Positions 1-64,000 of a stretch of 64,000 nt of DNA are shown here, in pieces (within the stretch, counting starts at the first letter, position 1; each line of letters starts with the position of its first letter). The stretch covers positions 2,721,081 through 2,785,080 of the forward strand of contig NC_009012.1 of NCBI RefSeq assembly GCF_000015865.1, given 5' to 3'. The notes beneath the pieces are model-generated. The model was not told where the DNA came from, made no database searches, and saw only the letters and a list, made by a program, of their open reading frames with translations. The stretch is from Acetivibrio thermocellus ATCC 27405. Its GTDB lineage: Bacteria; Bacillota; Clostridia; Acetivibrionales; Acetivibrionaceae. Position numbers and translations under genes: made by a program.

Positions 1-165
1 TCAGACCTTGCATGAATCAGATTTTTCTGATATCCTCTAATTGTACCATCTTAATCATTGCTTTCCTCCTGCATGCCATTGGTTTGTTAACATAATTGAG
101 CCGGAGATTTGATTAAGGTAACTTATTTCCTACTTGCGGCCCAACCTTCATAGTGTTTTCACACC
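1..165 (-). mobile_element. 5' end of a decayed IS21-family element (istA remnant), cut by the window edge
   Basis: The complement of 1-58 begins ATGATTAAGATGGTACAATT and matches the start of the intact istA at 5699 (MIKMxQLEDIRK), with a similar GGAGGAAAG ribosome site just upstream. The leader up to about position 124 also matches the intact element (both share ACCTTAATCAAAT). In this copy the 13th and 14th codons read ATC TGA where the intact gene has ATG TAC, so a stop breaks the frame. The outer end is uncertain; I place it near a TGTGAAAACAC stretch at about 161. The rest lies outside the window. Confidence 0.6.
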
Positions 166-266
166 AGCTCTCTAGCTTTGCCGACCAATCCTTCAACGAA
201 CTTGGTTTTTAAAGTTTATATAAACACTAACTCAGTATTTCTAATATGTCGATTTTTCACTTTATT

Positions 267-296
267 AATGTAACAATATGCCCATTTTGTTACTTT
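267..296 (+). repeat. Left 30-bp recombination-site-like inverted repeat
   Basis: Two near-palindromic 12-nt arms (AATGTAACAATA and TTTTGTTACTTT) flank a 6-nt asymmetric centre TGCCCA. This is the arm-spacer-arm architecture of tyrosine recombinase core sites such as dif (11-6-11). The same site recurs inverted at 1176-1205 on the other side of the recombinase gene; 28 of 30 positions agree, and 27 of them are contiguous. Confidence 0.7.
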
Positions 297-433
297 GGCA
301 ATAAGCGAAAATTATTATATTTAGCAGGTTTCATATTAAATAGTATTTTTTTTTGATTTTTTTCGTATAAAAAACAATGTATCTTTTTTATAATATTTAT
401 GATAGATTTATTACTTTAGAAATACATAAGTGT

Positions 434-462
434 TTGAGTAGCGTTACTGAAACATCTATACA
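434..462 (+). promoter_or_regulatory. Candidate promoter of the tyrosine recombinase gene
   Basis: TTGAGT (434-439), 17 nt, then TATACA (457-462). It lies inside the inverted-repeat bracket, about 40 nt before the gene, and would be carried along if the segment inverted. The match to sigma-A consensus is moderate. Confidence 0.4.
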
Positions 463-505
463 TTTTAATAACTAACAACTTTTTAGTCAGGGGAGGGACA
501 TGTTA

Positions 506-1066
506 ATGACCGTAGAACCTATTCGAAACAAAGCAAAAATCAAGCAAATGTATTATTATCTAAACGGTAAAGACCCAAAGTATGGACTGTTATTTAAGTT
601 TGGCTTGAACACAGGATTGAGGATTAGTGATATTCTGCCTTTAAAAGTTAAAGATATTTATACACCCGACAATCGTTTTCGCGAATACCTCATCCTTAAA
701 GAAAAGAAAACTGATAAAGAGAAAAAAATAAAAATCAATGATTCTCTCAAAAAAGAAATAGAAAATTATGTGAAAACACATAATTTATCGCAAGAAGATT
801 GCTTGTTCTCAAGCAAAAAAGGCGGGCATATAGGCAGAGTCCAGAGCTACCGTGTATTACGGGAAGCCGCTGAAGCTGTAGGTATTGAAAACTTTGGAAC
901 TCACAGCTTGCGCAAAACCTGGGGATATTGGACTTATAAGATGTCGCGATATAATATCGGGCTCATTATGGATACATTCAACCACAGTTCGCAACGGATA
1001 ACTCTGCGTTATATAGGTGTAAATCAGGACCAAAAAGACGAACTGTATTCTTTGGTTCAGTTTTAG
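506..1066 (+). CDS. Short tyrosine recombinase / phage-type integrase (catalytic domain only)
   Basis: The 186-residue protein is a bare tyrosine-recombinase catalytic domain. Arg39 lies in TGLRISD, a Lys-rich strand follows around 67-74, His133 and Arg136 lie in HSLRKT, His160 in NHSS, and the nucleophile Tyr169 in TLRYIG. There is no N-terminal core-binding (SAM-like) domain, so it is much shorter than XerC/XerD (about 300 residues). I chose ATG 506 over ATG 500 because the GGGAGGG ribosome site at 491-497 is only 2 nt from the earlier codon and 8 nt from this one. The gene sits alone between two inverted 30-bp sites (267-296 and 1176-1205). It probably acts on these sites and so inverts the segment carrying itself; that role is inference. 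The catalytic residues look complete, so the enzyme may be active. Confidence 0.85.
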   Translation: MTVEPIRNKAKIKQMYYYLNGKDPKYGLLFKFGLNTGLRISDILPLKVKDIYTPDNRFREYLILKEKKTDKEKKIKINDSLKKEIENYVKTHNLSQEDCLFSSKKGGHIGRVQSYRVLREAAEAVGIENFGTHSLRKTWGYWTYKMSRYNIGLIMDTFNHSSQRITLRYIGVNQDQKDELYSLVQF

Positions 1067-1074
1067 AACGGTAA

Positions 1075-1118
1075 AAACCCCCAAACAATCAAGCAAATGG
1101 TTTGGGGGTATTATTTAT
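1075..1118 (+). terminator. Rho-independent terminator after the recombinase gene
   Basis: The stem CCCCCAAAC (1078-1086) pairs perfectly with GTTTGGGGG (1100-1108) across a 13-nt loop and is followed by TATTATTTATTTT. Confidence 0.75.
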
Positions 1119-1175
1119 TTTATAAAAAATTTAAAATATGCAGGAAAAAAAAATATCATGTCGAAGTATATTTTT

Positions 1176-1205
1176 AAAGTAACAAAATGGGCATATTGTT
1201 ACTTT
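1176..1205 (-). repeat. Right 30-bp recombination-site-like inverted repeat
   Basis: Arms AAAGTAACAAAA and TATTGTTACTTT surround the centre TGGGCA, the complement of the centre at 279-284. The orientation is opposite to the left site, so strand exchange between the two would invert roughly 900 bp carrying the recombinase gene, its promoter and its terminator. Confidence 0.7.
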
Positions 1206-1310
1206 AAAAAACAGGAATTTTTTTCCTTTCTCTTAATTCTTATATTTTCTCCTTAAAATCTATTTCCCTCTCCAACAGTCCATAATCTGAATTTGCGCAT
1301 TACAATCGAA

Positions 1311-1339
1311 TTGACCTAATGTAAATCCTTGGCTATAAT
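1311..1339 (+). promoter_or_regulatory. Sigma-A promoter of the AraC-family regulator
   Basis: TTGACC (1311-1316), exactly 17 nt, then a perfect TATAAT (1334-1339). Transcription should begin near 1346. This excludes a possible TTG start at 1329 and fixes the regulator's start at ATG 1368. Confidence 0.7.
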
Positions 1340-1367
1340 TAATAATAAAACAAGGCTAGGGGTCATA

Positions 1368-2300
1368 ATGGACTTATTTACAAGAAGTTACGATAAAGAC
1401 TGGAACCGCATTGTATACTTAAAAGTATTGGAAAATCAAGAGGCATGCCTTCATCTGAAGGATGATAAGACTTGTAAATTAATCCTTTTGCTCGAAGGAA
1501 ATCCCACCATAAGATATAATAATCAAACAGCTTTTATTATCGCACCCTCTGTTCTTTGCCTGAATCATTTGGACACCGTAGAATTTGACTACAACCCCAA
1601 CTGCAAGATGACAGTTCTCTTCTTTAGACCAAGTGCCTTAAATGATCAGCTGGAATACAGTGCATTTCATTCAAATCTTTATGAAAAAATGGTTGGAACA
1701 ACGCTGTTTCAAGATATGGTATTATTGAGTTCATTTTATGATATTAACGATTCCAAACGTGAGCTCATCTTATTAGACACTGTCTCAGCTGTTAGTCTGA
1801 TGCAATTACTCAACAAAATAAACCAAGAGCTGACAGAGCAGAAAGATGGCTATTGGCCATGCAGAAGCAGATCTTATTTTATCGAACTGCTCTTTTTCCT
1901 GGAAGGATTACGCTGTAACGAGTCATTGCAGAAAATGCGCATCATATTGGGCAAGAATAAAAATAGTATTGTACATAACATCATTCAGTATCTCAATCAA
2001 AACATCGACAAGAAAATTACCCTTGAACATTTGGAAAAAACATTTGCATGCAACCGAAATCAGATTAATAAAGAATTTCAAAAGGAATTAAATACGACAG
2101 TAATGAAATATTTTACTCAAATGCGAATGCAGCTGGCCAGCATCTTGTTAAGAGACACCGAAATACCGATACTCGAAGTTGCGCTAAGAGTAGGGTATTC
2201 CGATGCCGGTTATTTTTCCAAAACATTTAAATTATATAGCGGTATATCCCCCAGTGAATATCGTAATTCCTTTTATTCTACGATATCACCGGCTTTATAG
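1368..2300 (+). CDS. AraC-family transcriptional regulator
   Basis: The 310-residue protein has an N-terminal cupin-like sensing region (about 1-130) and a C-terminal AraC double helix-turn-helix (about 205-305). The last part reads EVALRVGYSDAGYFSKTFKLY followed by SGISPSEYR, which is the family signature for DNA binding. It probably responds to a small ligand and regulates a neighbouring operon; neither ligand nor target can be read from the sequence. ATG 1368 follows an AGGCTAGGGG ribosome site, and the TATAAT at 1334-1339 lies upstream. Its 3' end overlaps the convergent lipoprotein gene by 28 bp, so the two transcripts are complementary there. It lies just outside the invertible recombinase segment. 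Confidence 0.88.
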   Translation: MDLFTRSYDKDWNRIVYLKVLENQEACLHLKDDKTCKLILLLEGNPTIRYNNQTAFIIAPSVLCLNHLDTVEFDYNPNCKMTVLFFRPSALNDQLEYSAFHSNLYEKMVGTTLFQDMVLLSSFYDINDSKRELILLDTVSAVSLMQLLNKINQELTEQKDGYWPCRSRSYFIELLFFLEGLRCNESLQKMRIILGKNKNSIVHNIIQYLNQNIDKKITLEHLEKTFACNRNQINKEFQKELNTTVMKYFTQMRMQLASILLRDTEIPILEVALRVGYSDAGYFSKTFKLYSGISPSEYRNSFYSTISPAL

Positions 2301-2827
2301 GTTCCGCTTAAAACTCCTCTTGCAAGTATGTTGCCGGTTGTTCCTCCGGAAGTATCAAGAGCTTCAATAATTTTGTCTAGTGATGGATTTGAATTGTCAA
2401 AATAACCTTCATAGGAATCCGGAGAGTTTTTCAGGGCAAATATCATAACCTCATATGTATGAACTCCTCCCGGCGGATAAGGTCCAATATATTGACTGTT
2501 TTCAAGCTCCGCCCCCAGTTCAAGTTCTGTCACTTTGACGTCCTTTGCAATCCAATGACACCAATTGCTTGCTGTAGTATCAATCATATAGATGGCATAA
2601 CAAGAAGCACCTTCAACCGGGGTCCAGGATAATTGAGGAGATTTATTTTCTCCCATGTATGCTGTTATAACAGATTTCCACTTTCCATCACTGTTTAGGG
2701 AAGAAGAAGTAATTTTAATTTCCTCTCCCGGTTTAATTGTTTTTAAAGACTGCTTCGATTTCGAACAAGCAGAGAAGGTCAGAATAGCAAGTACGCATAT
2801 TAGTAGAAATACAGACACTCGCTTCAT
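2273..2827 (-). CDS. YbhB/YbcL-type PEBP-family lipoprotein
   Basis: The 184-residue protein begins with a lipoprotein signal peptide (MKRVSVFLLICVLAILTFSAC, lipobox LTFSAC with lipidated Cys21), so it should be anchored on the outer face of the membrane. The rest matches the phosphatidylethanolamine-binding-protein fold: SPQLSWTPVEGA, a central DxxxxxWCHWIAKD strand, and the ligand-pocket motif GPYPPGGVHTYEVMIFAL. Bacterial members of this family have no firmly established function. The gene is monocistronic as far as I can see, and converges on the AraC gene with a 28-bp overlap. Confidence 0.85.
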   Translation of the reverse strand: MKRVSVFLLICVLAILTFSACSKSKQSLKTIKPGEEIKITSSSLNSDGKWKSVITAYMGENKSPQLSWTPVEGASCYAIYMIDTTASNWCHWIAKDVKVTELELGAELENSQYIGPYPPGGVHTYEVMIFALKNSPDSYEGYFDNSNPSLDKIIEALDTSGGTTGNILARGVLSGTYKAGDIVE

Positions 2828-2976
2828 AAAATCCCCTCCTGACTTTATTCAATATGAATTGTAATGGAAATTTAGATTATATGGAATAAAAAATTTGCAC
2901 AAATACTTGGAGAATTTGCACAGATAAGCTTAATTTTGATTTCTATCATAATTACCAACTTGGCGGAAGCTTTGTT

Positions 2977-3696
2977 TCACTGCGGGTCTAAATACTTTTT
3001 AACGGCTGCTTCTTTTACATCATACCACAAATCAAGCATTCTTTTTGAACCGGTAAAATACTCATACTCTTTCAGGTCTTCTAATTTATAGTTAGCCGTG
3101 GCGTCAGTTATAAGAAGGTCATTTTCAGGCAGGGATAAATTAAAATAACTATATTCCGTACTAATACAATTAAAGATAATATCATCCTCTGCATAATCCT
3201 GCAGGGGCATCCTGTTAAAAAAAGCCAGATATTCGTTGCCGGGTTGCATTATATTTACTGTATTGGTGTAGTAAAGATTAAACCCTCTTGGGTCAAAAGG
3301 ATCTCTTTTTTCGTCAATATTATAATATACAAGTCCGTTTGACACATCAAGTTTGGCAGTCATTCCCTCCAAACTTTTGTCACCTCGAACAACTTTGTTT
3401 ATTACAACTTCCTGCCTCAACAGCCAATGATACTGCTCAATCCTTCCCGTCGGGCTGACAACAGCAATAATTTCAGCACGATCGTTTACTTCAAGGGCCT
3501 TTTCAGGAGTATAATAGTTTGGATAAATATAGTCATCAAGTGATAAATCAAACTGAAATACCAGCTTATTTAATTCATCAACCGTTTTTATCTTTAATAT
3601 TTTATTGTCAACAAGTAAATTTGCTTTCGCTATCTGTCCCAAAATTACAGTCAATATTATAATAACAACTGATATTATTGCGTTTCTTCTGAACAT
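2977..3696 (-). CDS. Membrane-anchored extracellular protein of the ABC-transporter operon, unknown function
   Basis: I do not recognise the family. The 239 residues start with one hydrophobic segment (about 8-26, ISVVIIILTVILGQIAKAN), which is either an uncleaved signal anchor or a signal peptide. The remainder is polar and presumably extracytoplasmic. The gene overlaps the 3' end of the ATPase gene by 22 bp, so the two are probably translationally coupled. As the last gene of the operon it may be an accessory factor of the transporter, for example substrate recognition or immunity; this is inference from position only. Confidence 0.7.
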   Translation of the reverse strand: MFRRNAIISVVIIILTVILGQIAKANLLVDNKILKIKTVDELNKLVFQFDLSLDDYIYPNYYTPEKALEVNDRAEIIAVVSPTGRIEQYHWLLRQEVVINKVVRGDKSLEGMTAKLDVSNGLVYYNIDEKRDPFDPRGFNLYYTNTVNIMQPGNEYLAFFNRMPLQDYAEDDIIFNCISTEYSYFNLSLPENDLLITDATANYKLEDLKEYEYFTGSKRMLDLWYDVKEAAVKKYLDPQ

Positions 3697-4355
3697 AAAT
3701 TCATCTCCCGCGAGTTAACATATTCATCACTAATTTTACCGTCGGCCATAATAATCACTTTATCGCACAAGAGCTCAATATCCTCCTGATTGTGACTGGC
3801 TATTATAACCAGTGCTCCCCTTGTAGCTTCTTCTTGTACAATTTCCCTCAGCAACTTTACTCCACTTTCATCCAAAGCATTTGTCGGCTCATCCAGTAGC
3901 AAAAAGTCCGGCTTTTCCATAATTGCCTGAGCAATGACAATTTTTTGCTTCATTCCAAGGGAATATTTTTTTACAATTTTCTTATCATAGAGATCCAGCC
4001 CCACCCTTTTAATTGCATTTATTATTTCATCATCGGATATTTGACCCATGATACCTGCAAGATATTTAAGATTGTAAAAGCCGGTAAAGTCAGGGTATAA
4101 TCCTGCATTTTCAACAACTATTCCTATATTGCCCGGAGACTCAATCTCCTTGTGAAGTTCTTTTCCGTCAATAATCACCGAACCCGACGTCGGACGGATC
4201 AAACCGCTGATCGTTCTGAGAAGCATGCTTTTGCCGGAACCGTTGCGCCCCTTTAAACCATATACTTTGCCGCTTTCAAATTTGTAATTTATATTACTCA
4301 GCACAATATTGTTTTTGATAACTTTTGAAATGTTTCTCAGTTCAATCGTATGCAT
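3675..4355 (-). CDS. ABC transporter ATP-binding protein
   Basis: The 226-residue nucleotide-binding domain has a complete catalytic set: Walker A GRNGSGKS at residues 36-43, a signature-like helix YSLGMKQK (a variant of LSGGQ, typical of antibiotic and bacteriocin exporters of the BcrA/CcmA branch), Walker B FLLLDEPTNALD, and the switch His in ASHNQED. It should power export through the two membrane subunits encoded upstream (4365-5134 and 5151-8443), but both of those are broken in this sequence, so the ATPase may now be orphaned. Start ATG follows AGGAGGAC. The spacing to the preceding permease is 9 bp. Confidence 0.9.
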   Translation of the reverse strand: MHTIELRNISKVIKNNIVLSNINYKFESGKVYGLKGRNGSGKSMLLRTISGLIRPTSGSVIIDGKELHKEIESPGNIGIVVENAGLYPDFTGFYNLKYLAGIMGQISDDEIINAIKRVGLDLYDKKIVKKYSLGMKQKIVIAQAIMEKPDFLLLDEPTNALDESGVKLLREIVQEEATRGALVIIASHNQEDIELLCDKVIIMADGKISDEYVNSREMNLCSEETQ

Positions 4356-4364
4356 AAAGTCCTC

Positions 4365-5134
4365 CTAACCGTTTTCCCTCAATGGTATTGAAACATCAAT
4401 TTTATTGACCAGGCTTGCACACATGTTAATCAAAAAGGCCGTCAGAGCAATATAATAAACAAATCCAAAAAATACAACAATTTTCTGCTCCAATAAATAC
4501 AAGAACATAATTGAGGCCGGATTGATAATAGACAAAAGAGTATACTTACCTATTAAAGGTATATACTCAAAATTTATACTGGCTGATATTAACAGTACCA
4601 ACGTTCCATATCCTGTTAAAAACCCCATGACGGAACCCCTATATATTGATGCCATATTAATTAAAATAGTAGTTAATGTAATAAGAAAACTGCATGAAAA
4701 CCACAAAAAAAAACCGTATACAGTACGTCCGCTCCCGGAAGTTCTTTCTTATAGTAACTGCAGAGAGCCAGCAAAGTCCCAACAAATAAAATTGAATATA
4801 TCATGCTGAACTTGATTATTTCGAAAGATTTTCGATAAAACCAGGTCTTTCTGCTTTTGAGTCTTGTAAAAATATATGCCCCGTTGGAAATAAAGTCTTT
4901 ATAAATATATGTACCAAACAGAATATGAAACAATACTATAAAATAAATGCTGTTTGCTGCAAGAATCAAGGTCTTCTCCTCGTAAATGCTTTTTACATCG
5001 TAAAGATTGGAAACAAGCATTTGACTAAGAGAAGAAGAAGATTCCCCCGGCCACAGAAGAGTATAATTAAAAACTACCGTTACCGGGATAATAATTAACA
5101 GCGAAAGTAAATTTTTCTTCTTGTTTACAGTCAT
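4365..5134 (-). pseudogene. ABC-type permease subunit, frameshifted at a 9-nt homopolymer
   Basis: Two overlapping reading frames encode one hydrophobic protein. The first frame starts at ATG 5134 (after GGGAGAAAGG) and ends at a stop at 4673, just after a run of nine T on the coding strand (A9 on the plus strand, 4705-4713). The second continues as FLWFSCSFLITLTTILINMA to 4365. One extra T in the run would join them into about 256 residues with at least five membrane segments. This is either a true mutation, a sequencing error, or a site of transcriptional slippage. By position it is a membrane partner of the ATPase at 3675-4355. Confidence 0.75.
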
Positions 5135-5698
5135 AATCCTTTCTCCCTTTTTACAAATCTTCCCTGCCACATTCAAGTTTCAGACTGATTAACGAATAAA
5201 CTACAAGAGCCAAACAAAGGAGAAAAAACATCCCAACATTGATTCCGTTAATGGCCTGAATCATTACAAAATACAGAAGCTCACCGTAATAAGAAAAAGA
5301 GCTGCCCGCCAGCTTTGTCAGCATAAACAACGCGTAAACCGGAACAAATATAAAAACTTTATGTTTTTTTATTTTTAAAGAGCAGGCAAAAGCAAAAAGA
5401 CCCAGAATCCCTGAGAAAATCGATATCATAAAAGTATAAATTATGTTATATAATATTTGACATTTTATGTACAATGGATATAAAAACATTTTTGAATTGT
5501 TAACCGGTGCGTCATTAATAAAACTTGAGCAATATATATGGGAAAATCGTATACCGCGATATGTATTTTCGTTTTCAAGGTAAGTAATGTTAATGCTACT
5601 CTAAAAATGTACCATATACCGGCAAAAAAATAGGCCACCTTAATCAAATTTCCTGTATGATTTTGTTGAACAGACACTATCGTACAGGAGGAAAGGAT

Positions 5699-7183
5699 AT
5701 GATTAAGATGGCTCAATTAGAGGATATCAGAAAAATGTACTTCATGGAAGGCTTAAGTATCAGGGAAATTAACAGGAGGACTGGGATACATAGGGATACA
5801 ATCTCAAAATATATTTCGCTGGAGGAACCAAAACCACCTAAGTACAAGTTGACAAAGGAAAGAACGCATCCGGTATTAGGGCCGTACATACCAATGATCA
5901 AACAGATAATAGAAGATGATAAAACCAGACACCGCAAACAACGCCATACAGGGACAAAAATATTTGAGACACTTAAAAAAGAAGGCTTTTCAGGCGGCTA
6001 CAACACTGTAATGGATTACCTGAGAAAGGAATACCGAAAACAAAGGGAAGCTTTCCTGCCACTGGAGTTCGAGTTGGGAGCATATGCAGAAGTAGATTGG
6101 ACAGAAGCATATTTTTATCTAAAAGGCAAAGAAACCAAGGCACATTTGTTTGTAATGAAGTTGAGAGGATCAGGCGGATTCTACGTAAGAGCATACCCTT
6201 TTGAGAAACAGGAGGCGTTCTTTGATGGCCATATCAAATGCTTTGAGTTCATGAACGGTGTACCATACAAGATAGCATACGACAATCTGAAAACGGCAGT
6301 GAAGAAGATACTCGAAGGCAGCAACAGAGAAGAGCAGGAGCAGTTTATCGCTTTACGAACCCATTACCTTTATGAATCTTCATTCTGCCGGCCGGCAAAA
6401 GGGAGCGATAAAGGTGGTGTAGAGAATGCGGGCAAAGAGGCTGTGCGAAGGTTCTTCGTTCCCTACCCCGAGGTTGATTCATTTGAGGAGTTGAATGAAT
6501 ATCTGCACAACGAATGCATAAAGCTTTTGGAAAGCAATCCGAAATGGGAAGCGGAAAGGGCAGCTTTGAGGCCATTACCGGCGGTAAGGTTTGATGGTGC
6601 GAGGTATAAAGAGGCAAAGGTCAACCGCTATTCTATGGTACAGTTTGAAACTAACCGATACTCTGTTCCCACGATATATGTGGGAGAGAAAGTCACTGTT
6701 AAAGCTACTGCGGATGAAGTAAAAATACTAAACAAAGGAACAATGATAGCAAGCCATCCAAGGATATACGGACGCTACCAGGAGCAGATAAAGCTTGATC
6801 ACTATCTGGAATTGCTGCTGCAAAAATCACGCGCCCTGGGCAACACAAAAGTATATAAACCTCAGATGCTGGCACCCGTTTATGAGCAGTATCGTCGAAG
6901 CTTAAATGCCAGAAGTCCGAGAGGCAACAGGGAATTCGTAAAAATACTCATGCTGCACAGGGATTACCCTACGGCACTGGTGACAGAAGCTATTGAAATA
7001 GCTATGGCATACAATGTATACAGTTATGACGGTGTATTTAACATATTAGGACAGCTACTGGTCTCAGGCAGTCCTAAGACGGCTCCTGTCAGCAAAGACA
7101 AGCTTCAGGGCATCCCCGAGGTTGTTGTAATACCTCCTGATCTCAGCAAATACAGCGCTCTCATGTCAGGAGGTGGACAATAA
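5699..7183 (+). CDS. istA: IS21-family transposase IstA
   Basis: IstA, 494 residues, is the DDE/RNase H-fold transposase that cuts and joins the element's ends. An N-terminal helix-turn-helix (about residues 18-38, LSIREINRRTGIHRDTISKY) is followed by the catalytic core: first Asp in YAEVDWTEAYF, second Asp in IAYDNLKTAV, and Glu in KGGVENAGKEAVRRF. Length fits the family. I start at ATG 5699 because it directly follows ACAGGAGGAAAGGAT; an in-frame ATG at 5657 has no ribosome site. The stop TAA overlaps the istB start as TAATG, so the two are translationally coupled. Confidence 0.93.
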   Translation: MIKMAQLEDIRKMYFMEGLSIREINRRTGIHRDTISKYISLEEPKPPKYKLTKERTHPVLGPYIPMIKQIIEDDKTRHRKQRHTGTKIFETLKKEGFSGGYNTVMDYLRKEYRKQREAFLPLEFELGAYAEVDWTEAYFYLKGKETKAHLFVMKLRGSGGFYVRAYPFEKQEAFFDGHIKCFEFMNGVPYKIAYDNLKTAVKKILEGSNREEQEQFIALRTHYLYESSFCRPAKGSDKGGVENAGKEAVRRFFVPYPEVDSFEELNEYLHNECIKLLESNPKWEAERAALRPLPAVRFDGARYKEAKVNRYSMVQFETNRYSVPTIYVGEKVTVKATADEVKILNKGTMIASHPRIYGRYQEQIKLDHYLELLLQKSRALGNTKVYKPQMLAPVYEQYRRSLNARSPRGNREFVKILMLHRDYPTALVTEAIEIAMAYNVYSYDGVFNILGQLLVSGSPKTAPVSKDKLQGIPEVVVIPPDLSKYSALMSGGGQ

Positions 7184-7941
7184 TGCCGGTCAATAAAATG
7201 CTTATCGAAACTTACATGAAGAAGCTAAAGATGCCACAGGTGGCAAAAACCTATGAATCCCTGGCAAGAGAAGCCGCAGACAATAATCTGGATTATGAAG
7301 AATACCTGCTGTGTGTGCTGGAACAGGAAGTACATCAGCGGGAGAATAACCGGATCCAGAGAGGGATCCGGCAAGCAGGCTTTCCTGTTATCAAAACGAT
7401 TGAAAGCTTTGACTTCCTTGCCATACCTTCTTTGAACAAACCGCGGGTATTGAAACTCATGCAGGGAGAATATATCCGAAGAAGAGAAAATGTCATTTTG
7501 ATAGGCAACTCCGGAGTAGGGAAAACCCATATTGCAACTGCGCTCGGTTACGAGGCTTGTCGGCAGGGTATGAAGGTCAAATTCTATACGGCAGCTGGTT
7601 TGATAAATGAATTGCTTGCAGCACAGCAGGAATATCGTCTTAATAAGCTTGAAAAGCAATGGCTGGCGCCGCATTTAGTGATCCTTGATGAATTAGGCTA
7701 TGTGCCTTTCAGTAAAATCGGAGCAGAATTGTTGTTCCAGTTCTGCTCTTCCCGATATGAGAGGGGCAGCCTGATCATAACTACAAACTTAGAATTTCCA
7801 AGATGGACGGAGGTGTTAGGCGATGAGCAAATGACAGCCGCCCTGCTTGACCGCTTGACCCATAATGCGCACATTCTGAACATCAATGGTGAAAGCTACA
7901 GGTTTAAGCAGGCTCTTTCCAAGCAGGCAAATAATGACTGA
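7183..7941 (+). CDS. istB: IS21-family ATP-binding helper protein IstB
   Basis: IstB, 252 residues, is the AAA+ ATPase that selects the target and stimulates IstA. Walker A is GNSGVGKTH and Walker B is LVILDELGYVPF, with the sensor region SLIITTNLEF and the arginine-containing ALLDRLTHNAHIL, all in normal order. Its ATG overlaps the istA stop codon. Both genes look functional, so the element may still be mobile. Confidence 0.94.
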   Translation: MPVNKMLIETYMKKLKMPQVAKTYESLAREAADNNLDYEEYLLCVLEQEVHQRENNRIQRGIRQAGFPVIKTIESFDFLAIPSLNKPRVLKLMQGEYIRRRENVILIGNSGVGKTHIATALGYEACRQGMKVKFYTAAGLINELLAAQQEYRLNKLEKQWLAPHLVILDELGYVPFSKIGAELLFQFCSSRYERGSLIITTNLEFPRWTEVLGDEQMTAALLDRLTHNAHILNINGESYRFKQALSKQANND

Positions 7942-8596
7942 TTTTTTATGAAATGGTGGCCTAATTTTACCCCGGTAAGTGGCCTAAATTTTGATTGACA
8001 TTAACAAAGTAATGTGATTTAACAACATATTAAGTAAAAATGGTATGAAAATAATCAAAAAAGAACCGCAAAAGCTTACAATCGCTTTTGAAAGTATATA
8101 ATTCTTTTTTCCCATCCGTGATACATAAAAATTATAGGTTTGTGTTTCTTTGTCTTCAAAATAAGAAAATGAAAATGGTAAAATCACCACAAACGGAAAC
8201 ATAAATTAGAAAATACTTTTCAAAAAGCGCCGTATCGGCGTTTCCAATAAAAAGCGACGCTGCATTAAGAGTTCCCGAAACATCATATCCCCGATAAATA
8301 TATAGCGAATGGGCATAACTTATTATACAGTAAAACAGTCCCAGGAAGATGGCAACCCAAAAATTACGTTTGTTGACCATTAATCTAAACTGAGTTTTAA
8401 CCGACCTCAACAGCAAATGTATTTCACCTCTGGAAGTTCCCATAATTTAAGTAAATTTCGTCTTACATATTATTAAATACGTGATAATATGTCGATGCCA
8501 AAATGCTAATTATTGCAATGTATATTTATTAATACATGCGAGGTTACTATTGCCATTTGAGAAAATTTTAAGATTATATGTTATACGATAACAAAA

Positions 8597-8693
8597 GGTT
8601 CAATCCTTAACGGGTAAAAAAAACACGGATATTGAAAGTTGACGAAGAGGGAAAGAATAAACGGTTTTAATTCGTCATAGATGCGATAAAAAG
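8597..8693 (-). repeat. Degenerate leader-distal CRISPR repeats
   Basis: 8664-8693 matches the CRISPR repeat at 25 of 30 positions and lies one unit (68 bp) from the first good repeat at 8732. One unit further out, at about 8597-8624, a weaker match with deletions (GGTTCAATCC, then TAAAAAAAAC) keeps the 67-bp period. These are most likely the oldest repeats, decayed at the trailer end of the array. The outer one is tentative. Confidence 0.55.
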
Positions 8694-11600
8694 TTTATCA
8701 AAGCTTTTGAAAACAGTTGCCTGAAAATTTAGTTTCAATTCCTCATTGGTACGATAAAAACGTATTTGAACGGCACATCCTTCAAATCCGCACCATCGTT
8801 TCAATTCCTCATAGGTACGATAAAAACATGAGTATCAATTAAGATTATTACTTGAATTAAAGTGGTTTCAATTCCTCATAGGTACGATAAAAACAGCGAG
8901 AATAACAGCCGAAACCCTTGGTTTCCAAAGGTTTCAATTCCTCATAGGTACGATAAAAACGAAGACGACTACGATATAGATTACATTTATTGCGAAGGTT
9001 TCAATTCCTCATGGGTACGATAAAAACTTGCGCCTTCTCGCTTTTTGACAATGGACGATCTGCAGTTTCAATTCCTCATAGGTACGATAAAAACAATTGC
9101 AAATGCTATACGGTGGCTCAAAAACCAGGGATGTTTCAATTCCTCATAGGTACGATAAAAACATGGGACCCAATAAGGGGAAAATTCGATATATTATTTT
9201 GTTTCAATTCCTCATAGGTACGATAAAAACTGACAAAGAAGAAAACGGCATAACGCAATTGAGTTTGTTTCAATTCCTCATAGGTACGATAAAAACAAGG
9301 ATTGACTTATACAGAAACAACAACAGTTAGATTGTTTCAATTCCTCATAGGTACGATAAAAACACTTAAAGGTACTGTATATTGCAAACAGAATTCCAAT
9401 AGAGTTTCAATTCCTCATAGGTACGATAAAAACTTACACCTATAGCTGATAGAAAGATTGAGTACATAGGTTTCAATTCCTCATAGGTACGATAAAAACC
9501 CATTGCCGTTTCTGTCTTCCCGGCTCCACAGGGCAGTTTCAATTCCTCATAGGTACGATAAAAACGAAAAAGATATCTTATTCAGATATCTCAAATTTAA
9601 GGATGTTTCAATTCCTCATAGGTACGATAAAAACGATATATTCAGATACATCCGGAACTATTGTTCTTACTAGTTTCAATTCCTCATAGGTACGATAAAA
9701 ACCGGAATGAACCAGTTCATAGCTTTGCAGGAAATGATGTTTCAATTCCTCATAGGTACGATAAAAACAGTCGTAAGCGCAAGAGAATTGCATGAGAAGC
9801 TCGGTAGTTTCAATTCCTCATAGGTACGATAAAAACGCCCAATTCCCGGATGATGACAACAACATGATCCGGAACATGTTTCAATTCCTCATAGGTACGA
9901 TAAAAACGCATCAGATACTTCTGCAGATATAGCACCCAAGCCCTGTTTCAATTCCTCATAGGTACGATAAAAACTAGCGGCTTATCAATATTAGAATTGG
10001 GTTTACAATACGGGTTTCAATTCCTCATAGGTACGATAAAAACGCTGTACATTTTGATTTTAATATAACAGAATTTCTCAAAGTTTCAATTCCTCATAGG
10101 TACGATAAAAACTTCCTAAGTTTATCGAGACTTTTATTATTTACATCATGTTTCAATTCCTCATAGGTACGATAAAAACAGACAGATCCTGGCGTCTCCC
10201 AGGCAACACGGAAGAGTTTCAATTCCTCATAGGTACGATAAAAACGCATATCTGACCTTCAAGTTCAGATTTTCGCCTGAATCTGTTTCAATTCCTCATA
10301 GGTACGATAAAAACATTCGTTTATCTTTATCAAATCACTCCCTCCCTTCAGGTTTCAATTCCTCATAGGTACGATAAAAACGCTGTACATTTTGATTTTA
10401 ATATAACAGAATTTCTCAAAGTTTCAATTCCTCATAGGTACGATAAAAACTGTAAACCTATTCGTCAACCAAAGTTAACAATTAAGTGTTTCAATTCCTC
10501 ATAGGTACGATAAAAACTCTTTCATTGTCGGATATTACGACAGCGAAAAAGAAGGTTTCAATTCCTCATAGGTACGATAAAAACCACGATATCGTAGCCT
10601 TGGAATCCCAATTTTGAACAAGTTTCAATTCCTCATAGGTACGATAAAAACGATGCATTTTTATTCGCTAAGAGATTCTCAGTGGATGTGTTTCAATTCC
10701 TCATAGGTACGATAAAAACAACAAATTTGCTTGGTGATATGGCAAGCGGTGCCGAGGTTTCAATTCCTCATAGGTACGATAAAAACGTGTCGCAAAGAAA
10801 CTCGCCAATGGTAACTATATTTTTGTGTTTCAATTCCTCATAGGTACGATAAAAACTTTCTTTAAGCATTGCTCTTTCATTCAAAGGAATACAACGTTTC
10901 AATTCCTCATAGGTACGATAAAAACAGGAACTTGAATGGGAGATATGAAGGTGAAAGGATTATGTTTCAATTCCTCATAGGTACGATAAAAACTTTAAGA
11001 ATGTATTTTATATACTCATCCTCAGCCTGGTTTCAATTCCTCATAGGTACGATAAAAACAACAATGATGACGTACCTGCCATCCTTCAGCTTGGGTTTCA
11101 ATTCCTCATAGGTACGATAAAAACATAGCAATAGGTGGGCTTCAAAACACCTCGTCAGCAGGTTTCAATTCCTCATAGGTACGATAAAAACTGGAGAAGT
11201 AGAATTTGAAAGAGTAGTTACGGTTGAGTAGTTTCAATTCCTCATAGGTACGATAAAAACTAGAAAAGCTACTCGGTAAATCAAAATTTGCAGAATTGTG
11301 TTTCAATTCCTCATAGGTACGATAAAAACAGAATGAACAGGATTTTCTAACGATTACGCTTCCAAGGTTTCAATTCCTCATAGGTACGATAAAAACTATA
11401 CTGGTCCAGTGAATGGTCCAGTGAATTTGAAACGTTTCAATTCCTCATAGGTACGATAAAAACCGGAGAATATGTAGAATTAGGGAGGGGTTAGATGGAA
11501 GAGTTTCAATTCCTCATAGGTACGATAAAAACGAAAGAAAAAGCGATACTTTTGATGCACTTGATGAAGGTTTCAATTCCTCATAGGTACGATAAAAACT

Positions 11601-14600
11601 AACTGATGGAATCTATTACAAAAGAAAAAAGTTCAGTTTCAATTCCTCATAGGTACGATAAAAACATTTGCAACAAGGTGGAAATCACATCATATGGTTC
11701 GGCCTGTTTCAATTCCTCATAGGTACGATAAAAACCACGCTACTGCTTGACGTACTCCCACTCTCTCTGCTTGTGGTTTCAATTCCTCATAGGTACGATA
11801 AAAACGCAGAAAAAACAAACCAAGGCAATGCACTCACTATGTGTTTCAATTCCTCATAGGTACGATAAAAACGAAAAAAGAGAATTTGATGGAAACGTGT
11901 TTTATTTGTTTCAATTCCTCATAGGTACGATAAAAACTGGGCGGAGACCCACAGCTTGCTGGGAGCATCACGAATAGTTTCAATTCCTCATAGGTACGAT
12001 AAAAACAAGATTTAGGCATTATTGATATATTCGGTAGCCTTGGTTTCAATTCCTCATAGGTACGATAAAAACGATTTAACAATACCAAACAATTTACCAA
12101 ACTGTTCTTGAGGTTTCAATTCCTCATAGGTACGATAAAAACCTTCAAGAAGCCAGAGAGCGAGCCTTGGCAGAATTGTTTCAATTCCTCATAGGTACGA
12201 TAAAAACTCTTTGATTACATACGTTTTGTCTGGCGCGACATCAGTTTCAATTCCTCATAGGTACGATAAAAACGGAGGGTGGTGCTCCCCTCAGGGAGCC
12301 TTCCACCTATTTCAATTCCTCATAGGTACGATAAAAACGCCGCAAGGGGCGAAAGTAAAACCTCTTACACCTGAATTTCAATTCCTCATAGGTACGATAA
12401 AAACGTGATGGTGGATGTTTACCGAAAAAGAGATTGAGGAATTTCAATTCCTCATAGGTACGATAAAAACATTAAGGGCGGAATAAACGGAACAATTGAA
12501 TTATTTAAATTTCAATTCCTCATAGGTACGATAAAAACTTGGCACTTTAAAAAAATAAACAGTAACATTGAATTATATTTCAATTCCTCATAGGTACGAT
12601 AAAAACGGCGATTACAAATACCGCCGGTATTGAAAGGAGGTATTGATTTCAATTCCTCATAGGTACGATAAAAACATATTCAACAGGATAAAAGAAGAAA
12701 TAGAATATTATTAATTTCAATTCCTCATAGGTACGATAAAAACTATTGTCGGGAAAGCAAATTGGACCGCAGGAACCGCGGATTTCAATTCCTCATAGGT
12801 ACGATAAAAACGCTGCAGAAATATATCAAATCACAAAAGAGCCAATCGAATTTCAATTCCTCATAGGTACGATAAAAACAAAACTGAAATATGCAACAGC
12901 CAATGACAATACCTTATTTCAATTCCTCATAGGTACGATAAAAACGCAACTTGCGTCCAGCAGATACCATAGAGTATATTTATTTCAATTCCTCATAGGT
13001 ACGATAAAAACTCCTTCTCCATCTTTGACAGTGTAATTTTCATTGTCAAATTTCAATTCCTCATAGGTACGATAAAAACATTACTCTTAAATATATATTA
13101 ACATATTTTTATTACAATTTCAATTCCTCATAGGTACGATAAAAACATGGCTATTTTGAGTGGTTTGACCCCTCTTCTTGGCTATTTCAATTCCTCATAG
13201 GTACGATAAAAACTGAAAATCTAGGATATAGTATTGGTCAATGGTTCGGATTTCAATTCCTCATAGGTACGATAAAAACTATATGTTCCTTCTACGGCTA
13301 GGTACTATGAATTGGATTTCAATTCCTCATAGGTACGATAAAAACGCGCATCGTTCTTGTATTCAGGCAGTGGTCTTGAATGATATTTCAATTCCTCATA
13401 GGTACGATAAAAACTGGTACCCGTGTTTTTGTTGTCTATAATAAGACTTATTTCAATTCCTCATAGGTACGATAAAAACCAACAATATATTTGGCAGCCG
13501 ATGAACCAGAATAATTCTCATTTCAATTCCTCATAGGTACGATAAAAACGGAACATGCTATACCTGAATTAGACGCATTCAGATACAGATTTCAATTCCT
13601 CATAGGTACGATAAAAACGGAATACTTTGCCATTATAGCTTTGTTCTGTGCCAATTTCAATTCCTCATAGGTACGATAAAAACGAGTTCTGATATTGGAT
13701 TTGGAACACTTGATATAGTATTTCAATTCCTCATAGGTACGATAAAAACCCAAAAGTTCGGCAGCTCTGATTCTCTCTTTTGCGGAATTTCAATTCCTCA
13801 TAGGTACGATAAAAACTTAGCGAAGCCTTTGGAGAATCGAATGTTGAATCTAATTTCAATTCCTCATAGGTACGATAAAAACTACTGCCAAAATCAGGGC
13901 TTGCATATTCTCCAAAGGATTTCAATTCCTCATAGGTACGATAAAAACATAAGAATGACAAACAAAACTAGTTCAGTTGTTGGCCTATTTCAATTCCTCA
14001 TAGGTACGATAAAAACTTGCCTGAATACAAGAACGATGCGCCGGAAGAACTAAAATTTCAATTCCTCATAGGTACGATAAAAACCAGATGAAAGTAGCAT
14101 AGCTTCAGTTTTTTGCTTTGATTTCAATTCCTCATAGGTACGATAAAAACAAAAGAAATTGCAGATAGGGATGCACAGCTTGAGGAACATTTCAATTCCT
14201 CATAGGTACGATAAAAACCAACTCAAAAAATGCGTCTATTTCCTTTTTCCAACAATCATTTCAATTCCTCATAGGTACGATAAAAACTGACCTATAGAAC
14301 TTGGTGATACATACAGTTCACCGTATTTCAATTCCTCATAGGTACGATAAAAACTGAACCTTTCACTTTATTTGGCTGTGTTACTTTTGTATTTCAATTC
14401 CTCATAGGTACGATAAAAACCAGGTTCAGGTTCCTAATAAGAGGGGCATAACAGCCCCTATTTCAATTCCTCATAGGTACGATAAAAACTTGAGATTCTC
14501 GCTCCAACGTTCTTCAAACCGTTTGATTTCAATTCCTCATAGGTACGATAAAAACAATATATTGCAGTCCATTGTCTTGTTGTTTATCTCTATTTCAATT

Positions 14601-17600
14601 CCTCATAGGTACGATAAAAACTAGAGAAGGATTATCATTATTTTCTTCTTTAGCAACATTTCAATTCCTCATAGGTACGATAAAAACCATACAGCCGTAC
14701 AGGCGATTTGAGGTTCGTGCTCTTGCATTTCAATTCCTCATAGGTACGATAAAAACGTGTAGACCATACTCGCGAAACTCTAGCGGGTCCATATTAATTT
14801 CAATTCCTCATAGGTACGATAAAAACGCACCTTTTATCATATCCAAAATAATTTCCACTATCAAAATTTCAATTCCTCATAGGTACGATAAAAACAAAAG
14901 CAAATTTCTCGTCTAAAGCTTCCTTTATATCATATTTCAATTCCTCATAGGTACGATAAAAACGTTTTCAATTGGTTGCGTAAGAAACCCCAAGCTATCC
15001 GATTTCAATTCCTCATAGGTACGATAAAAACTGAAAGCGAAGCCCTTCCTAAAGGCTATAAAACTAAATTTCAATTCCTCATAGGTACGATAAAAACGCA
15101 TATGCCAGTTTATACAATCTGAATGTTTCTCTGGTAATTTCAATTCCTCATAGGTACGATAAAAACAATCTGCGAACAAGTTAGCGGAAATCATCTAACA
15201 AGATTTCAATTCCTCATAGGTACGATAAAAACAGACAAGATTGATTTGCGAGAAGGTGGCTGCCGATGGCATTTCAATTCCTCATAGGTACGATAAAAAC
15301 TCTTCCTTCCGATGTTTACGATTATTGGGTAATTATCAGATTTCAATTCCTCATAGGTACGATAAAAACCGATTGGGAAGATTTTGAAAGTCCGTATGAA
15401 GAGATGAAATATTTCAATTCCTCATAGGTACGATAAAAACTTCGGACTCCAAAAATCAACATTTTCGATTGTTAAGTATTTCAATTCCTCATAGGTACGA
15501 TAAAAACTGCATCTTCTGTTTGGAACAACTTAGGCTTTCCTGCATTTCAATTCCTCATAGGTACGATAAAAACACACCCTGCAATATATCCAATTACTTG
15601 GCGCATAGATTTCAATTCCTCATAGGTACGATAAAAACGTGATATATTTCACACAGCGAAAGTTTGGAGTGAAAGATCATTTCAATTCCTCATAGGTACG
15701 ATAAAAACTGCAACAAGCATTGATACGTCAAAGTCAAAACAAGGATTTCAATTCCTCATAGGTACGATAAAAACTAACGATTCCGGAGAGTTGCATGGAC
15801 TATCAACAAAATTTCAATTCCTCATAGGTACGATAAAAACAAGAAAATGAACGGTGGTTTGACAGAGATGAAATGTAATTTCAATTCCTCATAGGTACGA
15901 TAAAAACTATAGGTGGACTTGTCGGTTATGTAAGAGACGGTGGTAATTTCAATTCCTCATAGGTACGATAAAAACGACTGATGAAGAAAAAGCCTTGGAG
16001 GTTGCAAGGATATTTCAATTCCTCATAGGTACGATAAAAACAGCATTTATACCGTCTGAGGGTTACTTTGAAGGGTTCCTATTTCAATTCCTCATAGGTA
16101 CGATAAAAACAACCATGACACACAAAGTGAAATTCACGCACAGCGAATTTCAATTCCTCATAGGTACGATAAAAACACGCCTGAAGAAGGAGCAGGCTGA
16201 AATCTACAAATTTCAATTCCTCATAGGTACGATAAAAACTTTGTAATGCCAATAAGATTTTTCTTGTACCGAATGATTTCAATTCCTCATAGGTACGATA
16301 AAAACTGATGAAGGACGCTGAAACAGGAATGTTCCAGGCTGATTTCAATTCCTCATAGGTACGATAAAAACTTTGTCGCGAATGCTGATCGTGCAGAATA
16401 GGTTCCCGTATTTCAATTCCTCATAGGTACGATAAAAACCCAGCATTCCGCCGACTATGGTGATCACTGGCAATAATTTCAATTCCTCATAGGTACGATA
16501 AAAACTGATTCTTCTGGGTGAAGACTACATCGTGATCGAACGATTTCAATTCCTCATAGGTACGATAAAAACCATCTATCCATTGGGATATTACTTCATC
16601 AAGTGCATATTTCAATTCCTCATAGGTACGATAAAAACGGACGACAAGGTCCAACTCATAGAAGCGCGATTCGGTAATTTCAATTCCTCATAGGTACGAT
16701 AAAAACAAAAAGAATATGCTATGCTTCCTGAATCAACGAAGCAATATTTCAATTCCTCATAGGTACGATAAAAACAAAATTTCCCACAATAGCTTTTTGT
16801 TAGCCTTATCTTATTTCAATTCCTCATAGGTACGATAAAAACCACACAAAAAACGGTTCCGTCATATTCATCTGTCTGTCATTTCAATTCCTCATAGGTA
16901 CGATAAAAACCCGACTTAAACAAATTACTGGAATAGCAGAATTATTATTTCAATTCCTCATAGGTACGATAAAAACTCGGTGCTGATGGATTACCGACTA
17001 TTCGACGTGGACGATTTCAATTCCTCATAGGTACGATAAAAACCAAACCATTCTGCTACGGTCAATTTACTATTTGTTATTTGATTTCAATTCCTCATAG
17101 GTACGATAAAAACGTGGGTCTGGCTTATTATCAATTGGCAAGTTGTTTTCAATTTCAATTCCTCATAGGTACGATAAAAACTTTACTTTTTCCTGTAGCT
17201 CCTTTGGAGACTTGGCGATTTCAATTCCTCATAGGTACGATAAAAACTTTTAGATAGTATATAGCTTTATTTGACAAAGGAACAATTTCAATTCCTCATA
17301 GGTACGATAAAAACCAATGGCCCGGAGCAGTTCGCATGCTTAGTTGACAAATTTCAATTCCTCATAGGTACGATAAAAACATTACCTCCCCTGTTTTTTT
17401 ACATCTGACTCACCTATATTTCAATTCCTCATAGGTACGATAAAAACGCTAGAGAAGTAAAACCAAAGAAGCTAGGTCAAAATGATTTCAATTCCTCATA
17501 GGTACGATAAAAACGCTCTGATGGGTCTCCTCTATACCAAATTCTATTTCTATTTCAATTCCTCATAGGTACGATAAAAACGAATGGCAAAGCAAACTTA

Positions 17601-20001
17601 AAGAACTTCAAAAAGAAATTTCAATTCCTCATAGGTACGATAAAAACCTTAAAATTCAAAAGTACAAATCTCTACGCAATCCAGATTTCAATTCCTCATA
17701 GGTACGATAAAAACGTGGATTCAATCGGTGAACAAATAGCATTGAAAAACAATTTCAATTCCTCATAGGTACGATAAAAACTCGATAGGGTGGGTTCACA
17801 CCTTCTACTACTTCTTGCCATTTCAATTCCTCATAGGTACGATAAAAACGGTTTTGGGCAGCAGTACCTTCTACAGACTCAAGTAATTTCAATTCCTCAT
17901 AGGTACGATAAAAACACGAAGCAGGTTTATACAGTTTGATATTGAAATCAAATTTCAATTCCTCATAGGTACGATAAAAACTTCCTAACTGTATCACTGG
18001 ACGATTACACAAAGGTTTCAATTTCAATTCCTCATAGGTACGATAAAAACTTCGTTTTCAAGCTTGTCCATCTGCGTAATAATTTTGGAATTTCAATTCC
18101 TCATAGGTACGATAAAAACGCTGTTCTATTTCTGTTCTTATAGCATCTGCGTGAGCCTTATTTCAATTCCTCATAGGTACGATAAAAACTTTCGTACGAC
18201 GGAAGAATTTCCAGCGAATTCAGAAAATTTCAATTCCTCATAGGTACGATAAAAACGAAGCAGCAAGAAGGGCTGGTTATAGCGAGAAAACAGCATTTCA
18301 ATTCCTCATAGGTACGATAAAAACACGTAAGATTCATAGCGGATTACCAGCTCAAATAGTAGAATTTCAATTCCTCATAGGTACGATAAAAACGGACGCT
18401 GGCCTGACTACACTTGTGATTTTTATGGATTTCAATTCCTCATAGGTACGATAAAAACAGCTAATTTCTACCGTTTCCGGTACAGGAATTATGCATTTCA
18501 ATTCCTCATAGGTACGATAAAAACGAAATTGTATATGATTATGTAGCAGAACATTGCAAAAATTTCAATTCCTCATAGGTACGATAAAAACGGTTTGGTG
18601 ATATTTTAGCCAGTATTGAAAGTTTGGGATTTCAATTCCTCATAGGTACGATAAAAACCTGGTTCTAGTGTTACATTCGTTACGAAGCAAGAGGTATTTC
18701 AATTCCTCATAGGTACGATAAAAACAAGAAGGTCAAAAAATATGGGATGAGACAGCAGAAGAATTTCAATTCCTCATAGGTACGATAAAAACCCATTAGA
18801 TAGAGAATTGAAAAATTGCCTGCAAATGTAGATTTCAATTCCTCATAGGTACGATAAAAACTCTGAAGACAAAATCCGGAGGAGCAAACAACGATCCATT
18901 TCAATTCCTCATAGGTACGATAAAAACCCTAAAGAGGTGGGAGTCTTCTTGCTATTTTCTTAGTATTTCAATTCCTCATAGGTACGATAAAAACGCTAAT
19001 GGGCGAAGGAGAGCGAAGAAAAGAATGGGGCAATTTCAATTCCTCATAGGTACGATAAAAACTTCGTACGACGGACAAATTTCCAGCGAATTCAGAAAAT
19101 TTCAATTCCTCATAGGTACGATAAAAACTGGCGACGCTTACGAAAGAGCAAAAAGAGAAGCTGAGATATTTCAATTCCTCATAGGTACGATAAAAACTGT
19201 ATTAGCATAACTCTCTATAAATGCTTCGTAATATTTCAATTCCTCATAGGTACGATAAAAACATCGAAAGCAACTTCTTTTCTTGCTCAGCCAATATATA
19301 TTTCAATTCCTCATAGGTACGATAAAAACAATAGCACGAAGAGGAACATAAGTTGTGCCGTTATAGTTATTTCAATTCCTCATAGGTACGATAAAAACCA
19401 AATATGCTGGGATTCCCAGTGCCAATGAACCGAAATTTCAATTCCTCATAGGTACGATAAAAACGAAGCAATAGACTTGTATGCAAAATATGGGATTGTG
19501 CAATTTCAATTCCTCATAGGTACGATAAAAACGCAAACGCAGGGATTCCGCCAAATACCAATGCCCCAAATTTCAATTCCTCATAGGTACGATAAAAACG
19601 GGTCCGGCTTATTATCAACCGGTAGATTGTTTTCGATTTCAATTCCTCATAGGTACGATAAAAACCTTATCTTTCACAACTTCCTCCGGCCAAAAGGCTT
19701 CCTATTTCAATTCCTCATAGGTACGATAAAAACGACAGCAGTAGAACTTGCAAAAACGAAGCTGCAAAATTTCAATTCCTCATAGGTACGATAAAAACTC
19801 AACAGCAAATTCAAGCTTGCACGCTTCAAACTCTTATTTCAATTCCTCATAGGTACGATAAAAACTAGAGTGGTCTAACTTTTTTTCTTTCAGCGGCTTG
19901 AAATTTCAATTCCTCATAGGTACGATAAAAACGGAAGACAAACTTGATGCTGCCAGCGCCAATGCATGATGATTTCAATTCCTCATAGGTACGATAAAAA
20001 C
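8664..20001 (-). CRISPR. Type I-B CRISPR array, 169 repeats and 168 spacers by hand count
   Basis: A 30-bp repeat recurs every 63-71 bp (mean 67.3); spacers are 33-41 bp. On the transcribed minus strand the repeat begins GTTTTTATCG and ends GAGGAATTGAAAC or GAGGAATTGAAAT. The 3' eight bases ATTGAAAY correspond to the crRNA 5' handle left by Cas6, which sets the direction: the leader is at the high-coordinate end beside cas2, and spacers near 20 kb are the newest. From 8732 to 12273 every repeat ends in C (53 clean copies plus the decayed one at 8664); from 12309 to 20001 all 115 end in T. Single-base variants occur only in the old end (8732 and 8998). One spacer is present twice (10044-10082 and 10382-10420), and several spacers are relatives of each other. 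The array has many apparent reading frames, but these are artefacts of the repeat. Confidence 0.97.
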
Positions 20002-20030
20002 CCATAAAGCCTGCTAAACTTCTGCTTTTT

Positions 20031-20059
20031 ATTTTAACCAATTGCAAAATAAAAATCAA
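20031..20059 (-). promoter_or_regulatory. Promoter in the CRISPR leader
   Basis: Read on the minus strand: TTGATT (20059-20054), 17 nt, TAAAAT (20036-20031). Transcription would start near 20024, about 22 nt before the first repeat, giving the pre-crRNA. It lies downstream of the cas-operon terminator, so array and cas genes appear to be transcribed separately. Confidence 0.65.
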
Positions 20060-20061
20060 TA

Positions 20062-20112
20062 CAAAAAAACAAAAAATCCCTCTAAACAGCTACAAATCAG
20101 CGTTTAAAGGGA
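20062..20112 (-). terminator. Terminator of the cas operon
   Basis: On the minus strand the stem TCCCTTTAAAC (20112-20102) pairs with GTTTAGAGGGA (20087-20077), allowing one wobble-type mismatch, and is followed by TTTTTTGTTTTTTTG. It lies between cas2 and the array promoter. Confidence 0.75.
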
Positions 20113-20119
20113 ATTAATA

Positions 20120-20168
20120 AATTTCGTCGATCCCCCGGGTTTTTTGCACTACTCCACATCGACAAATT
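20120..20168. promoter_or_regulatory. Inverted repeat in the CRISPR leader beside the cas2 stop
   Basis: AATTTCGTCGAT (20120-20131) and ATCGACAAATT (20158-20168) form an 11-of-12 inverted repeat around CCCCCGGG. Leaders of related arrays carry similar conserved GTCGAT blocks that could guide spacer integration; the role here is inference. Confidence 0.4.
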
Positions 20169-20431
20169 CATAGGATAAAATTATTGGGATCAACATTCTT
20201 TCCAATAACCTCTCTTTCAGTATACTTCATCGTTCTGAATTTGTAAAATATAACTGAATCCTCTTCGTTGTCTACTTTGCGTCTTACCTCTTCCTTAAGC
20301 TTATGATAGTTTGCTTCCGTCAACTCACCCTCAAATACAGAATTTTGAACCCAATGAAGGTACTTTCTTCCCACCTTTAAAACCTTACTGTTTCTTCTCT
20401 CTCCTGCATCATAAACCATAATCACAAACAT
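20168..20431 (-). CDS. cas2: CRISPR-associated endonuclease/integration subunit Cas2
   Basis: Cas2, 87 residues, is normal length. It forms the dimer that bridges two Cas1 dimers in the spacer-integration complex. The ferredoxin-fold core is clear: strand MFVIMVYD with the conserved Asp8, then RKYLHWVQNSVFEGELT, which is the family signature. It is the last gene of the cas operon, 13 bp after cas1, and its stop lies about 165 bp from the first repeat of the array it serves. Confidence 0.95.
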   Translation of the reverse strand: MFVIMVYDAGERRNSKVLKVGRKYLHWVQNSVFEGELTEANYHKLKEEVRRKVDNEEDSVIFYKFRTMKYTEREVIGKNVDPNNFIL

Positions 20432-20444
20432 TTAAACATCCTCC

Positions 20445-21437
20445 TTACCATGAAGCAACGTATGGTTTATATTCCTGCTCTCCCATAAGATGTTTCTCAA
20501 GCTTATACAATTCCAACCTGATAAGTCTCCTGTAAGATACTTCTCTCCCCAAGGGCTTATACATTAAAGTTGCATTTAACTTCTCAAGCATTTGCGCTAC
20601 AAACTGCTTTCGCCCCTTGTCGTTTAAGACAATTCCACCGGCTTTTTCTTCAAAATGCTTTTCTCCCAGCATTTTTTTGCCAATCAACGTAAAAATGACT
20701 CTGTCAACAATGATTGGCTTAAAAATTTCAGCAACATCAAGATTTAAAGTGAATCTTCTGTGGTTTGTAGAATGAAGGTATCCTATCCTCGGATCCAAAT
20801 GAGTTTTATATATCTCGCTTAAAACAGTCGTATAAAGTATGCTGTTTCCAAAGCTGATCAAAGAATTCATTCGATTTTTCGGTGGTTGTTTTGTTCTTTT
20901 ACCAAACTCAAAATACTCATCATCTACTATAATGTCGAAGGAACCATAGTAAATCTCTCTTATATTTCCCTCAATAGCCATTAATTTGTTGATTTCGTCC
21001 ATCTCATCTATTTTTTCTGCCAAATCACTAATAGCCGTTATCTGTCTGTCCAAATCTTTTTCCCGGTTATTGTAGTATTTTAAAACCGCAAGCATGTTTT
21101 TCACACTGCCATGTATGAACTTTTTAGCAATTGCCATTCTCTTCTCCTCATCAAGATAATGCTCCGCCTGTTTTAATATCATAAAACCGGAATTATAATG
21201 CTCTCTGGGATAATAAGTTCCAACATAATATTCATTGTAGTTATAAAAATGAAGAAGTATTTCCTTCTGAGTTGCCAGCTCCAGAAACTTCTTTGTAACG
21301 GTAACCTCACCGAAAATATAAATATCGCTGATATCCTCAATCGGAAGATAATTTTTTGAATCTTCGCTCTCGAAAAGTACTGTACTGTCCTTCCTTTTCA
21401 ACTCTCCGTCACTAAAAATAAAAGCACTTTTTTTCAT
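20445..21437 (-). CDS. cas1: CRISPR-associated integrase Cas1
   Basis: Cas1, 330 residues, catalyses insertion of new spacers at the leader-repeat junction. An N-terminal beta domain (about 1-75) is followed by an alpha-helical catalytic domain with the expected metal ligands: Glu156 (IEGNIRE), His222 (GYLHS) and Glu237 in LNLDVAEIFKP. I place the start at ATG 21437, which follows AGGAGGGAAGAG and lies 11 bp after the cas4 stop. An upstream in-frame extension to 21524 would overlap cas4 and lacks a ribosome site. Confidence 0.95.
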   Translation of the reverse strand: MKKSAFIFSDGELKRKDSTVLFESEDSKNYLPIEDISDIYIFGEVTVTKKFLELATQKEILLHFYNYNEYYVGTYYPREHYNSGFMILKQAEHYLDEEKRMAIAKKFIHGSVKNMLAVLKYYNNREKDLDRQITAISDLAEKIDEMDEINKLMAIEGNIREIYYGSFDIIVDDEYFEFGKRTKQPPKNRMNSLISFGNSILYTTVLSEIYKTHLDPRIGYLHSTNHRRFTLNLDVAEIFKPIIVDRVIFTLIGKKMLGEKHFEEKAGGIVLNDKGRKQFVAQMLEKLNATLMYKPLGREVSYRRLIRLELYKLEKHLMGEQEYKPYVASW

Positions 21438-21450
21438 TCTCTTCCCTCCT

Positions 21451-21957
21451 CTACGCCCAGCAAAGTTCTGAGTACGCACAATTCCTGCAATATTTGCATT
21501 TCTCAGGAATGGGCGGTTTTTCAAGATTTACTATTTTGAAAATATCTTTTATAACTGAGTCCAACTCTTTTTGGGAAGCTTCATCCAGCACCACTTCTTC
21601 TCTTTTTCTCTCCTCCGGAAAAAGCAGTATTCCCCGAGCATCAATTCCGGACTTTTTAATCTCGTAAATATAGAATAAAAGCTGCATCCGGGCACTTTTT
21701 TTAAACTTGGAAGACTTTTTTACTTCCTGAACAATAATCTTGCCGTCTATACTGTCTGCAACATCAACTTTGAAATTGTCAAAATCAATTTCTTTTTTCT
21801 CTCTTGAATACGCATTTTCATGAATAAACCTTCCAATTTCAATGTTTTCATCTTCCTGATCCGCAGTTATCCCATGGGAAATAAGCCATACCTCACGCTT
21901 GCAAATGAAGTAATACCATATCAGTGTACCATTAATTCTTACATCCGCTTCATACAT
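21451..21957 (-). CDS. cas4: CRISPR-associated exonuclease Cas4
   Basis: Cas4, 168 residues, processes prespacers and helps choose the protospacer-adjacent motif. It has a RecB-type nuclease core (VDVADSIDGKIIVQEVKKSSK; the EVKK is the catalytic E-x-K) and four iron-sulfur cysteines: Cys19 near the N-terminus and the C-terminal cluster CKYCRNCAYSELC. I chose the second ATG (21957) because AGGGGGA is 7 nt upstream of it but only 1 nt from the first. It lies between cas3 and cas1. Confidence 0.92.
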   Translation of the reverse strand: MYEADVRINGTLIWYYFICKREVWLISHGITADQEDENIEIGRFIHENAYSREKKEIDFDNFKVDVADSIDGKIIVQEVKKSSKFKKSARMQLLFYIYEIKKSGIDARGILLFPEERKREEVVLDEASQKELDSVIKDIFKIVNLEKPPIPEKCKYCRNCAYSELCWA

Positions 21958-21975
21958 GCACATTCCCCCTACACC

Positions 21976-24228
21976 CTAATATAAATAACAGGTATTCGAA
22001 TCATCCTCCTCATAATCAATGCCATACTCACTGCTATACTTTATTTTAAATATAGGCAAATTGTATTTATTGCTTATTTCCAGCCTTCTTATATACTTTT
22101 TAAACTTGCTTATTGAAACAGGTATTTCATAAAGAGATATCATTTTATAATCCTTGCTTTCAAACAGCTTTTCGACAATCTCCATATACTCATCCGCAGG
22201 AATAACTGGAACTTTAACAACATCAAATTTTCGTGTGGAAAGATTCTCGTCTTCTTGGAAAATATTTACATCAAAAAAGTTGTATCTCTGTTCAATGTCC
22301 CGTACAATGTCAATTCCCAGTTTATAATCTTCATCATACAGATTAAATCCCTCGTAAACTTCCTCAACCATAGCCATAATTTGCTTCTCAGTTAATCTGC
22401 CTGAATTTTTCCTTATTACCTCAACAGTTTTGTCAAGAATATCCTTCTGTTTTCGATAGACGTATTTTACAGCAGTATCCGAAGGATTAAAAACATAAAA
22501 CCTTCCAAAGTTTATGAGTCCGTGGCGATTACACCTTCCCGCCCTCTGCACCAGGCTGTCTATAGGCGCGCACTCCGAGAACATAACATCAAAACTTACA
22601 TCCAGAGACACCTCTATAACTTGGGTGGATATCACAAGCCGGTAAGGATTACCCTCTTTCGATGTCAACCGGCCCTCTTTTTCCTGCCGGTCTTTCATTG
22701 TAAATTCAGAATGAAGACATAATACATCAAATCCTTTTTTAGAGTAGTATTTATACTCCTTTTTGGCCGTTTCCACATCATTTACAATAAGTGCTACCTT
22801 CTTCCCCTCTGATACTTCCTTCAGTACCTTTTCCCTTATACCCTCAAGATCGGTATCCAAGTATGCCCATTCATTGCTTGCCCTTTCCATAAGCTCCTCT
22901 GCAACAACCAAACATTTTGAATCGAGAAGGTCTAAAAAATGATTTCTTAAAAACTTCGGCATGGTCGCACTCATCAGCATGACCCTGCCGCCATACTTTT
23001 TTATCTTTTTTATAACCCCGGTTATAAGGCCTATGGTATAGCCATCATAAGCATGTATTTCGTCAAAAATCACCGAACTTCCGACCAGTGCATATTCCTT
23101 CTGATTCCATAATCCTGTATGAAATTCCGTGGACAAAACCTGGTCCACTGTCGAAACCATAACCGCCGGAATAAAAGCCTTCTGATGTAGAATCTGAGAC
23201 CAGTCATAATCATTTTCCGTATCATCTTCTTTAGACTTTTTATAAAAATACGTTTCCGCCCCTGAATGGGACAGCCCACAGCTCTCTTTGGGGAAATAAT
23301 GGGTTGAAAGTCTCTCATAAAGGCTGTTGGAAGTAACCATTGTCGGCATGAGAAAAATAATTTTGGTTGTTTCGGAATTCAAAGCCCACATCAATGCCGC
23401 CTCAGTCTTTCCGGACCCCGTGGGTGCAATCGCCACCACATCCCCGACTGCATTGGCACATATTGAGTGAAACTCTCTTCTTACATATTTTTTGTTCTCT
23501 TTCTCCAACTTTTCCTTAAGCTTCTTTTCAATATCATTGGCAGATACACCAATAAGGCATACCCTATTGTAGTCAAGATTTGAAGAAGCTATCCAGTCAC
23601 AGTTATGCAAAAGCCCCTTTGATACAGAATAAACCACTTTTAGTTTTTCCCTGTCTTTCTCATACAACATCAAAGCCAACTTTAACAAAGCATTCAGATA
23701 ATTGTTGGCACTCTTCCCTTGCGGTCCGCTTCTTCCGTCAACTTTTATCCCAAACTCAGAAGCAATTTCCATCGCATGTTTTACGGCATCTTCTGAAATC
23801 TCAGGCCACCTGTCCTGCCAAACCCTCTCTCTTTCAAAACTTTTCAAATCCGAAGAAAGCATTTTGTGATGTCCAAGCACCGCCAATATATGATATGGGA
23901 AGTAGGCTTCTTTACTCTTCTCATTTGACATAAGAAAAAGGCACGAAAGAACTTCGTGCCTAAAATGCTTTATACCTGAAAGCTTTTTTTTCTCGATTTT
24001 TCTTTTCATATATTCTTGAAAATACGGATTAAGCTTCCCAAAATCATGAAAAACTACGGCTGTTTTCATTTTTTCAATAAAATCCTCAACATCAAATCCG
24101 TAACTCGAGAGAATTCGTTTAAAGGCCGGATACTTTGACCTAATTTCAAACTCCAGTATTTCAGCGCACCTTTTTACATGATACTCGTATGTTCCTTCAT
24201 AATTGTCAACAGGCTTTGCAAAATACAT
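21976..24228 (-). CDS. cas3: CRISPR-associated helicase/nuclease Cas3 (HD and DExH domains fused)
   Basis: Cas3, 750 residues, is recruited by Cascade to nick, unwind and degrade target DNA. The N-terminal HD nuclease shows His17, His61-Asp62 in VVFHDFGKLNPYF, a His in FRHEVLS and the pair in LGHHK. The superfamily 2 helicase follows: Walker A APTGSGKTEAA, DEIH box in VIFDEIHAYD, motif III LMSATMP, and motif VI DSLVQRAGRCNRHG. All key residues are present, so the effector should be active. I use ATG 24228, preceded by GAGGTGGCGAGAA; an in-frame GTG 15 bp upstream is possible. It is 22 bp after cas5. Confidence 0.95.
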   Translation of the reverse strand: MYFAKPVDNYEGTYEYHVKRCAEILEFEIRSKYPAFKRILSSYGFDVEDFIEKMKTAVVFHDFGKLNPYFQEYMKRKIEKKKLSGIKHFRHEVLSCLFLMSNEKSKEAYFPYHILAVLGHHKMLSSDLKSFERERVWQDRWPEISEDAVKHAMEIASEFGIKVDGRSGPQGKSANNYLNALLKLALMLYEKDREKLKVVYSVSKGLLHNCDWIASSNLDYNRVCLIGVSANDIEKKLKEKLEKENKKYVRREFHSICANAVGDVVAIAPTGSGKTEAALMWALNSETTKIIFLMPTMVTSNSLYERLSTHYFPKESCGLSHSGAETYFYKKSKEDDTENDYDWSQILHQKAFIPAVMVSTVDQVLSTEFHTGLWNQKEYALVGSSVIFDEIHAYDGYTIGLITGVIKKIKKYGGRVMLMSATMPKFLRNHFLDLLDSKCLVVAEELMERASNEWAYLDTDLEGIREKVLKEVSEGKKVALIVNDVETAKKEYKYYSKKGFDVLCLHSEFTMKDRQEKEGRLTSKEGNPYRLVISTQVIEVSLDVSFDVMFSECAPIDSLVQRAGRCNRHGLINFGRFYVFNPSDTAVKYVYRKQKDILDKTVEVIRKNSGRLTEKQIMAMVEEVYEGFNLYDEDYKLGIDIVRDIEQRYNFFDVNIFQEDENLSTRKFDVVKVPVIPADEYMEIVEKLFESKDYKMISLYEIPVSISKFKKYIRRLEISNKYNLPIFKIKYSSEYGIDYEEDDSNTCYLY

Positions 24229-24249
24229 TTCTCGCCACCTCACATATAC

Positions 24250-24975
24250 TTATCCCTCGTGCTTCATAACGGCGGCAAATTTATTGCCAAATACAAGAAC
24301 CTCGGCTTCTGTCTCCAGTATATGGTTATCCCCCATAAAGGTTATGTCCAAATATTTCACAGCTTTTCTTACTCCATTGGCATCGAATTCAAAATCACAA
24401 GGCAGTTTCTTGACTATAGGAGGCTTTAGCGTAAGACTTATCTTTGCCTTTTTCACCTTTTCCCAGTCAACTTTGAGCTTCCTCGAATAATCACCCGGCA
24501 GCCATGTATTTGTAAGGATTTTCTTTTTCTCGCAACTTATTTCCTCAAAAATTTCTATAGAACATATCTTGGCAATTTCATCGCTGTTTCCCAAAGTTAT
24601 TGCATAAACAGGATTTTCGAATGCATCTGCAAGCCTTGTTATAACTTCCCGTTTTTCGCATGCAAAGAATATCTCCACTTTTAAATCCGCCAAAAAATTT
24701 CTTATAATAATAGCATTGGTAATTTCCCCGGATTTAATCTTTGTATAGTTCCATAAATCCTTTCCTCTTCCTTCGCTGCTTCCGTTGCATCCAACCATAA
24801 CGGCATTTTCTTTCATAAAAGCCAGTGCATCCTCAAAAGAAAGACCCAAAGCCGCTCCTGCGATTCCCGTTATAGTACTTGGCGGCGGAAGAGACATCGT
24901 CTCATGGTAAAGCTGGGCCCCGGGATCCCTGAAAGAAGCAGTCTTTGCATAAAGTGTAACTATTAAACCATACAT
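24250..24975 (-). CDS. cas5: Cascade subunit Cas5 (type I-B)
   Basis: Cas5, 241 residues, caps the 5' handle of the crRNA in the type I-B Cascade. The family-typical N-terminus is clear: MYGLIVTLYAKTASFRDPG followed by LPPPSTITGIAGAALGL, the conserved Cas5 Pro/Ser/Thr loop. Start ATG follows GAGGT. It is 18 bp after cas7 and 21 bp before cas3, in a tight operon. Confidence 0.92.
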   Translation of the reverse strand: MYGLIVTLYAKTASFRDPGAQLYHETMSLPPPSTITGIAGAALGLSFEDALAFMKENAVMVGCNGSSEGRGKDLWNYTKIKSGEITNAIIIRNFLADLKVEIFFACEKREVITRLADAFENPVYAITLGNSDEIAKICSIEIFEEISCEKKKILTNTWLPGDYSRKLKVDWEKVKKAKISLTLKPPIVKKLPCDFEFDANGVRKAVKYLDITFMGDNHILETEAEVLVFGNKFAAVMKHEG

Positions 24976-24993
24976 GGCAATACCTCGATTCTT

Positions 24994-25878
24994 TTAGTCT
25001 TTATAATACTCTTCAACCCAGGAGTGGATTTTTTCAAAGCATTGCCCCAAAGGAAGTGCCGTTTCGCTGTCTTGTGCAAAGAATCCTTTTCTTTCTCCTA
25101 TCGCATAATCAATTATCTGTTTATGAAAATCATCGACGGTGTTTTTTACAAGGCTCATGTCGACGCTGCCACTGGAGCCAATTTTGATGCATTCAAGAAA
25201 TATAGGGTTTTTAACTTTCAAAACCGCAGCCGCCACAAACTTGGGTGACACATCGCTTAGGAAACGGCTTTGGCGTCCTACCGTCCACAAATTCTGTATC
25301 GCATCAACAAGCGCATTTACACGCTTTTTCTTTTCATCCTGTGAGAGACTCAAGTCATACTCGTCTCCGGGACTCTTCTCCCCAACCCTGTCCAGCTCAA
25401 TCAACACGGTACCCACATAATATCCGGAATGAATCTCGGTTTCAAATATGTTCGGTGTCCCTCCGGCTTTCACCGACATATAATTGGTTCCAAAATCCAT
25501 GCCTCCTCCATACGGCTCCAGCGCTACAAGGGGTGATACCCTCACAGGGCTTGTCCTTTTTACAGTCTTGCTGGAATCTGCATTCATAAAACCAAAAAGG
25601 TCGTCATCAATATATTTTGAAGGTTCGCACAAAGTGGACGCAGCTCCCTTCTTTTGCTTTGCCACCGTGGTTTCAGAAAGCTCCCATCCCATTGACGCCA
25701 GCTGTTCCCTCAAAGCCCGCCTTACAGCCTGGGATGAGCAATAGGGATATTCCTTTCCGTCATTCATCTGTATTTTCTTTATGCTTACAATGTTGTCCGC
25801 TTCCTTGTCGGCTCCGTTGAGTGAAGAATATGAAGCCTTTGTAAGATATGTAACAGTAATAGCCTTGGCATCTTTCAT
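24994..25878 (-). CDS. cas7: Cascade backbone subunit Cas7 (Cst2/DevR type)
   Basis: Cas7, 294 residues, polymerises along the crRNA spacer to form the Cascade backbone. Recognition rests on the N-terminal RRM-like part (AITVTYLTKASYSSLNGADK, then VRRALREQL after PYCSSQA) and the conserved SPVRVSPLVALEPY and TNYMSVKAGG segments of the Cst2/DevR family. A perfect AAGGAGG precedes the start. It is 5 bp after cas8, in line with stoichiometric expression. Confidence 0.92.
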   Translation of the reverse strand: MKDAKAITVTYLTKASYSSLNGADKEADNIVSIKKIQMNDGKEYPYCSSQAVRRALREQLASMGWELSETTVAKQKKGAASTLCEPSKYIDDDLFGFMNADSSKTVKRTSPVRVSPLVALEPYGGGMDFGTNYMSVKAGGTPNIFETEIHSGYYVGTVLIELDRVGEKSPGDEYDLSLSQDEKKKRVNALVDAIQNLWTVGRQSRFLSDVSPKFVAAAVLKVKNPIFLECIKIGSSGSVDMSLVKNTVDDFHKQIIDYAIGERKGFFAQDSETALPLGQCFEKIHSWVEEYYKD

Positions 25879-25883
25879 AATTA

Positions 25884-27560
25884 TTAATCCTCCTTGTCCT
25901 TGTTATTTTTCGCATTGTAAACATTCAAAGCACCTAGAACACAATAAGCCCTGAAATCTTCGAAATCAACCTCTTCCAAAATTCCGTCAAGAATGTTCTT
26001 TGAGACCGCAATCCCGTATCTGAACTGCAGATTGTTAAGCTGGTTTATGAAGTCAGTTTTTGTCCTTGATTTTCTCAATTGATACAAATCTCCTTTAATT
26101 TTCTTCAGTGCCTGCTTTTCGTTTTCATTTTCCGCCCTGGCCGTCTCAACTGCCTGAATCACAATCTGTTTTCCCAGATTGACGGCTGTTTCAATTTGCT
26201 CCTTGTTCATTTCATCACCCCTTATTATTTGTTCATATTCTATTGTGAATTTTAAAATATTGCCCATGGAAATCCTTTGATCTCTCATGACCATCCTGAA
26301 AGCAAACTGTTCAATATGCCTTAAGATGCTGTTTTTTCTTAAAACGTTCCTGAGTATTTTCTCCCTGAAATCATACTTTTCTTCGTACAGACTGCTAAAC
26401 AGCTTGCGCGTATTAACTCCGGATTTCTTCATATGGTGTATCAGCCTGTAAAAATATCCAAGCTCGTCATATAAAACAAGATTTTTTGTCAAAAACGTCT
26501 GTCCGCTGTCTGTTGCATACAACACGTATATTTGAACAGGCATTTTGCTGAGTTTCTCGATAAATTCAAAGAAGAAATTGTCAGCACTTACATCATCAAA
26601 AGTTTCTTCTCCTTCACTGCTCTCTTTCAAAAGCAGGCTGTATTTTTCCTCCATAAAAGCCCAAAGCAACTCATAGGGTGCACTACATTTTTTTATAAGA
26701 CTGTCTTCTTCCAGTCCTATATTGGCATAAAAATATTTGTCGTCCAGCATTCGAAGTTCGGACAACGAGCCAAACTCCTTCTGCATCTCAATAAGCTTGT
26801 CAATATCGGGCGACGTTACCTGAATAACAAAAATTGAATCATTAGTTCTTTTATATGAAGCCGACTCAATTGCAAATTTCGATATAAATTCGCATTCCCA
26901 GCAAAGTTTTGCCGGATTTTTCCCCTGGGAGTTGAATGACTTCGTTGCATTGGAACTGGCAAAAAGCAAGAACGACGGAAGACCTACTTCTATCATGTAA
27001 AGAGAATGTTTTCCGCAAACACAGCATACTTCAGTTTTCCCTTTTTTCTTTTCTTCCGGCAGTATGGTTAGCTTCTGATGACAAACAGGCTGGCTTAGAA
27101 GAAGTAATTTTTTTGAACCCCATAATTTAGCCCTGGTTTTTTCCAAAAATTCATCAACCCTTGACTTTAGAGGCTCCGTAATGTCGCCGTATGGTATTCC
27201 TTCCCCCTGCCAACTCCTTGCACCTATAAACAAGCTTACAACAGGAGTCGGATTTCTTTTAGGCATCAGCATTATTTCGTCCTTCTCTTTATCATAGACC
27301 ACAAGTTCAGGATTCTCTTTCTGCTTTATTGTGGAGACATTCCAATACCTCTCAGCCAGAATCTCATAGCAGGTTTCAAAATAAGCCCGAAGAGTATCCG
27401 TATCTTTGCCTTCAAATGTCAAAGCCTGATTTTCGCTGTCCACTTTCACCTCAACATCAAACTCCAACAGCCTATCATCCCGGCTTTTTGAAATTGAATA
27501 AAGCCCTGCAATACCGGCGTCAAACCACCAGTGCCTTCTTAACGCTATACTGTATTCCAC
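25884..27560 (-). CDS. cas8b: Cascade large subunit Cas8b (Cst1, CXXC-CXXC type)
   Basis: This 558-residue protein is the large subunit of the type I-B (Tneap-like) effector, which normally reads the PAM and recruits Cas3. Diagnostic features are the two zinc-binding pairs CCVCGKH (about residue 180) and CWEC (about residue 225), the hallmark of the Cst1 group. The N-terminus LRRHWWFDAGIAGLY also fits the family. The start is GTG 27560 after GGGGGTGGTGCT, 11 bp downstream of cas6. Confidence 0.88.
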   Translation of the reverse strand: MEYSIALRRHWWFDAGIAGLYSISKSRDDRLLEFDVEVKVDSENQALTFEGKDTDTLRAYFETCYEILAERYWNVSTIKQKENPELVVYDKEKDEIMLMPKRNPTPVVSLFIGARSWQGEGIPYGDITEPLKSRVDEFLEKTRAKLWGSKKLLLLSQPVCHQKLTILPEEKKKGKTEVCCVCGKHSLYMIEVGLPSFLLFASSNATKSFNSQGKNPAKLCWECEFISKFAIESASYKRTNDSIFVIQVTSPDIDKLIEMQKEFGSLSELRMLDDKYFYANIGLEEDSLIKKCSAPYELLWAFMEEKYSLLLKESSEGEETFDDVSADNFFFEFIEKLSKMPVQIYVLYATDSGQTFLTKNLVLYDELGYFYRLIHHMKKSGVNTRKLFSSLYEEKYDFREKILRNVLRKNSILRHIEQFAFRMVMRDQRISMGNILKFTIEYEQIIRGDEMNKEQIETAVNLGKQIVIQAVETARAENENEKQALKKIKGDLYQLRKSRTKTDFINQLNNLQFRYGIAVSKNILDGILEEVDFEDFRAYCVLGALNVYNAKNNKDKED

Positions 27561-27571
27561 AGCACCACCCC

Positions 27572-28294
27572 CTATATTAACTTAAAACACCCAAACCCTT
27601 GGGAGTTCTTACCTCCAATCCCCGCATCGTAAGCAAGCTTTATGACTTCCTGATCTCCTTTCAAAACAAAATCTCCCATCCACCCCTCTATAATAAAACC
27701 ATCATAACTGCTTATAACTTTTGCATATTTATCCGAGACAAGCTCTATGTCAAAGTCTACATTGTCTTTGGAATCATCCTTGTAAAATGCCTTGTATTTC
27801 TTTATTAAATTTTCTTTTATAATCCTCTTGAAATCGTGATTATACGGAGAAAAGTAGACGGTTCGTTTGTCATCCAGAGTGGAGTAAGCTGTGACAGGAG
27901 AAAGCATCCTTATTTTCTGAATACTCTTCGGTTCTTCCATAATAATATCCATTTTGCTTACATAAGCTTTATGACCCGCAATTTCGACATCTCTTCGTAG
28001 AAGGGATAAAGACAAGTCAATAAAGAAATCTTCATAGCAGGATGAAACAACCAGTTCGACAGGAGATTGATATATAATTTTTTTCTTTTTTGAGTCAATT
28101 GAAAATTTACCTTGTAGCCTTGAAAATGTAAACATTTTATACTTACGTTTTTCATAAGAAAATCCTCTGTCATGTATAAATCGTGCCAGGTCTTTATCCA
28201 TGATATTTCTGTATATAAAACCCTGGAGAATTTTATTATAGTTGAACGGCAATTCAAGGCTTTCATCAAATTCAATACCAACTTTAAACCTCAT
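27572..28294 (-). CDS. cas6: CRISPR RNA endoribonuclease Cas6
   Basis: Cas6, 240 residues, cuts the pre-crRNA inside each repeat, leaving the 8-nt handle ATTGAAAY seen at the repeat end. It has the double ferredoxin fold with a likely catalytic His41 (ARFIHDRGF) and the C-terminal glycine-rich loop GIGGKNSQGFGCFK that binds RNA. Cas6 enzymes of C. thermocellum have been studied biochemically, which supports the assignment. First gene of the operon; the start follows CAAGGGGAAC. Confidence 0.93.
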   Translation of the reverse strand: MRFKVGIEFDESLELPFNYNKILQGFIYRNIMDKDLARFIHDRGFSYEKRKYKMFTFSRLQGKFSIDSKKKKIIYQSPVELVVSSCYEDFFIDLSLSLLRRDVEIAGHKAYVSKMDIIMEEPKSIQKIRMLSPVTAYSTLDDKRTVYFSPYNHDFKRIIKENLIKKYKAFYKDDSKDNVDFDIELVSDKYAKVISSYDGFIIEGWMGDFVLKGDQEVIKLAYDAGIGGKNSQGFGCFKLI

Positions 28295-28476
28295 TTTTTG
28301 TTCCCCTTGAAATAAATGATAAAATTATCAACATAAATATTATTATTATTCTATATAATAACATAAAAAATAATATACTTCAATAATGATAAAAAATAAG
28401 TAAAGCAAGAATAAATAGACATAACTCTCTTATATCAAAGCTACAATGCAATTATAATGCAATTTGGAATATATTC

Positions 28477-28485
28477 TGATATAAT
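28477..28485 (+). promoter_or_regulatory. Extended -10 promoter upstream of the metF-like gene
   Basis: TGATATAAT at 28477-28485 is an extended -10 (TG-n-TATAAT). No good -35 is visible, as is usual for such promoters. The region 28295-28550 otherwise holds only AT-rich sequence between the divergent cas6 and metF-like genes and must contain the cas-operon promoter, which I cannot pinpoint. Confidence 0.45.
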
Positions 28486-28550
28486 ATTTTCATCAAAAAA
28501 CTATACAAACACATTAAAGGAATTTCTAAAAACATTCAAAGGTGAGTTTC

Positions 28551-29471
28551 ATGTTAAAGCAAAAGATATTAAACAGGGAGTCGGGTATTATTACTTACGG
28601 AATAACCCCTCCTAAGAAAAACAATACGGAGGAAAAAATAAAAGAAATATCCCAGAAACACATTGAACGCATAAGCGGTCTGGATATTGACGGCTTGGTC
28701 ATATATGACCTTCAGGATGAAAAAGAGCGTGTTTCCGAAGAAAGGCCGTTTCCCTTTATAGAAACCATTGACCCGCAAATTTACAGTGAAAATTATCTTA
28801 AAGATTTAAAAATACCTAAAATCATTTACAGATGTGTCGGCAAGTATACTCCGGACGAGTTTCGCCGGTTGACACGTCCGGTTTCCGGGCAGGATGCCTT
28901 TTCTGTCTTTGTGGGGGCGGCTTCAAGAAATCAAAGTGTGCTGCTGAAATTGTCCGATGCCTACAAGATAAGGCAAGATGTAAATCCGGATCTTCTTTTG
29001 GGTGGTGTTGCCATACCTGAAAGGCATATGAAAAATACCGATGAACATCTTAGAATAATCGATAAAATTAATAAAGGATGCAAATATTTCATTACTCAAG
29101 CCGTATATAATGTTGAGGCTGCAAAGGACTTTCTGTCCGATTATTACTATTACTCAAAAAATAACAACCTTAAAATGGTTCCTATTATATTTACCCTTAC
29201 CCCCTGCGGCTCGACGAAAACACTGGAATTTATGAAGTGGCTGGGGATCAGTATACCAAGGTGGCTGGAAAATGACCTGATGAACTGTGAGGATATACTG
29301 AACAAATCCGTTTCCCTTTCAAAGTCCATATTTAATGAACTGATGGAATTTTGCCTTGAAAAAGGCATTCCCATAGGCTGCAACATCGAAAGCGTGTCGG
29401 TTCGCAAAGTTGAAATAGAAGCTTCAATTGCTTTGGCAAAGGATATAAAATACATAATGAAGGGAATATAG
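28551..29471 (+). CDS. Methylenetetrahydrofolate reductase-like protein
   Basis: The 306-residue protein resembles the FAD-dependent MTHFR barrel, which reduces 5,10-methylene-THF to 5-methyl-THF for methionine synthesis or one-carbon flux. The N-terminal strand ITYGITPPKK matches the family's ExxPP region with the usual Glu replaced, and LLLGGVAIPERH and the KGCKYFITQAVYN segment fit the substrate and flavin region. The replaced N-terminal acidic residue, which takes part in catalysis in E. coli MetF, makes the exact activity uncertain. I start at ATG 28551 after AAAGGTGAG; a GTG at 28542 is inside that ribosome site. Monocistronic, ending in a hairpin shared with uppP. Confidence 0.75.
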   Translation: MLKQKILNRESGIITYGITPPKKNNTEEKIKEISQKHIERISGLDIDGLVIYDLQDEKERVSEERPFPFIETIDPQIYSENYLKDLKIPKIIYRCVGKYTPDEFRRLTRPVSGQDAFSVFVGAASRNQSVLLKLSDAYKIRQDVNPDLLLGGVAIPERHMKNTDEHLRIIDKINKGCKYFITQAVYNVEAAKDFLSDYYYYSKNNNLKMVPIIFTLTPCGSTKTLEFMKWLGISIPRWLENDLMNCEDILNKSVSLSKSIFNELMEFCLEKGIPIGCNIESVSVRKVEIEASIALAKDIKYIMKGI

Positions 29472-29490
29472 ATTTCTCCATATTCCCTTC
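29459..29490. terminator. Bidirectional terminator hairpin
   Basis: GAAGGGAATAT (29459-29469) pairs perfectly with ATATTCCCTTC (29480-29490), between the convergent metF-like and uppP genes. T-runs are weak on both sides. Confidence 0.6.
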
Positions 29491-29500
29491 ACGTCCTTTC

Positions 29501-30325
29501 TTATCTTACAGCCAAAAAGTAGAGAACAACAATTAATCCCAATATAATTCTGTAGTAACCGAATGCTTTAAAATCATTTCTCTTGATATATCCCATAAGA
29601 AACTTGATAGCAAAAATCGAAACAGCAAAGGCAACAATCATGCCTGTAAGAAGTATAATCAGCTCTGTTTGCGAAAAAGCGAATCCAAACTTCACCAACT
29701 TCAGAAGGCTTGCTCCAAACATAACGGGTATTGCCAGGTAGAAGGAAAATTCCGCAGCAATTTCCCTTGAACATCCAATCATTATTGCTCCAAGAATTGT
29801 GGCACCGGAGCGGGATGTTCCAGGAATAAGGGCAAGAACCTGAAATGCTCCGATTAAAAGGACAGCTTTGTAACCAAGCTCTTCAAAAGTGCTGATTGCA
29901 GGAATTTTCGATTTGTTGCGGTTTTCCATAATGATAAACAGAACACCATAAACAATTAACGTAATGGCAACCGTTATGTAGTTGTAAAACAATTCATCAA
30001 TCTTATCATCAAAAGGTACACCTATCAATGCTGCCGGCAAAGTGGCCGCCAGCACCTTAATCCACAGGGAAAAAGTATCTTTCTTTATTTGTATTCTGTC
30101 TTCGAAAGAAAAAGGGAAAAGCTTGTTCCAATATAAAACAACCACTGCCATTATGGCTCCAAGCTGTATGACAACCCTGAACATTTCCATAAATTCATCG
30201 GACAAGTTCATATTTATAAACTCTTCCACCAGAATCATATGCCCGGTACTGCTTATGGGCAGCCATTCCGTAATTCCCTCGACAATGCCTAAAAATATGG
30301 CCTTAATTAATTCCAACACCGCCAC
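29501..30325 (-). CDS. uppP: Undecaprenyl-diphosphatase UppP (BacA)
   Basis: UppP, 274 residues, dephosphorylates undecaprenyl diphosphate outside the membrane to recycle the lipid carrier of peptidoglycan and surface polysaccharides; it also gives bacitracin resistance. The two signature motifs are present: [14 protein letters not shown] near the N-terminus and [10 protein letters not shown] at about residue 165, in a protein with about eight membrane segments. The given start is GTG; a second GTG two codons later (30319) has better spacing to GGGAG, so the first two residues are uncertain. Confidence 0.95.
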
Positions 30326-30453
30326 ATCTCCCTTGCAAATGTATTTTTAAATCAATTTCGTACCACATGTCTGTTTTATAAGTATATCATATAAACCAAG
30401 TTTATGACTATAATTCCGCATACAGTTCTACAAATACAGACCCTAAAACCATA

Positions 30454-31863
30454 TCATGAACATGCTCTCATCTTCTCAACCTCTTGGTTTCTTGCCTTAA
30501 CATACTTCCATTTTCCCGAAGCATACCTAAAATACACAATAGCAGCCCTTGTATATTGGTCCAGCACGAGAGCAACCCATGCTCCTATAAGCCCCCAGCG
30601 GAAAACACTTACAAAAATATAAGCAACTACCACACGAAAACCCCAAATGCCGGCAATAGATGAATATAGTGGAAACATAGTATCTCCCGCTCCCCTGAGC
30701 ACACCGGCAAGGGAAAGCTGCGTCGATTGTCCGGGCTGGGCCAAAGCCATTATTTTAAGCACAATACTGGCCATTGCGGCAACTTTAAGGTCTTCTGTAT
30801 ACAGACAGGCCAGGGGATATGAGAACAAGATAAACATCAATCCCATAAAGCAGGCAACTGCAATAGCCATATGATGTATGATATCGGCATACCTTTTAGC
30901 CCGTTCCTCGTCATTTGCTCCAAGACTTTGTCCCACCAGAGTTGTGCCGGCAACACCAAAAGCCATGCTGGGTGAAAAAGTAAGTCCGCAAATACTGAGC
31001 CCTATCTGATGAGCGGCAAATGTTACGGTACCCAGGCTTGAAACCGTACGGGCAAACATCATAAGTCCGCCCTGAACCACAAATTGTTCCATTGCCGACG
31101 GCAAACCTATTGAAAAAATTTCTCTGGCAATATCAAAATTTATCCGGTAGCTGCCCTTAAGCCTAATTGAGATAGCAGACCATTTTAAGAAAAATACTAC
31201 ACACAAACCAACCACACACGCTAAAAATCTCGATACGGACGTGGAAATTGCAGCTCCTGCCACGCCAAGTTTGGGCAAACCGAGCTTTCCGAATATAAGC
31301 AAATAGTTTCCCAGTACATTGAAAAGATTACTACCTACATTGTATATCATGGGAATCGTTGTTTCCCCCGCTCCCCTCAGAGCAGCCGTAACCCCCATGT
31401 TAACTGCCTGGAAAACCAGTCCGGCAGATACTATTTGAAAGTATACGGTGGCATCCTTCACAGTATCCGCTTCGGCTCCCATAAAGACTACAATGTCATG
31501 AGCCATAAAAACTCCTATCGTGCTTATGATAATTCCCATGATAAAGTTCAGAATAATGGACTGCCGTGCAACCTCATTAGCTTTTTTAGTGTTGCCGGCG
31601 CCAATATTCCATGCCACAATCGTGGTTGTACCCACATTGACAGCCGAAAATATCGCCAGTAAAACCATAAAAGGCTGGGTGGTAAGTCCAACCGCAGTTA
31701 TTGCTGCTGAGTTGAGCCGCCCCACCATAATCATGTCAATCATGCTAAATAGGGTTGACATAACCAGTTCTATAAACGCCGGCCACGAGAGAGATATCAC
31801 TTCCCATATCATTTGTTTTGAATATTTTTGAGACCATTTCCGTTTACGCAAAAATTGCAACAA
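30454..31863 (-). CDS. MATE-family multidrug/metabolite exporter
   Basis: This 469-residue integral membrane protein has about twelve hydrophobic segments and the internal two-fold repeat of MATE cation/drug antiporters (NorM/DinF branch): SLSWPAFIELVMSTLFSMIDMIMVG near the N-terminus and the matching GLPSAMEQFVVQGGLMMFA at the start of the second half. AALRGAGETTIPMI and AGVLRGAGDTMFPL are the paired RGAG motifs. Substrate unknown. The start appears to be TTG 31863, 7 nt after GAAGGG. Single-gene transcript. Confidence 0.93.
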   Translation of the reverse strand: MLQFLRKRKWSQKYSKQMIWEVISLSWPAFIELVMSTLFSMIDMIMVGRLNSAAITAVGLTTQPFMVLLAIFSAVNVGTTTIVAWNIGAGNTKKANEVARQSIILNFIMGIIISTIGVFMAHDIVVFMGAEADTVKDATVYFQIVSAGLVFQAVNMGVTAALRGAGETTIPMIYNVGSNLFNVLGNYLLIFGKLGLPKLGVAGAAISTSVSRFLACVVGLCVVFFLKWSAISIRLKGSYRINFDIAREIFSIGLPSAMEQFVVQGGLMMFARTVSSLGTVTFAAHQIGLSICGLTFSPSMAFGVAGTTLVGQSLGANDEERAKRYADIIHHMAIAVACFMGLMFILFSYPLACLYTEDLKVAAMASIVLKIMALAQPGQSTQLSLAGVLRGAGDTMFPLYSSIAGIWGFRVVVAYIFVSVFRWGLIGAWVALVLDQYTRAAIVYFRYASGKWKYVKARNQEVEKMRACS

Positions 31864-32121
31864 CAGAATTCCCTTCCTTCTTTTATGTAACGTTTATTAT
31901 TATACTCCTCATAATAATAAACTTCAAATAATATATTTTCCCTATAAAATAGTTCAGCTAAATTACCGAAAAATAAAACGATACACAATATTATACTCTT
32001 TAACTGTTCTTTCTGCGCGTCAGGAAAGTACTGTAAGCAAAGTCTTTACAATAGAATCGTGACAGAACTTTTAAGGCAAAATTCTCGGTCAAATTATCAC
32101 ACAGAAAGCGGGGAATTAAAA

Positions 32122-32544
32122 ATGATGTGGAAAGAAAAATACAAAATCGGCGTAGATTTAATTGACCAGCAGCATGAGGAGCTTTTCAGACGTGTCTCGG
32201 AATTTACCAGGATTATCCGAAGTGAAGAAAATTGGGATGCCAGAATTGACAAAGTAAAAGAAACAATGGCTTTTATGAAAGACTATGTAGTTGATCATTT
32301 CAACGAAGAAGAAGCCTATCAAGCCAAGATAAATTATCCCGAGCTCGAAGCCCATAAAAAAGCTCATGCAAGTTTCAAAGAAGGCATTGAGAACTATGTC
32401 AAAATTTTTGAGGAAGAAGGCTTTAATGAAGACAGGATACAGGAATTCGGCGGTAAACTCATGACGTGGCTCATTATGCATGTTGCGGGTATGGATCAGA
32501 AGATAGGTGAATACGTGAAAAGCAAAGGAGGACAAATTCAATGA
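32122..32544 (+). CDS. Bacteriohemerythrin
   Basis: The 140-residue four-helix protein binds oxygen at a non-heme di-iron site. The ligands are all visible: His in DQQHEELF, His and Glu in VDHFNEEEAYQ, the pair in LEAHKKAH, and His with Asp in IMHVAGMDQ. In anaerobes such proteins scavenge or sense oxygen. ATG 32122 follows a GGGGA ribosome site; an upstream TTG frame is not needed. The stop overlaps the next start (ATGA), coupling it to a CheX-like gene, which hints at an aerotaxis-related role. Confidence 0.92.
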   Translation: MMWKEKYKIGVDLIDQQHEELFRRVSEFTRIIRSEENWDARIDKVKETMAFMKDYVVDHFNEEEAYQAKINYPELEAHKKAHASFKEGIENYVKIFEEEGFNEDRIQEFGGKLMTWLIMHVAGMDQKIGEYVKSKGGQIQ

Positions 32545-33005
32545 AAGCAGAATATATAAACTCCTTTTACAAGGCGGCAAAAGATGTGTTCCAGTTGATG
32601 GTTGACATTGAACCTCAAAGAGGAGAACTGAAATTGGTGGAAAATTTGTGCAACAATAAAGATGCCAACATTGAGCTTGGAGTAGTTGGAGATTTGAAAG
32701 GAAAAATCCTTTTCAGCTTCCCAAAAGATATGACTCTGGAAATGGTCAAAATTTTGTCCGGTATGGAAATGGACAAGATTGACAACTTTGCATCTTCAGC
32801 CTTGGGAGAAATGGCGAATATCATCGGAGGAAATGCATTAACACTTTTGTCACAGTACAATTACACCTGCGATATTGTCCCCCCGCAAATTTACATAGGC
32901 GAATACAAACCAAATTCCATTGGCAACGACAAAGCTTTACAATTGCCTTTATTAACTCCTATCGGTGAATTTGACATTACCATTCTTTTAAAGGAAAATA
33001 AATAA
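32541..33005 (+). CDS. CheX-like chemotaxis phosphatase
   Basis: The 154-residue protein has the CheC/CheX/FliY fold. The active-site helix SSALGEMANIIGGNAL carries the conserved Glu and Asn (E-x-x-N) used to dephosphorylate CheY-P. One such helix is visible, as in CheX, which works as a dimer. Its ATG overlaps the hemerythrin stop by 4 bp, so the two are made together. Followed by a strong terminator. Confidence 0.85.
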   Translation: MKAEYINSFYKAAKDVFQLMVDIEPQRGELKLVENLCNNKDANIELGVVGDLKGKILFSFPKDMTLEMVKILSGMEMDKIDNFASSALGEMANIIGGNALTLLSQYNYTCDIVPPQIYIGEYKPNSIGNDKALQLPLLTPIGEFDITILLKENK

Positions 33006-33023
33006 AAAGGGAAATTTACCTGT

Positions 33024-33062
33024 TTGCACCCCCCTTTTGGTTCAGGGGGTGCAATTATTTAT
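33024..33062 (+). terminator. Rho-independent terminator of the hemerythrin-cheX operon
   Basis: TTGCACCCCC (33024-33033) pairs with GGGGGTGCAA (33045-33054), followed by TTATTTATT. Confidence 0.85.
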
Positions 33063-33092
33063 TCATCTCATTGCTGTTGTGACAGGGGTTAT

Positions 33093-33866
33093 TTAAAATA
33101 AAGTTTTATAAAGCTCCGTTCGTCTGTCCAAACGCAGCGGAAAGCTGTCTCTAATTTTCTTTACATCCTGCTCAATGTCTGCATATATAACTCCTTCTTT
33201 GTCTTCAATTATTTCAATTATTTCTCCATTGGGATTTATTACACAGCTGTCCCCCGAATACTCAAGTCCGCCCATATTACCCACACAATTTACGCCCAAA
33301 ATGTAAACCTGGTTTTCAATTGCCCGTGCCTGAAGCAAACACTTCCAATGTTCTCTTCGTTTTTTAGGCCAGTTTGCAGCAACAACCACAATTTCGGTTT
33401 CATCTCCAAGGGCCTGAAAGACAGCTGGAAAGCGTAAATCATAGCAAATAAAAGTAGCAATCTCCCTCCCTTGCAACTTACAAGTCGATAACTTGTTCCC
33501 TTTCACAAAATACTTTTCCTCACCTGCCATGCTAAATGGGTGAATTTTTACATAATCTGAAATTTCATCACCTTTTTCGTTAATTATTGTATAATGGTTT
33601 TCCGCTTTTTCCCCCGCAGCCTTTACCCAGCCGAAGCCAATACTAATTTGATGGCTTTTGCAAATCATCTTTACCCTGTCTTTGCTTTCATCATTGTATT
33701 CTTTAGTAAGCTTTGTGTTCATTGAAAAACCCGTAAAGCTCATTTCCGGCAATAAAAGCAGGTCCGCGCCATGCTTTTTTACCTCTTCTGATACACCCTC
33801 CAGCTTTTTATAGTTTTTCTCCTTGTCTTCCCATGCTATCTCCATTTGGTATAATGCAGCTCTCAT
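33093..33866 (-). CDS. Carbon-nitrogen hydrolase (nitrilase superfamily, omega-amidase-like)
   Basis: The 257-residue enzyme carries the complete catalytic triad of the nitrilase superfamily: Glu41 in LLLPEMSFTGF, Lys in YVKIHPFS (about 107), and Cys in FICYDLRFP (about 140), with a second conserved Glu region near IENQVYILGVNCVG. Similarity is closest in feel to YafV/omega-amidase proteins that hydrolyse alpha-ketoglutaramate-type substrates in metabolite repair; the substrate here is inferred. ATG follows AAGGGAG. Convergent with the cheX operon. Confidence 0.88.
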   Translation of the reverse strand: MRAALYQMEIAWEDKEKNYKKLEGVSEEVKKHGADLLLLPEMSFTGFSMNTKLTKEYNDESKDRVKMICKSHQISIGFGWVKAAGEKAENHYTIINEKGDEISDYVKIHPFSMAGEEKYFVKGNKLSTCKLQGREIATFICYDLRFPAVFQALGDETEIVVVAANWPKKRREHWKCLLQARAIENQVYILGVNCVGNMGGLEYSGDSCVINPNGEIIEIIEDKEGVIYADIEQDVKKIRDSFPLRLDRRTELYKTLF

Positions 33867-34138
33867 AAATTCTCCCTTCCTGCCGCACCATAACGGCCTT
33901 TTTGTCTTGTAATCTGATTCTACAACAAGAAGTTACGTTTCAAGTTCTATAATAATTGATATAATGATAATACCCAAAAAAGAAAAGCATGAAAAGCCAC
34001 TTCATTCTTTGGCTGTCTGTCGCAAAGTCTCAAATTTGCTTGTATCAAGGGTTACAGCGAATTTGTTTTTCTGTTTTATTCGCTGGCATCCTATTAAAAC
34101 AATAGTCAAACTTCAATCATATTTTATGTTTAACCTTA

Positions 34139-34151
34139 TTTATGGTATAAT
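34139..34151 (+). promoter_or_regulatory. Extended -10 promoter of the stalk-domain protein gene
   Basis: TGGTATAAT ends at 34151 (TATAAT 34146-34151), an extended -10, about 34 nt before the ATG. The gap 33867-34184 holds no convincing gene. Confidence 0.5.
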
Positions 34152-34184
34152 TACAGAAAAAACAAAAACAGGAGGAAGAAGAAA

Positions 34185-34913
34185 ATGAAAAAATTTATCG
34201 CAGGCTTTTTGACATGTCTTGTGCTCATGTCAGGCTTCTATGTTCTGGCCGAATCTCAGCAGTGGACCGCCCTGCGCGCAACCTTCGATGTGTACGTAAA
34301 CGGCAAAAAATTCGAAAGCGACAAACCTATAGTTGCCATCGAGGGCAGTACATATTTGCCGCTAAAGGCCATCGGTGATGTGCTTGGTGTTCCGGTTCAA
34401 TGGAACGAAAAATTGAGAAGGGTTGAGGTAGGTTCTATTTCCAATACCAAAAATGAATATTCGTTCAACAACCCGGCTCCTCTCAATACTATTCAGACAA
34501 TTACAAAAGAAAGCTTCCTTCAAAAATATACCGCCGAAGTAGTAGTGAAAGAAATAGTTCGCGGAGAGACCGCAAATAAAATGGTAGCAGATGCCAATAT
34601 TTTTAATGATCCCCCTAAAGAAGGTTATGAATATCTTCTTGCAAAAGTTTACGTTAAATTAATCAGTATAGATGAAGGTGCGCTAACACTGAGTCCTTTG
34701 CAATTTTCTTTGATATCCAGTGATGGCAAGGAATACGATATGCCTTTTGTAGTTCTTCCCGAACCTGAAATAACTACAACTTTATATCCCGGAGCTTCAC
34801 ACGAAGGATGGGTGGTATTCGAAGTAAAAAAAGACGATTTAAAGCCTAAAATTGTGTTCGAAAAACAATATGACGGCACAGGCGGAGCATGGTTTAAAGG
34901 CTGGGTTGATTGA
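34185..34913 (+). CDS. Secreted protein with copper-amine-oxidase-N/stalk domain
   Basis: The 242-residue protein has a signal peptide (MKKFIAGFLTCLVLMSGFYVLA, cleavage near residue 22). A short copper-amine-oxidase-N-like (stalk) module follows (about 36-82): VYVNGKKFESDKPIVAIEGSTYLPLKAIGDVLGVPVQWNE. The C-terminal half (about 110-242) looks like the immunoglobulin-like DUF4352-type fold (YLLAKVYVKLIS, then a SHEGWVVFEV strand). Such modules are common in extracellular clostridial proteins; no enzymatic function is implied. Strong GGAGGAAG site. Confidence 0.75.
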   Translation: MKKFIAGFLTCLVLMSGFYVLAESQQWTALRATFDVYVNGKKFESDKPIVAIEGSTYLPLKAIGDVLGVPVQWNEKLRRVEVGSISNTKNEYSFNNPAPLNTIQTITKESFLQKYTAEVVVKEIVRGETANKMVADANIFNDPPKEGYEYLLAKVYVKLISIDEGALTLSPLQFSLISSDGKEYDMPFVVLPEPEITTTLYPGASHEGWVVFEVKKDDLKPKIVFEKQYDGTGGAWFKGWVD

Positions 34914-35377
34914 TAATACATTCGAATTTCCATTTTGCGTAGAAGTAGAATTCGAAGTTTCAGAATCAGGAATTTAACCCGGGGTCTGCTTTTTTATATT
35001 TTCCTCTACACTCAATTACTCAACCTTGCCCGACTATATTTCATATATTGTGTATTTATATTCGCTAAAAACATTTAACGGAAGTAAATGGGCAAATAGA
35101 GTAGAAAATAAGTTAACTTTCGATGATGTCCATACGTGTTTGAACAACATGAAAAACGTACTAAATTTAGCTGCATGCAGGGATAATGAGTTTAGTATAG
35201 TACATTACCCGAAAAAATAGGAAAACACCACCTACGGCTCATTCGAACTTTCAGTTGTTCAATTCTATTTTATAATTAATAATGAACAATGGTAAAAATT
35301 AAATGGTTTATAATTTTTTTATAATTTTGTATTGTTTACTCAAAATCAAGGCCAGTAAAAAAGAGGAGTAATCAAAT

Positions 35378-35560
35378 ACGGCAACAATACAAAAATACGA
35401 AACCTAAAAAGGTGAGCGTTGGCGCGTCAGATCAAGAGATGAAACCGGAAATCAAAAAAGCGAAATCTTTGACCGTGGCAAAGACAACAATACTTTATGG
35501 AAAAATTTCGGAATGAATATTGCCGTTCGGACTTTGTTGTCACGTAAGCAACTTAAAAAT
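35378..35560 (+). pseudogene. Remnant of a tyrosine integrase N-terminus beside tRNA-Ser
   Basis: After GAGGAG (35363-35368) comes ACG, one base from ATG, then codons reading ATIQKYET, a stop TAA, and KGERWRVRSRDETGNQKSEIF. This is the N-terminal arm-binding pattern of phage and ICE integrases (typically IQKYETK-GERWRVRYRD). The start codon and one Lys codon have each been mutated, and the similarity fades after about 35500. It lies about 120 bp from tRNA-Ser, a common attachment site, so it is probably the trace of an old integrated element. The wider gap 34914-35683 shows nothing else I can support. Confidence 0.55.
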
Positions 35561-35683
35561 TGGATAAATATGTGGCAAACATATGAAGCGATTTTATTTT
35601 TTTCTCTTGTGACATATTTGTGTTATTAAAAGGTATTGTGGCATAAAAACAGGTTACAGTTAAAATCCTGTAACCCTTGATAT

Positions 35684-35777
35684 TGGCGGAGAGAGAGGGA
35701 TTCGAACCCTCGGTACCCCTTTTGGGAGTACACACGATTTCCAGTCGTGCGCCTTAGACCAGCTCAGCCATCTCTCC
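35684..35777 (-). tRNA. tRNA-Ser (anticodon GGA)
   Basis: The minus strand folds as a type II tRNA: acceptor GGAGAGA/TCTCTCC, discriminator G and encoded CCA, D loop with GGTCTAAGGC, anticodon stem CACGA/TCGTG with loop CTGGAAA (anticodon GGA, reading UCC and UCU), a long variable arm typical of tRNA-Ser (TACTCCC-AAAA-GGGGTA), and T loop GGTTCGAATCC. Length 94 nt with CCA. Confidence 0.97.
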
Positions 35778-35965
35778 ATCTTTTACGTCTGTTCAATTTT
35801 TTCAAAATAAGTACTTAACGCTTAAATAGTATACCATGGATTTATCGCAAAAGCAAGAGGTAAAATTGCACAATTCCAAAATCCCAAAAACTTTCAACAA
35901 ACATAATGACCACCCGCTATAAGCAGGTGGCCACCCTCAACTTACCGTTGTTTCACTACTGTACC

Positions 35966-36685
35966 TTATTGTGCATTCCCCATACCTAAACTATTAAAAG
36001 GAGATTTGAGTACGTCACTCAAGTCCGCTATAGGTATCTCAAACTCAAGGGGTGCATCATCCGTGTACACCAGTGATTGGAAGAATATTACCAGCTTGTC
36101 ATCTTTAAAGTAATAGTCTTGATCCTCATCTATGCCGGCAAATTCTTTGTTGGTTTCAACATCCAATTCATTGAATTTTACCTGCAATATCGCATTCAGT
36201 TTGTCTTTGTATGTCTTTATCGTAAACAGATCCGCTATTGGAATGTCTTCTCCGGTTCTAAGGTCAAAGTTAAAGGTGTCAATAGTAATATCTGTGTAAT
36301 CTTCTGCTTTTAAGTAAGACTTAATATAGAATTTTATGCTAAGTACTTCTTTTGATCTGAACGGAACTTCATACCATACTGTCATGGTTTCTTCCACTGC
36401 AAGGTCTTCGGTAGCGGCAATTAAGTTCCTGTAATCCTCAATCCTCGCTTTCAAAGTGTTGTTGACTTTTTCCTCAATTCTCTTGTCAATTAAGTCCTTT
36501 ATTACAGGATAAGTAAATTCTGTACGTGTATCTCCATAAGTTTTTTCCTCAGATACACTTTCGATCACATACTTGTCCGTCAATTCAGTAGCCTGAATCT
36601 TGTCTTTTTTGTCACCTGAGCACCCCACAAAAAGAAAACAAAACAAAAGAGAAAACAAAAGCATTAAAACTGATAATCTCCTCAC
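35966..36685 (-). CDS. DUF3298/DUF4163-like lipoprotein
   Basis: The 239-residue protein starts at GTG 36685 after GGAGGGGG and has a lipoprotein signal (LMLLFSLLFCFLFVGC, lipobox FVGC). The mature part contains a DUF4163-like N-terminal region (IESVSEEKTYGDTRTEFTYPVI) and a DUF3298-like C-terminal region (RTGEDIPIADLFT, YYFKDDKLVIFFQ), the layout of RsiV-type and related cell-surface proteins. It lacks an anti-sigma domain, so an anti-sigma role is not supported. An upstream in-frame ATG at 36730 has no ribosome site. Single gene. Confidence 0.75.
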   Translation of the reverse strand: MRRLSVLMLLFSLLFCFLFVGCSGDKKDKIQATELTDKYVIESVSEEKTYGDTRTEFTYPVIKDLIDKRIEEKVNNTLKARIEDYRNLIAATEDLAVEETMTVWYEVPFRSKEVLSIKFYIKSYLKAEDYTDITIDTFNFDLRTGEDIPIADLFTIKTYKDKLNAILQVKFNELDVETNKEFAGIDEDQDYYFKDDKLVIFFQSLVYTDDAPLEFEIPIADLSDVLKSPFNSLGMGNAQ

Positions 36686-36809
36686 TAAATCCCCCTCCAC
36701 TAATATAAAATAAAAATTAATAAACATCATTTAATAATAATATAACATATTATTATCTAAACATAAATACAAAGTTTTCGACTCTCACAAAATACATCAT
36801 GGCATCTCT

Positions 36810-37289
36810 TTATTTTTCAGCATCTTTCAAAGCTTTCTGTGCCAAATCAAAAAACTTCTTTACCTTGATTGTTGCTCCGGATATCGCATCGGTATGGCCG
36901 TCATTATCCTTATACTTTATATCTGTCGGGTCCTGCTTTTCCACAAGGTATGCTTCAACCTTTTCAGCCTGTTCATGCCATTCTGCCTGAGCTCCGCCAT
37001 ATTCCACCATTTTATAACCGCCATTTCTCGATAATGTATCTTTGTCGTCGCCGCCATCTTTGTTAATTGCATTCCAGTCTACTGAGACGATTTTCCCGTT
37101 TTTTACCTCAATTGTTACAGTATCCTTCCATCCTGATTCATCAAAATCATCTGCTTCGGCATAATATGTGCCATCCTTGTACTGCTTTGTACCGCTACCT
37201 GGAGTGTTTTGCTGTGTCTGATTGCATCCTGCAAACACTCCTGCTATAATTACTGCTAAACCCATTGCTAGAATTTTGCGTCTTAACAT
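36810..37289 (-). CDS. FMN-binding-domain lipoprotein
   Basis: The 159-residue protein carries a lipobox (VFAGC, Cys22) and one FMN-binding domain. The flavinylation motif lies near residue 138 as DAISGATIKVKKF; the usual SGAT-S/T acceptor has Ile in the final place, and the Thr of SGAT itself is retained, so covalent FMN attachment is plausible. Related proteins (PplA type) accept electrons in extracellular electron transfer. An AAAAAGGAGG site precedes the ATG. Confidence 0.85.
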   Translation of the reverse strand: MLRRKILAMGLAVIIAGVFAGCNQTQQNTPGSGTKQYKDGTYYAEADDFDESGWKDTVTIEVKNGKIVSVDWNAINKDGGDDKDTLSRNGGYKMVEYGGAQAEWHEQAEKVEAYLVEKQDPTDIKYKDNDGHTDAISGATIKVKKFFDLAQKALKDAEK

Positions 37290-37429
37290 ACAAATCCTCC
37301 TTTTTGTTTTTAATTACTATAGCAAATAGTAATAAAATATATGATATAAGAAATTTTGTACTCTCCTTATTATTATCAGCAATATTTATCGTCATTATTT
37401 AATATCAATTTAACAATTCCATATATATA

Positions 37430-38185
37430 TTAATACCACCTTGAAGCCACTATACCAACATATTCTTTAACAGAAAAATAAAATTTTTGCAAAGCTTCCG
37501 CCGACGGAACAAAATCCATAAAAGTAATTTTTCTTATGCTGTTTGTTTGATAGTCGGTAGGATATGGAATAACGTTCACTTCATTTTTTTCAAACTGTTT
37601 TACCGCTCTTTTCATGTGAAATGCTGATGTGACCAGAATAGGCTTGTTAAAACCATGTTTGTCCAACAATTCCTTTGTATAAAACGCATTTTGAGTGGTA
37701 TTTAAACTTCTGTTCTCAACAATTATTTTTTCCTCGGGTACACCTAAGCTTAACAAAATATTCATGGCAATCTCACCCTCAGAGGTTGTGTGGCCGGGAA
37801 TCTGCCCTCCTGAAATAATTATGGGAACATCCAGTTTATAGTAAAGCTGTACACAGGTCAGCAGCCGATTTGCCGCTATACTTGAAAGATGGCCCTTTCC
37901 GTTTACATTTGGAGTATCCGCAAAGGCTCCACCGCCGAGCATAATGATAACATCTCCGTTCAACTCCGAAGGAGGTTGGTATTTTTTCTCAAGGGACCAG
38001 ATTAGGCTATCGCACACCATAGGCGTGGAAATCAGGTAAAGTATTGCGGTTATGATAACGAAAAGCTTCGTACATTTGGGATCTTTCTTTTTATACTGCC
38101 AAAATGAAGCTGCCGCCAGCAGTAAAATTATACATCCCGGAGGAAGTAAAAATGTCTGATAAAAAAATTTGACCAAATACAGCAT
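37430..38185 (-). CDS. YdcF/ElyC-family membrane protein (DUF218)
   Basis: The 251-residue protein has two N-terminal membrane segments (about 2-30 and 40-58) and a DUF218 domain: DVIIMLGGGAF, then VPIIISGGQIPG, EKIIVENRSLNTTQNA, and ILVTSAFHMKRAVKQFEK. ElyC and SanA members affect envelope integrity; catalytic activity is not established. I start at ATG 38185, downstream of GAGG; TTG and GTG alternatives lie 9 and 3 bp upstream. Confidence 0.85.
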   Translation of the reverse strand: MLYLVKFFYQTFLLPPGCIILLLAAASFWQYKKKDPKCTKLFVIITAILYLISTPMVCDSLIWSLEKKYQPPSELNGDVIIMLGGGAFADTPNVNGKGHLSSIAANRLLTCVQLYYKLDVPIIISGGQIPGHTTSEGEIAMNILLSLGVPEEKIIVENRSLNTTQNAFYTKELLDKHGFNKPILVTSAFHMKRAVKQFEKNEVNVIPYPTDYQTNSIRKITFMDFVPSAEALQKFYFSVKEYVGIVASRWY

Positions 38186-38296
38186 CACACTCAACCTCTT
38201 TCAGCACCGGCTATATTTATTTGTGATACGTTTCACCGTTTATCACCGAATACATGACTCTTAAATATTAATTGATAGATACTTGCTACATTATGC

Positions 38297-39052
38297 TTAT
38301 ATTTTGACTCTGATTTTATCTGTAATATCCGCCAACAAATCTAAACTGTCTTTTATGTTATTTAAAAATTCTGTTGAAGTAGTGTAATTTCCAACTGACA
38401 TTGTTATAATTTCTGAACCTTCATGATTTATTGTTCTTGTAAAGCCTGAATCTATTTGATTAGGCCTGTAATTATGAACAATATTATTTCGGAATTTATT
38501 TATCTTCTTATAAACAGGATTTTTTGGCAAAGAGTTCAAATATTTATAAAGTGCTTTATCTTTCTTCTCAAGTTTCTTTAAAACATTACCTCTAAATTCT
38601 GAGGAAGGTTTTATACCAAGCCTGTATTTTATATTAATAATATGATAAATAGTATCAATTAATCCTTCAAATCTTGTGTAATAACTGTCAACGTAAAAAC
38701 TAAACCAATATAAGATTCCATAATGTTTCTTTTCAAAATGAGGGAAATATTGCACCGACTTACCATTCTCTCCAGGTGATTTGTACCATTCTTCATCAGG
38801 GATACCTGAATCATAATAATATTTTAGCAACGTATAGTTTACAATTAAATCAAATGCCCTGTTATTAAATTCTTTTAACCAGTATTGCATTTGAATATTG
38901 TAGTACCCATCTTCAAAATCTGAGAGTGAAAATTCAATTTTATTTCCATTGTTATCCAAATAAATTCTGTTTATGATGTCTGCTTTATCTCCACAAATCT
39001 TCATCCATTCTTCTTTGGTAGGATATTTAGCATAATCATAAACATCAATCAT
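38297..39052 (-). CDS. HEPN-domain protein (Cthe_2314-type)
   Basis: The 251-residue, largely helical protein contains an R-x4-H motif, RNNIVH, near residue 195 in the segment KINKFRNNIVHNYRPNQ. This is the catalytic signature of HEPN ribonucleases, and the overall pattern fits the HEPN family named after C. thermocellum Cthe_2314. HEPN proteins often act as toxins or phage-defence RNases. No MNT nucleotidyltransferase partner is encoded next to it. ATG 39052 follows GGAAGG. It borders the proposed left end of the rlmH island but I place it outside. Confidence 0.6.
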   Translation of the reverse strand: MIDVYDYAKYPTKEEWMKICGDKADIINRIYLDNNGNKIEFSLSDFEDGYYNIQMQYWLKEFNNRAFDLIVNYTLLKYYYDSGIPDEEWYKSPGENGKSVQYFPHFEKKHYGILYWFSFYVDSYYTRFEGLIDTIYHIINIKYRLGIKPSSEFRGNVLKKLEKKDKALYKYLNSLPKNPVYKKINKFRNNIVHNYRPNQIDSGFTRTINHEGSEIITMSVGNYTTSTEFLNNIKDSLDLLADITDKIRVKI

Positions 39053-39280
39053 AAAAAACCTTCCTTTCAAAGTTTTTAATTTATTAATTCGACCTTATTA
39101 TAACAAGAATTTATAAGAATTAACAGGCTATTCTAATTATATTTGTGGCAAGATGCATTATGGATAGATAATACTAGGCAATCATAAATTGGCTCATAAA
39201 AGATAATTTACATTAAAATCCATTCGAAAAACTAAAACGATTTACATTCATATTGAACTACTATTTTATTTATCATTTTG

Positions 39281-39352
39281 GCACTTATATTGTGCGAATT
39301 AGTTTTTGGCACCTATGCTGTGCGATTAATGCTTTTAGCGCTTATTTTGTGT
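39281..39352. repeat. Three tandem short dyads near the left island boundary
   Basis: GCACTTATATTGTGC (39281-39295), GCACCTATGCTGTGC (39309-39323) and a decayed GCGCTTATTTTGTGT (39338-39352) recur at 28-29 bp, each with the form GCAC-N7-GTGC. The spacing is close to multiples of the helical repeat, as for protein-binding iterons. The flanking 561-bp gap has no convincing gene. Confidence 0.5.
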
Positions 39353-39613
39353 TATTCTATTGATGCATTGTTAATGATACGGCAACTTTCTCCGCTAATT
39401 GTTCTGACGATAGTTACTTCACCATTATCATTCTTAAATCAAATATGTTTTATCATTTACTTTTTAAAAAACACATACATTAGAATATTCCTTTAAAACA
39501 TCTTTTACCTATTTGCCTTTTATAATGTAACTCTTTTCAAATATTAAATAGATAAGAGTGTTTAGACTTTTTTATGATTTTTCCTGTATAATATAAGCGG
39601 AGGCTTGATATAT

Positions 39614-40048
39614 ATGGATATTTTTACACCTGAAAAAAGAAGAGAAGTTATGCAAGCCATAAGGGGAAAAGATACAACCATAGAAATGATGCTTCGAAAA
39701 AAACTTTGGGAAAAAGGATATAGATATAGAAAAAACTACAATAAAATCGTTGGAAAGCCCGACATTGTATTTCCGAAATACAAAATTGCCATTTTTTGTG
39801 ATTCCACCTTCTGGCATGGCTACAACTGGGAAGAGAAAAAGAAACGAATTGGCACAAACAGGGAATACTGGATAAGAAAAATAGAGGGCAACATTGAGAG
39901 GGATAAAAGAATTAATCAAGAATTAATTGCAGGCGGCTGGATAGTTCTAAGATTTTGGGAAACAGATATAAAAAAGAATCTTGATGATTGTATAGCAAAA
40001 ATAGAAGAAGCCATTCAACAAAGAAAATCACAAATTAATGATGGGTAA
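39614..40048 (+). CDS. vsr: Very short patch repair endonuclease Vsr
   Basis: Vsr, 144 residues, nicks next to T:G mismatches that arise when 5-methylcytosine deaminates, starting repair back to C:G. The fold and catalytic residues match: an N-terminal MDIFTPEKRREVMQAIRGKDTT (MxxIxxKdT signature), Asp50 in KPDIVFPKYK, and His68 in STFWHG. ATG 39614 is preferred over an in-frame TTG at 39605 that abuts GGAGG. The gene lies 6 kb from the cytosine-C5 methylase in the same island and is its natural repair partner. Confidence 0.93.
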   Translation: MDIFTPEKRREVMQAIRGKDTTIEMMLRKKLWEKGYRYRKNYNKIVGKPDIVFPKYKIAIFCDSTFWHGYNWEEKKKRIGTNREYWIRKIEGNIERDKRINQELIAGGWIVLRFWETDIKKNLDDCIAKIEEAIQQRKSQINDG

Positions 40049-40125
40049 GAGTACTTTATACTTTTAAAAACATTTTATAGATTTTTTTATAAAATTTTTA
40101 AAAAGTGTAAGGTTGTCTTACCCAT
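40041..40125. repeat. 85-nt long imperfect hairpin after vsr
   Basis: ATGGGTAAGA (40041-40050) pairs with TCTTACCCAT (40116-40125). Inside, ACTTTATACTTTTAA faces TTAAAAAGTGTAAGG and the tip is ATTTTATA/TATAAAAT. It overlaps the vsr stop codon. It may be a strong terminator or a tiny MITE-like insertion. Confidence 0.5.
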
Positions 40126-40171
40126 TTTAAAAAAATAATAAAAAAAGCAAGGGTTATTAAGCAATTAACCC

Positions 40172-40285
40172 CTACTTACTTTTTGCAAGTTCTTGTAAAG
40201 CCTCTTTATTTTGTTTAATCACTTCGTCCATGAGTTTTTCGAGTTCTTTTTGTTCTTTTTCTTGCTTATTGTCTTTCAATATCAT
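40172..40285 (-). CDS. 37-residue charged peptide, unknown
   Basis: A short frame starts at ATG 40285 after a strong GGAAGGAAGTG site and encodes a Lys/Glu-rich peptide, MILKDNKQEKEQKELEKL then MDEVIKQNKEALQELAKSK. It should form one amphipathic helix or coiled coil. It follows the 193-residue gene at 40442 with a 156-bp gap. Function unknown. Support rests on the ribosome site and the amino-acid composition. Confidence 0.4.
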   Translation of the reverse strand: MILKDNKQEKEQKELEKLMDEVIKQNKEALQELAKSK

Positions 40286-40441
40286 CACTTCCTTCCACAA
40301 TAGATATTAAAAAGATTTTGCCAGAAATAAAAACCGTTTCTTAAAGGATTATTTTAAAATAAAGTATTTCTAAATCATTTCTATATATCGTAGATATGCA
40401 AATAGTCCGTTTCTGATTAATTTATCTTTTTCACTTTCTAT

Positions 40442-41023
40442 TTAGGAAAGCATTTCTAAAATCACGTTTGGGGCATTTTTAAGAAAAAGAATAGTTTCTA
40501 TTTTCTTTATTATCTTAACTTTATATTCTGAAGGTATTTCTTCTATGCTTTGATAGTGATATCTGCAATATTTTATTATGGCTTTTACCTCATCTACGAA
40601 ATCATATTTCTCGAAATAATGTTTAATTTTTGTGTCCTTATCGGAGAATAATGCCATCTGTAAAGAAAGCATGTTGTTTAGGCTATTTCCATACTCGTTT
40701 TTACGCTTAGCATAATAATAGTTTATGTATTCACGAATATCAACTAATACTTGAAAATTCTCAAGAAGTTTGCTTATTTGCCCACTTTTTATTACATGGT
40801 CTAAATAGTATTGGTAAATTGTATCTTTATTAAATTTTTTATAAAGCATAGTGATATAATACTTAAACATTTCTAAATGACTATTAAGAAAAAGCAAAAA
40901 ATCTAAAAGTGAAGATGAAATTAAGTTCTCTTCTTGTTCCGTCAGTGTTTTAAAATTGTTAACTAACTTTAGTTTATATTTATTTTGTGAAGAGTTTTCA
41001 TTTATATTAATTTTTGTTTTCAT
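40442..41023 (-). CDS. Hypothetical helical protein of the island, 193 residues
   Basis: I do not recognise this protein. It is rich in Lys, Ile, Asn, Tyr and Leu, largely helical by appearance, with no signal peptide and no clear catalytic motif. A strong AAAGGAGATGATG site precedes ATG 41023. It lies 105 bp downstream of the primase/HTH gene on the same strand and may be cotranscribed with it, so a role in element replication or maintenance is possible but not shown. Confidence 0.6.
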   Translation of the reverse strand: MKTKININENSSQNKYKLKLVNNFKTLTEQEENLISSSLLDFLLFLNSHLEMFKYYITMLYKKFNKDTIYQYYLDHVIKSGQISKLLENFQVLVDIREYINYYYAKRKNEYGNSLNNMLSLQMALFSDKDTKIKHYFEKYDFVDEVKAIIKYCRYHYQSIEEIPSEYKVKIIKKIETILFLKNAPNVILEMLS

Positions 41024-41093
41024 AAAGCATCATCTCCTTTTAAAGGTTTTTTGGGTAGGGGTATGGGTTGTGATACACTATCTATATAAAGTA

Positions 41094-41107
41094 CCATTTG
41101 AGGTGAC
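41094..41107 (+). repeat. Left copy of a 14-bp inverted repeat flanking the primase gene
   Basis: CCATTTGAGGTGAC. Its perfect complement GTCACCTCAAATGG is at 42722-42735, upstream of the same gene. Confidence 0.5.
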
Positions 41108-41128
41108 ACTTACATTATAAAAAAATAA

Positions 41129-42523
41129 TCATTTCTGATTAATATATTTAGAAACTGTCTGTCGTGCTAAACCCAGTTTTCTTGCTATTTCGGTATTATT
41201 TAAACCTTGTTCCTTAAGTTCTAATATTTTTGCTATTGTTTCTTGTTTTTGTTGTTCTCTTTTAGTAAATCCATCCTCGTTTCTTCTCTTTTCTCTTCTC
41301 TTTTTATTCCTTTGCTCTTGCACTATCTTTTTGGATTTTATCGTTTTTAGTTTTCGTTGTTCTTCTTCTGTGATACCCAATATTTCAATTAGATTCTCAT
41401 TTGTATAGTTGTAACCTTTTCTACACCATTTACCATTTACCAGAACTTTTTCACCTGAAACCCATTCCTGATATGCTTTGTATGCTGTTCTAACTATTGC
41501 ATTTACTTGAGATTGTCGCTCTGGTTCATTAAACGAATTGTTTAATAAATGTGTATCCTGAAGTGCTTGTTCTAAATTGCCTTGATTTGTTTGTAGGGTG
41601 TGATAAGCGAATAAAAGCAACATATAATTTCTAGTTCCTGCACAATCGCCTTTTCTCATTTCTACTAAACGCATTATGTCTCTCATTCGTTCTAAATTAA
41701 GTTTTTTAAGTGATTTGCCATATTTTTTACCGTTTTCTTTTAGTGTTTGAACCCTTTCAACTGTATATTCAGCCTTTAGAAGTGTCCTGGGTTTTTTTTT
41801 AATATATTCATCTGGAAGCCATAAATCTATAAATTCATCAATATCGTCTATTGTGTTTCCGTAATTTTTTAAAATTGTTACTTCCTTTTGCTTGTTATTC
41901 TTTATGTTATATGTTCCGTCTATTCGAAGCACTCTGCTTGCATCCATTGCATTTGCATCAGCCCCATAATCCTTCAGAACATCATATATAAATCTCATGC
42001 AAGTTTTCCATTTTTCTTTTAATTCGAAATTAATTTTATTATCTTCTCTGGCTTTAATATTGTTACTGAACTTAAGGATATAATATAAACCGTTCCCTGA
42101 CGAAATCAGCCAAGTTGGGTAGGGGATTTTTATACCAAGAATGTCTTCCTCTAACAACCATATCACTTGTTCATGCGTTAACCCTATCTTATAAGTATCT
42201 ATATCGCTAAAAAATCCTTTTAGTTCATATACACAATTACTATTTCTGCATTTTGTATAAAAAGTGTTTACAGAGAAAAAAGCATTTTCTGTTTCACATT
42301 CGTAATCATCTATCTTATAAAATTTTTGTCCCATTTTTCCATCTTTATTTAAATGGCAACTTGCAATATATCCCTCGCTGTCTTTGTGAAGTTCTTTTAT
42401 AACATTCCCTATCGTGTTGCTTTGGTGAATTGTTAATTTATATCCTAATGGATTTTCAAGAAAAGCATCAAAATCGTCTAAAGGTGTGCTTATAGTGTTG
42501 GTAAATTGGTTTGTGGCTAACAT
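41129..42523 (-). CDS. Primase-like replication protein with C-terminal HTH
   Basis: This 464-residue protein resembles archaeo-eukaryotic primase (AEP) type replication initiators of plasmids and phages: an acidic GFFSDIDTYK strand, a SSGNGLYYILKF segment in the place of the family's SGxGxH strand (the His is Tyr here), and DASRVLRIDGTYNIKN (the D-x-x-R-x-x-R-x-x-G-T-x-N motif). A Lys/Arg-rich linker leads to a C-terminal helix-turn-helix, LNNTEIARKLGLARQTVSKYINQK (about 436-462). Such proteins begin replication of the element that carries them. A strong GGAAGGGAG site precedes ATG 42523. The gene lies between two 14-bp inverted repeats. Confidence 0.7.
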   Translation of the reverse strand: MLATNQFTNTISTPLDDFDAFLENPLGYKLTIHQSNTIGNVIKELHKDSEGYIASCHLNKDGKMGQKFYKIDDYECETENAFFSVNTFYTKCRNSNCVYELKGFFSDIDTYKIGLTHEQVIWLLEEDILGIKIPYPTWLISSGNGLYYILKFSNNIKAREDNKINFELKEKWKTCMRFIYDVLKDYGADANAMDASRVLRIDGTYNIKNNKQKEVTILKNYGNTIDDIDEFIDLWLPDEYIKKKPRTLLKAEYTVERVQTLKENGKKYGKSLKKLNLERMRDIMRLVEMRKGDCAGTRNYMLLLFAYHTLQTNQGNLEQALQDTHLLNNSFNEPERQSQVNAIVRTAYKAYQEWVSGEKVLVNGKWCRKGYNYTNENLIEILGITEEEQRKLKTIKSKKIVQEQRNKKRREKRRNEDGFTKREQQKQETIAKILELKEQGLNNTEIARKLGLARQTVSKYINQK

Positions 42524-42721
42524 CGTATCATCTCCCTTCCTTTTGTGAAAAAGGGGGAGGACGTGATATTAGCCGTATTTTTTTATTCAATTGTCCGCAA
42601 TTCGTTATTTACGTTATGTATGAATTTTTCCGAAGTTGTCTCCCACTATACGATGTGCATTATAAAAAGATTCTTTCTAATGTCAAATTTTTTCTATAAA
42701 AAATAAAAAATTTTTAAACCG

Positions 42722-42735
42722 GTCACCTCAAATGG
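42722..42735 (-). repeat. Right copy of the 14-bp inverted repeat flanking the primase gene
   Basis: GTCACCTCAAATGG, the exact complement of 41094-41107. It lies 199 bp upstream of the primase start. Confidence 0.5.
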
Positions 42736-42808
42736 ACGAAACTATAAAACTAATCCAAAAATTAAAGAAAAATAATCAATAATTATAGCCTTTTATCATT
42801 TTGTATAT

Positions 42809-42905
42809 TATAATTTATGTATAGTGTCTTTGAGAGAGGGCTAAGGGCTATCCACAGTCCACGCCCAAGCAAAAAGCACCGGTTTTTCTGGTGCTTTTTG
42901 CTTTA
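42809..42905 (+). ncRNA. Candidate small RNA ending in a strong terminator
   Basis: A TATAAT (42809-42814) is followed, after about 55 nt that encode no protein I can see, by a 13-bp perfect stem AGCAAAAAGCACC/GGTGCTTTTTGCT (42868-42880 and 42890-42902) with T-rich flanks on both sides. The transcript would be about 85 nt. No clear -35 is visible. The hairpin alone could equally end transcription of the gene at 43120-43869. The rest of 42524-43119 holds nothing I can name. Confidence 0.4.
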
Positions 42906-43119
42906 CAATTAATTAAGTAACAATGAAACAATAGTATCTATCTCTCTTAAGCCTCTTTTGTAAATTTATAGCATGCAGTGTTAATCTCTGCCCTTTTTCT
43001 GTTGTCTCAGTTGTCTATTCAATAAGTGTATAACTTATACTAAGCCATTCTTTTAAAATCAAGCCTGTTATAAAAATTGCAAAAAATAACGCTTTTTTAA
43101 ATCGTTTATGTCAGGTAAT

Positions 43120-43869
43120 TTAAACAACTATTGAATAATTTCCGTTGCAATCACGCCTATAAATATGGTTGCTGATTTTATTTATATCTGTGTCTATCGT
43201 CATTAAATTTTGTAATATGTTTTTATAAATAGAAAAGGTGGATTCTCTATATCTTGCACAAAACAGGGCGGACGCGGAGGGCATACAAAAAACAATATCA
43301 TCACCAACTTTTTGTTTAATTTGTTTTTGTATATGTTTGCTAAGAAATAGGGTAGCCGCGAAGTCAGTTGTAAATCTCAAACTATATATTTCAAGAGAGT
43401 TATCAAGCCTTGAGAGAATGTTTGCCATCTTATTTAAATTAATCATGCTTTTTTCTTCCAATTCATTTAAATTAATATTTGCGTTTTTTAAATCTTCTTT
43501 TAAAACAAAGCGGAATACTTCCCCTAAGTCGCTTACATACATTATTTTTAAATCACAAAATAAATCTTTTTCGACAAAATTTTTGCTTATGTTATTATCA
43601 TTTGTTTTTTGCTTTATTAATGGAAAGACATTCGATAAATCAAGTTTAAACTTGTAAGTATCCAGAATATTGTTTATTATTTTAAGATAGTTTTTTAAAT
43701 TTTTAGTATACCCGTATAATAGATACTCTTGATACATCGGCTTTATCGGCACAGATACATTAGTGACACCTTTTGCAATATATATTCTGTCTTCGTTATC
43801 AATACGCACTTCGTCAAACAGTGATTTTAAATCTTTTATTATTTTATTTGTAAATTCCTCATATTTCAT
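43120..43869 (-). CDS. DUF5688-like protein of unknown function
   Basis: The 249-residue protein starts at ATG 43869 after AAGAAAGGAG; a longer frame upstream has a hydrophobic, gene-unlike N-terminus and no ribosome site. The layout, MKYEEFTNKIIKDLK at the N-terminus, IMYVSDLGEVFRFVLKE in the middle, then a Phe/Ala-rich FAATLFLSKHIQKQI with VFCMPSASALF, recalls the DUF5688 proteins of clostridia, but I hold this loosely. No catalytic residues can be named. The 388-bp gap upstream to 44257 shows only a terminator. Confidence 0.5.
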   Translation of the reverse strand: MKYEEFTNKIIKDLKSLFDEVRIDNEDRIYIAKGVTNVSVPIKPMYQEYLLYGYTKNLKNYLKIINNILDTYKFKLDLSNVFPLIKQKTNDNNISKNFVEKDLFCDLKIMYVSDLGEVFRFVLKEDLKNANINLNELEEKSMINLNKMANILSRLDNSLEIYSLRFTTDFAATLFLSKHIQKQIKQKVGDDIVFCMPSASALFCARYRESTFSIYKNILQNLMTIDTDINKISNHIYRRDCNGNYSIVV

Positions 43870-44204
43870 AATACCAACTCCTTTCTTAAAACAATATAAC
43901 GTCAAAAAACAAAAATGTCTGGTCCTCAAAACAATAAGGTAGTAAAACATGTAAGTAAAGAATAAGAAGTGCAAGAGAGTTTTATAAATAAATATTGTAA
44001 AGCGTTTAATTTCTGGAAAAAACAAAGCAATCAAAGTGGGATAAGCATAGTTGACGAAGAGAAAAGATTTCTAAAGAAATAGATGCCAGTAGCATCCAGA
44101 GGATTATGTAGGGGTGGGTGAATACGATATACATGTAATAAAAGATTATTCCTTTAAACTATTAGTAAGGTAAGAATGTTGGAATTTATCTGTATGTATT
44201 AAAC

Positions 44205-44232
44205 ATAAAAACAGGAACCGTTTGGTTCCTGT
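44205..44232 (-). terminator. Terminator of the 65-residue membrane protein gene
   Basis: ACAGGAACC (44211-44219) pairs with GGTTCCTGT (44224-44232); on the minus strand the stem is followed by TTTTTATGTTT. Confidence 0.7.
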
Positions 44233-44257
44233 TTCTGTTTTAGGAGGTATTTTTCAT

Positions 44258-44455
44258 TTATTTTGCTTTTATTAATCGATAATCTTTCCAAATTATAAAA
44301 AAGACATACATAGTAAATATTGAAAACGGAATATACCAAATGTTTAATATTTGTTGTCCTACGCTTGGAATCTTAGAAAAAGTAGCCAGCAATATTGCAA
44401 ATATACTGTATCCAACAAAAGCCGGGAATACATTCATAAGAAGAACTTTTTTCAT
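44258..44455 (-). CDS. Small two-helix membrane protein, 65 residues
   Basis: Two hydrophobic segments (about 5-27 and 37-57) with a short polar loop and a basic C-terminus (WKDYRLIKAK). A GGAGTGAAGTGCT site precedes ATG 44455 and a good terminator follows. I do not recognise the family. It stands alone between the restriction gene and the DUF5688-like gene. Confidence 0.6.
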   Translation of the reverse strand: MKKVLLMNVFPAFVGYSIFAILLATFSKIPSVGQQILNIWYIPFSIFTMYVFFIIWKDYRLIKAK

Positions 44456-44561
44456 AGCACTTCACTCCTATGGAACTTGTTATTTCTTGTCTTTAGTATA
44501 GCGCGCAACTTTGAAAAAGGCCAGAACTTTTTTAAAATGTAATCAAATTGCAGCAAAATAA

Positions 44562-44590
44562 AAAACTGTTGTATAGGTTACAACAGTTTT
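44562..44590. terminator. Terminator of the restriction-modification operon
   Basis: AAAACTGTTGTA (44562-44573) pairs perfectly with TACAACAGTTTT (44579-44590). T-rich tails exist on both strands; the minus-strand tail TTTTTTATTTT ends the operon. Confidence 0.8.
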
Positions 44591-44605
44591 TATTAAATAT
44601 TTCAT

Positions 44606-45574
44606 TTATGTATCCCAAGGTTCAAAATGTGAGTACAGTAAGGGAGGGACTCCAACTAACTGTACATCAAATTTAAGGCTTGGTTCCACTTCTGTGCGTG
44701 CATTATGTATTCGTAGGCTTATTGTCCAGCCATTATCCAATGCCACTAATACTGTATTCCGTGAACCAGGCTTAAAACCTATATTATAAAACCTTGTTGG
44801 CATTGGTAATTGTTGGACATTAATTAATGGGCGCTCTCTACCAGCATTTCTATTTAAAGTTCCATACATATTAAACGCCTGTACCTGAGTAACTCTCCTG
44901 TTATCAATTGTGATAATTTTATAAAAATCATTGCGCCCCAATAAATAATGAAGTAGCCTCTCAGGAATAACACCTTGATTATTTTGATTTAATCTTTCTA
45001 ATTCCCGGATAAAAGCCTCTAAAAGTGGGACATAAAATCTTTCTTCTTTATTCGATATATTTCTCCAAAGTTCGCCTTGTTCTCGTAATTCTTCTAATTC
45101 ATCAAAAAGCGGATTTATTTCAATAAAATAACTTTCTGAACATGGTATTCCAAACCATAACTCACCAAAATCAATCGTTCTTGATAGCCTACTATGTTTT
45201 ACCGCTGCGTGGTTATGTTTACATGATAATCCAATTTCCCATTCATTTTGTCTACGGATACAAAGAATATCCCTCACATCTCCCTGTTGCCCTCTTGCAT
45301 CCTCTTGTATTGAAAGATAAAGCGGAACATTTGTTAATGGAGTTGTAAGTTGGGGTTCCAGACGCAAAATTACACGTATTGCTGCGTCTGCTCCCAAATC
45401 CATCTTGTTTTGCATATCAGGTGTAGCATTTTCATATTTTTGTCTTGCAATTTCTAAAGCACTGTTTTGTTCTATTACTACATCTTGACTATCCGCTAAT
45501 TCATTATAAATAGATTGTAAACAAGCGTATTCAAACGCTTTGCCTAACTCTGTTTGAATACTCACATCATTCAC
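44606..45574 (-). CDS. HaeIII-like type II restriction endonuclease
   Basis: The 322-residue protein resembles the HaeIII family of GGCC-cutting enzymes. In the core, Asp in QGDVRDILCIRR and Glu-x-x-x-x-Lys in EWEIGLSCKHNHAAVKHSRLS form a PD-(D/E)xK-type site, and KHNHxAxKHSRLS is the strongest family resemblance. It follows the C5 methylase and overlaps its stop codon by a few bases, the usual arrangement of a type II pair. The start is unclear: GTG 45574 is chosen, with TTG 45577 and GTG 45565 as alternatives, none with a good ribosome site, which suggests translation coupled to the methylase. GGCC specificity is inference. Confidence 0.75.
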   Translation of the reverse strand: MNDVSIQTELGKAFEYACLQSIYNELADSQDVVIEQNSALEIARQKYENATPDMQNKMDLGADAAIRVILRLEPQLTTPLTNVPLYLSIQEDARGQQGDVRDILCIRRQNEWEIGLSCKHNHAAVKHSRLSRTIDFGELWFGIPCSESYFIEINPLFDELEELREQGELWRNISNKEERFYVPLLEAFIRELERLNQNNQGVIPERLLHYLLGRNDFYKIITIDNRRVTQVQAFNMYGTLNRNAGRERPLINVQQLPMPTRFYNIGFKPGSRNTVLVALDNGWTISLRIHNARTEVEPSLKFDVQLVGVPPLLYSHFEPWDT

Positions 45575-46571
45575 CAACTTTTTGTTCTAATTCTTTAACA
45601 TTTGCATTTAACTTCTCTTCAAGTATTTCATATAATTTCTTACCTATTACTTCTGCAAGTTTTACCGGGACAGCATTTCCTATCTGTCGATACTTAGAAG
45701 TTAGATTTCCTACGAATTCCATATCACGAGGGAAAGTTTGTATAACTGCTGCTTCTTGCCAACTAAATCTTCTTGTTTTCCCTTCACCAAATATCCACTT
45801 ATCTTCAGCAATCTTAATCATGTCTGGAGAAGATGGGTGCAACGGAACTTGCTTCGCCATTGCTGGAATTGTATAACTTACTTCGTCCCAACCTCTTTTT
45901 CGGTTTCTCGACATATACCTACTTGAATAAGAAGCATGGCATATATCACTCTGTTTTGGTTCAGGCATATCCCCGATAGCCTCTCTCAAGGTAACTTTAT
46001 ATGGGAACGGCTCAGGAAATTTAAAATCTTTTACTTCTAAATCTTTTCTAAATCCGTATAGAATAACACGCCATCTGTCTTGCGGAACTCCATAGTCAGC
46101 GGCATTAACAAGATTAGGATATACATCATATCCTTTGCTCGCAAAATCCTCTATTATGGCTTCAATAATTTCGCCATCGCCAAGAGTAAGGATGCCTTTT
46201 ACATTTTCTGCAATAAAAGCATAAGGTTGCTTTAATTCAACTAATTTAACAAAGTAACGATACAATTTATTTCTTTCATCATTAATTTTTCGTGGTCCTG
46301 CCAACGAAAAGCCTTGACATGGAAAACCACCCGTTATCACGTCTGTATCTGGAACATCAGAGTAATCAATTTTTGCAATATCTCCTTGCACAACATCTGC
46401 CTGACTCCATAGACGGTATGTAGCACAAGCATCTTTATCAATATCATTAGCCCAAACGGTTTTGAAACCTGCTAATTCTAATCCCATGTCTAGACCGCCA
46501 GCACCAGCAAATAGTGACGCAACAGTGTATTTTCTGATGTTTCTTATTTTATTTAAGTCAATTATTTTCAT
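45567..46571 (-). CDS. Cytosine-C5 DNA methyltransferase
   Basis: This 334-residue enzyme has the ordered motifs of m5C methylases: I (VASLFAGAGGLDMGLELAGF), IV with the catalytic Cys (GGFPCQGFSLAG), VI (AENVKGI), VIII (YGVPQDRWRVILYG), IX/X with RQIGNAVPV near the end, and a target-recognition region between (about 190-270). It protects host DNA from the partner endonuclease encoded next to it. ATG 46571 follows AAGGAGTG. The first-gene position lets methylase be made before endonuclease. Confidence 0.95.
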   Translation of the reverse strand: MKIIDLNKIRNIRKYTVASLFAGAGGLDMGLELAGFKTVWANDIDKDACATYRLWSQADVVQGDIAKIDYSDVPDTDVITGGFPCQGFSLAGPRKINDERNKLYRYFVKLVELKQPYAFIAENVKGILTLGDGEIIEAIIEDFASKGYDVYPNLVNAADYGVPQDRWRVILYGFRKDLEVKDFKFPEPFPYKVTLREAIGDMPEPKQSDICHASYSSRYMSRNRKRGWDEVSYTIPAMAKQVPLHPSSPDMIKIAEDKWIFGEGKTRRFSWQEAAVIQTFPRDMEFVGNLTSKYRQIGNAVPVKLAEVIGKKLYEILEEKLNANVKELEQKVGE

Positions 46572-46703
46572 TTGAGAACACTCCTTACCCTTTACCACTG
46601 TTTAATAGTATTATATAATAATTAGATAAGTATGTTAAGGGGTAATTTCTATATCCCTTCAAATAGCAAAAAGCATGTAAAAATCATATATATTTTTTGC
46701 TTT

Positions 46704-47186
46704 TTATTCTTTTCCCTTTCTCTTTTTATTTTTTCTTTGCCCTCTTTTCTCTTTTTTACAGATTGGGCATTTCCCAAAACCCTTGCTTCGTAATTGCACA
46801 CTTGCAAGATACCTATGTTCAGAATTATCTGGGCATATCCACCAGACTTTTTTATGCGACTGATGACAAGTATTCCAAGGAGTTACATCTCCATTACGAT
46901 TATAATCCCAAAATGGCAATAAGTGTGGCAACCTTGTAGCAACACAATTTACAGCACTTGCCTTTGGGTTTTTAGAAGCGCAATAAGGACAACCTTGATT
47001 ATTTAAAGTTCTATTAAAAATGGCCGCTTCCCAAGGCTGTCCACAATTAGGGCATTTCCACCAGACTTTCTTACCGCTTCCATAACTTAAACTATTTATA
47101 TCAATTGTATTTTTCTCTGCATCAAATTCTTCTGTAATTTCAGGAAATCTATTAATTAATTTATTTTGTTCTGTTAGCCTTTTCAT
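46704..47186 (-). CDS. Zinc-ribbon / treble-clef protein (DUF4379-like)
   Basis: The 160-residue protein holds repeated zinc-binding units: WWKCPNCGQPWEAAIFNRTLN followed by GCPYCASK, then a second WWICPDNSEHRYLASVQLRSKG with GKCPICKK. Each has W-x-C-P and a CPxC pair, as in the DUF4379 zinc-ribbon family, whose members often accompany Vsr-like or restriction nucleases. A basic tail (RGQRKNKKRKGK) suggests DNA binding. AAAGAGGTGATTTGT precedes ATG 47186. It lies directly upstream of the methylase on the same strand, 133 bp away. Role unknown. Confidence 0.7.
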   Translation of the reverse strand: MKRLTEQNKLINRFPEITEEFDAEKNTIDINSLSYGSGKKVWWKCPNCGQPWEAAIFNRTLNNQGCPYCASKNPKASAVNCVATRLPHLLPFWDYNRNGDVTPWNTCHQSHKKVWWICPDNSEHRYLASVQLRSKGFGKCPICKKEKRGQRKNKKRKGKE

Positions 47187-47274
47187 ACAAATCACCTCTT
47201 TTTCTTGGTTTTGAGGCATTTTATAGAAAGATACTTTTTAATATCAAGTATTTTTTTTCAATGAAATTTTAAAT

Positions 47275-47310
47275 AAAAAAATCCTTGGGATTATGACTCC
47301 CAAAGATTCT
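47275..47310 (-). terminator. Terminator of the resolvase gene
   Basis: AATCCTTGGGA (47280-47290) pairs with TCCCAAAGATT (47298-47308), one G-T pair, followed on the minus strand by a T-run. Confidence 0.65.
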
Positions 47311-47671
47311 TTTTAAATTGTCTGTTTGTTTTCCTCTTCTTGTTCTCTTGCAAATTTATAGAAAGTATTTCGCTTTAATCCTAATAACTGCATGGCTTTT
47401 GTCGCTGTAATTTCACCGTTTTTCCATTTGGTGTAAACCTCATGAAAATTTTTGGGTTTTGGGACGGGAGGACGTCCAAACCTTATCCCCCTCCGCATGG
47501 CTGCGTCAATTCCTTCACGTTGTCTTTCTTTTATCTTTTTCCTTTCTTCTTCTGCAAGCCAACTCAGTATCTGCAAAACTAAACTAGTAACCAATTCTCC
47601 AAAACCATCGAGTTGGGCATATCTTCTTGTATCCAACAATGGCATATCAAGGATTACAATATTAATTTTAT

Positions 47672-48819
47672 CTGTTGTGCTACCTGATAGTTTACAGGCT
47701 CAAGGAATATTATGGCAACTCAAACACCTATAGTATTCCTACTGAGTTTGAGGAATTAAATTTTTTAACCAAATACTAACTCTTTGATCCTCGAAAAATT
47801 AATATCACGGCCTATAAGCTTATTGATGTAATAACATAAGTTGTAGGCTAAAAGCTTGGTTTTTACCCTGGCTAAAAATCCCCAGTACGACTTTGCAAGC
47901 ACCTTCTCTATATTGAGTTGCTGGGTAAGCTGAGAAGCCGAAGTCTCTATCCGGCGCCTTAATTTGAAGATTAATTGCCTTATAGCTTTCGGAAACTGTA
48001 ACTTGCTGTTGCTCCTTTTAACAGGTAGGATCTCTATTTCCTTTTCCTCTTTTAGTTCAACAGCAAATTCTGTTCCAATATATCCCTTATCTCCAATTAA
48101 GGTTATCCGCCGGTAAGAATCAATCAGGTCCCATACACCAGCACGATCATCAACATTGGCAGGTGTAATTGCAAAATCAGTTATAAAACCATCCAGGGTT
48201 GCAAGCATATGCAGCTTATAGCCCAGATATATTTCTTTTTTGGAAGGACATTTTCCATAAGTTGCTCCGAAACCACGGAATGTTTTATGGAACTTGGCTC
48301 TTCCAAATTTGCACACCGGTATAGGAATACTATCTACTATCCGGTAAGGTTGCTGGGCATACCCTGTAAGGTTTGAGAGTTCTTTTCTGATTTCCTCAAT
48401 TACTGCGTGCAGGTTTCTGCGGGTTCTATTGAACCTGGTCCTGTCACAGAATTTGGGAAACAGGTCTCTCATATTCTTCTTACAGAAACCCAACCAAGCT
48501 TTCTCAGAGTCGATAGTGAGTAACTCTCCAACAATACATATGGTAATTATTTCACTATCGCTCATAACCGAATTATTGATGTTACAGCGATTTGCAATGT
48601 GTGGTGGAGTTACCTTCTGGTAAATGTCGTCAATTATGATGTAGGCGACAGTTACAAAGTCTTTTAAGTTTTCAATTTCTTTGATATAATAATTTTTATC
48701 AAGCTCCATCATATATTGTGACCTCCTATCATTAGTTTGGTGTTTAATGATAGGTTACAATATTATGTTGGAGTTTTTCATTCGCAATTTTTACCTGTAA
48801 AAAAAGCTAGCACAACAAG
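47672..48819 (-). mobile_element. IS982-family insertion sequence, about 1148 bp
   Basis: Ends are related inverted repeats, CTGTTGTGCTACC on the left and CTTGTTGTGCTAGC (complement) on the right. A 10-bp direct repeat TTAATTTTAT (47662-47671 and 48820-48829) flanks the element. It carries one transposase gene. The exact end may be off by one or two bases because the two terminal repeats differ by a C/CT. Confidence 0.8.
47765..48712 (-). CDS. IS982-family transposase
   Basis: This 315-residue DDE transposase has the family landmarks DSIPIPVCKFGRAKFHKTF (first Asp), ATYGKCPSKKEIYLGYKLHML, ITLIGDKGYIGTE (second Asp) and the basic LRRRIETSASQLTQ (Glu) helix. Length fits IS982. The gene looks intact, so the insertion may still be mobile. 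It is transcribed in the same direction as the resolvase it interrupts. Confidence 0.92.
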   Translation of the reverse strand: MMELDKNYYIKEIENLKDFVTVAYIIIDDIYQKVTPPHIANRCNINNSVMSDSEIITICIVGELLTIDSEKAWLGFCKKNMRDLFPKFCDRTRFNRTRRNLHAVIEEIRKELSNLTGYAQQPYRIVDSIPIPVCKFGRAKFHKTFRGFGATYGKCPSKKEIYLGYKLHMLATLDGFITDFAITPANVDDRAGVWDLIDSYRRITLIGDKGYIGTEFAVELKEEKEIEILPVKRSNSKLQFPKAIRQLIFKLRRRIETSASQLTQQLNIEKVLAKSYWGFLARVKTKLLAYNLCYYINKLIGRDINFSRIKELVFG

Positions 48820-49110
48820 TTAATTTTATTATCAACCAGCCATTGCCACTCCTGTAATATTTGTGTTTTATTACGCCCCAATCTATCCAAGGAATGGATA
48901 AAAAGCGTATCTCCAGAACGAATACTTCTTTTTAACGCTTGCCACCCAGGACGGTTAAAATCCCTCCCAGATATTTTATCTACGTAAATATCTCTCTCGT
49001 CAATATACTCGTTCAATTGTTTAATTGCATCGAGTTGCCTGTTCAAGTTTTGTTCTTTTGTGCTTACACGCAAATAAGCATAATTCCTTTGCATATCTCT
49101 ACCCCTATTT

Positions 49111-49216
49111 AAAAAAGTATACTTTTAAAAACAATAAAATTTTGCTGGAAATCATGTTTTAAAAAGTTTATATGCTATTTTTTAAACATTTGTAAAGTAT
49201 CATATACTTTTATAAA
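49111..49216. promoter_or_regulatory. Candidate res site of the serine resolvase
   Basis: Just upstream of the resolvase start lie AAAAGTATACTTTT (49113-49126, a perfect palindrome), a TTTAtatgctattttTTAAA dyad near 49165-49185, and AAAGTATCATATACTTT (49194-49210). Two or three spaced dyads next to the resolvase gene fit the layout of res sites. The rest of 49095-49391 shows an imperfect hairpin near 49338-49372 and no gene. Confidence 0.5.
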
Positions 49217-49391
49217 AATATAGCGCACTATCATTAAAAAAGCAGCATGTAAAATACAACCAAAAGTTGTAGAAAAGGGAGTAGAATAGTAATATTTATA
49301 AAGTCACCTTTCAGTTTACGCTTGTCCAAAACAAAAAAAGTGATAGCCTTATTCTCTAGAACAAGCCTACCACCTTATCTATAGAATTATA

Positions 49392-51485
49392 TTAATTTAA
49401 AACCCCACAAAGTTCCTTTTCTTTTTGTTCCCTATACTTCCGATATTCTTCCGCAAATTTTTCTTCAAATTCTTGTAAGTCTAAATTCATATTTCTATTT
49501 ATGAAATCATCCATGAATTCTCTATCTTCATCATTTTCAACTTCTTTTTGTAATTCACTAATATATTCTTTAAACTTACTGCTTACATTTTGTTTTTCTA
49601 TATCCTTTACATATTCTTCGATATCCCCATAATGCTGTAAAAGCAGGTTTAATTCTTTTCTCCCTTTAGATTTCAGGTATTCATTAAATGACTTAAAGTC
49701 TTGAACTCCTAATACTTTGCATAATCCGTATATATTAGAATACTGGTTATACTCTACCTCTTTTAATGTTAGCCTCTTGGGACCATACCGTGCATTTGAA
49801 ACAGTGCCAATAACTATTTTTGAATATACTTTCTCTAAAAGTTGCCTTTTTTGAAGAAGTGGAAGCGAATTAAAATATTCTTCTATATTCTCAAATTCCT
49901 CTTGCTCTTTTGCTTCACTAAGTAACGCTTCCCTTCGCTTTATTGCCTGAATTATTTTATTTTGTTGTTCTTCTTTAAGTTTTTTAACTTCTTTTATATC
50001 TTTTTCTGTATCTTTTATCATTTTTTCTATACGGTTATACTTTAAGGAACCCTTTTCTTCTTCTATTTGCATATTAATTAAGTTATCTAATTTTGTTAGA
50101 AGCCTCATTTCGTTTTTCTCAAGATTCTTAATTTCACCTTTTATTCTATTTATTTCTTTATCAAAAAGCATTTCTTCATTAATCCCGTGCTTTTCTCTCA
50201 AATAATTTTGATATTCTTTCACAAGTATAAAAGCCTCTTTTAACCTTGTAAAAAAGTCTTCTTTTATAAGATTAAAGGCTCGTTCTTCCTGCACGCTATA
50301 ATACCCATTACATAAGTTTTTTCCAGCATTAAACGTAGAACATTTATAATACACCTTTGCCTCTGCTATACTACCATCGGTTCTCTTGTGCCCTGGTTGA
50401 AGGCTACTTGTCATATTCCCCCCGCAGTGAGGGCATTTCAATATGTTAATAAACATTTTTTTGTGTGCATCAAAATATTCTTGTTTAGTTATAGAGGACA
50501 TTGCTTCTGCCATATTCAAGTTTTTTCTTATTTTTCTCCTACCCCGGAGCCTTTCAAGAGTTTCGAGAAAAAATTCTTCACTGATAATTGCTTCATGATT
50601 TCCCTTTGGCAAGTCAAAAAAGTCAATATCGTAAATACTTATTTTTTCCCAAATTCTAACACCTTGCTCTGTTTTTTTCTTCTGTTTTCTTTTTGCCCAA
50701 AATAGTCTTCCGCAATATACTGGATTTTCTAGTATTTTTTGAACGGTAGCGGTTGCAAATTGTTTATTTTGTCTTGTCCTATAACCATTTAAGTTTAAGT
50801 ATTGTGCAACATTTTTTATACTATATTTCTCTACCGTAAAAAGGTGGAATATAAGTTCTATGATTGGTTTTTCGTTTTCATCTACGACAAGCCGTTTCTT
50901 AATATCTTTTTTTCTTGTCTTTTTATCTGAGTTAAAGTTTTTATTCTCCTGTTGACTTACAGAATAAAATTCATATTTGTAGCCAAGCGGTGCGGGGCCT
51001 CCGTAGTAATTTCCAGCCTCTACGGATTTTTCTAATCCTGCTTTTACCCTTTCCCGTAATTGGTCAATAAAAAGTTCATTTAACATTGAATAAATACTTA
51101 CCATAATTTTGGCATTTTGCCCATTAATATCACCCATGAAGGCTCCATCGCAAGTAAACAAACGTAAATTATTCTCCTTGAGAATTTTAAAAATTTCTAA
51201 AGTATGGCTTATAGAACGGCTTATACGGCTTAAATCATAACAACAAATCCCTTCAATTTGCGAACCGGGTTCTTGTAGTAGTTTTAATAATTCCTTTAAT
51301 TCATCCCTTTGTTCTATAGTTATGCCACTTATTCCTTTGTCACAAAAATATATGAAATCTTTTTCACTATAACCTTGTGATTTTAATAAAGCCTCGCACC
51401 GTTCTTTTTGCACTTCAAGTGAATACCTGTCTTCTGCTGCTTGCTTTTCGCTTGAAACTCTCGTGTAAATTGCAATCTTACCCAT
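49392..51485 (-). CDS. Large serine recombinase (site-specific integrase)
   Basis: The 697-residue protein has a resolvase-type catalytic domain (about 1-150; nucleophile Ser11 in YTRVSSEKQ, with YDLSRISRSISHTLE), a recombinase domain (about 165-300; AGNYYGGPAPLGYKY), and a zinc ribbon (about 355-400; CPHCGGNMTS, then YKCSTFNAGKNLC). It ends in a long coiled coil (about 430-520), the features that control integration versus excision. It starts with GGACGGAGGGAG before ATG 51485 and lies 71 bp from the rlmH stop, just where an integrase should be next to its own attachment site. All key residues are present. Confidence 0.93.
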   Translation of the reverse strand: MGKIAIYTRVSSEKQAAEDRYSLEVQKERCEALLKSQGYSEKDFIYFCDKGISGITIEQRDELKELLKLLQEPGSQIEGICCYDLSRISRSISHTLEIFKILKENNLRLFTCDGAFMGDINGQNAKIMVSIYSMLNELFIDQLRERVKAGLEKSVEAGNYYGGPAPLGYKYEFYSVSQQENKNFNSDKKTRKKDIKKRLVVDENEKPIIELIFHLFTVEKYSIKNVAQYLNLNGYRTRQNKQFATATVQKILENPVYCGRLFWAKRKQKKKTEQGVRIWEKISIYDIDFFDLPKGNHEAIISEEFFLETLERLRGRRKIRKNLNMAEAMSSITKQEYFDAHKKMFINILKCPHCGGNMTSSLQPGHKRTDGSIAEAKVYYKCSTFNAGKNLCNGYYSVQEERAFNLIKEDFFTRLKEAFILVKEYQNYLREKHGINEEMLFDKEINRIKGEIKNLEKNEMRLLTKLDNLINMQIEEEKGSLKYNRIEKMIKDTEKDIKEVKKLKEEQQNKIIQAIKRREALLSEAKEQEEFENIEEYFNSLPLLQKRQLLEKVYSKIVIGTVSNARYGPKRLTLKEVEYNQYSNIYGLCKVLGVQDFKSFNEYLKSKGRKELNLLLQHYGDIEEYVKDIEKQNVSSKFKEYISELQKEVENDEDREFMDDFINRNMNLDLQEFEEKFAEEYRKYREQKEKELCGVLN

Positions 51486-51487
51486 AT

Positions 51488-51577
51488 TGACTCCCTCCGT
51501 CCTGTGTTATGGCTTCCTACTTCTAAGCATAACACATGAATTTTTGGAGTCATGTATTAGCGATGATACGGTTCACC
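51488..51577. other. Putative attachment junction at the 3' end of rlmH
   Basis: Between the recombinase start and rlmH lie nested dyads: TGACTCC (51488-51494) with GGAGTCA (51546-51552), and GTGTTATG (51504-51511) with CATAACAC (51528-51535). Serine-recombinase sites are imperfect dyads of this kind. The last codons of rlmH (GAA CCG TAT CAT CGC TAA, complement of 51557-51574) are equivalent to the SCC attB sequence GAAGCATATCATAAATGA. Confidence 0.55.
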
Positions 51578-52036
51578 ATTGATAATCTTAAATGATCTGT
51601 ACAACTGTTCAAGAAGTATCAACCTTGTTAATTGATGCGGAAATGTCATGTCCGAAAGGGACAGGCTAAAGTCCGCCATATTTAGAAGCTCCTTGTCTAT
51701 CCCCAGGGACCCTCCGATTACAAAAGTGACATGCGATTTGCCGGAAATAAAAAATGACTCTAGCTTGCGGGCCAATTCCTCAGAACTCATTTTGCTTCCG
51801 CGAACATCCAGGACAACAAGCAATGTTCCCTCTTTCAGCCTCTTAACAACTCTCTCGGCCTCACGCTTTTTAACCTGCTGTTCCTCAAGGCTGCTAAGAT
51901 TGTCGGGTGCATGTTCATCCTCAACTTCAATTATTTCCAGTTTGCAATATCTGGAGAGCCTCTTACTATACTCGTTTATTCCCTCTTTCAAATATTTTTC
52001 CTTTATCTTTCCCACCGCAATTATTGTAATCCTCAT
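51557..52036 (-). CDS. rlmH: 23S rRNA pseudouridine-1915 N3-methyltransferase RlmH
   Basis: RlmH, 159 residues, methylates pseudouridine 1915 of 23S rRNA with S-adenosylmethionine. The SPOUT knot is clear: FVIGGSLGI (SAM loop) and LSLSDMTFPHQLTRLILLEQLYRSFKIINGEPYHR. Length and C-terminus are complete, so integration of the island rebuilt the last codons. It follows walJ by about 20 bp. This is the gene known as orfX in staphylococci, the SCC attachment site. Confidence 0.96.
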   Translation of the reverse strand: MRITIIAVGKIKEKYLKEGINEYSKRLSRYCKLEIIEVEDEHAPDNLSSLEEQQVKKREAERVVKRLKEGTLLVVLDVRGSKMSSEELARKLESFFISGKSHVTFVIGGSLGIDKELLNMADFSLSLSDMTFPHQLTRLILLEQLYRSFKIINGEPYHR

Positions 52037-52055
52037 GCGTCTCTGCCGCTCCGTT

Positions 52056-52847
52056 TCAAATTTCCACCACCTGGCCGACTTTGTCCCTTAAAGCCACAGA
52101 AAGCTTTATATCCCTTTCTATATCTATATTCCTCTCTTTCAGTATATTGCGAACAGTCTCATAAGCCAGCTCGGGAAAATTATTTTCCTTGCTCAAATGC
52201 CCCAGCATGAAACACCTGGTTCCCCTCTCCGCAAGATGCGCCACCACCTTGCCTGCCATTTCATTGGACAGATGCCCTTTATCCCCCAGTATTCTCTTCT
52301 TCAGGGGCCACGGGTAAGGACCTACTTTTAACATCTCTATGTCGTGATTAGACTCTATCAGCAAAAAGTCACTTCCTTCGATATATTCCAGAAGCTCCCT
52401 GTTCATATGTCCAATGTCTGTGGCCGTTGTTATCTTGCTGTTTTCGACAAAAAAGTTGAAACCCACCGGTTCTACGGCATCATGAGGTATGGGGAAGGGG
52501 TTTATAATCACATCCCCTATTTCAAATTCTCTTCCCGTATTAAAATACATTTTATTTTTGACACTCACGGGACCTATGAGATTTTCCATGGCTGCCCACG
52601 TATTTTCATTGGCATAAATCGGAACATCATACTTTCTTGAAATTATGCCTGCTCCTTTAATATGGTCGCTGTGTTCGTGCGACACTAAAATGGCGCTTAA
52701 TTCCGAAGGCTTTTCGCCGATTGAAACAAGCGCTTCTGTAATTTTCTTACCGCTAAGTCCGGCATCAATCAAAATTTTGGTTTTACCGGTAGACAGAAAA
52801 ATTGCGTTACCACTGCTTCCGCTGTATAAGCTGCAAAATCTAATCAT
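52056..52847 (-). CDS. walJ: MBL-fold hydrolase WalJ (YycJ/VicX)
   Basis: This 263-residue metallo-beta-lactamase-fold protein has SHEHSDHIKG (H-x-H-x-D-H), TDIGHM (Asp metal ligand), and LGHLSKENN (His). WalJ proteins are reported as 5'-exonuclease-like and belong to the walRK operon, with a role in coordinating replication and cell division. ATG 52847 follows GGGAGAT; an upstream in-frame start is less likely. It stands between murA and rlmH, all on the minus strand. Confidence 0.93.
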   Translation of the reverse strand: MIRFCSLYSGSSGNAIFLSTGKTKILIDAGLSGKKITEALVSIGEKPSELSAILVSHEHSDHIKGAGIISRKYDVPIYANENTWAAMENLIGPVSVKNKMYFNTGREFEIGDVIINPFPIPHDAVEPVGFNFFVENSKITTATDIGHMNRELLEYIEGSDFLLIESNHDIEMLKVGPYPWPLKKRILGDKGHLSNEMAGKVVAHLAERGTRCFMLGHLSKENNFPELAYETVRNILKERNIDIERDIKLSVALRDKVGQVVEI

Positions 52848-52876
52848 TTGTAATCTCCCAACCATTAACTCGTCCG

Positions 52877-54130
52877 TTATTTTCTTACTATCTGCGCACC
52901 TAATTTGCTTAGCTTTCCCTCTATGTTCTCATAACCGCGATCTATGTATCTTATATTATACACTTCAGTCACACCTTCTGCAACCAGTCCGGCTATAACC
53001 AGGGCCGCTCCCGCCCTCAAATCCGTAGCCTTCACAGGTGCTCCGGAAAGTTTTCCCACTCCTTCAATAATCGCTATTCTGCCCTCAACCTTGATTTTCG
53101 CTCCCATTCTTTTGAGTTCATCCACATACTGGAACCTCGAATCCCAAATTCCTTCGGTTACAGTGCTCGTACCGTCGGCGAGGCAAAGCAGCACGGATGT
53201 CGGAGGATGCAAGTCGGTGGGAAATCCCGGATAGGGCAAAGTCTTGATATTTGCCCTTTCTATCTTATCAGTGCCGATAACCCTTACATAATCTCCGCCT
53301 TCCTGAACTTTTACATTCATTTCAACAAGCTTCGCACTTAGTGACTCGACATGCTTTGGTATTATATTTTTGACAGTTACATCTCCCTTTGTGGCAGCGG
53401 CGGCAATCATAAACGTACCGGCCTCTATCATATCAGGAATTATCGAATGGGATGTTCCTCCCGGCAAACCCGGAACACCCTTTATCTTTATAACATCGGT
53501 TCCGGCACCTTTTATATTTGCCCCCATTGCATTGAGGAAATTCGCCACATCAACGACATGCGGCTCCTTCGAGGCATTTTCAATAATCGTCGTTCCCTCA
53601 GCTTTTACAGCCGCAAGCATTATGTTAATGGTAGCCCCGACACTTACCACGTCCATATATATCTGAGCGCCCACCAGCTTTTCGGCTTCAAGCTTTACAA
53701 CACCGTGATCTATTTTTACTTTCGCACCTAAAGCCTCAAATCCTTTAATATGCTGATCTATCGGCCTGAATCCGAAATCACACCCTCCCGGGAGCGAAAC
53801 CTCCGCTTTTTTAAACCTGCCCAAAAGCGCTCCCATCAAGTAATAGGACGCCCTCAGGCATTTCACCATGTCATATGTGGCAGTATAAGACTTGATATTC
53901 TGAGAATTTATTGAAAGAGTGTCCTTGCTTTCAAATTTAATCTCGGCACCCAAATCTTTCAATATACTAATCAGCGTTTTAACATCATTGATATTTGGTA
54001 TATTCTCTATCGTACACGGTCCGTCGACCAATATGGCCGCAGGAATGATTGCAACGACAGAATTTTTGGCCCCGTTTATATTGACCTCACCTTCGAGAGG
54101 CCTTCCTCCTGTAACAACAAACTTTTCCAA
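52877..54130 (-). CDS. murA: UDP-N-acetylglucosamine 1-carboxyvinyltransferase MurA
   Basis: MurA, 417 residues, transfers enolpyruvate from PEP to UDP-GlcNAc, the first committed step of peptidoglycan synthesis. The catalytic loop [19 protein letters not shown] keeps the Cys that fosfomycin modifies (equivalent to Cys115), and [16 protein letters not shown] is the N-terminal Lys/Asn motif. Length is normal. The start appears to be TTG 54130 after GGGGGCG. Firmicutes often have two MurA copies; this is the one in the wal cluster. Confidence 0.96.
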
Positions 54131-54267
54131 CTAATACGCCCCCACTCGTATACCATATCAAAATCTATTGGCTCAAAATCCAACTGCACAACTTTCTTAG
54201 TCAATTATACTACTAAACACCATTGTTTGCCTACTATAAATTTAAATATTTGTTTGCATCACGCTTT

Positions 54268-55110
54268 TTATTCTATTTCTGTTCCGTCATATGCCTTAAA
54301 AAACTTGTTTTGTTTCTTTCCCTGGTTTTTATACTCAATACGCCAAACAGGAATGTCATCCAGCTCCCTGCTGCCGTCTTCCATCTTGTGTTCCTTAAAG
54401 CCCAGATCAATCCTTGTAATAGTAATATTTCTTATAGAATCATGGTGATGTATAAGCACCTGGTACACAGGCATTATTTTCTTGCTGTTAATTATACCGT
54501 TAATCTTTCTGTATCTTACTTCAAGATATGCTATGCCTTTGTCACTTAAGCCAACAGTAATATGGTTTTCATGGATCCAAAAACCCTTGTATTTTTGCTT
54601 GAAAACATAAGTTTTAAGGTTACCTTCCTCCTCAACCGTATCCAAATGATAATCCGTAACCGGCACTCCTGTTCCTTTAAGCATGTTTGACACAAGGTTC
54701 AGTACATTCTCCGCACTGTTTAAATCGTGTAATGTCCTCTCCGGTGACCCGTCCCTGAAAACAAAGGAATATTGGTCCGGAAAACTAAGTTCCTTGTCTT
54801 CATACTTTATATTGGGCAGTCTGGCCAGATTTTCACTGCTCTTTTTGTCCCCCAGCAGATTTTCAATCACCTTTTTTTTATCAAAACCCGCATCATGATA
54901 AGTAAGTGTACCCACACTGCCGTTAAAATCCGGTATGTCGCAGATTATGGCAACACCCCTTTCCGCCAAAGCCTGCCGGGCATCATCAATTGTATCTTTT
55001 GTAATATTGTTGCCGTTTAGTGTGTATATAAGAATAATACTTAAAAAAACATTCAAAAGAAAAAACAGCATTATAAAAATATTTTTAGTTTTAGCCCAGT
55101 CCATATCCAT
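54268..55110 (-). CDS. walI: WalI-like regulator of WalK (YycI)
   Basis: This 280-residue bitopic protein has one N-terminal membrane helix (about 10-32) after DWAKTKNIF, a short cytoplasmic start typical of YycI, and a large extracytoplasmic part with the two YycI-like domains (LEVRYRKINGIINSKKIM and VPVWRIEY). In Bacillus WalI works with WalH to restrain WalK. Its ATG overlaps the walH stop (TAATG), so it is translationally coupled. Confidence 0.85.
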   Translation of the reverse strand: MDMDWAKTKNIFIMLFFLLNVFLSIILIYTLNGNNITKDTIDDARQALAERGVAIICDIPDFNGSVGTLTYHDAGFDKKKVIENLLGDKKSSENLARLPNIKYEDKELSFPDQYSFVFRDGSPERTLHDLNSAENVLNLVSNMLKGTGVPVTDYHLDTVEEEGNLKTYVFKQKYKGFWIHENHITVGLSDKGIAYLEVRYRKINGIINSKKIMPVYQVLIHHHDSIRNITITRIDLGFKEHKMEDGSRELDDIPVWRIEYKNQGKKQNKFFKAYDGTEIE

Positions 55111-56576
55111 TATACCTCCGGTGGTTTCTTCTGCATGGGAACAACATACCTCTTGCCCTCCATCGTCTCAACTATCCAGACAGGCTCCAAACTCTGACTT
55201 TCCGTGCTGAATTTAACTTCATATGCCATATTTATATCCTTTACAGAAAAATCCTTTATACTTATATCCTTGTACAGATTGAATATATCATCAAACAAAC
55301 TTTCAAACTTGACATTCAGCATCAGGTTTTCTCTACCCGTCTTGAACTCTTTCAATATCCAATAACAACTTAGAACCCTTTGACTGTTGGCATCCACCGT
55401 TATGGCATGGTTTAGTTTGTTTTTATCTTTGTTGTTCACTGTATACTCATTAAACGAAACAGCTATGTCATTAAATTTATAATCAAAAGTAAAGCTGTAA
55501 TAACCGTTCTGCTCCACAATTCCCGACAAATAAACATCCACACCGGACACCAGCTTCTCCCTGTGATTGATAAATTCCAGCACTCTTTTTAAAGCTTCAA
55601 CTTTGCTGCCTTTTTCGTAGCTGTTGACTCCATGAAGATATTTGTACTCCAAAAGTCCATCGGTATAAATCCTGTACATATTGCTCAAATTTTGGAATGC
55701 AATAGTTTTATTGTAAACATCAATACTTCTTATGTAATCATCCTCATCCTCTCCAAGGACGATTTTTGCTATATCATCAAGGTCCTGACTGCTGTTTGGT
55801 TGCTGAATGTTTCTTATTTTCTCGGGAACATTGCAAATAAGATTCTTGTAGTTTCTGTATTTTGGCCCCTGGGCAACTATTAAGACATCCGGACTCAAAT
55901 ATTGATATACATAGTTTGTTACATATTCCTTTATGACACTGTAGCTTTCAATATTTTCATCGTACAGACTTGCTATAATATCATCATAGTCCTCCGTTGA
56001 CAAACCTTTATCCACGAAAGGAACAACATACTTGTTTACTTTGTCCCCGTCAAACACATATATATTGAGATTTTTGCCTGTACTTTCCGACGGAAGAATT
56101 GCCATTTTATAGATACCTTCAGATTTGAACCCGGATACCCATTTTTCATTAAGAAATGCCGCCAAAAGTTCAGAGCTTATACAGGTTTTAAATTCAAAAA
56201 CGAAGGATTTTTTTAAAACCACGTCTCCCCAAAATTCTTTGCCGTACTCCTCTTTGGAGGTCACATTTTTATCAGTCAGCAAATACTTTATATATGCTTT
56301 GGCATCATTCCACAACGGCTTAAAGTACTCATGATTTTCTTTTATTACCCAATGGGGACTTTCAAATCCTTCAGAAACCACAATCCTATAAGGCTTGAAA
56401 GCATCCCCCATGTCATATTCCGTCTCTCTTTGAGCTTTATAAAAAAAACCCCATAAAAAATTAGTAGGCACTCCCCGATTTTGATAATACCAAAGGATAC
56501 CTACCTGTATAAAACTCGTCAATATTAACAAAAACAGTATGTACAATTTTAATCTTTCACGGCCCAACCATTTCAT
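55110..56576 (-). CDS. walH: WalH-like regulator of WalK (YycH)
   Basis: This 488-residue bitopic protein has one membrane helix (about 9-29), then the YycH extracellular domains: YRIVVSEGFESPHWVIKENHEYFKPLW near the start and IAFQNLSNMYRIYTDGLLEYKY in the middle. The C-terminal VEFSTESQSLEPVWIVET-like strand resembles WalI, as expected for these paralogous folds. Pairs with WalI to inhibit WalK in Bacillus. The start lacks a clear ribosome site, and it follows the secreted 176-residue protein by 15 bp. Confidence 0.85.
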   Translation of the reverse strand: MKWLGRERLKLYILFLLILTSFIQVGILWYYQNRGVPTNFLWGFFYKAQRETEYDMGDAFKPYRIVVSEGFESPHWVIKENHEYFKPLWNDAKAYIKYLLTDKNVTSKEEYGKEFWGDVVLKKSFVFEFKTCISSELLAAFLNEKWVSGFKSEGIYKMAILPSESTGKNLNIYVFDGDKVNKYVVPFVDKGLSTEDYDDIIASLYDENIESYSVIKEYVTNYVYQYLSPDVLIVAQGPKYRNYKNLICNVPEKIRNIQQPNSSQDLDDIAKIVLGEDEDDYIRSIDVYNKTIAFQNLSNMYRIYTDGLLEYKYLHGVNSYEKGSKVEALKRVLEFINHREKLVSGVDVYLSGIVEQNGYYSFTFDYKFNDIAVSFNEYTVNNKDKNKLNHAITVDANSQRVLSCYWILKEFKTGRENLMLNVKFESLFDDIFNLYKDISIKDFSVKDINMAYEVKFSTESQSLEPVWIVETMEGKRYVVPMQKKPPEV

Positions 56577-56591
56577 CCAAATCCCAGACCT

Positions 56592-57122
56592 TTATGCTCC
56601 GAATAGATTTTCCAACATATCCGTAATTCTAAGAAATCCGTTCTTGATTGAATTCCTGAGGCTTCTATCCAGCACTGTTACAGTAAAGGTGTTTACCTGC
56701 AAATTTTCTCCCAAAACCAGTTCCGTCTGTTCCATTTTTGCAGAACCTTGATATGCTGCGATTCTTATTCTGTTTGCTCCTTTCTTCGGAAGCTCAATCT
56801 CCTTCATGAAGAACCCCGAAGCTCCTATCGTCCACGTATCTTCTCCGTCCAAATTTCTGTAAGGTTCAAATTGATCCGTTTTTTCATTGTATATAAGAAG
56901 CTTTACTGTTATGTTCTGCTTGTCTGAATTGCCGCAAATCACATAAGATTCTTTGAAAGTAGTTTCATCACCCTCGGGACGGGTAATTGTAACAAGAAAC
57001 TGCTTTGTATCCTCTGTTTTCTTACTGGATATTACATCAATTTTTCCGTCGGCAAATGCCGTCATGCACATACTTGTTAAAAAAATAAACGTCAAAAGTA
57101 AACCAACTATTTTCTTTATCAT
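56592..57122 (-). CDS. Secreted protein of the wal operon, unknown family
   Basis: The 176-residue protein has a signal peptide (MIKKIVGLLLTFIFLTSMCMTAFA, cleavage near residue 24) and a mature part with beta-rich, immunoglobulin-like character (VTITRPEGDETTFKESYVICG, YLIYNEKTDQFEP-like strands, IRIAAYQGSAKM). I do not recognise it. ATG 57122 follows ATGAGGTG. It lies between walK and walH, which in Bacillus are adjacent, so it may take part in envelope-stress sensing by WalK. Confidence 0.75.
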   Translation of the reverse strand: MIKKIVGLLLTFIFLTSMCMTAFADGKIDVISSKKTEDTKQFLVTITRPEGDETTFKESYVICGNSDKQNITVKLLIYNEKTDQFEPYRNLDGEDTWTIGASGFFMKEIELPKKGANRIRIAAYQGSAKMEQTELVLGENLQVNTFTVTVLDRSLRNSIKNGFLRITDMLENLFGA

Positions 57123-57233
57123 AAAAAACACCTCATAACCGAGAAATAAAGACAAAATTAAACTTTATCCCCCCTAATGCTAATTTAATTATACTATACT
57201 TGTGTTACAAAATTATTACACGACATTTAAGAT

Positions 57234-59036
57234 TCAGTTACACGCCGCCGGCAGCTTCACGGTAACTTCCGTACCTTTTCCAGGCTCACTTGCGACAGAT
57301 ATCGAGCCTTTATGAGCTTCCACGATTTCTTTTGCAATTGCCAATCCAAGACCTGTACCGCCCATTTCTCTTGAACGGGCCTTGTCCGTCCTGTAGAATC
57401 TTTCAAATATTCTGCCAAGATCCTCCCTTGGAATTCCTATACCTGAGTCGACCACTTTTACATAAACCTCGCTGTACATTCTTCCAATATAAACTGTAAT
57501 TTTGCCTCCTTCAGGAGTATACTTTATGGCATTGGTAAGAATATTCAAAACCACTTGCTCCATGCGGTCTTTGTCGGCAACAATCTCCAGTTCCTCCCCT
57601 ATGGTAAAACACTCCAGCGTCTGATTTTTCTCTTCAGATTCAAATTTAACTTTTTCCACGCAGTTTCTTACCAAGTCTTCAAAGGATATTTTCTGCATAT
57701 CCCACTTCATTTGATTGTTGTCGAGCCTTGAAAGCTGGAGCAGATCTTTTACAAGCCTTGTCATTCTGTCGGCTTCCGAATTAATAACACTTAAGAATTT
57801 CCCGGCAAGTTCCCTGTCCTCCAAAGCTCCGTCCAGAAGTGTCTCGGCATAGCTCTTGATAGAAGTCAGAGGTGTCCTTAGTTCATGGGACACATTTGCA
57901 ACAAACTCCTTGCGCATGTTTTCAAGCTTTTGCTGTTCGGTTATATCGTGAAGCACGGCAATTACGCCGTCAGCATTGTTTTCCTCGTCAGTAAAAAGAG
58001 CAAAATATATTTTGACGTATTTTTCGCCTATATTGGTACTTACTTCCTTTGCGTTGTATATTTCAAGGTATTTGACCTCTTCTATCGAAACATCTAAATT
58101 ATATCTTTTCGAAAACTCGTTGAAATCAAAATCGCACTTTTCAATTCCCAATATTGCTTTTGCCACAGGATTTATGTGAATTACCTCACCATTTATGTTA
58201 AACGCAATCACACCGTCGGTCATATAGTTAAGAATAGTCTCAATCTTGCTTTTTTCCCTCGATATCTGGTTTAAAGTTTTCCTAAGCTCCCTGCTCATGA
58301 AGTTGAAAGCTTTTGTAAGCTTTCCTATTTCATCGTCGGATTTAACCTCCATTACCTGTCCGAAATGCCCCGCCGCCATTTCCCTGGCCTTGTGCATGAG
58401 ATTGACAATCGGGACGGTTATCGTTTTCGACAGTGCATATCCAAAAATCAATGACAATATAACAGCAATCAGAAAACTCAGCTTTATTATATCATTAAAA
58501 GCTTCTATTGCTCCGGCCCACTCTTCCCGGTCATACCTGAAGTATAAAATATAATCCGTATTGCCAATTCGTCTTGCATAGTCAAAAAAGGACTTGTCCC
58601 CGATTCTGATTAATTTTCCCTTGTCTCCTTTACCTCCCGCCAGTGCGGCAAGATAGTTTCTTGACTGTATAATATCCTCCCTCAGTGTTTCCCTGTAAGG
58701 AGACTTTACATCGGTGTATATTATTTCATTGGTGTTCTTGTCAATTATGGTAAATGTTCTGAAATTGTTTATAAAAAACAGGGACATTGCATTTGCTTTG
58801 TTGTTAGCCGTAAGAAACGAAACAATTTCTTCTTTTGTCGGCTGGTCCTCATCATCTATGCCCCAATACTCAAAACCATTCTCTATTCCCGCTTTAAAGG
58901 TGTCATAAAAAAACAATTCCACAAAATAATTTAGCGAGACACTTGCCGACACCGCCAACACCAATGCCAAAAGTATGAAAATAGTTACAAGCCGCCACTG
59001 AAGACTTGTCAGAAACTGCAAACGCTTCAAAATCAT
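57234..59036 (-). CDS. walK: Sensor histidine kinase WalK
   Basis: WalK, 600 residues, is the essential sensor of cell-wall metabolism that phosphorylates WalR. Order: TM1 (about 15-35), an extracellular Cache-like sensor (36-180), TM2 (about 188-208), HAMP (about 210-262), PAS (about 275-385), HisKA with the phospho-His in FVANVSHELRTPLTSIKS, then HATPase boxes N (NILTNAIKYTPEGG), G1 (DSGIGIPRED), F (IFERFYRTDKARS) and G2 (GGTGLGLAIAKEI). I choose ATG 59036, 6 nt after GAGG; an in-frame GTG at 59048 lies upstream. It lies 55 bp downstream of walR. Confidence 0.95.
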   Translation of the reverse strand: MILKRLQFLTSLQWRLVTIFILLALVLAVSASVSLNYFVELFFYDTFKAGIENGFEYWGIDDEDQPTKEEIVSFLTANNKANAMSLFFINNFRTFTIIDKNTNEIIYTDVKSPYRETLREDIIQSRNYLAALAGGKGDKGKLIRIGDKSFFDYARRIGNTDYILYFRYDREEWAGAIEAFNDIIKLSFLIAVILSLIFGYALSKTITVPIVNLMHKAREMAAGHFGQVMEVKSDDEIGKLTKAFNFMSRELRKTLNQISREKSKIETILNYMTDGVIAFNINGEVIHINPVAKAILGIEKCDFDFNEFSKRYNLDVSIEEVKYLEIYNAKEVSTNIGEKYVKIYFALFTDEENNADGVIAVLHDITEQQKLENMRKEFVANVSHELRTPLTSIKSYAETLLDGALEDRELAGKFLSVINSEADRMTRLVKDLLQLSRLDNNQMKWDMQKISFEDLVRNCVEKVKFESEEKNQTLECFTIGEELEIVADKDRMEQVVLNILTNAIKYTPEGGKITVYIGRMYSEVYVKVVDSGIGIPREDLGRIFERFYRTDKARSREMGGTGLGLAIAKEIVEAHKGSISVASEPGKGTEVTVKLPAACN

Positions 59037-59091
59037 ACTCATCCTCACACAATTAAAATTTTCCTATCCCCCTGATTTTTCAGTTTAATTT

Positions 59092-59790
59092 TTAACTTAA
59101 TTTGTTGAAATAATATCCTACCCCTCTTTTGGTCATAATGTAGCAAGGATTGCTCGGATCCTTTTCAATCTTCTCCCTCACTCTTCTTACAGTCACATCC
59201 ACCGTACGGACGTCGCCGTAATATTCATAACCCCAGACCTTTTCCAAAAGGGTCTCCCTTGAAAATATCTGGCCCGGCTGCAATGCCAGGAATTTTACAA
59301 GTTCAAATTCCCTTAATGTCAGCTCAATTACCTCATTGTTTCTTCTTACTTCATAATGTTCGATATCTATCTCCAAGTCTCCGAATTTCAAATAATTGCT
59401 TTGCTTCTTTTGAGTCTCCGCAGAGGAAGCAACCCTTCTTAAATTGGCTTTTACTCTCGCCATCAGCTCCCTCGTGCTGAAAGGCTTTGTTATATAATCA
59501 TCCGCTCCAAGCTCCAATCCCAATACCTTGTCAACTTCCTCTTCCTTTGCAGTAATCATTATAATGGGAGTGGATATACTTTCCCTCAATTTGCGGCAAA
59601 CGGTAAAGCCGTCCAATTTGGGAAGCATTATGTCCAGCAGTATCAAATCCGGCTTTTCACTTAGCGCAAGTTCAATAGCTTGTTCGCCGTCATTTGCTTC
59701 AAGCGTGGAAAAACCCTCTTTTGCCAAATTAAATTTGAGAATGTCAACTATATTTTTCTCGTCATCAACAACAAGGATTTTCGCGCTCAT
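59092..59790 (-). CDS. walR: Response regulator WalR (OmpR family)
   Basis: WalR, 232 residues, has a receiver domain (about 1-120) with acidic pocket ILVVDDEKN, phospho-Asp in DLILLDIMLP, and ITAKEEEVDKVLGLELGADDYITKPF (switch Thr and Lys), then an OmpR/PhoB winged helix (about 135-232; EFELVKFLALQPGQIFSRETLLEKVWG, and RTVDVTVRRVREKIE). It regulates autolysins and wall metabolism. ATG 59790 follows AAAGGATG. First gene of the wal operon as read here. Confidence 0.95.
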   Translation of the reverse strand: MSAKILVVDDEKNIVDILKFNLAKEGFSTLEANDGEQAIELALSEKPDLILLDIMLPKLDGFTVCRKLRESISTPIIMITAKEEEVDKVLGLELGADDYITKPFSTRELMARVKANLRRVASSAETQKKQSNYLKFGDLEIDIEHYEVRRNNEVIELTLREFELVKFLALQPGQIFSRETLLEKVWGYEYYGDVRTVDVTVRRVREKIEKDPSNPCYIMTKRGVGYYFNKLS

Positions 59791-59961
59791 AAAATACACA
59801 TCCTTTCATTAAAAATTGAAAGATATTTACCCATACCTTTCATTATATCATTAAAAACGAAAATAAGAACATATATTTTACGACAATGCCTCCAATTAAT
59901 AGAATTTTTATATTCCGCACCCTGTTTTTCCTCAAATATTATAAAATATACACAAATTATA

Positions 59962-59989
59962 TTGATATTATTCCAATATGTGTTATAAT
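59962..59989 (+). promoter_or_regulatory. Sigma-A-like promoter of the Spo0E-like gene
   Basis: TTGATA (59962-59967), 16 nt, TATAAT (59984-59989), about 90 nt before the ATG. Confidence 0.5.
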
Positions 59990-60077
59990 AGAATAAGATA
60001 GTTGTCCTTTTTTCTTCGAACATTAGTAGCTTTTATTCAGAAAATGTCAAAATATATGCCAAAGGGGGCTGCACGTC

Positions 60078-60293
60078 ATGTCCAAGGAGTTAATGTATAT
60101 TCTCATTACCAAGATGCACCTCAGGTTAAACGCCTTAATCGAAAAAAACAACTATGACCTCTTGAACGAAGAAGTTTTGCAATACAGCCAGCGGTTGGAC
60201 AAAATTCTGTCCCTTTACAACAGGATTGTCCAAAAGGACAAGTCCTATGCTTTCAGCGTAAGTCATCTTAATAAAGCCGCAAAATGCAATTAA
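60078..60293 (+). CDS. Spo0E-like aspartyl-phosphate phosphatase
   Basis: This 71-residue helical hairpin has the Spo0E signature SQRLDKIL (S-Q-x-L-D), the site that dephosphorylates Spo0A-P and so delays sporulation. The first helix LMYILITKMHLRLNALIEK is typical. The C-terminal tail ends AAKCN. AAAGGGGGCTGCACGTC precedes the ATG. A single-gene transcript with its own promoter and a strong terminator. Confidence 0.88.
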   Translation: MSKELMYILITKMHLRLNALIEKNNYDLLNEEVLQYSQRLDKILSLYNRIVQKDKSYAFSVSHLNKAAKCN

Positions 60294-60343
60294 TTTAAAA
60301 TAGATATCAATCCAAATGTAAATATAAATCCTCATTGTATTTG

Positions 60344-60381
60344 ATAAATAGACGTTTAATATTGTAAACGTCTATTTTTAA
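60344..60381. terminator. Bidirectional terminator between spo0E-like and dehydratase genes
   Basis: AATAGACGTTTA (60347-60358) pairs perfectly with TAAACGTCTATT (60365-60376); TTTTTAA follows on the plus strand. Confidence 0.85.
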
Positions 60382-60417
60382 TTCTCACAAAACGGCTTGC
60401 TTTTTCAAACTTTAACT

Positions 60418-62262
60418 TTAATTTCCGTTTCCCGCTTTCTTGTACGTAGGCACAATAAGTTTAATATATTCTGAAATCTCTTCAGAATTTGTAACCATAA
60501 TATCCTTAAGGCAATCCAGCTCCCTCTGGAGCACCTTAAAATCAATATGAACAGGCTTTGTAACATATATTTTGTCGTTTTTGGTTGCCAAAAGCCCTTC
60601 CTCACTGAGCATAAGTTCCTCATAAAGCTTTTCGCCGGGTCTCAAACCTATATACTCAATCTTTATATCGACATCCGGCTCAAAACCCGAAAGTCTTATC
60701 AAGTTTCGGGCAAGCTCACTTATTTTCACAGGTTCACCCATATCAAGAACAAATATTTCTCCGCCCTTTGCCATTGCCCCAGCTTGTAGTACCAGCTGCA
60801 CAGCCTCCGGAATTGTCATAAAGAATCTGGTGATTTCCGGATGGGTGACCGTTACCGGTCCTCCCCTTTCTATCTGCTTTTTAAACAGTGGTACAACACT
60901 TCCGTTGCTTCCAAGCACGTTTCCAAACCTTACCGCAACAAACTCGGTTTTGCTGTTTTCATTCATCGCCTGGATAATCATTTCTGCAATTCTTTTTGTC
61001 GCACCCATAATATTCGTAGGGTTGACGGCCTTGTCCGTGGATATAAGTACAAACCTTTTAGTTCCATACTTGTCCGCACATTCAGCCACATTTAAGGTGC
61101 CAAACACATTATTTTTTATCGCCTCCGTAGGATTGTCCTCCATAAGAGGGACATGTTTATGGGCCGCAGCATGAAATACAACGTCTGGCCTGTATTTTTT
61201 AAATATGTTTTCCATTCTCTGTTTTTCTCTGATATTGGCAATCACTGTGTCAAGCTTTAAATCCGGATGCTTGTACAAAAGTTCATTCTGTATGTCATAT
61301 GCATTGTTTTCATAATTATCCAAAATAACAAGCCTCTTCGGCAAAAAATTCGCTATCTGCCTGCACAGCTCCGAACCGATTGAGCCTCCTCCCCCGGTAA
61401 CCATTACCACCCGGTCCTTCAGATACGAACCTATCTCTTCAATATCAAGATGTACAGGTTCCCTTCCCAAAAGGTCTTCTATATTCACATCCCTTATTTT
61501 CTGCATGACAACAGATTCATCAATCAGCTGTGAAACCGACGGAAGTATCTTTACCTTGCAGTTTGTTTGGGCACAGCCGGTGTATATATCATTTATTTTT
61601 TTGTGGCTGGCAGACGGCATGGCAATAATGACTTCGTCTATCTGCAGCTTCTGTATTATTTCTGAAACATCCTTTGTCTCACCCACCACAGGCACTCCGC
61701 TGATTTTTTTGCCTATTTTGTATTTATCGTCATCTACAAACGCCACCGGAGTGCTTTTAAGTTTAGGATGGGACTTCATTTCCTTCACAATTATCGCGCC
61801 GGCGTCCCCGGCGCCTGCAATCAGCACCCTCTTTGAATTTGTAAAACGAATCATTTCCCCTTTGACAATTCTTCTAAACACCCTGTAAGCAAACCGTACT
61901 CCCCCAATCAGGGCAATATCCGTCAAGATGCATATCAGGAATATACTTCGAGGTACGGGCGTTTGGGATAAAAACACATAGCTTATCATTATTGAATTGC
62001 TGATAAATGAAGCAGCTATAACCATAACCACTTCATATATTCCCGCATACTTCCACAAACTGTTGTAAAGCTTCATCACAGCATAAGTTATAAGTTTAAC
62101 AACTGTTGAAATTACGGCGAGCTTTACCAAGGGTTCGATAAAACGTTCCGGAATATTTGCATAGTTTAAGTCAAACCTCAAAAGATATGCAATAACAAGC
62201 GATATATTTACTAAAAACACATCAATTGCAATTAATCCATTTGCTCTAATCTTTTGTTTCAT
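60418..62262 (-). CDS. FlaA1/PglF-type UDP-sugar 4,6-dehydratase (CapD family), membrane-anchored
   Basis: This 614-residue protein has four N-terminal membrane helices (about 10-115), a first Rossmann domain (about 145-265; VLIAGAGDAGAIIVKEM), then the extended SDR catalytic domain (about 285-560) with VTGGGGSIGSELCRQI, STDKAVNPTNIMGATKR (TDK and Met in place of the classic Tyr, as in PglF-type enzymes) and GNVLGSNGSVVPLFKKQI. It converts UDP-GlcNAc to a 4-keto-6-deoxy sugar, the start of bacillosamine-like or other dideoxy-sugar synthesis for glycans. ATG follows GGGGGTC. It heads away from the flippase gene upstream. Confidence 0.9.
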   Translation of the reverse strand: MKQKIRANGLIAIDVFLVNISLVIAYLLRFDLNYANIPERFIEPLVKLAVISTVVKLITYAVMKLYNSLWKYAGIYEVVMVIAASFISNSIMISYVFLSQTPVPRSIFLICILTDIALIGGVRFAYRVFRRIVKGEMIRFTNSKRVLIAGAGDAGAIIVKEMKSHPKLKSTPVAFVDDDKYKIGKKISGVPVVGETKDVSEIIQKLQIDEVIIAMPSASHKKINDIYTGCAQTNCKVKILPSVSQLIDESVVMQKIRDVNIEDLLGREPVHLDIEEIGSYLKDRVVMVTGGGGSIGSELCRQIANFLPKRLVILDNYENNAYDIQNELLYKHPDLKLDTVIANIREKQRMENIFKKYRPDVVFHAAAHKHVPLMEDNPTEAIKNNVFGTLNVAECADKYGTKRFVLISTDKAVNPTNIMGATKRIAEMIIQAMNENSKTEFVAVRFGNVLGSNGSVVPLFKKQIERGGPVTVTHPEITRFFMTIPEAVQLVLQAGAMAKGGEIFVLDMGEPVKISELARNLIRLSGFEPDVDIKIEYIGLRPGEKLYEELMLSEEGLLATKNDKIYVTKPVHIDFKVLQRELDCLKDIMVTNSEEISEYIKLIVPTYKKAGNGN

Positions 62263-62388
62263 TGTAGACCCCCAAATATGCTACGAAGTTTAATGTTGCT
62301 AAAATTTATACTTAATTGCTTCACTTATGTCTATTTTATTATAGCAGATTGAATACAAAAAACAAAAACAAATTTTTGTAAACAAAAA

Positions 62389-63861
62389 TTAATCTTGGAT
62401 TTTTCTTTTATTTCTACTGAATTCTAAAACACTTTTGAGAGTGTTAAATAAGTAAATCGAAGTTTCAATTTTAAAAATTTGTGCCAAAACCATATATATA
62501 ATTACACCTACACAAACTTGAATCAAAAGAGTCAACCAAGCAGACAATACCATTAATTTAACACTGTAAACCACCAATCCCATCACAACAGACAACATCA
62601 ACGAAGGCATTATATCTGCCAATTGTTCTTTATAGCTATAATTAAGGAGCTTTGTATTAGGGTATGAATTTATTATTGTAGAAATTAAACTTGTAATAAA
62701 CGCTCCAAATGCAATTGCATATACTCCAAATTTTAAACTGATCAGCAAAATTAAAAGTTCGAGAACTTTCTTGATTATTTCTATTTTTAAAATCAAGTCG
62801 CTGTACCCTAGTGCTTTGATTGCCTCAAGATTGGCTGTATGAAAAGGCATAAACATATAGGACATGCAAAAAATTTGTAAAAAAGGCACACACGGCAGCC
62901 ATTTATCTGTCAGGACTATTTTCACCAACGGCTCGGCTACCAATGCAAGGCCTATCATCATCGGAAAGATAATAAATGTACTTGTAGTTATGGAACGTCG
63001 AACCATTCCTTTTATCCGCTCTTTATTATCCTGCATGGACGAGTATGCCGGCAGCATCACAGACTGAATTGAACCGTTAATATTGGTTATGATTACATAT
63101 GGAAATTGTTTTCCTTTATTGAAGTAACCCAGCAAGTCAGTGCTATATATTTTACTTATTATTAAACTTCTCAAATCCAAAAACAGTGTAGTTATCAAAT
63201 TGGACGCAAGTATTTTCCATCCATAAGAAAATAAACCTCGCAATCGTTCAAATTTAAATAACAATTTTGGTCTCCATTTAACTGTAAACCACATAATGGC
63301 AGTTGAAAAAAATTGGTTCACGAGTTGCTGTGCTACCAACGCCCATACTCCAAATCCATTGAAAGCCATAAAAATACCTACTAAACCGGAGATTATTATG
63401 GCACCAAAGTTACTGTAAAACAGTTTTTTAAACTGCATGTTGCGAGATATTACAGCAATTTGTATAGAATTTACCGCTCCAAAAAACAATGTAATTGACA
63501 GTGCTCTTAAAACAGGTACAAGTAAATCCTGATCATAAAAGCTTGCAATAAAAGGAGAAGCAAAAAACAGTATAACATACAAAAACCCTGCCACTCCCAA
63601 ACTTGCATAAAATACCGTAGAATAATCTTTCTCATCGACATCTTTCTTTTGTATTAAGGCAGTGTTTAATCCGGTTTGTATAAATACATTCGCTAAAGCA
63701 ATAAAAATTGATATTAAAGCAATCAATCCATATTCTTGAGGCTGAAGCAGCCTCGCCAATACTATTGATACCAAAAAGTTTATTCCTTGGGTTCCACTTC
63801 TTTCTATAAGCTTCCAAAAAAGTGACGCCAAAACTTCATTTTTAGTTATCTTTTTACCCAT
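62389..63861 (-). CDS. Wzx/WzxC-type polysaccharide flippase
   Basis: This 490-residue protein has about twelve to fourteen membrane helices and the N-terminal signature of polysaccharide exporters of the MOP superfamily: FLVSIVLARLLQPQEYGLIALISIFIALANVFIQTGLNTALIQ. It should flip lipid-linked oligosaccharides across the membrane during surface-polysaccharide synthesis, matching the dehydratase gene downstream. AGGGTAG precedes the ATG. The 139 bp between it and the right window edge hold nothing I can support. Confidence 0.9.
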   Translation of the reverse strand: MGKKITKNEVLASLFWKLIERSGTQGINFLVSIVLARLLQPQEYGLIALISIFIALANVFIQTGLNTALIQKKDVDEKDYSTVFYASLGVAGFLYVILFFASPFIASFYDQDLLVPVLRALSITLFFGAVNSIQIAVISRNMQFKKLFYSNFGAIIISGLVGIFMAFNGFGVWALVAQQLVNQFFSTAIMWFTVKWRPKLLFKFERLRGLFSYGWKILASNLITTLFLDLRSLIISKIYSTDLLGYFNKGKQFPYVIITNINGSIQSVMLPAYSSMQDNKERIKGMVRRSITTSTFIIFPMMIGLALVAEPLVKIVLTDKWLPCVPFLQIFCMSYMFMPFHTANLEAIKALGYSDLILKIEIIKKVLELLILLISLKFGVYAIAFGAFITSLISTIINSYPNTKLLNYSYKEQLADIMPSLMLSVVMGLVVYSVKLMVLSAWLTLLIQVCVGVIIYMVLAQIFKIETSIYLFNTLKSVLEFSRNKRKIQD

Positions 63862-64000
63862 AATACTACCCTTACACCTATTTTTTCTTGTTTTTTACAT
63901 AATAAATCTCACTCTTACATAAGCATAGATTCTACAACATAAAGTCTATAAAATCAACCATCTTAAAACCGGTAAACATCTTCGTGTTTTCTTTTATATA

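Follow-up and report, generated by a model that had tools for sequence, protein, structure and literature searches.

What lies at the 3' end of rlmH in Acetivibrio thermocellus ATCC 27405 is very probably a 13.3-kb integrative element, inserted there by its own large serine recombinase. Conserved attachment half-sites are present at both of its ends in the window, the 64,000-nucleotide stretch analysed here (NC_009012.1, positions 2,721,081 to 2,785,080), and a near-identical copy is present in another genome. The mobile island recognized at rlmH in a preliminary description of this DNA is borne out by both att sites and by comparative evidence, but it is larger than described: its left edge lies not at 39374 but at the att site at 38233-38234, giving a whole element of 13,340 bp and bringing the HEPN gene inside.

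Gene content of the element

The genome has a single rlmH match, and the large serine recombinase reported near this gene starts 71 bp past its stop codon (Table 1). Vsr and both components of the HaeIII-like system proposed earlier, endonuclease and C5 methyltransferase, were all found. The passages of PMC6791906 bearing on these genes report GGCC to be 100% methylated in ATCC 27405 and ascribe this to Cthe_2321, which we take to be the island's methyltransferase because it is paired there with the HaeIII-family endonuclease Cthe_2320; those passages name island genes and do not discuss the island itself. The HEPN gene lies near the far end in the window and in Caloramator, and also within the Lutispora thermophila element.

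Two of the genes proposed for the island need qualification. The small resolvase is present but broken, an IS982-family insertion having split its frame in two, which may impair the element copy in the window. Caloramator has the two parts contiguous, and in Lutispora the gene is one 207-aa frame. The supposed AEP-type replication protein matched no Pfam primase family and gave PHROG matches ("replication protein", 73.9 bits; "DNA polymerase/primase", 26.7 bits), and its predicted fold is unreliable (pLDDT 38.9). No conjugation family was recognized with Pfam among the ten window proteins scanned, from which we infer that the element probably spreads between cells by a non-conjugative route.

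Table 1. Features of the element and its target gene (window coordinates)
Feature	Position	Strand	Remarks
rlmH, target gene, 159 aa	51557..52036	-	Reads into element-encoded tail
attR	51547..51600	-	B-left 51600-51575 (rlmH), GA 51574-51573, element half-site 51572-51547
Inverted repeat GTGTTATG...CATAACAC	51504..51535	-	Between rlmH and recombinase; also in L016, L018, L019; possible operator
Large serine recombinase, 697 aa	49392..51485	-	Pfam Resolvase, Recombinase, Zn_ribbon_recom
Small resolvase, N-terminal part	48807..49094	-	Broken by IS982
IS982-family insertion	about 47672-48819	-	Transposase 47765-48712; not in Caloramator copy
Small resolvase, C-terminal part	47313..47645	-	
DUF4379 zinc-finger protein	46704..47219	-	Pfam
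C5-cytosine methyltransferase	45567..46598	-	Pfam; GGCC (relevant passages of PMC6791906)
HaeIII-family restriction endonuclease	44606..45577	-	527 bits
DUF1444-like protein	43120..44034	-	Pfam
Putative replication protein	41129..42523	-	C-terminal HTH; primase assignment weak
193-aa protein	40442..41023	-	No family match
Vsr mismatch endonuclease	39605..40048	+	Profile match
HEPN_Cthe2314 family protein	38297..39070	-	Pfam
attL	38217..38260	-	Element half-site 38260-38235, then GA 38234-38233

Attachment sites and proposed integration

At attR the element half-site completes the rlmH end as P-Y-H-R-stop and closes with the arm AATACATGACTC. At attL the half-site opens with the arm GAGTCATGTATT, and the displaced original rlmH tail (NGETYHK-stop) sits beyond the GA, at the far end of the element. 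Either side of the core, this 12-bp inverted arm stands at a distance of exactly 26 bp, and it recurs in the four element copies having two ends (window, Caloramator, Lutispora thermophila, and G787). GA is central in all eight near-side junctions read and in five of six far-side junctions, the sixth being a decayed relic (G013), and attB, attL, attR, and attP are mutually consistent about this one dinucleotide.

Direct and imperfect inverted repeats are present at both element ends. The flanking direct repeat alone is not above chance, with 17 of 23 positions matching and 25 of 200 base shuffles of the 64 kb reaching 17 or 18; the att assignment is convincing because the 12-bp arm is spaced exactly 26 bp in four copies, not because of the direct repeat. 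The att repeat is imperfect and was recognized via its translation and via relatives, an exact-repeat search having found no shared word of at least 14 bp with the rlmH end. Counts of the 12-mer GAGTCATGTATT over 11 genomes were uninformative: G005 had 34 exact copies listed (49 allowing one mismatch), the 13 that were read all belonged to a single dispersed repeat in a different context, and one further copy was the att arm adjoining a recombinase pseudogene. At the Caloramator near junction the next base is G where a GA crossover predicts A, a putative case of synonymous drift.

We infer the exact crossover, together with the activity and directionality of the recombinase. The enzyme would pair a 54-bp imperfectly palindromic attP, predicted to read GAGTCATGTATTCGGTGATAAACGGT-GA-ACCGTATCATCGCTAATACATGACTC in the circle, with the terminal codons of rlmH (..GGT-GA|A..) and would exchange strands at the GA of the Glu codon; without the element, rlmH is predicted to join its downstream neighbour as ..GGTGAAACGTATCACAAATAA. 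Each of the RlmH residues Y152, H153, and R154 is essential in Escherichia coli according to the relevant passages of PMC5430550. Since rlmH is joined to an element half-site that reads P-Y-H-R-stop, integration would rebuild the essential catalytic tail and keep the host enzyme working, the original tail being left behind at the far end. The cargo is a swappable restriction-modification block, with Vsr, the HEPN protein, and the putative replication protein added in the window copy. A GA-core recombinase from thermophiles with defined 54-bp att sites may also serve as a genome tool.

Type II elements and a compact RlmH-like protein

Type I elements, to which that of the window belongs, have att sites that encode PYHR and so restore the catalytic tail of RlmH, whereas type II elements remove it. 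The att symmetry is 18-19 of 26 matching positions in type I and 23 of 26 in type II. A compact RlmH-like gene of 130 aa accompanies one complete element of type II and two relics. The model of its product best matches solved structures of the SPOUT rRNA methyltransferase RlmH/OrfX (1to0_B, TMq 0.82; 4fak, 0.78), and the protein keeps the tail motif; unlike RlmH it lacks roughly 22 residues around positions 43-64 and has lost the SAM-binding motifs. In all 11 genomes where a second rlmH accompanies the compact gene, this second copy is tail-less. The IG[GA]SxG or FPHQL motifs occur in none of 11 compact and all 11 truncated proteins, and the QxYR..YH[KR] end in all 11 compact and none of 11 truncated proteins, so that SAM motifs and catalytic tail are found on two separate proteins. 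This count leaves out G181, whose compact gene opens a contig and in which no second rlmH was found, and the G013 rlmH, which is frameshifted; it treats as truncated the rlmH of G399, where no compact gene was found and the element runs off the contig. A compact query matched 33 of 361 genomes; the top seven matches were compact, and four of the other 26 were sequence-checked and are full-length.

Each active site of the RlmH homodimer combines the tail of one subunit with the SAM pocket of the other, and on this basis we predict a heterodimeric RlmH resulting from an element-driven split. On balance we favor the view that the element family has repeatedly turned a homodimeric one-gene RlmH into an obligate two-gene heterodimer, making the host element-dependent. 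Type II elements would cut the host RlmH tail and supply a compact RlmH devoid of SAM binding but equipped with the tail; the pair would form one active site, creating an addiction without a toxin, and in some lineages would persist where no element is visible now. Type I elements would meet the same problem through PYHR in attP, at a cost in att symmetry.

Alternatively, the compact gene might encode an RlmH that functions by itself, or be a copy in decay, with no role as partner of the truncated host protein; we regard this possibility as doubtful but not negligible. The compact gene of G013 adjoins an rlmH that is also frameshifted, and the tail-less rlmH of G399 without a detected partner (on a contig that ends within the element) would also fit. 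The distribution of motifs over the two proteins argues against it, as does pN below pS in 36 of 36 pairs compared; with dS saturated in 28 of these pairs, only the inequality between pN and pS is claimed. The two-protein RlmH that we prefer would, if true, make a mobile partner subunit an unusual path from a homodimeric housekeeping enzyme to a heterodimer. The two element types suggest a demand of the site: whatever inserts there has to restore a catalytic tail that is essential, and two solutions to this exist. A literature search found no account of the present island or of a split RlmH.

Relationship to SCC and other rlmH islands

Islands at rlmH outside staphylococci are not new as such, since they have been published from Enterococcus and other Bacilli (relevant passages of PMC6222049 and PMC10061031). 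Like SCC/SCCmec, the present element has a large serine recombinase, sits in the final codons of rlmH, is bounded by direct repeats and imperfect inverted ones, and has no recognized conjugation genes of its own; as in some SCC, there is restriction cargo. It differs in its clostridial hosts, in a single recombinase of what appears to be a separate clade, in a GA core upstream of TATCATAA, and in having no DUF927/Cch, COG3378 helicase, or Pol-SSB primase match (ten window proteins with Pfam and ten with NCBIfam). ECC, as described in the relevant passages of PMC6222049, likewise uses the rlmH 3' end, serine recombinases, and att sites of ~50 bp with dyad symmetry, but has a ccrAB pair, a conserved TATCATAA, and a host in Bacilli. 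The PolA-SSB islands of Bacilli and Clostridia, in the corresponding passages of PMC10061031, share a large serine recombinase, a mostly rlmH-downstream location, and restriction systems; their C. difficile and C. perfringens examples sit in ssrA, and they carry a Pol-SSB-helicase replication module.

The 697-aa recombinase and its relatives form a tight clade that, in the best tree, lies well away from Ccr, and the crossover point is a different one. Curated profile scores were 123.9 (CcrC), 96.6 (CcrB), and 59.9 bits (CcrA) against cut-offs of 900, 900, and 700, and XisF scored 95.9. In a CcrC-profile search of 398 genomes, with up to three candidates scored per genome, the window recombinase took 55th place among the matches listed and none exceeded the cut-off. 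Of the 83 further genomes matched by the CcrC profile, the rlmH survey covered 80 (G569, G583, and G756 omitted), nearly all from other classes of the phylum and hence distant as a control. The proposed tree with Ccr was built without a pseudogene (L029), two L073 ORFs duplicating CcrA/CcrB rows, and one 384-aa L071 ORF; in the best tree the window clade, five rows in all, has a long stem branch (2.23) and falls outside the CcrB group (90/96), yet an AU test does not reject one clade of window sequences, CcrB, and three rlmH-near large serine recombinases (p 0.388).

Descent of the recombinase from an rlmH-targeting Ccr ancestor, with the target inherited, would make the element a true distant member of SCC/ECC. 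This is unlikely in our view, even with CcrC as the best curated match, the joint clade unrejected, and an identical gene and codons targeted: the CcrC score is far below its cut-off, XisF scores on a par with CcrB, the tree and the profile search set the window clade apart, and there is a single recombinase and no CcrAB pair. The rlmH codons that had been equated with SCC attB are indeed the same, but the core GA lies upstream of TATCATAA, a motif absent from the window attR (TATCATCG), attL (TATCACAA), and the type II half-sites (GTGATTTAC) when compared with the relevant passages of PMC6222049. Of the independent or related use of rlmH suggested at first, the evidence thus leans toward independent, and the element acts like SCC yet probably is not SCC. 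The SCCmec trick of parking in the rlmH tail would then be used by a seemingly separate lineage of serine recombinases in thermophilic and anaerobic Clostridia.

Distribution and transfer

The use of rlmH as an integration site far from staphylococci is upheld by comparison with other genomes and by the flanking direct and inverted repeats. In Caloramator quimbayensis, which presumably belongs to a different order of Clostridia than the window host, 24 of 27 DNA blocks of the island, the initial part of the recombinase gene excluded, are 97.7-100% identical to the window (18 at 99% or more); that initial part has 72-84% identity. Because this copy sits beside an RlmH only 58% identical in protein sequence, the comparison shows transfer of the island. 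It is highly improbable that rlmH is a mere hotspot, with the island placed by homologous exchange of the locus or plasmid decay and the recombinase passive cargo. The mosaic recombinase gene does suggest homologous exchange between elements, and decayed remains occur at rlmH in G013 and G005; but where the recombinase is intact, the host RlmH shares 56-71% identity with that of the window, too little for routine homologous exchange, and the ends of the element are exact to the base, their half-sites symmetric.

Besides these two copies of the integrated element, two Lutispora-group genomes and one Clostridiaceae MAG have related elements at rlmH. The restriction-modification cargo is HaeIII in the window, MspI in Lutispora thermophila, and type I in the second Lutispora-group genome. 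The clostridial elements share with SCC a defence-type cargo, and they show transfer between distant genera. The sequence sets searched contain few close relatives of the recombinase; none was found among phage, plasmid, and viral-contig sequences, and viral contigs had no hit in an att pattern scan and no match for the putative replication protein or compact RlmH. Eight of eight rlmH loci from other genomes of the same family had no recombinase in about 1.4-1.5 kb of downstream flank; in one of these, G005, a far-end relic lies 1 kb after rlmH. G009, counted as lacking the island, has a 418-aa ORF between rlmH and the downstream gene, with no att arm in the stretch examined. The recombinase family adjoins rlmH in five of the seven loci holding it, and target choice is not absolute, since L017 and a G005 copy carrying two stop codons lie away from rlmH.

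Boundaries and Relatives of the rlmH Island

The SCC-like clostridial mobile island proposed in the preliminary description is real, and it moved recently: att sites were found at both ends, and a near-identical island adjoins a diverged rlmH in another genome. On the minus strand, genes for a MurA-like protein and a beta-lactamase-fold protein (both names are a reading of the sequence) are followed by rlmH, the only rlmH match in the genome (one contig, 3,843,301 bases), and, 71 bp downstream as noted before, by a large serine recombinase gene. The near, rlmH-joined junction reads ..AATGGT GA ACCGTATCATCGCTAATACATGACTC and the far junction GAGTCATGTATTCGGTGATAAACGGT GA AACGTATCACAAATAA. Because the far junction encodes NGETYHK-stop, the same rlmH tail as in relatives such as genomes G011 and G001, we place the island limits at the two GA dinucleotides; the left edge proposed earlier (39374) was about 1.1 kb short, and a HEPN gene lies inside.

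Coordinates of the features (window positions unless a locus is named)
Feature	Position	Strand	Remark
rlmH	51557-52036	-	
Large serine recombinase	49392-51485	-	697 aa
Island, GA to GA	51573 to 38233		13,340 bp
Compact RlmH-like gene	L084:4248-4640	-	130 aa; near far end of element in Lutispora-group genome G787
Recombinase locus off rlmH	L017:1-220		3.9-kb contig binned to an archaeon
rlmH tail fragment and intact rlmH	L090:4848-4937 and 7455-7931		genome G493
Broken rlmH and complete second rlmH	L091:4674-5150 and 11772-12247		genome G510
SCC-type core genes	L073 (NZ_CP121525.1:147788-154798)		

Caloramator quimbayensis has the entire island adjoining its own rlmH, with proteins 94.8–99.7% identical to those of the window save the recombinase (87%), and an RlmH 58% identical. 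A DNA comparison in 27 blocks, none longer than 400 bp (49700 to 38312, IS insertion excluded), showed 24 to be 97.7–100% identical, 18 of them at least 99%; the three lower blocks fell at about 41700–40900 (88%) and 39303–39112 (95%). The leader and first part of the recombinase gene (51700–50101) were 72–84% identical, followed by 94% (50100–49701), a mosaic inside the gene that looks as if cargo had entered a resident recombinase end. The resolvase is split by an IS982 element in the window copy only, and Caloramator lacks this insertion.

Lutispora thermophila contains a related 14-kb element (recombinase 79%, HEPN 82% identical) with resolvase and Vsr, and G787, which shares its genus code, has a recombinase 71% identical; in a Clostridiaceae metagenome bin the recombinase (79%) is at rlmH and the element leaves the contig end. 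Five of seven loci with a window-type recombinase sit at rlmH, the others being L017, downstream of a non-rlmH gene tail that looks glutaredoxin-like, and a copy with two stops in genome G005, where a far-end relic lies 1 kb after rlmH with a MazF-like gene in between.

The recombinase family is rare across what was searched. Among 391 Clostridia genomes, three were positive at 1e-60, the window's own included; with few candidates scored per genome, 291 genomes gave four positives at 1e-25, of which the fourth was 25% identical. Two of 22 genomes of the Lutispora order were positive, and a scan reaching close relatives only gave four loci. Neither the viral contigs searched nor the plasmids (at 1e-20) produced a match.

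Crossover Site and Relationship to SCC

The 12-bp arm GAGTCATGTATT lies exactly 26 bp from GA on each side in all four copies with both ends, and GA is present at 8/8 near-side junctions read, two outside rlmH included, and at 5/6 far-side junctions, the sixth (genome G013) being decayed. Serine integrases use a palindromic attP of similar length with a two-base overlap at its middle. Their attP is longer than attB (PMC3783163). The att sites of SCC and the Enterococcus cassette chromosome centre on TATCATAA, the C of which is essential (PMC6222049); here the GA core lies on the upstream side of that motif, which one class of half-sites, type II, has not kept. An independent or a related use of rlmH had been suggested at the outset. 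Core position and motif loss, together with the recombinase tree, favor independent use of the same target over shared descent, while a joint clade with CcrB was not rejected in the topology test. The element works like SCC, yet differs from it in some of the defining features tested.

Cargo

A restriction system had been noted in the island, and the HaeIII block there is replaced in L. thermophila by a C5 methyltransferase and MspI-family endonuclease and in G787 by a type I system. Two elements pair Vsr with a C5 methylase, as would suit the repair of 5-methylcytosine after deamination. It is very probable that the island's methylase is active, since GGCC methylation reaches 100% in this strain and has been ascribed to Cthe_2321, adjoining the HaeIII-family Cthe_2320 (PMC6791906). 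The HEPN family appears under the name Cthe_2314 in a published listing that detected no context for it (PMC3710099). Among 371 Clostridia genomes, its two best matches (over 134 bits) were the window and L. thermophila elements; four weaker matches (28–80 bits) lay elsewhere, and the one whose surroundings were read (G121) had no rlmH or window-type recombinase there.

Two att Types and the RlmH Tail

The type I half-site (window, Caloramator, L. thermophila), CCG TAT CAT CGC TAA, re-creates the RlmH tail (..EPYHR), whereas type II (ACGGTGATTTAC or ACCGTGATTTAC; G787, the Clostridiaceae bin, and a relic in genome G095) cuts it off, leaving RlmH ending in GER, GEP or NEP. The lone complete type II attP is more symmetric (23/26) than type I (18–19/26), suggesting that the type I half-site was adapted to restore rlmH. 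None of Y152, H153 and R154 is dispensable in Escherichia coli RlmH, whose active site joins the SAM pocket of one chain to the tail of the other (PMC5430550).

The compact protein of G787 is without about 22 residues, the IGGSxG loop and FPHQL, and ends in EQIYRAYRIINNAPYHK; the best structural match of its model (mean pLDDT 73.7) was solved RlmH. Copies 93% and 79% identical occur in G095, which has a type II junction at rlmH and no far-side site found, and in G013, where a type I restriction system precedes the compact gene and a decayed far-side relic directly follows it. Class-wide and family searches added further compact genes, and in all 11 genomes having one together with a second rlmH (G013, G787, G095, G158, G083, G328, G123, G043, G788, G789, G381), the latter was tail-less. 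Both SAM motifs and the tail were present in 15/15 full-length proteins; truncated proteins had SAM motifs (11/11) and no tail (0/11), compact proteins the tail (11/11) and no SAM motifs (0/11). Genome G181 has a compact gene at a contig start with no other rlmH found. Against this pattern, G399 has a truncated rlmH with no compact gene found, its draft contig ending inside the element.

For control, 80 genomes chosen for another reason, mostly of other classes, were searched: in all 69 with an rlmH match the main rlmH reached the last profile position, and none had a compact second copy (G493 and G510 contain second pieces of other kinds). Fisher's test gave p = 4.8e-11 for the first eight pairs found, the species not being independent.

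The compact and truncated genes adjoin in G158 and G083, where 8 kb around the pair yielded neither a recombinase nor an att arm, and are about 150 bp apart in G788 and G381. Compact proteins form one clade (100/99), and tail loss needs five changes on the tree, at least four by well-supported branches. Within sets of seven compact and six truncated genes, pN was below pS in 36/36 pairs, with dS saturated in 28. The most parsimonious interpretation is that the compact gene travelled along with these elements and came to supply the function of the tail, its product probably pairing with the truncated host RlmH as a heterodimer. This handling of the RlmH tail is the new, testable part of the element family.

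Other Observations

In G005 (e.g., loci L030–L041), GAGTCATGTATT occurs in a conserved dispersed repeat unrelated to att, with 34 exact 12-mer copies listed, 13 of them read in repeat context, mostly on the plus strand in the first 2 Mb and on the minus strand after. CcrB-like large serine recombinases grouping with staphylococcal CcrB in the tree lie convergent to and within about 300 bp of rlmH at L087 (G444) and L088 (G782), and 12.5 kb from it at L089 (G433). At L091, 6.6 kb separate the broken and complete rlmH, and another element may have brought a full replacement; the 31-residue tail fragment at L090, 2.5 kb downstream of intact rlmH, may mark where a further island targeting rlmH ends. 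SCC-type core genes (DUF927, two recombinases, SAUGI, DUF960, DUF1643) were seen at L073, in a 386-kb record labelled as a Staphylococcus epidermidis plasmid.
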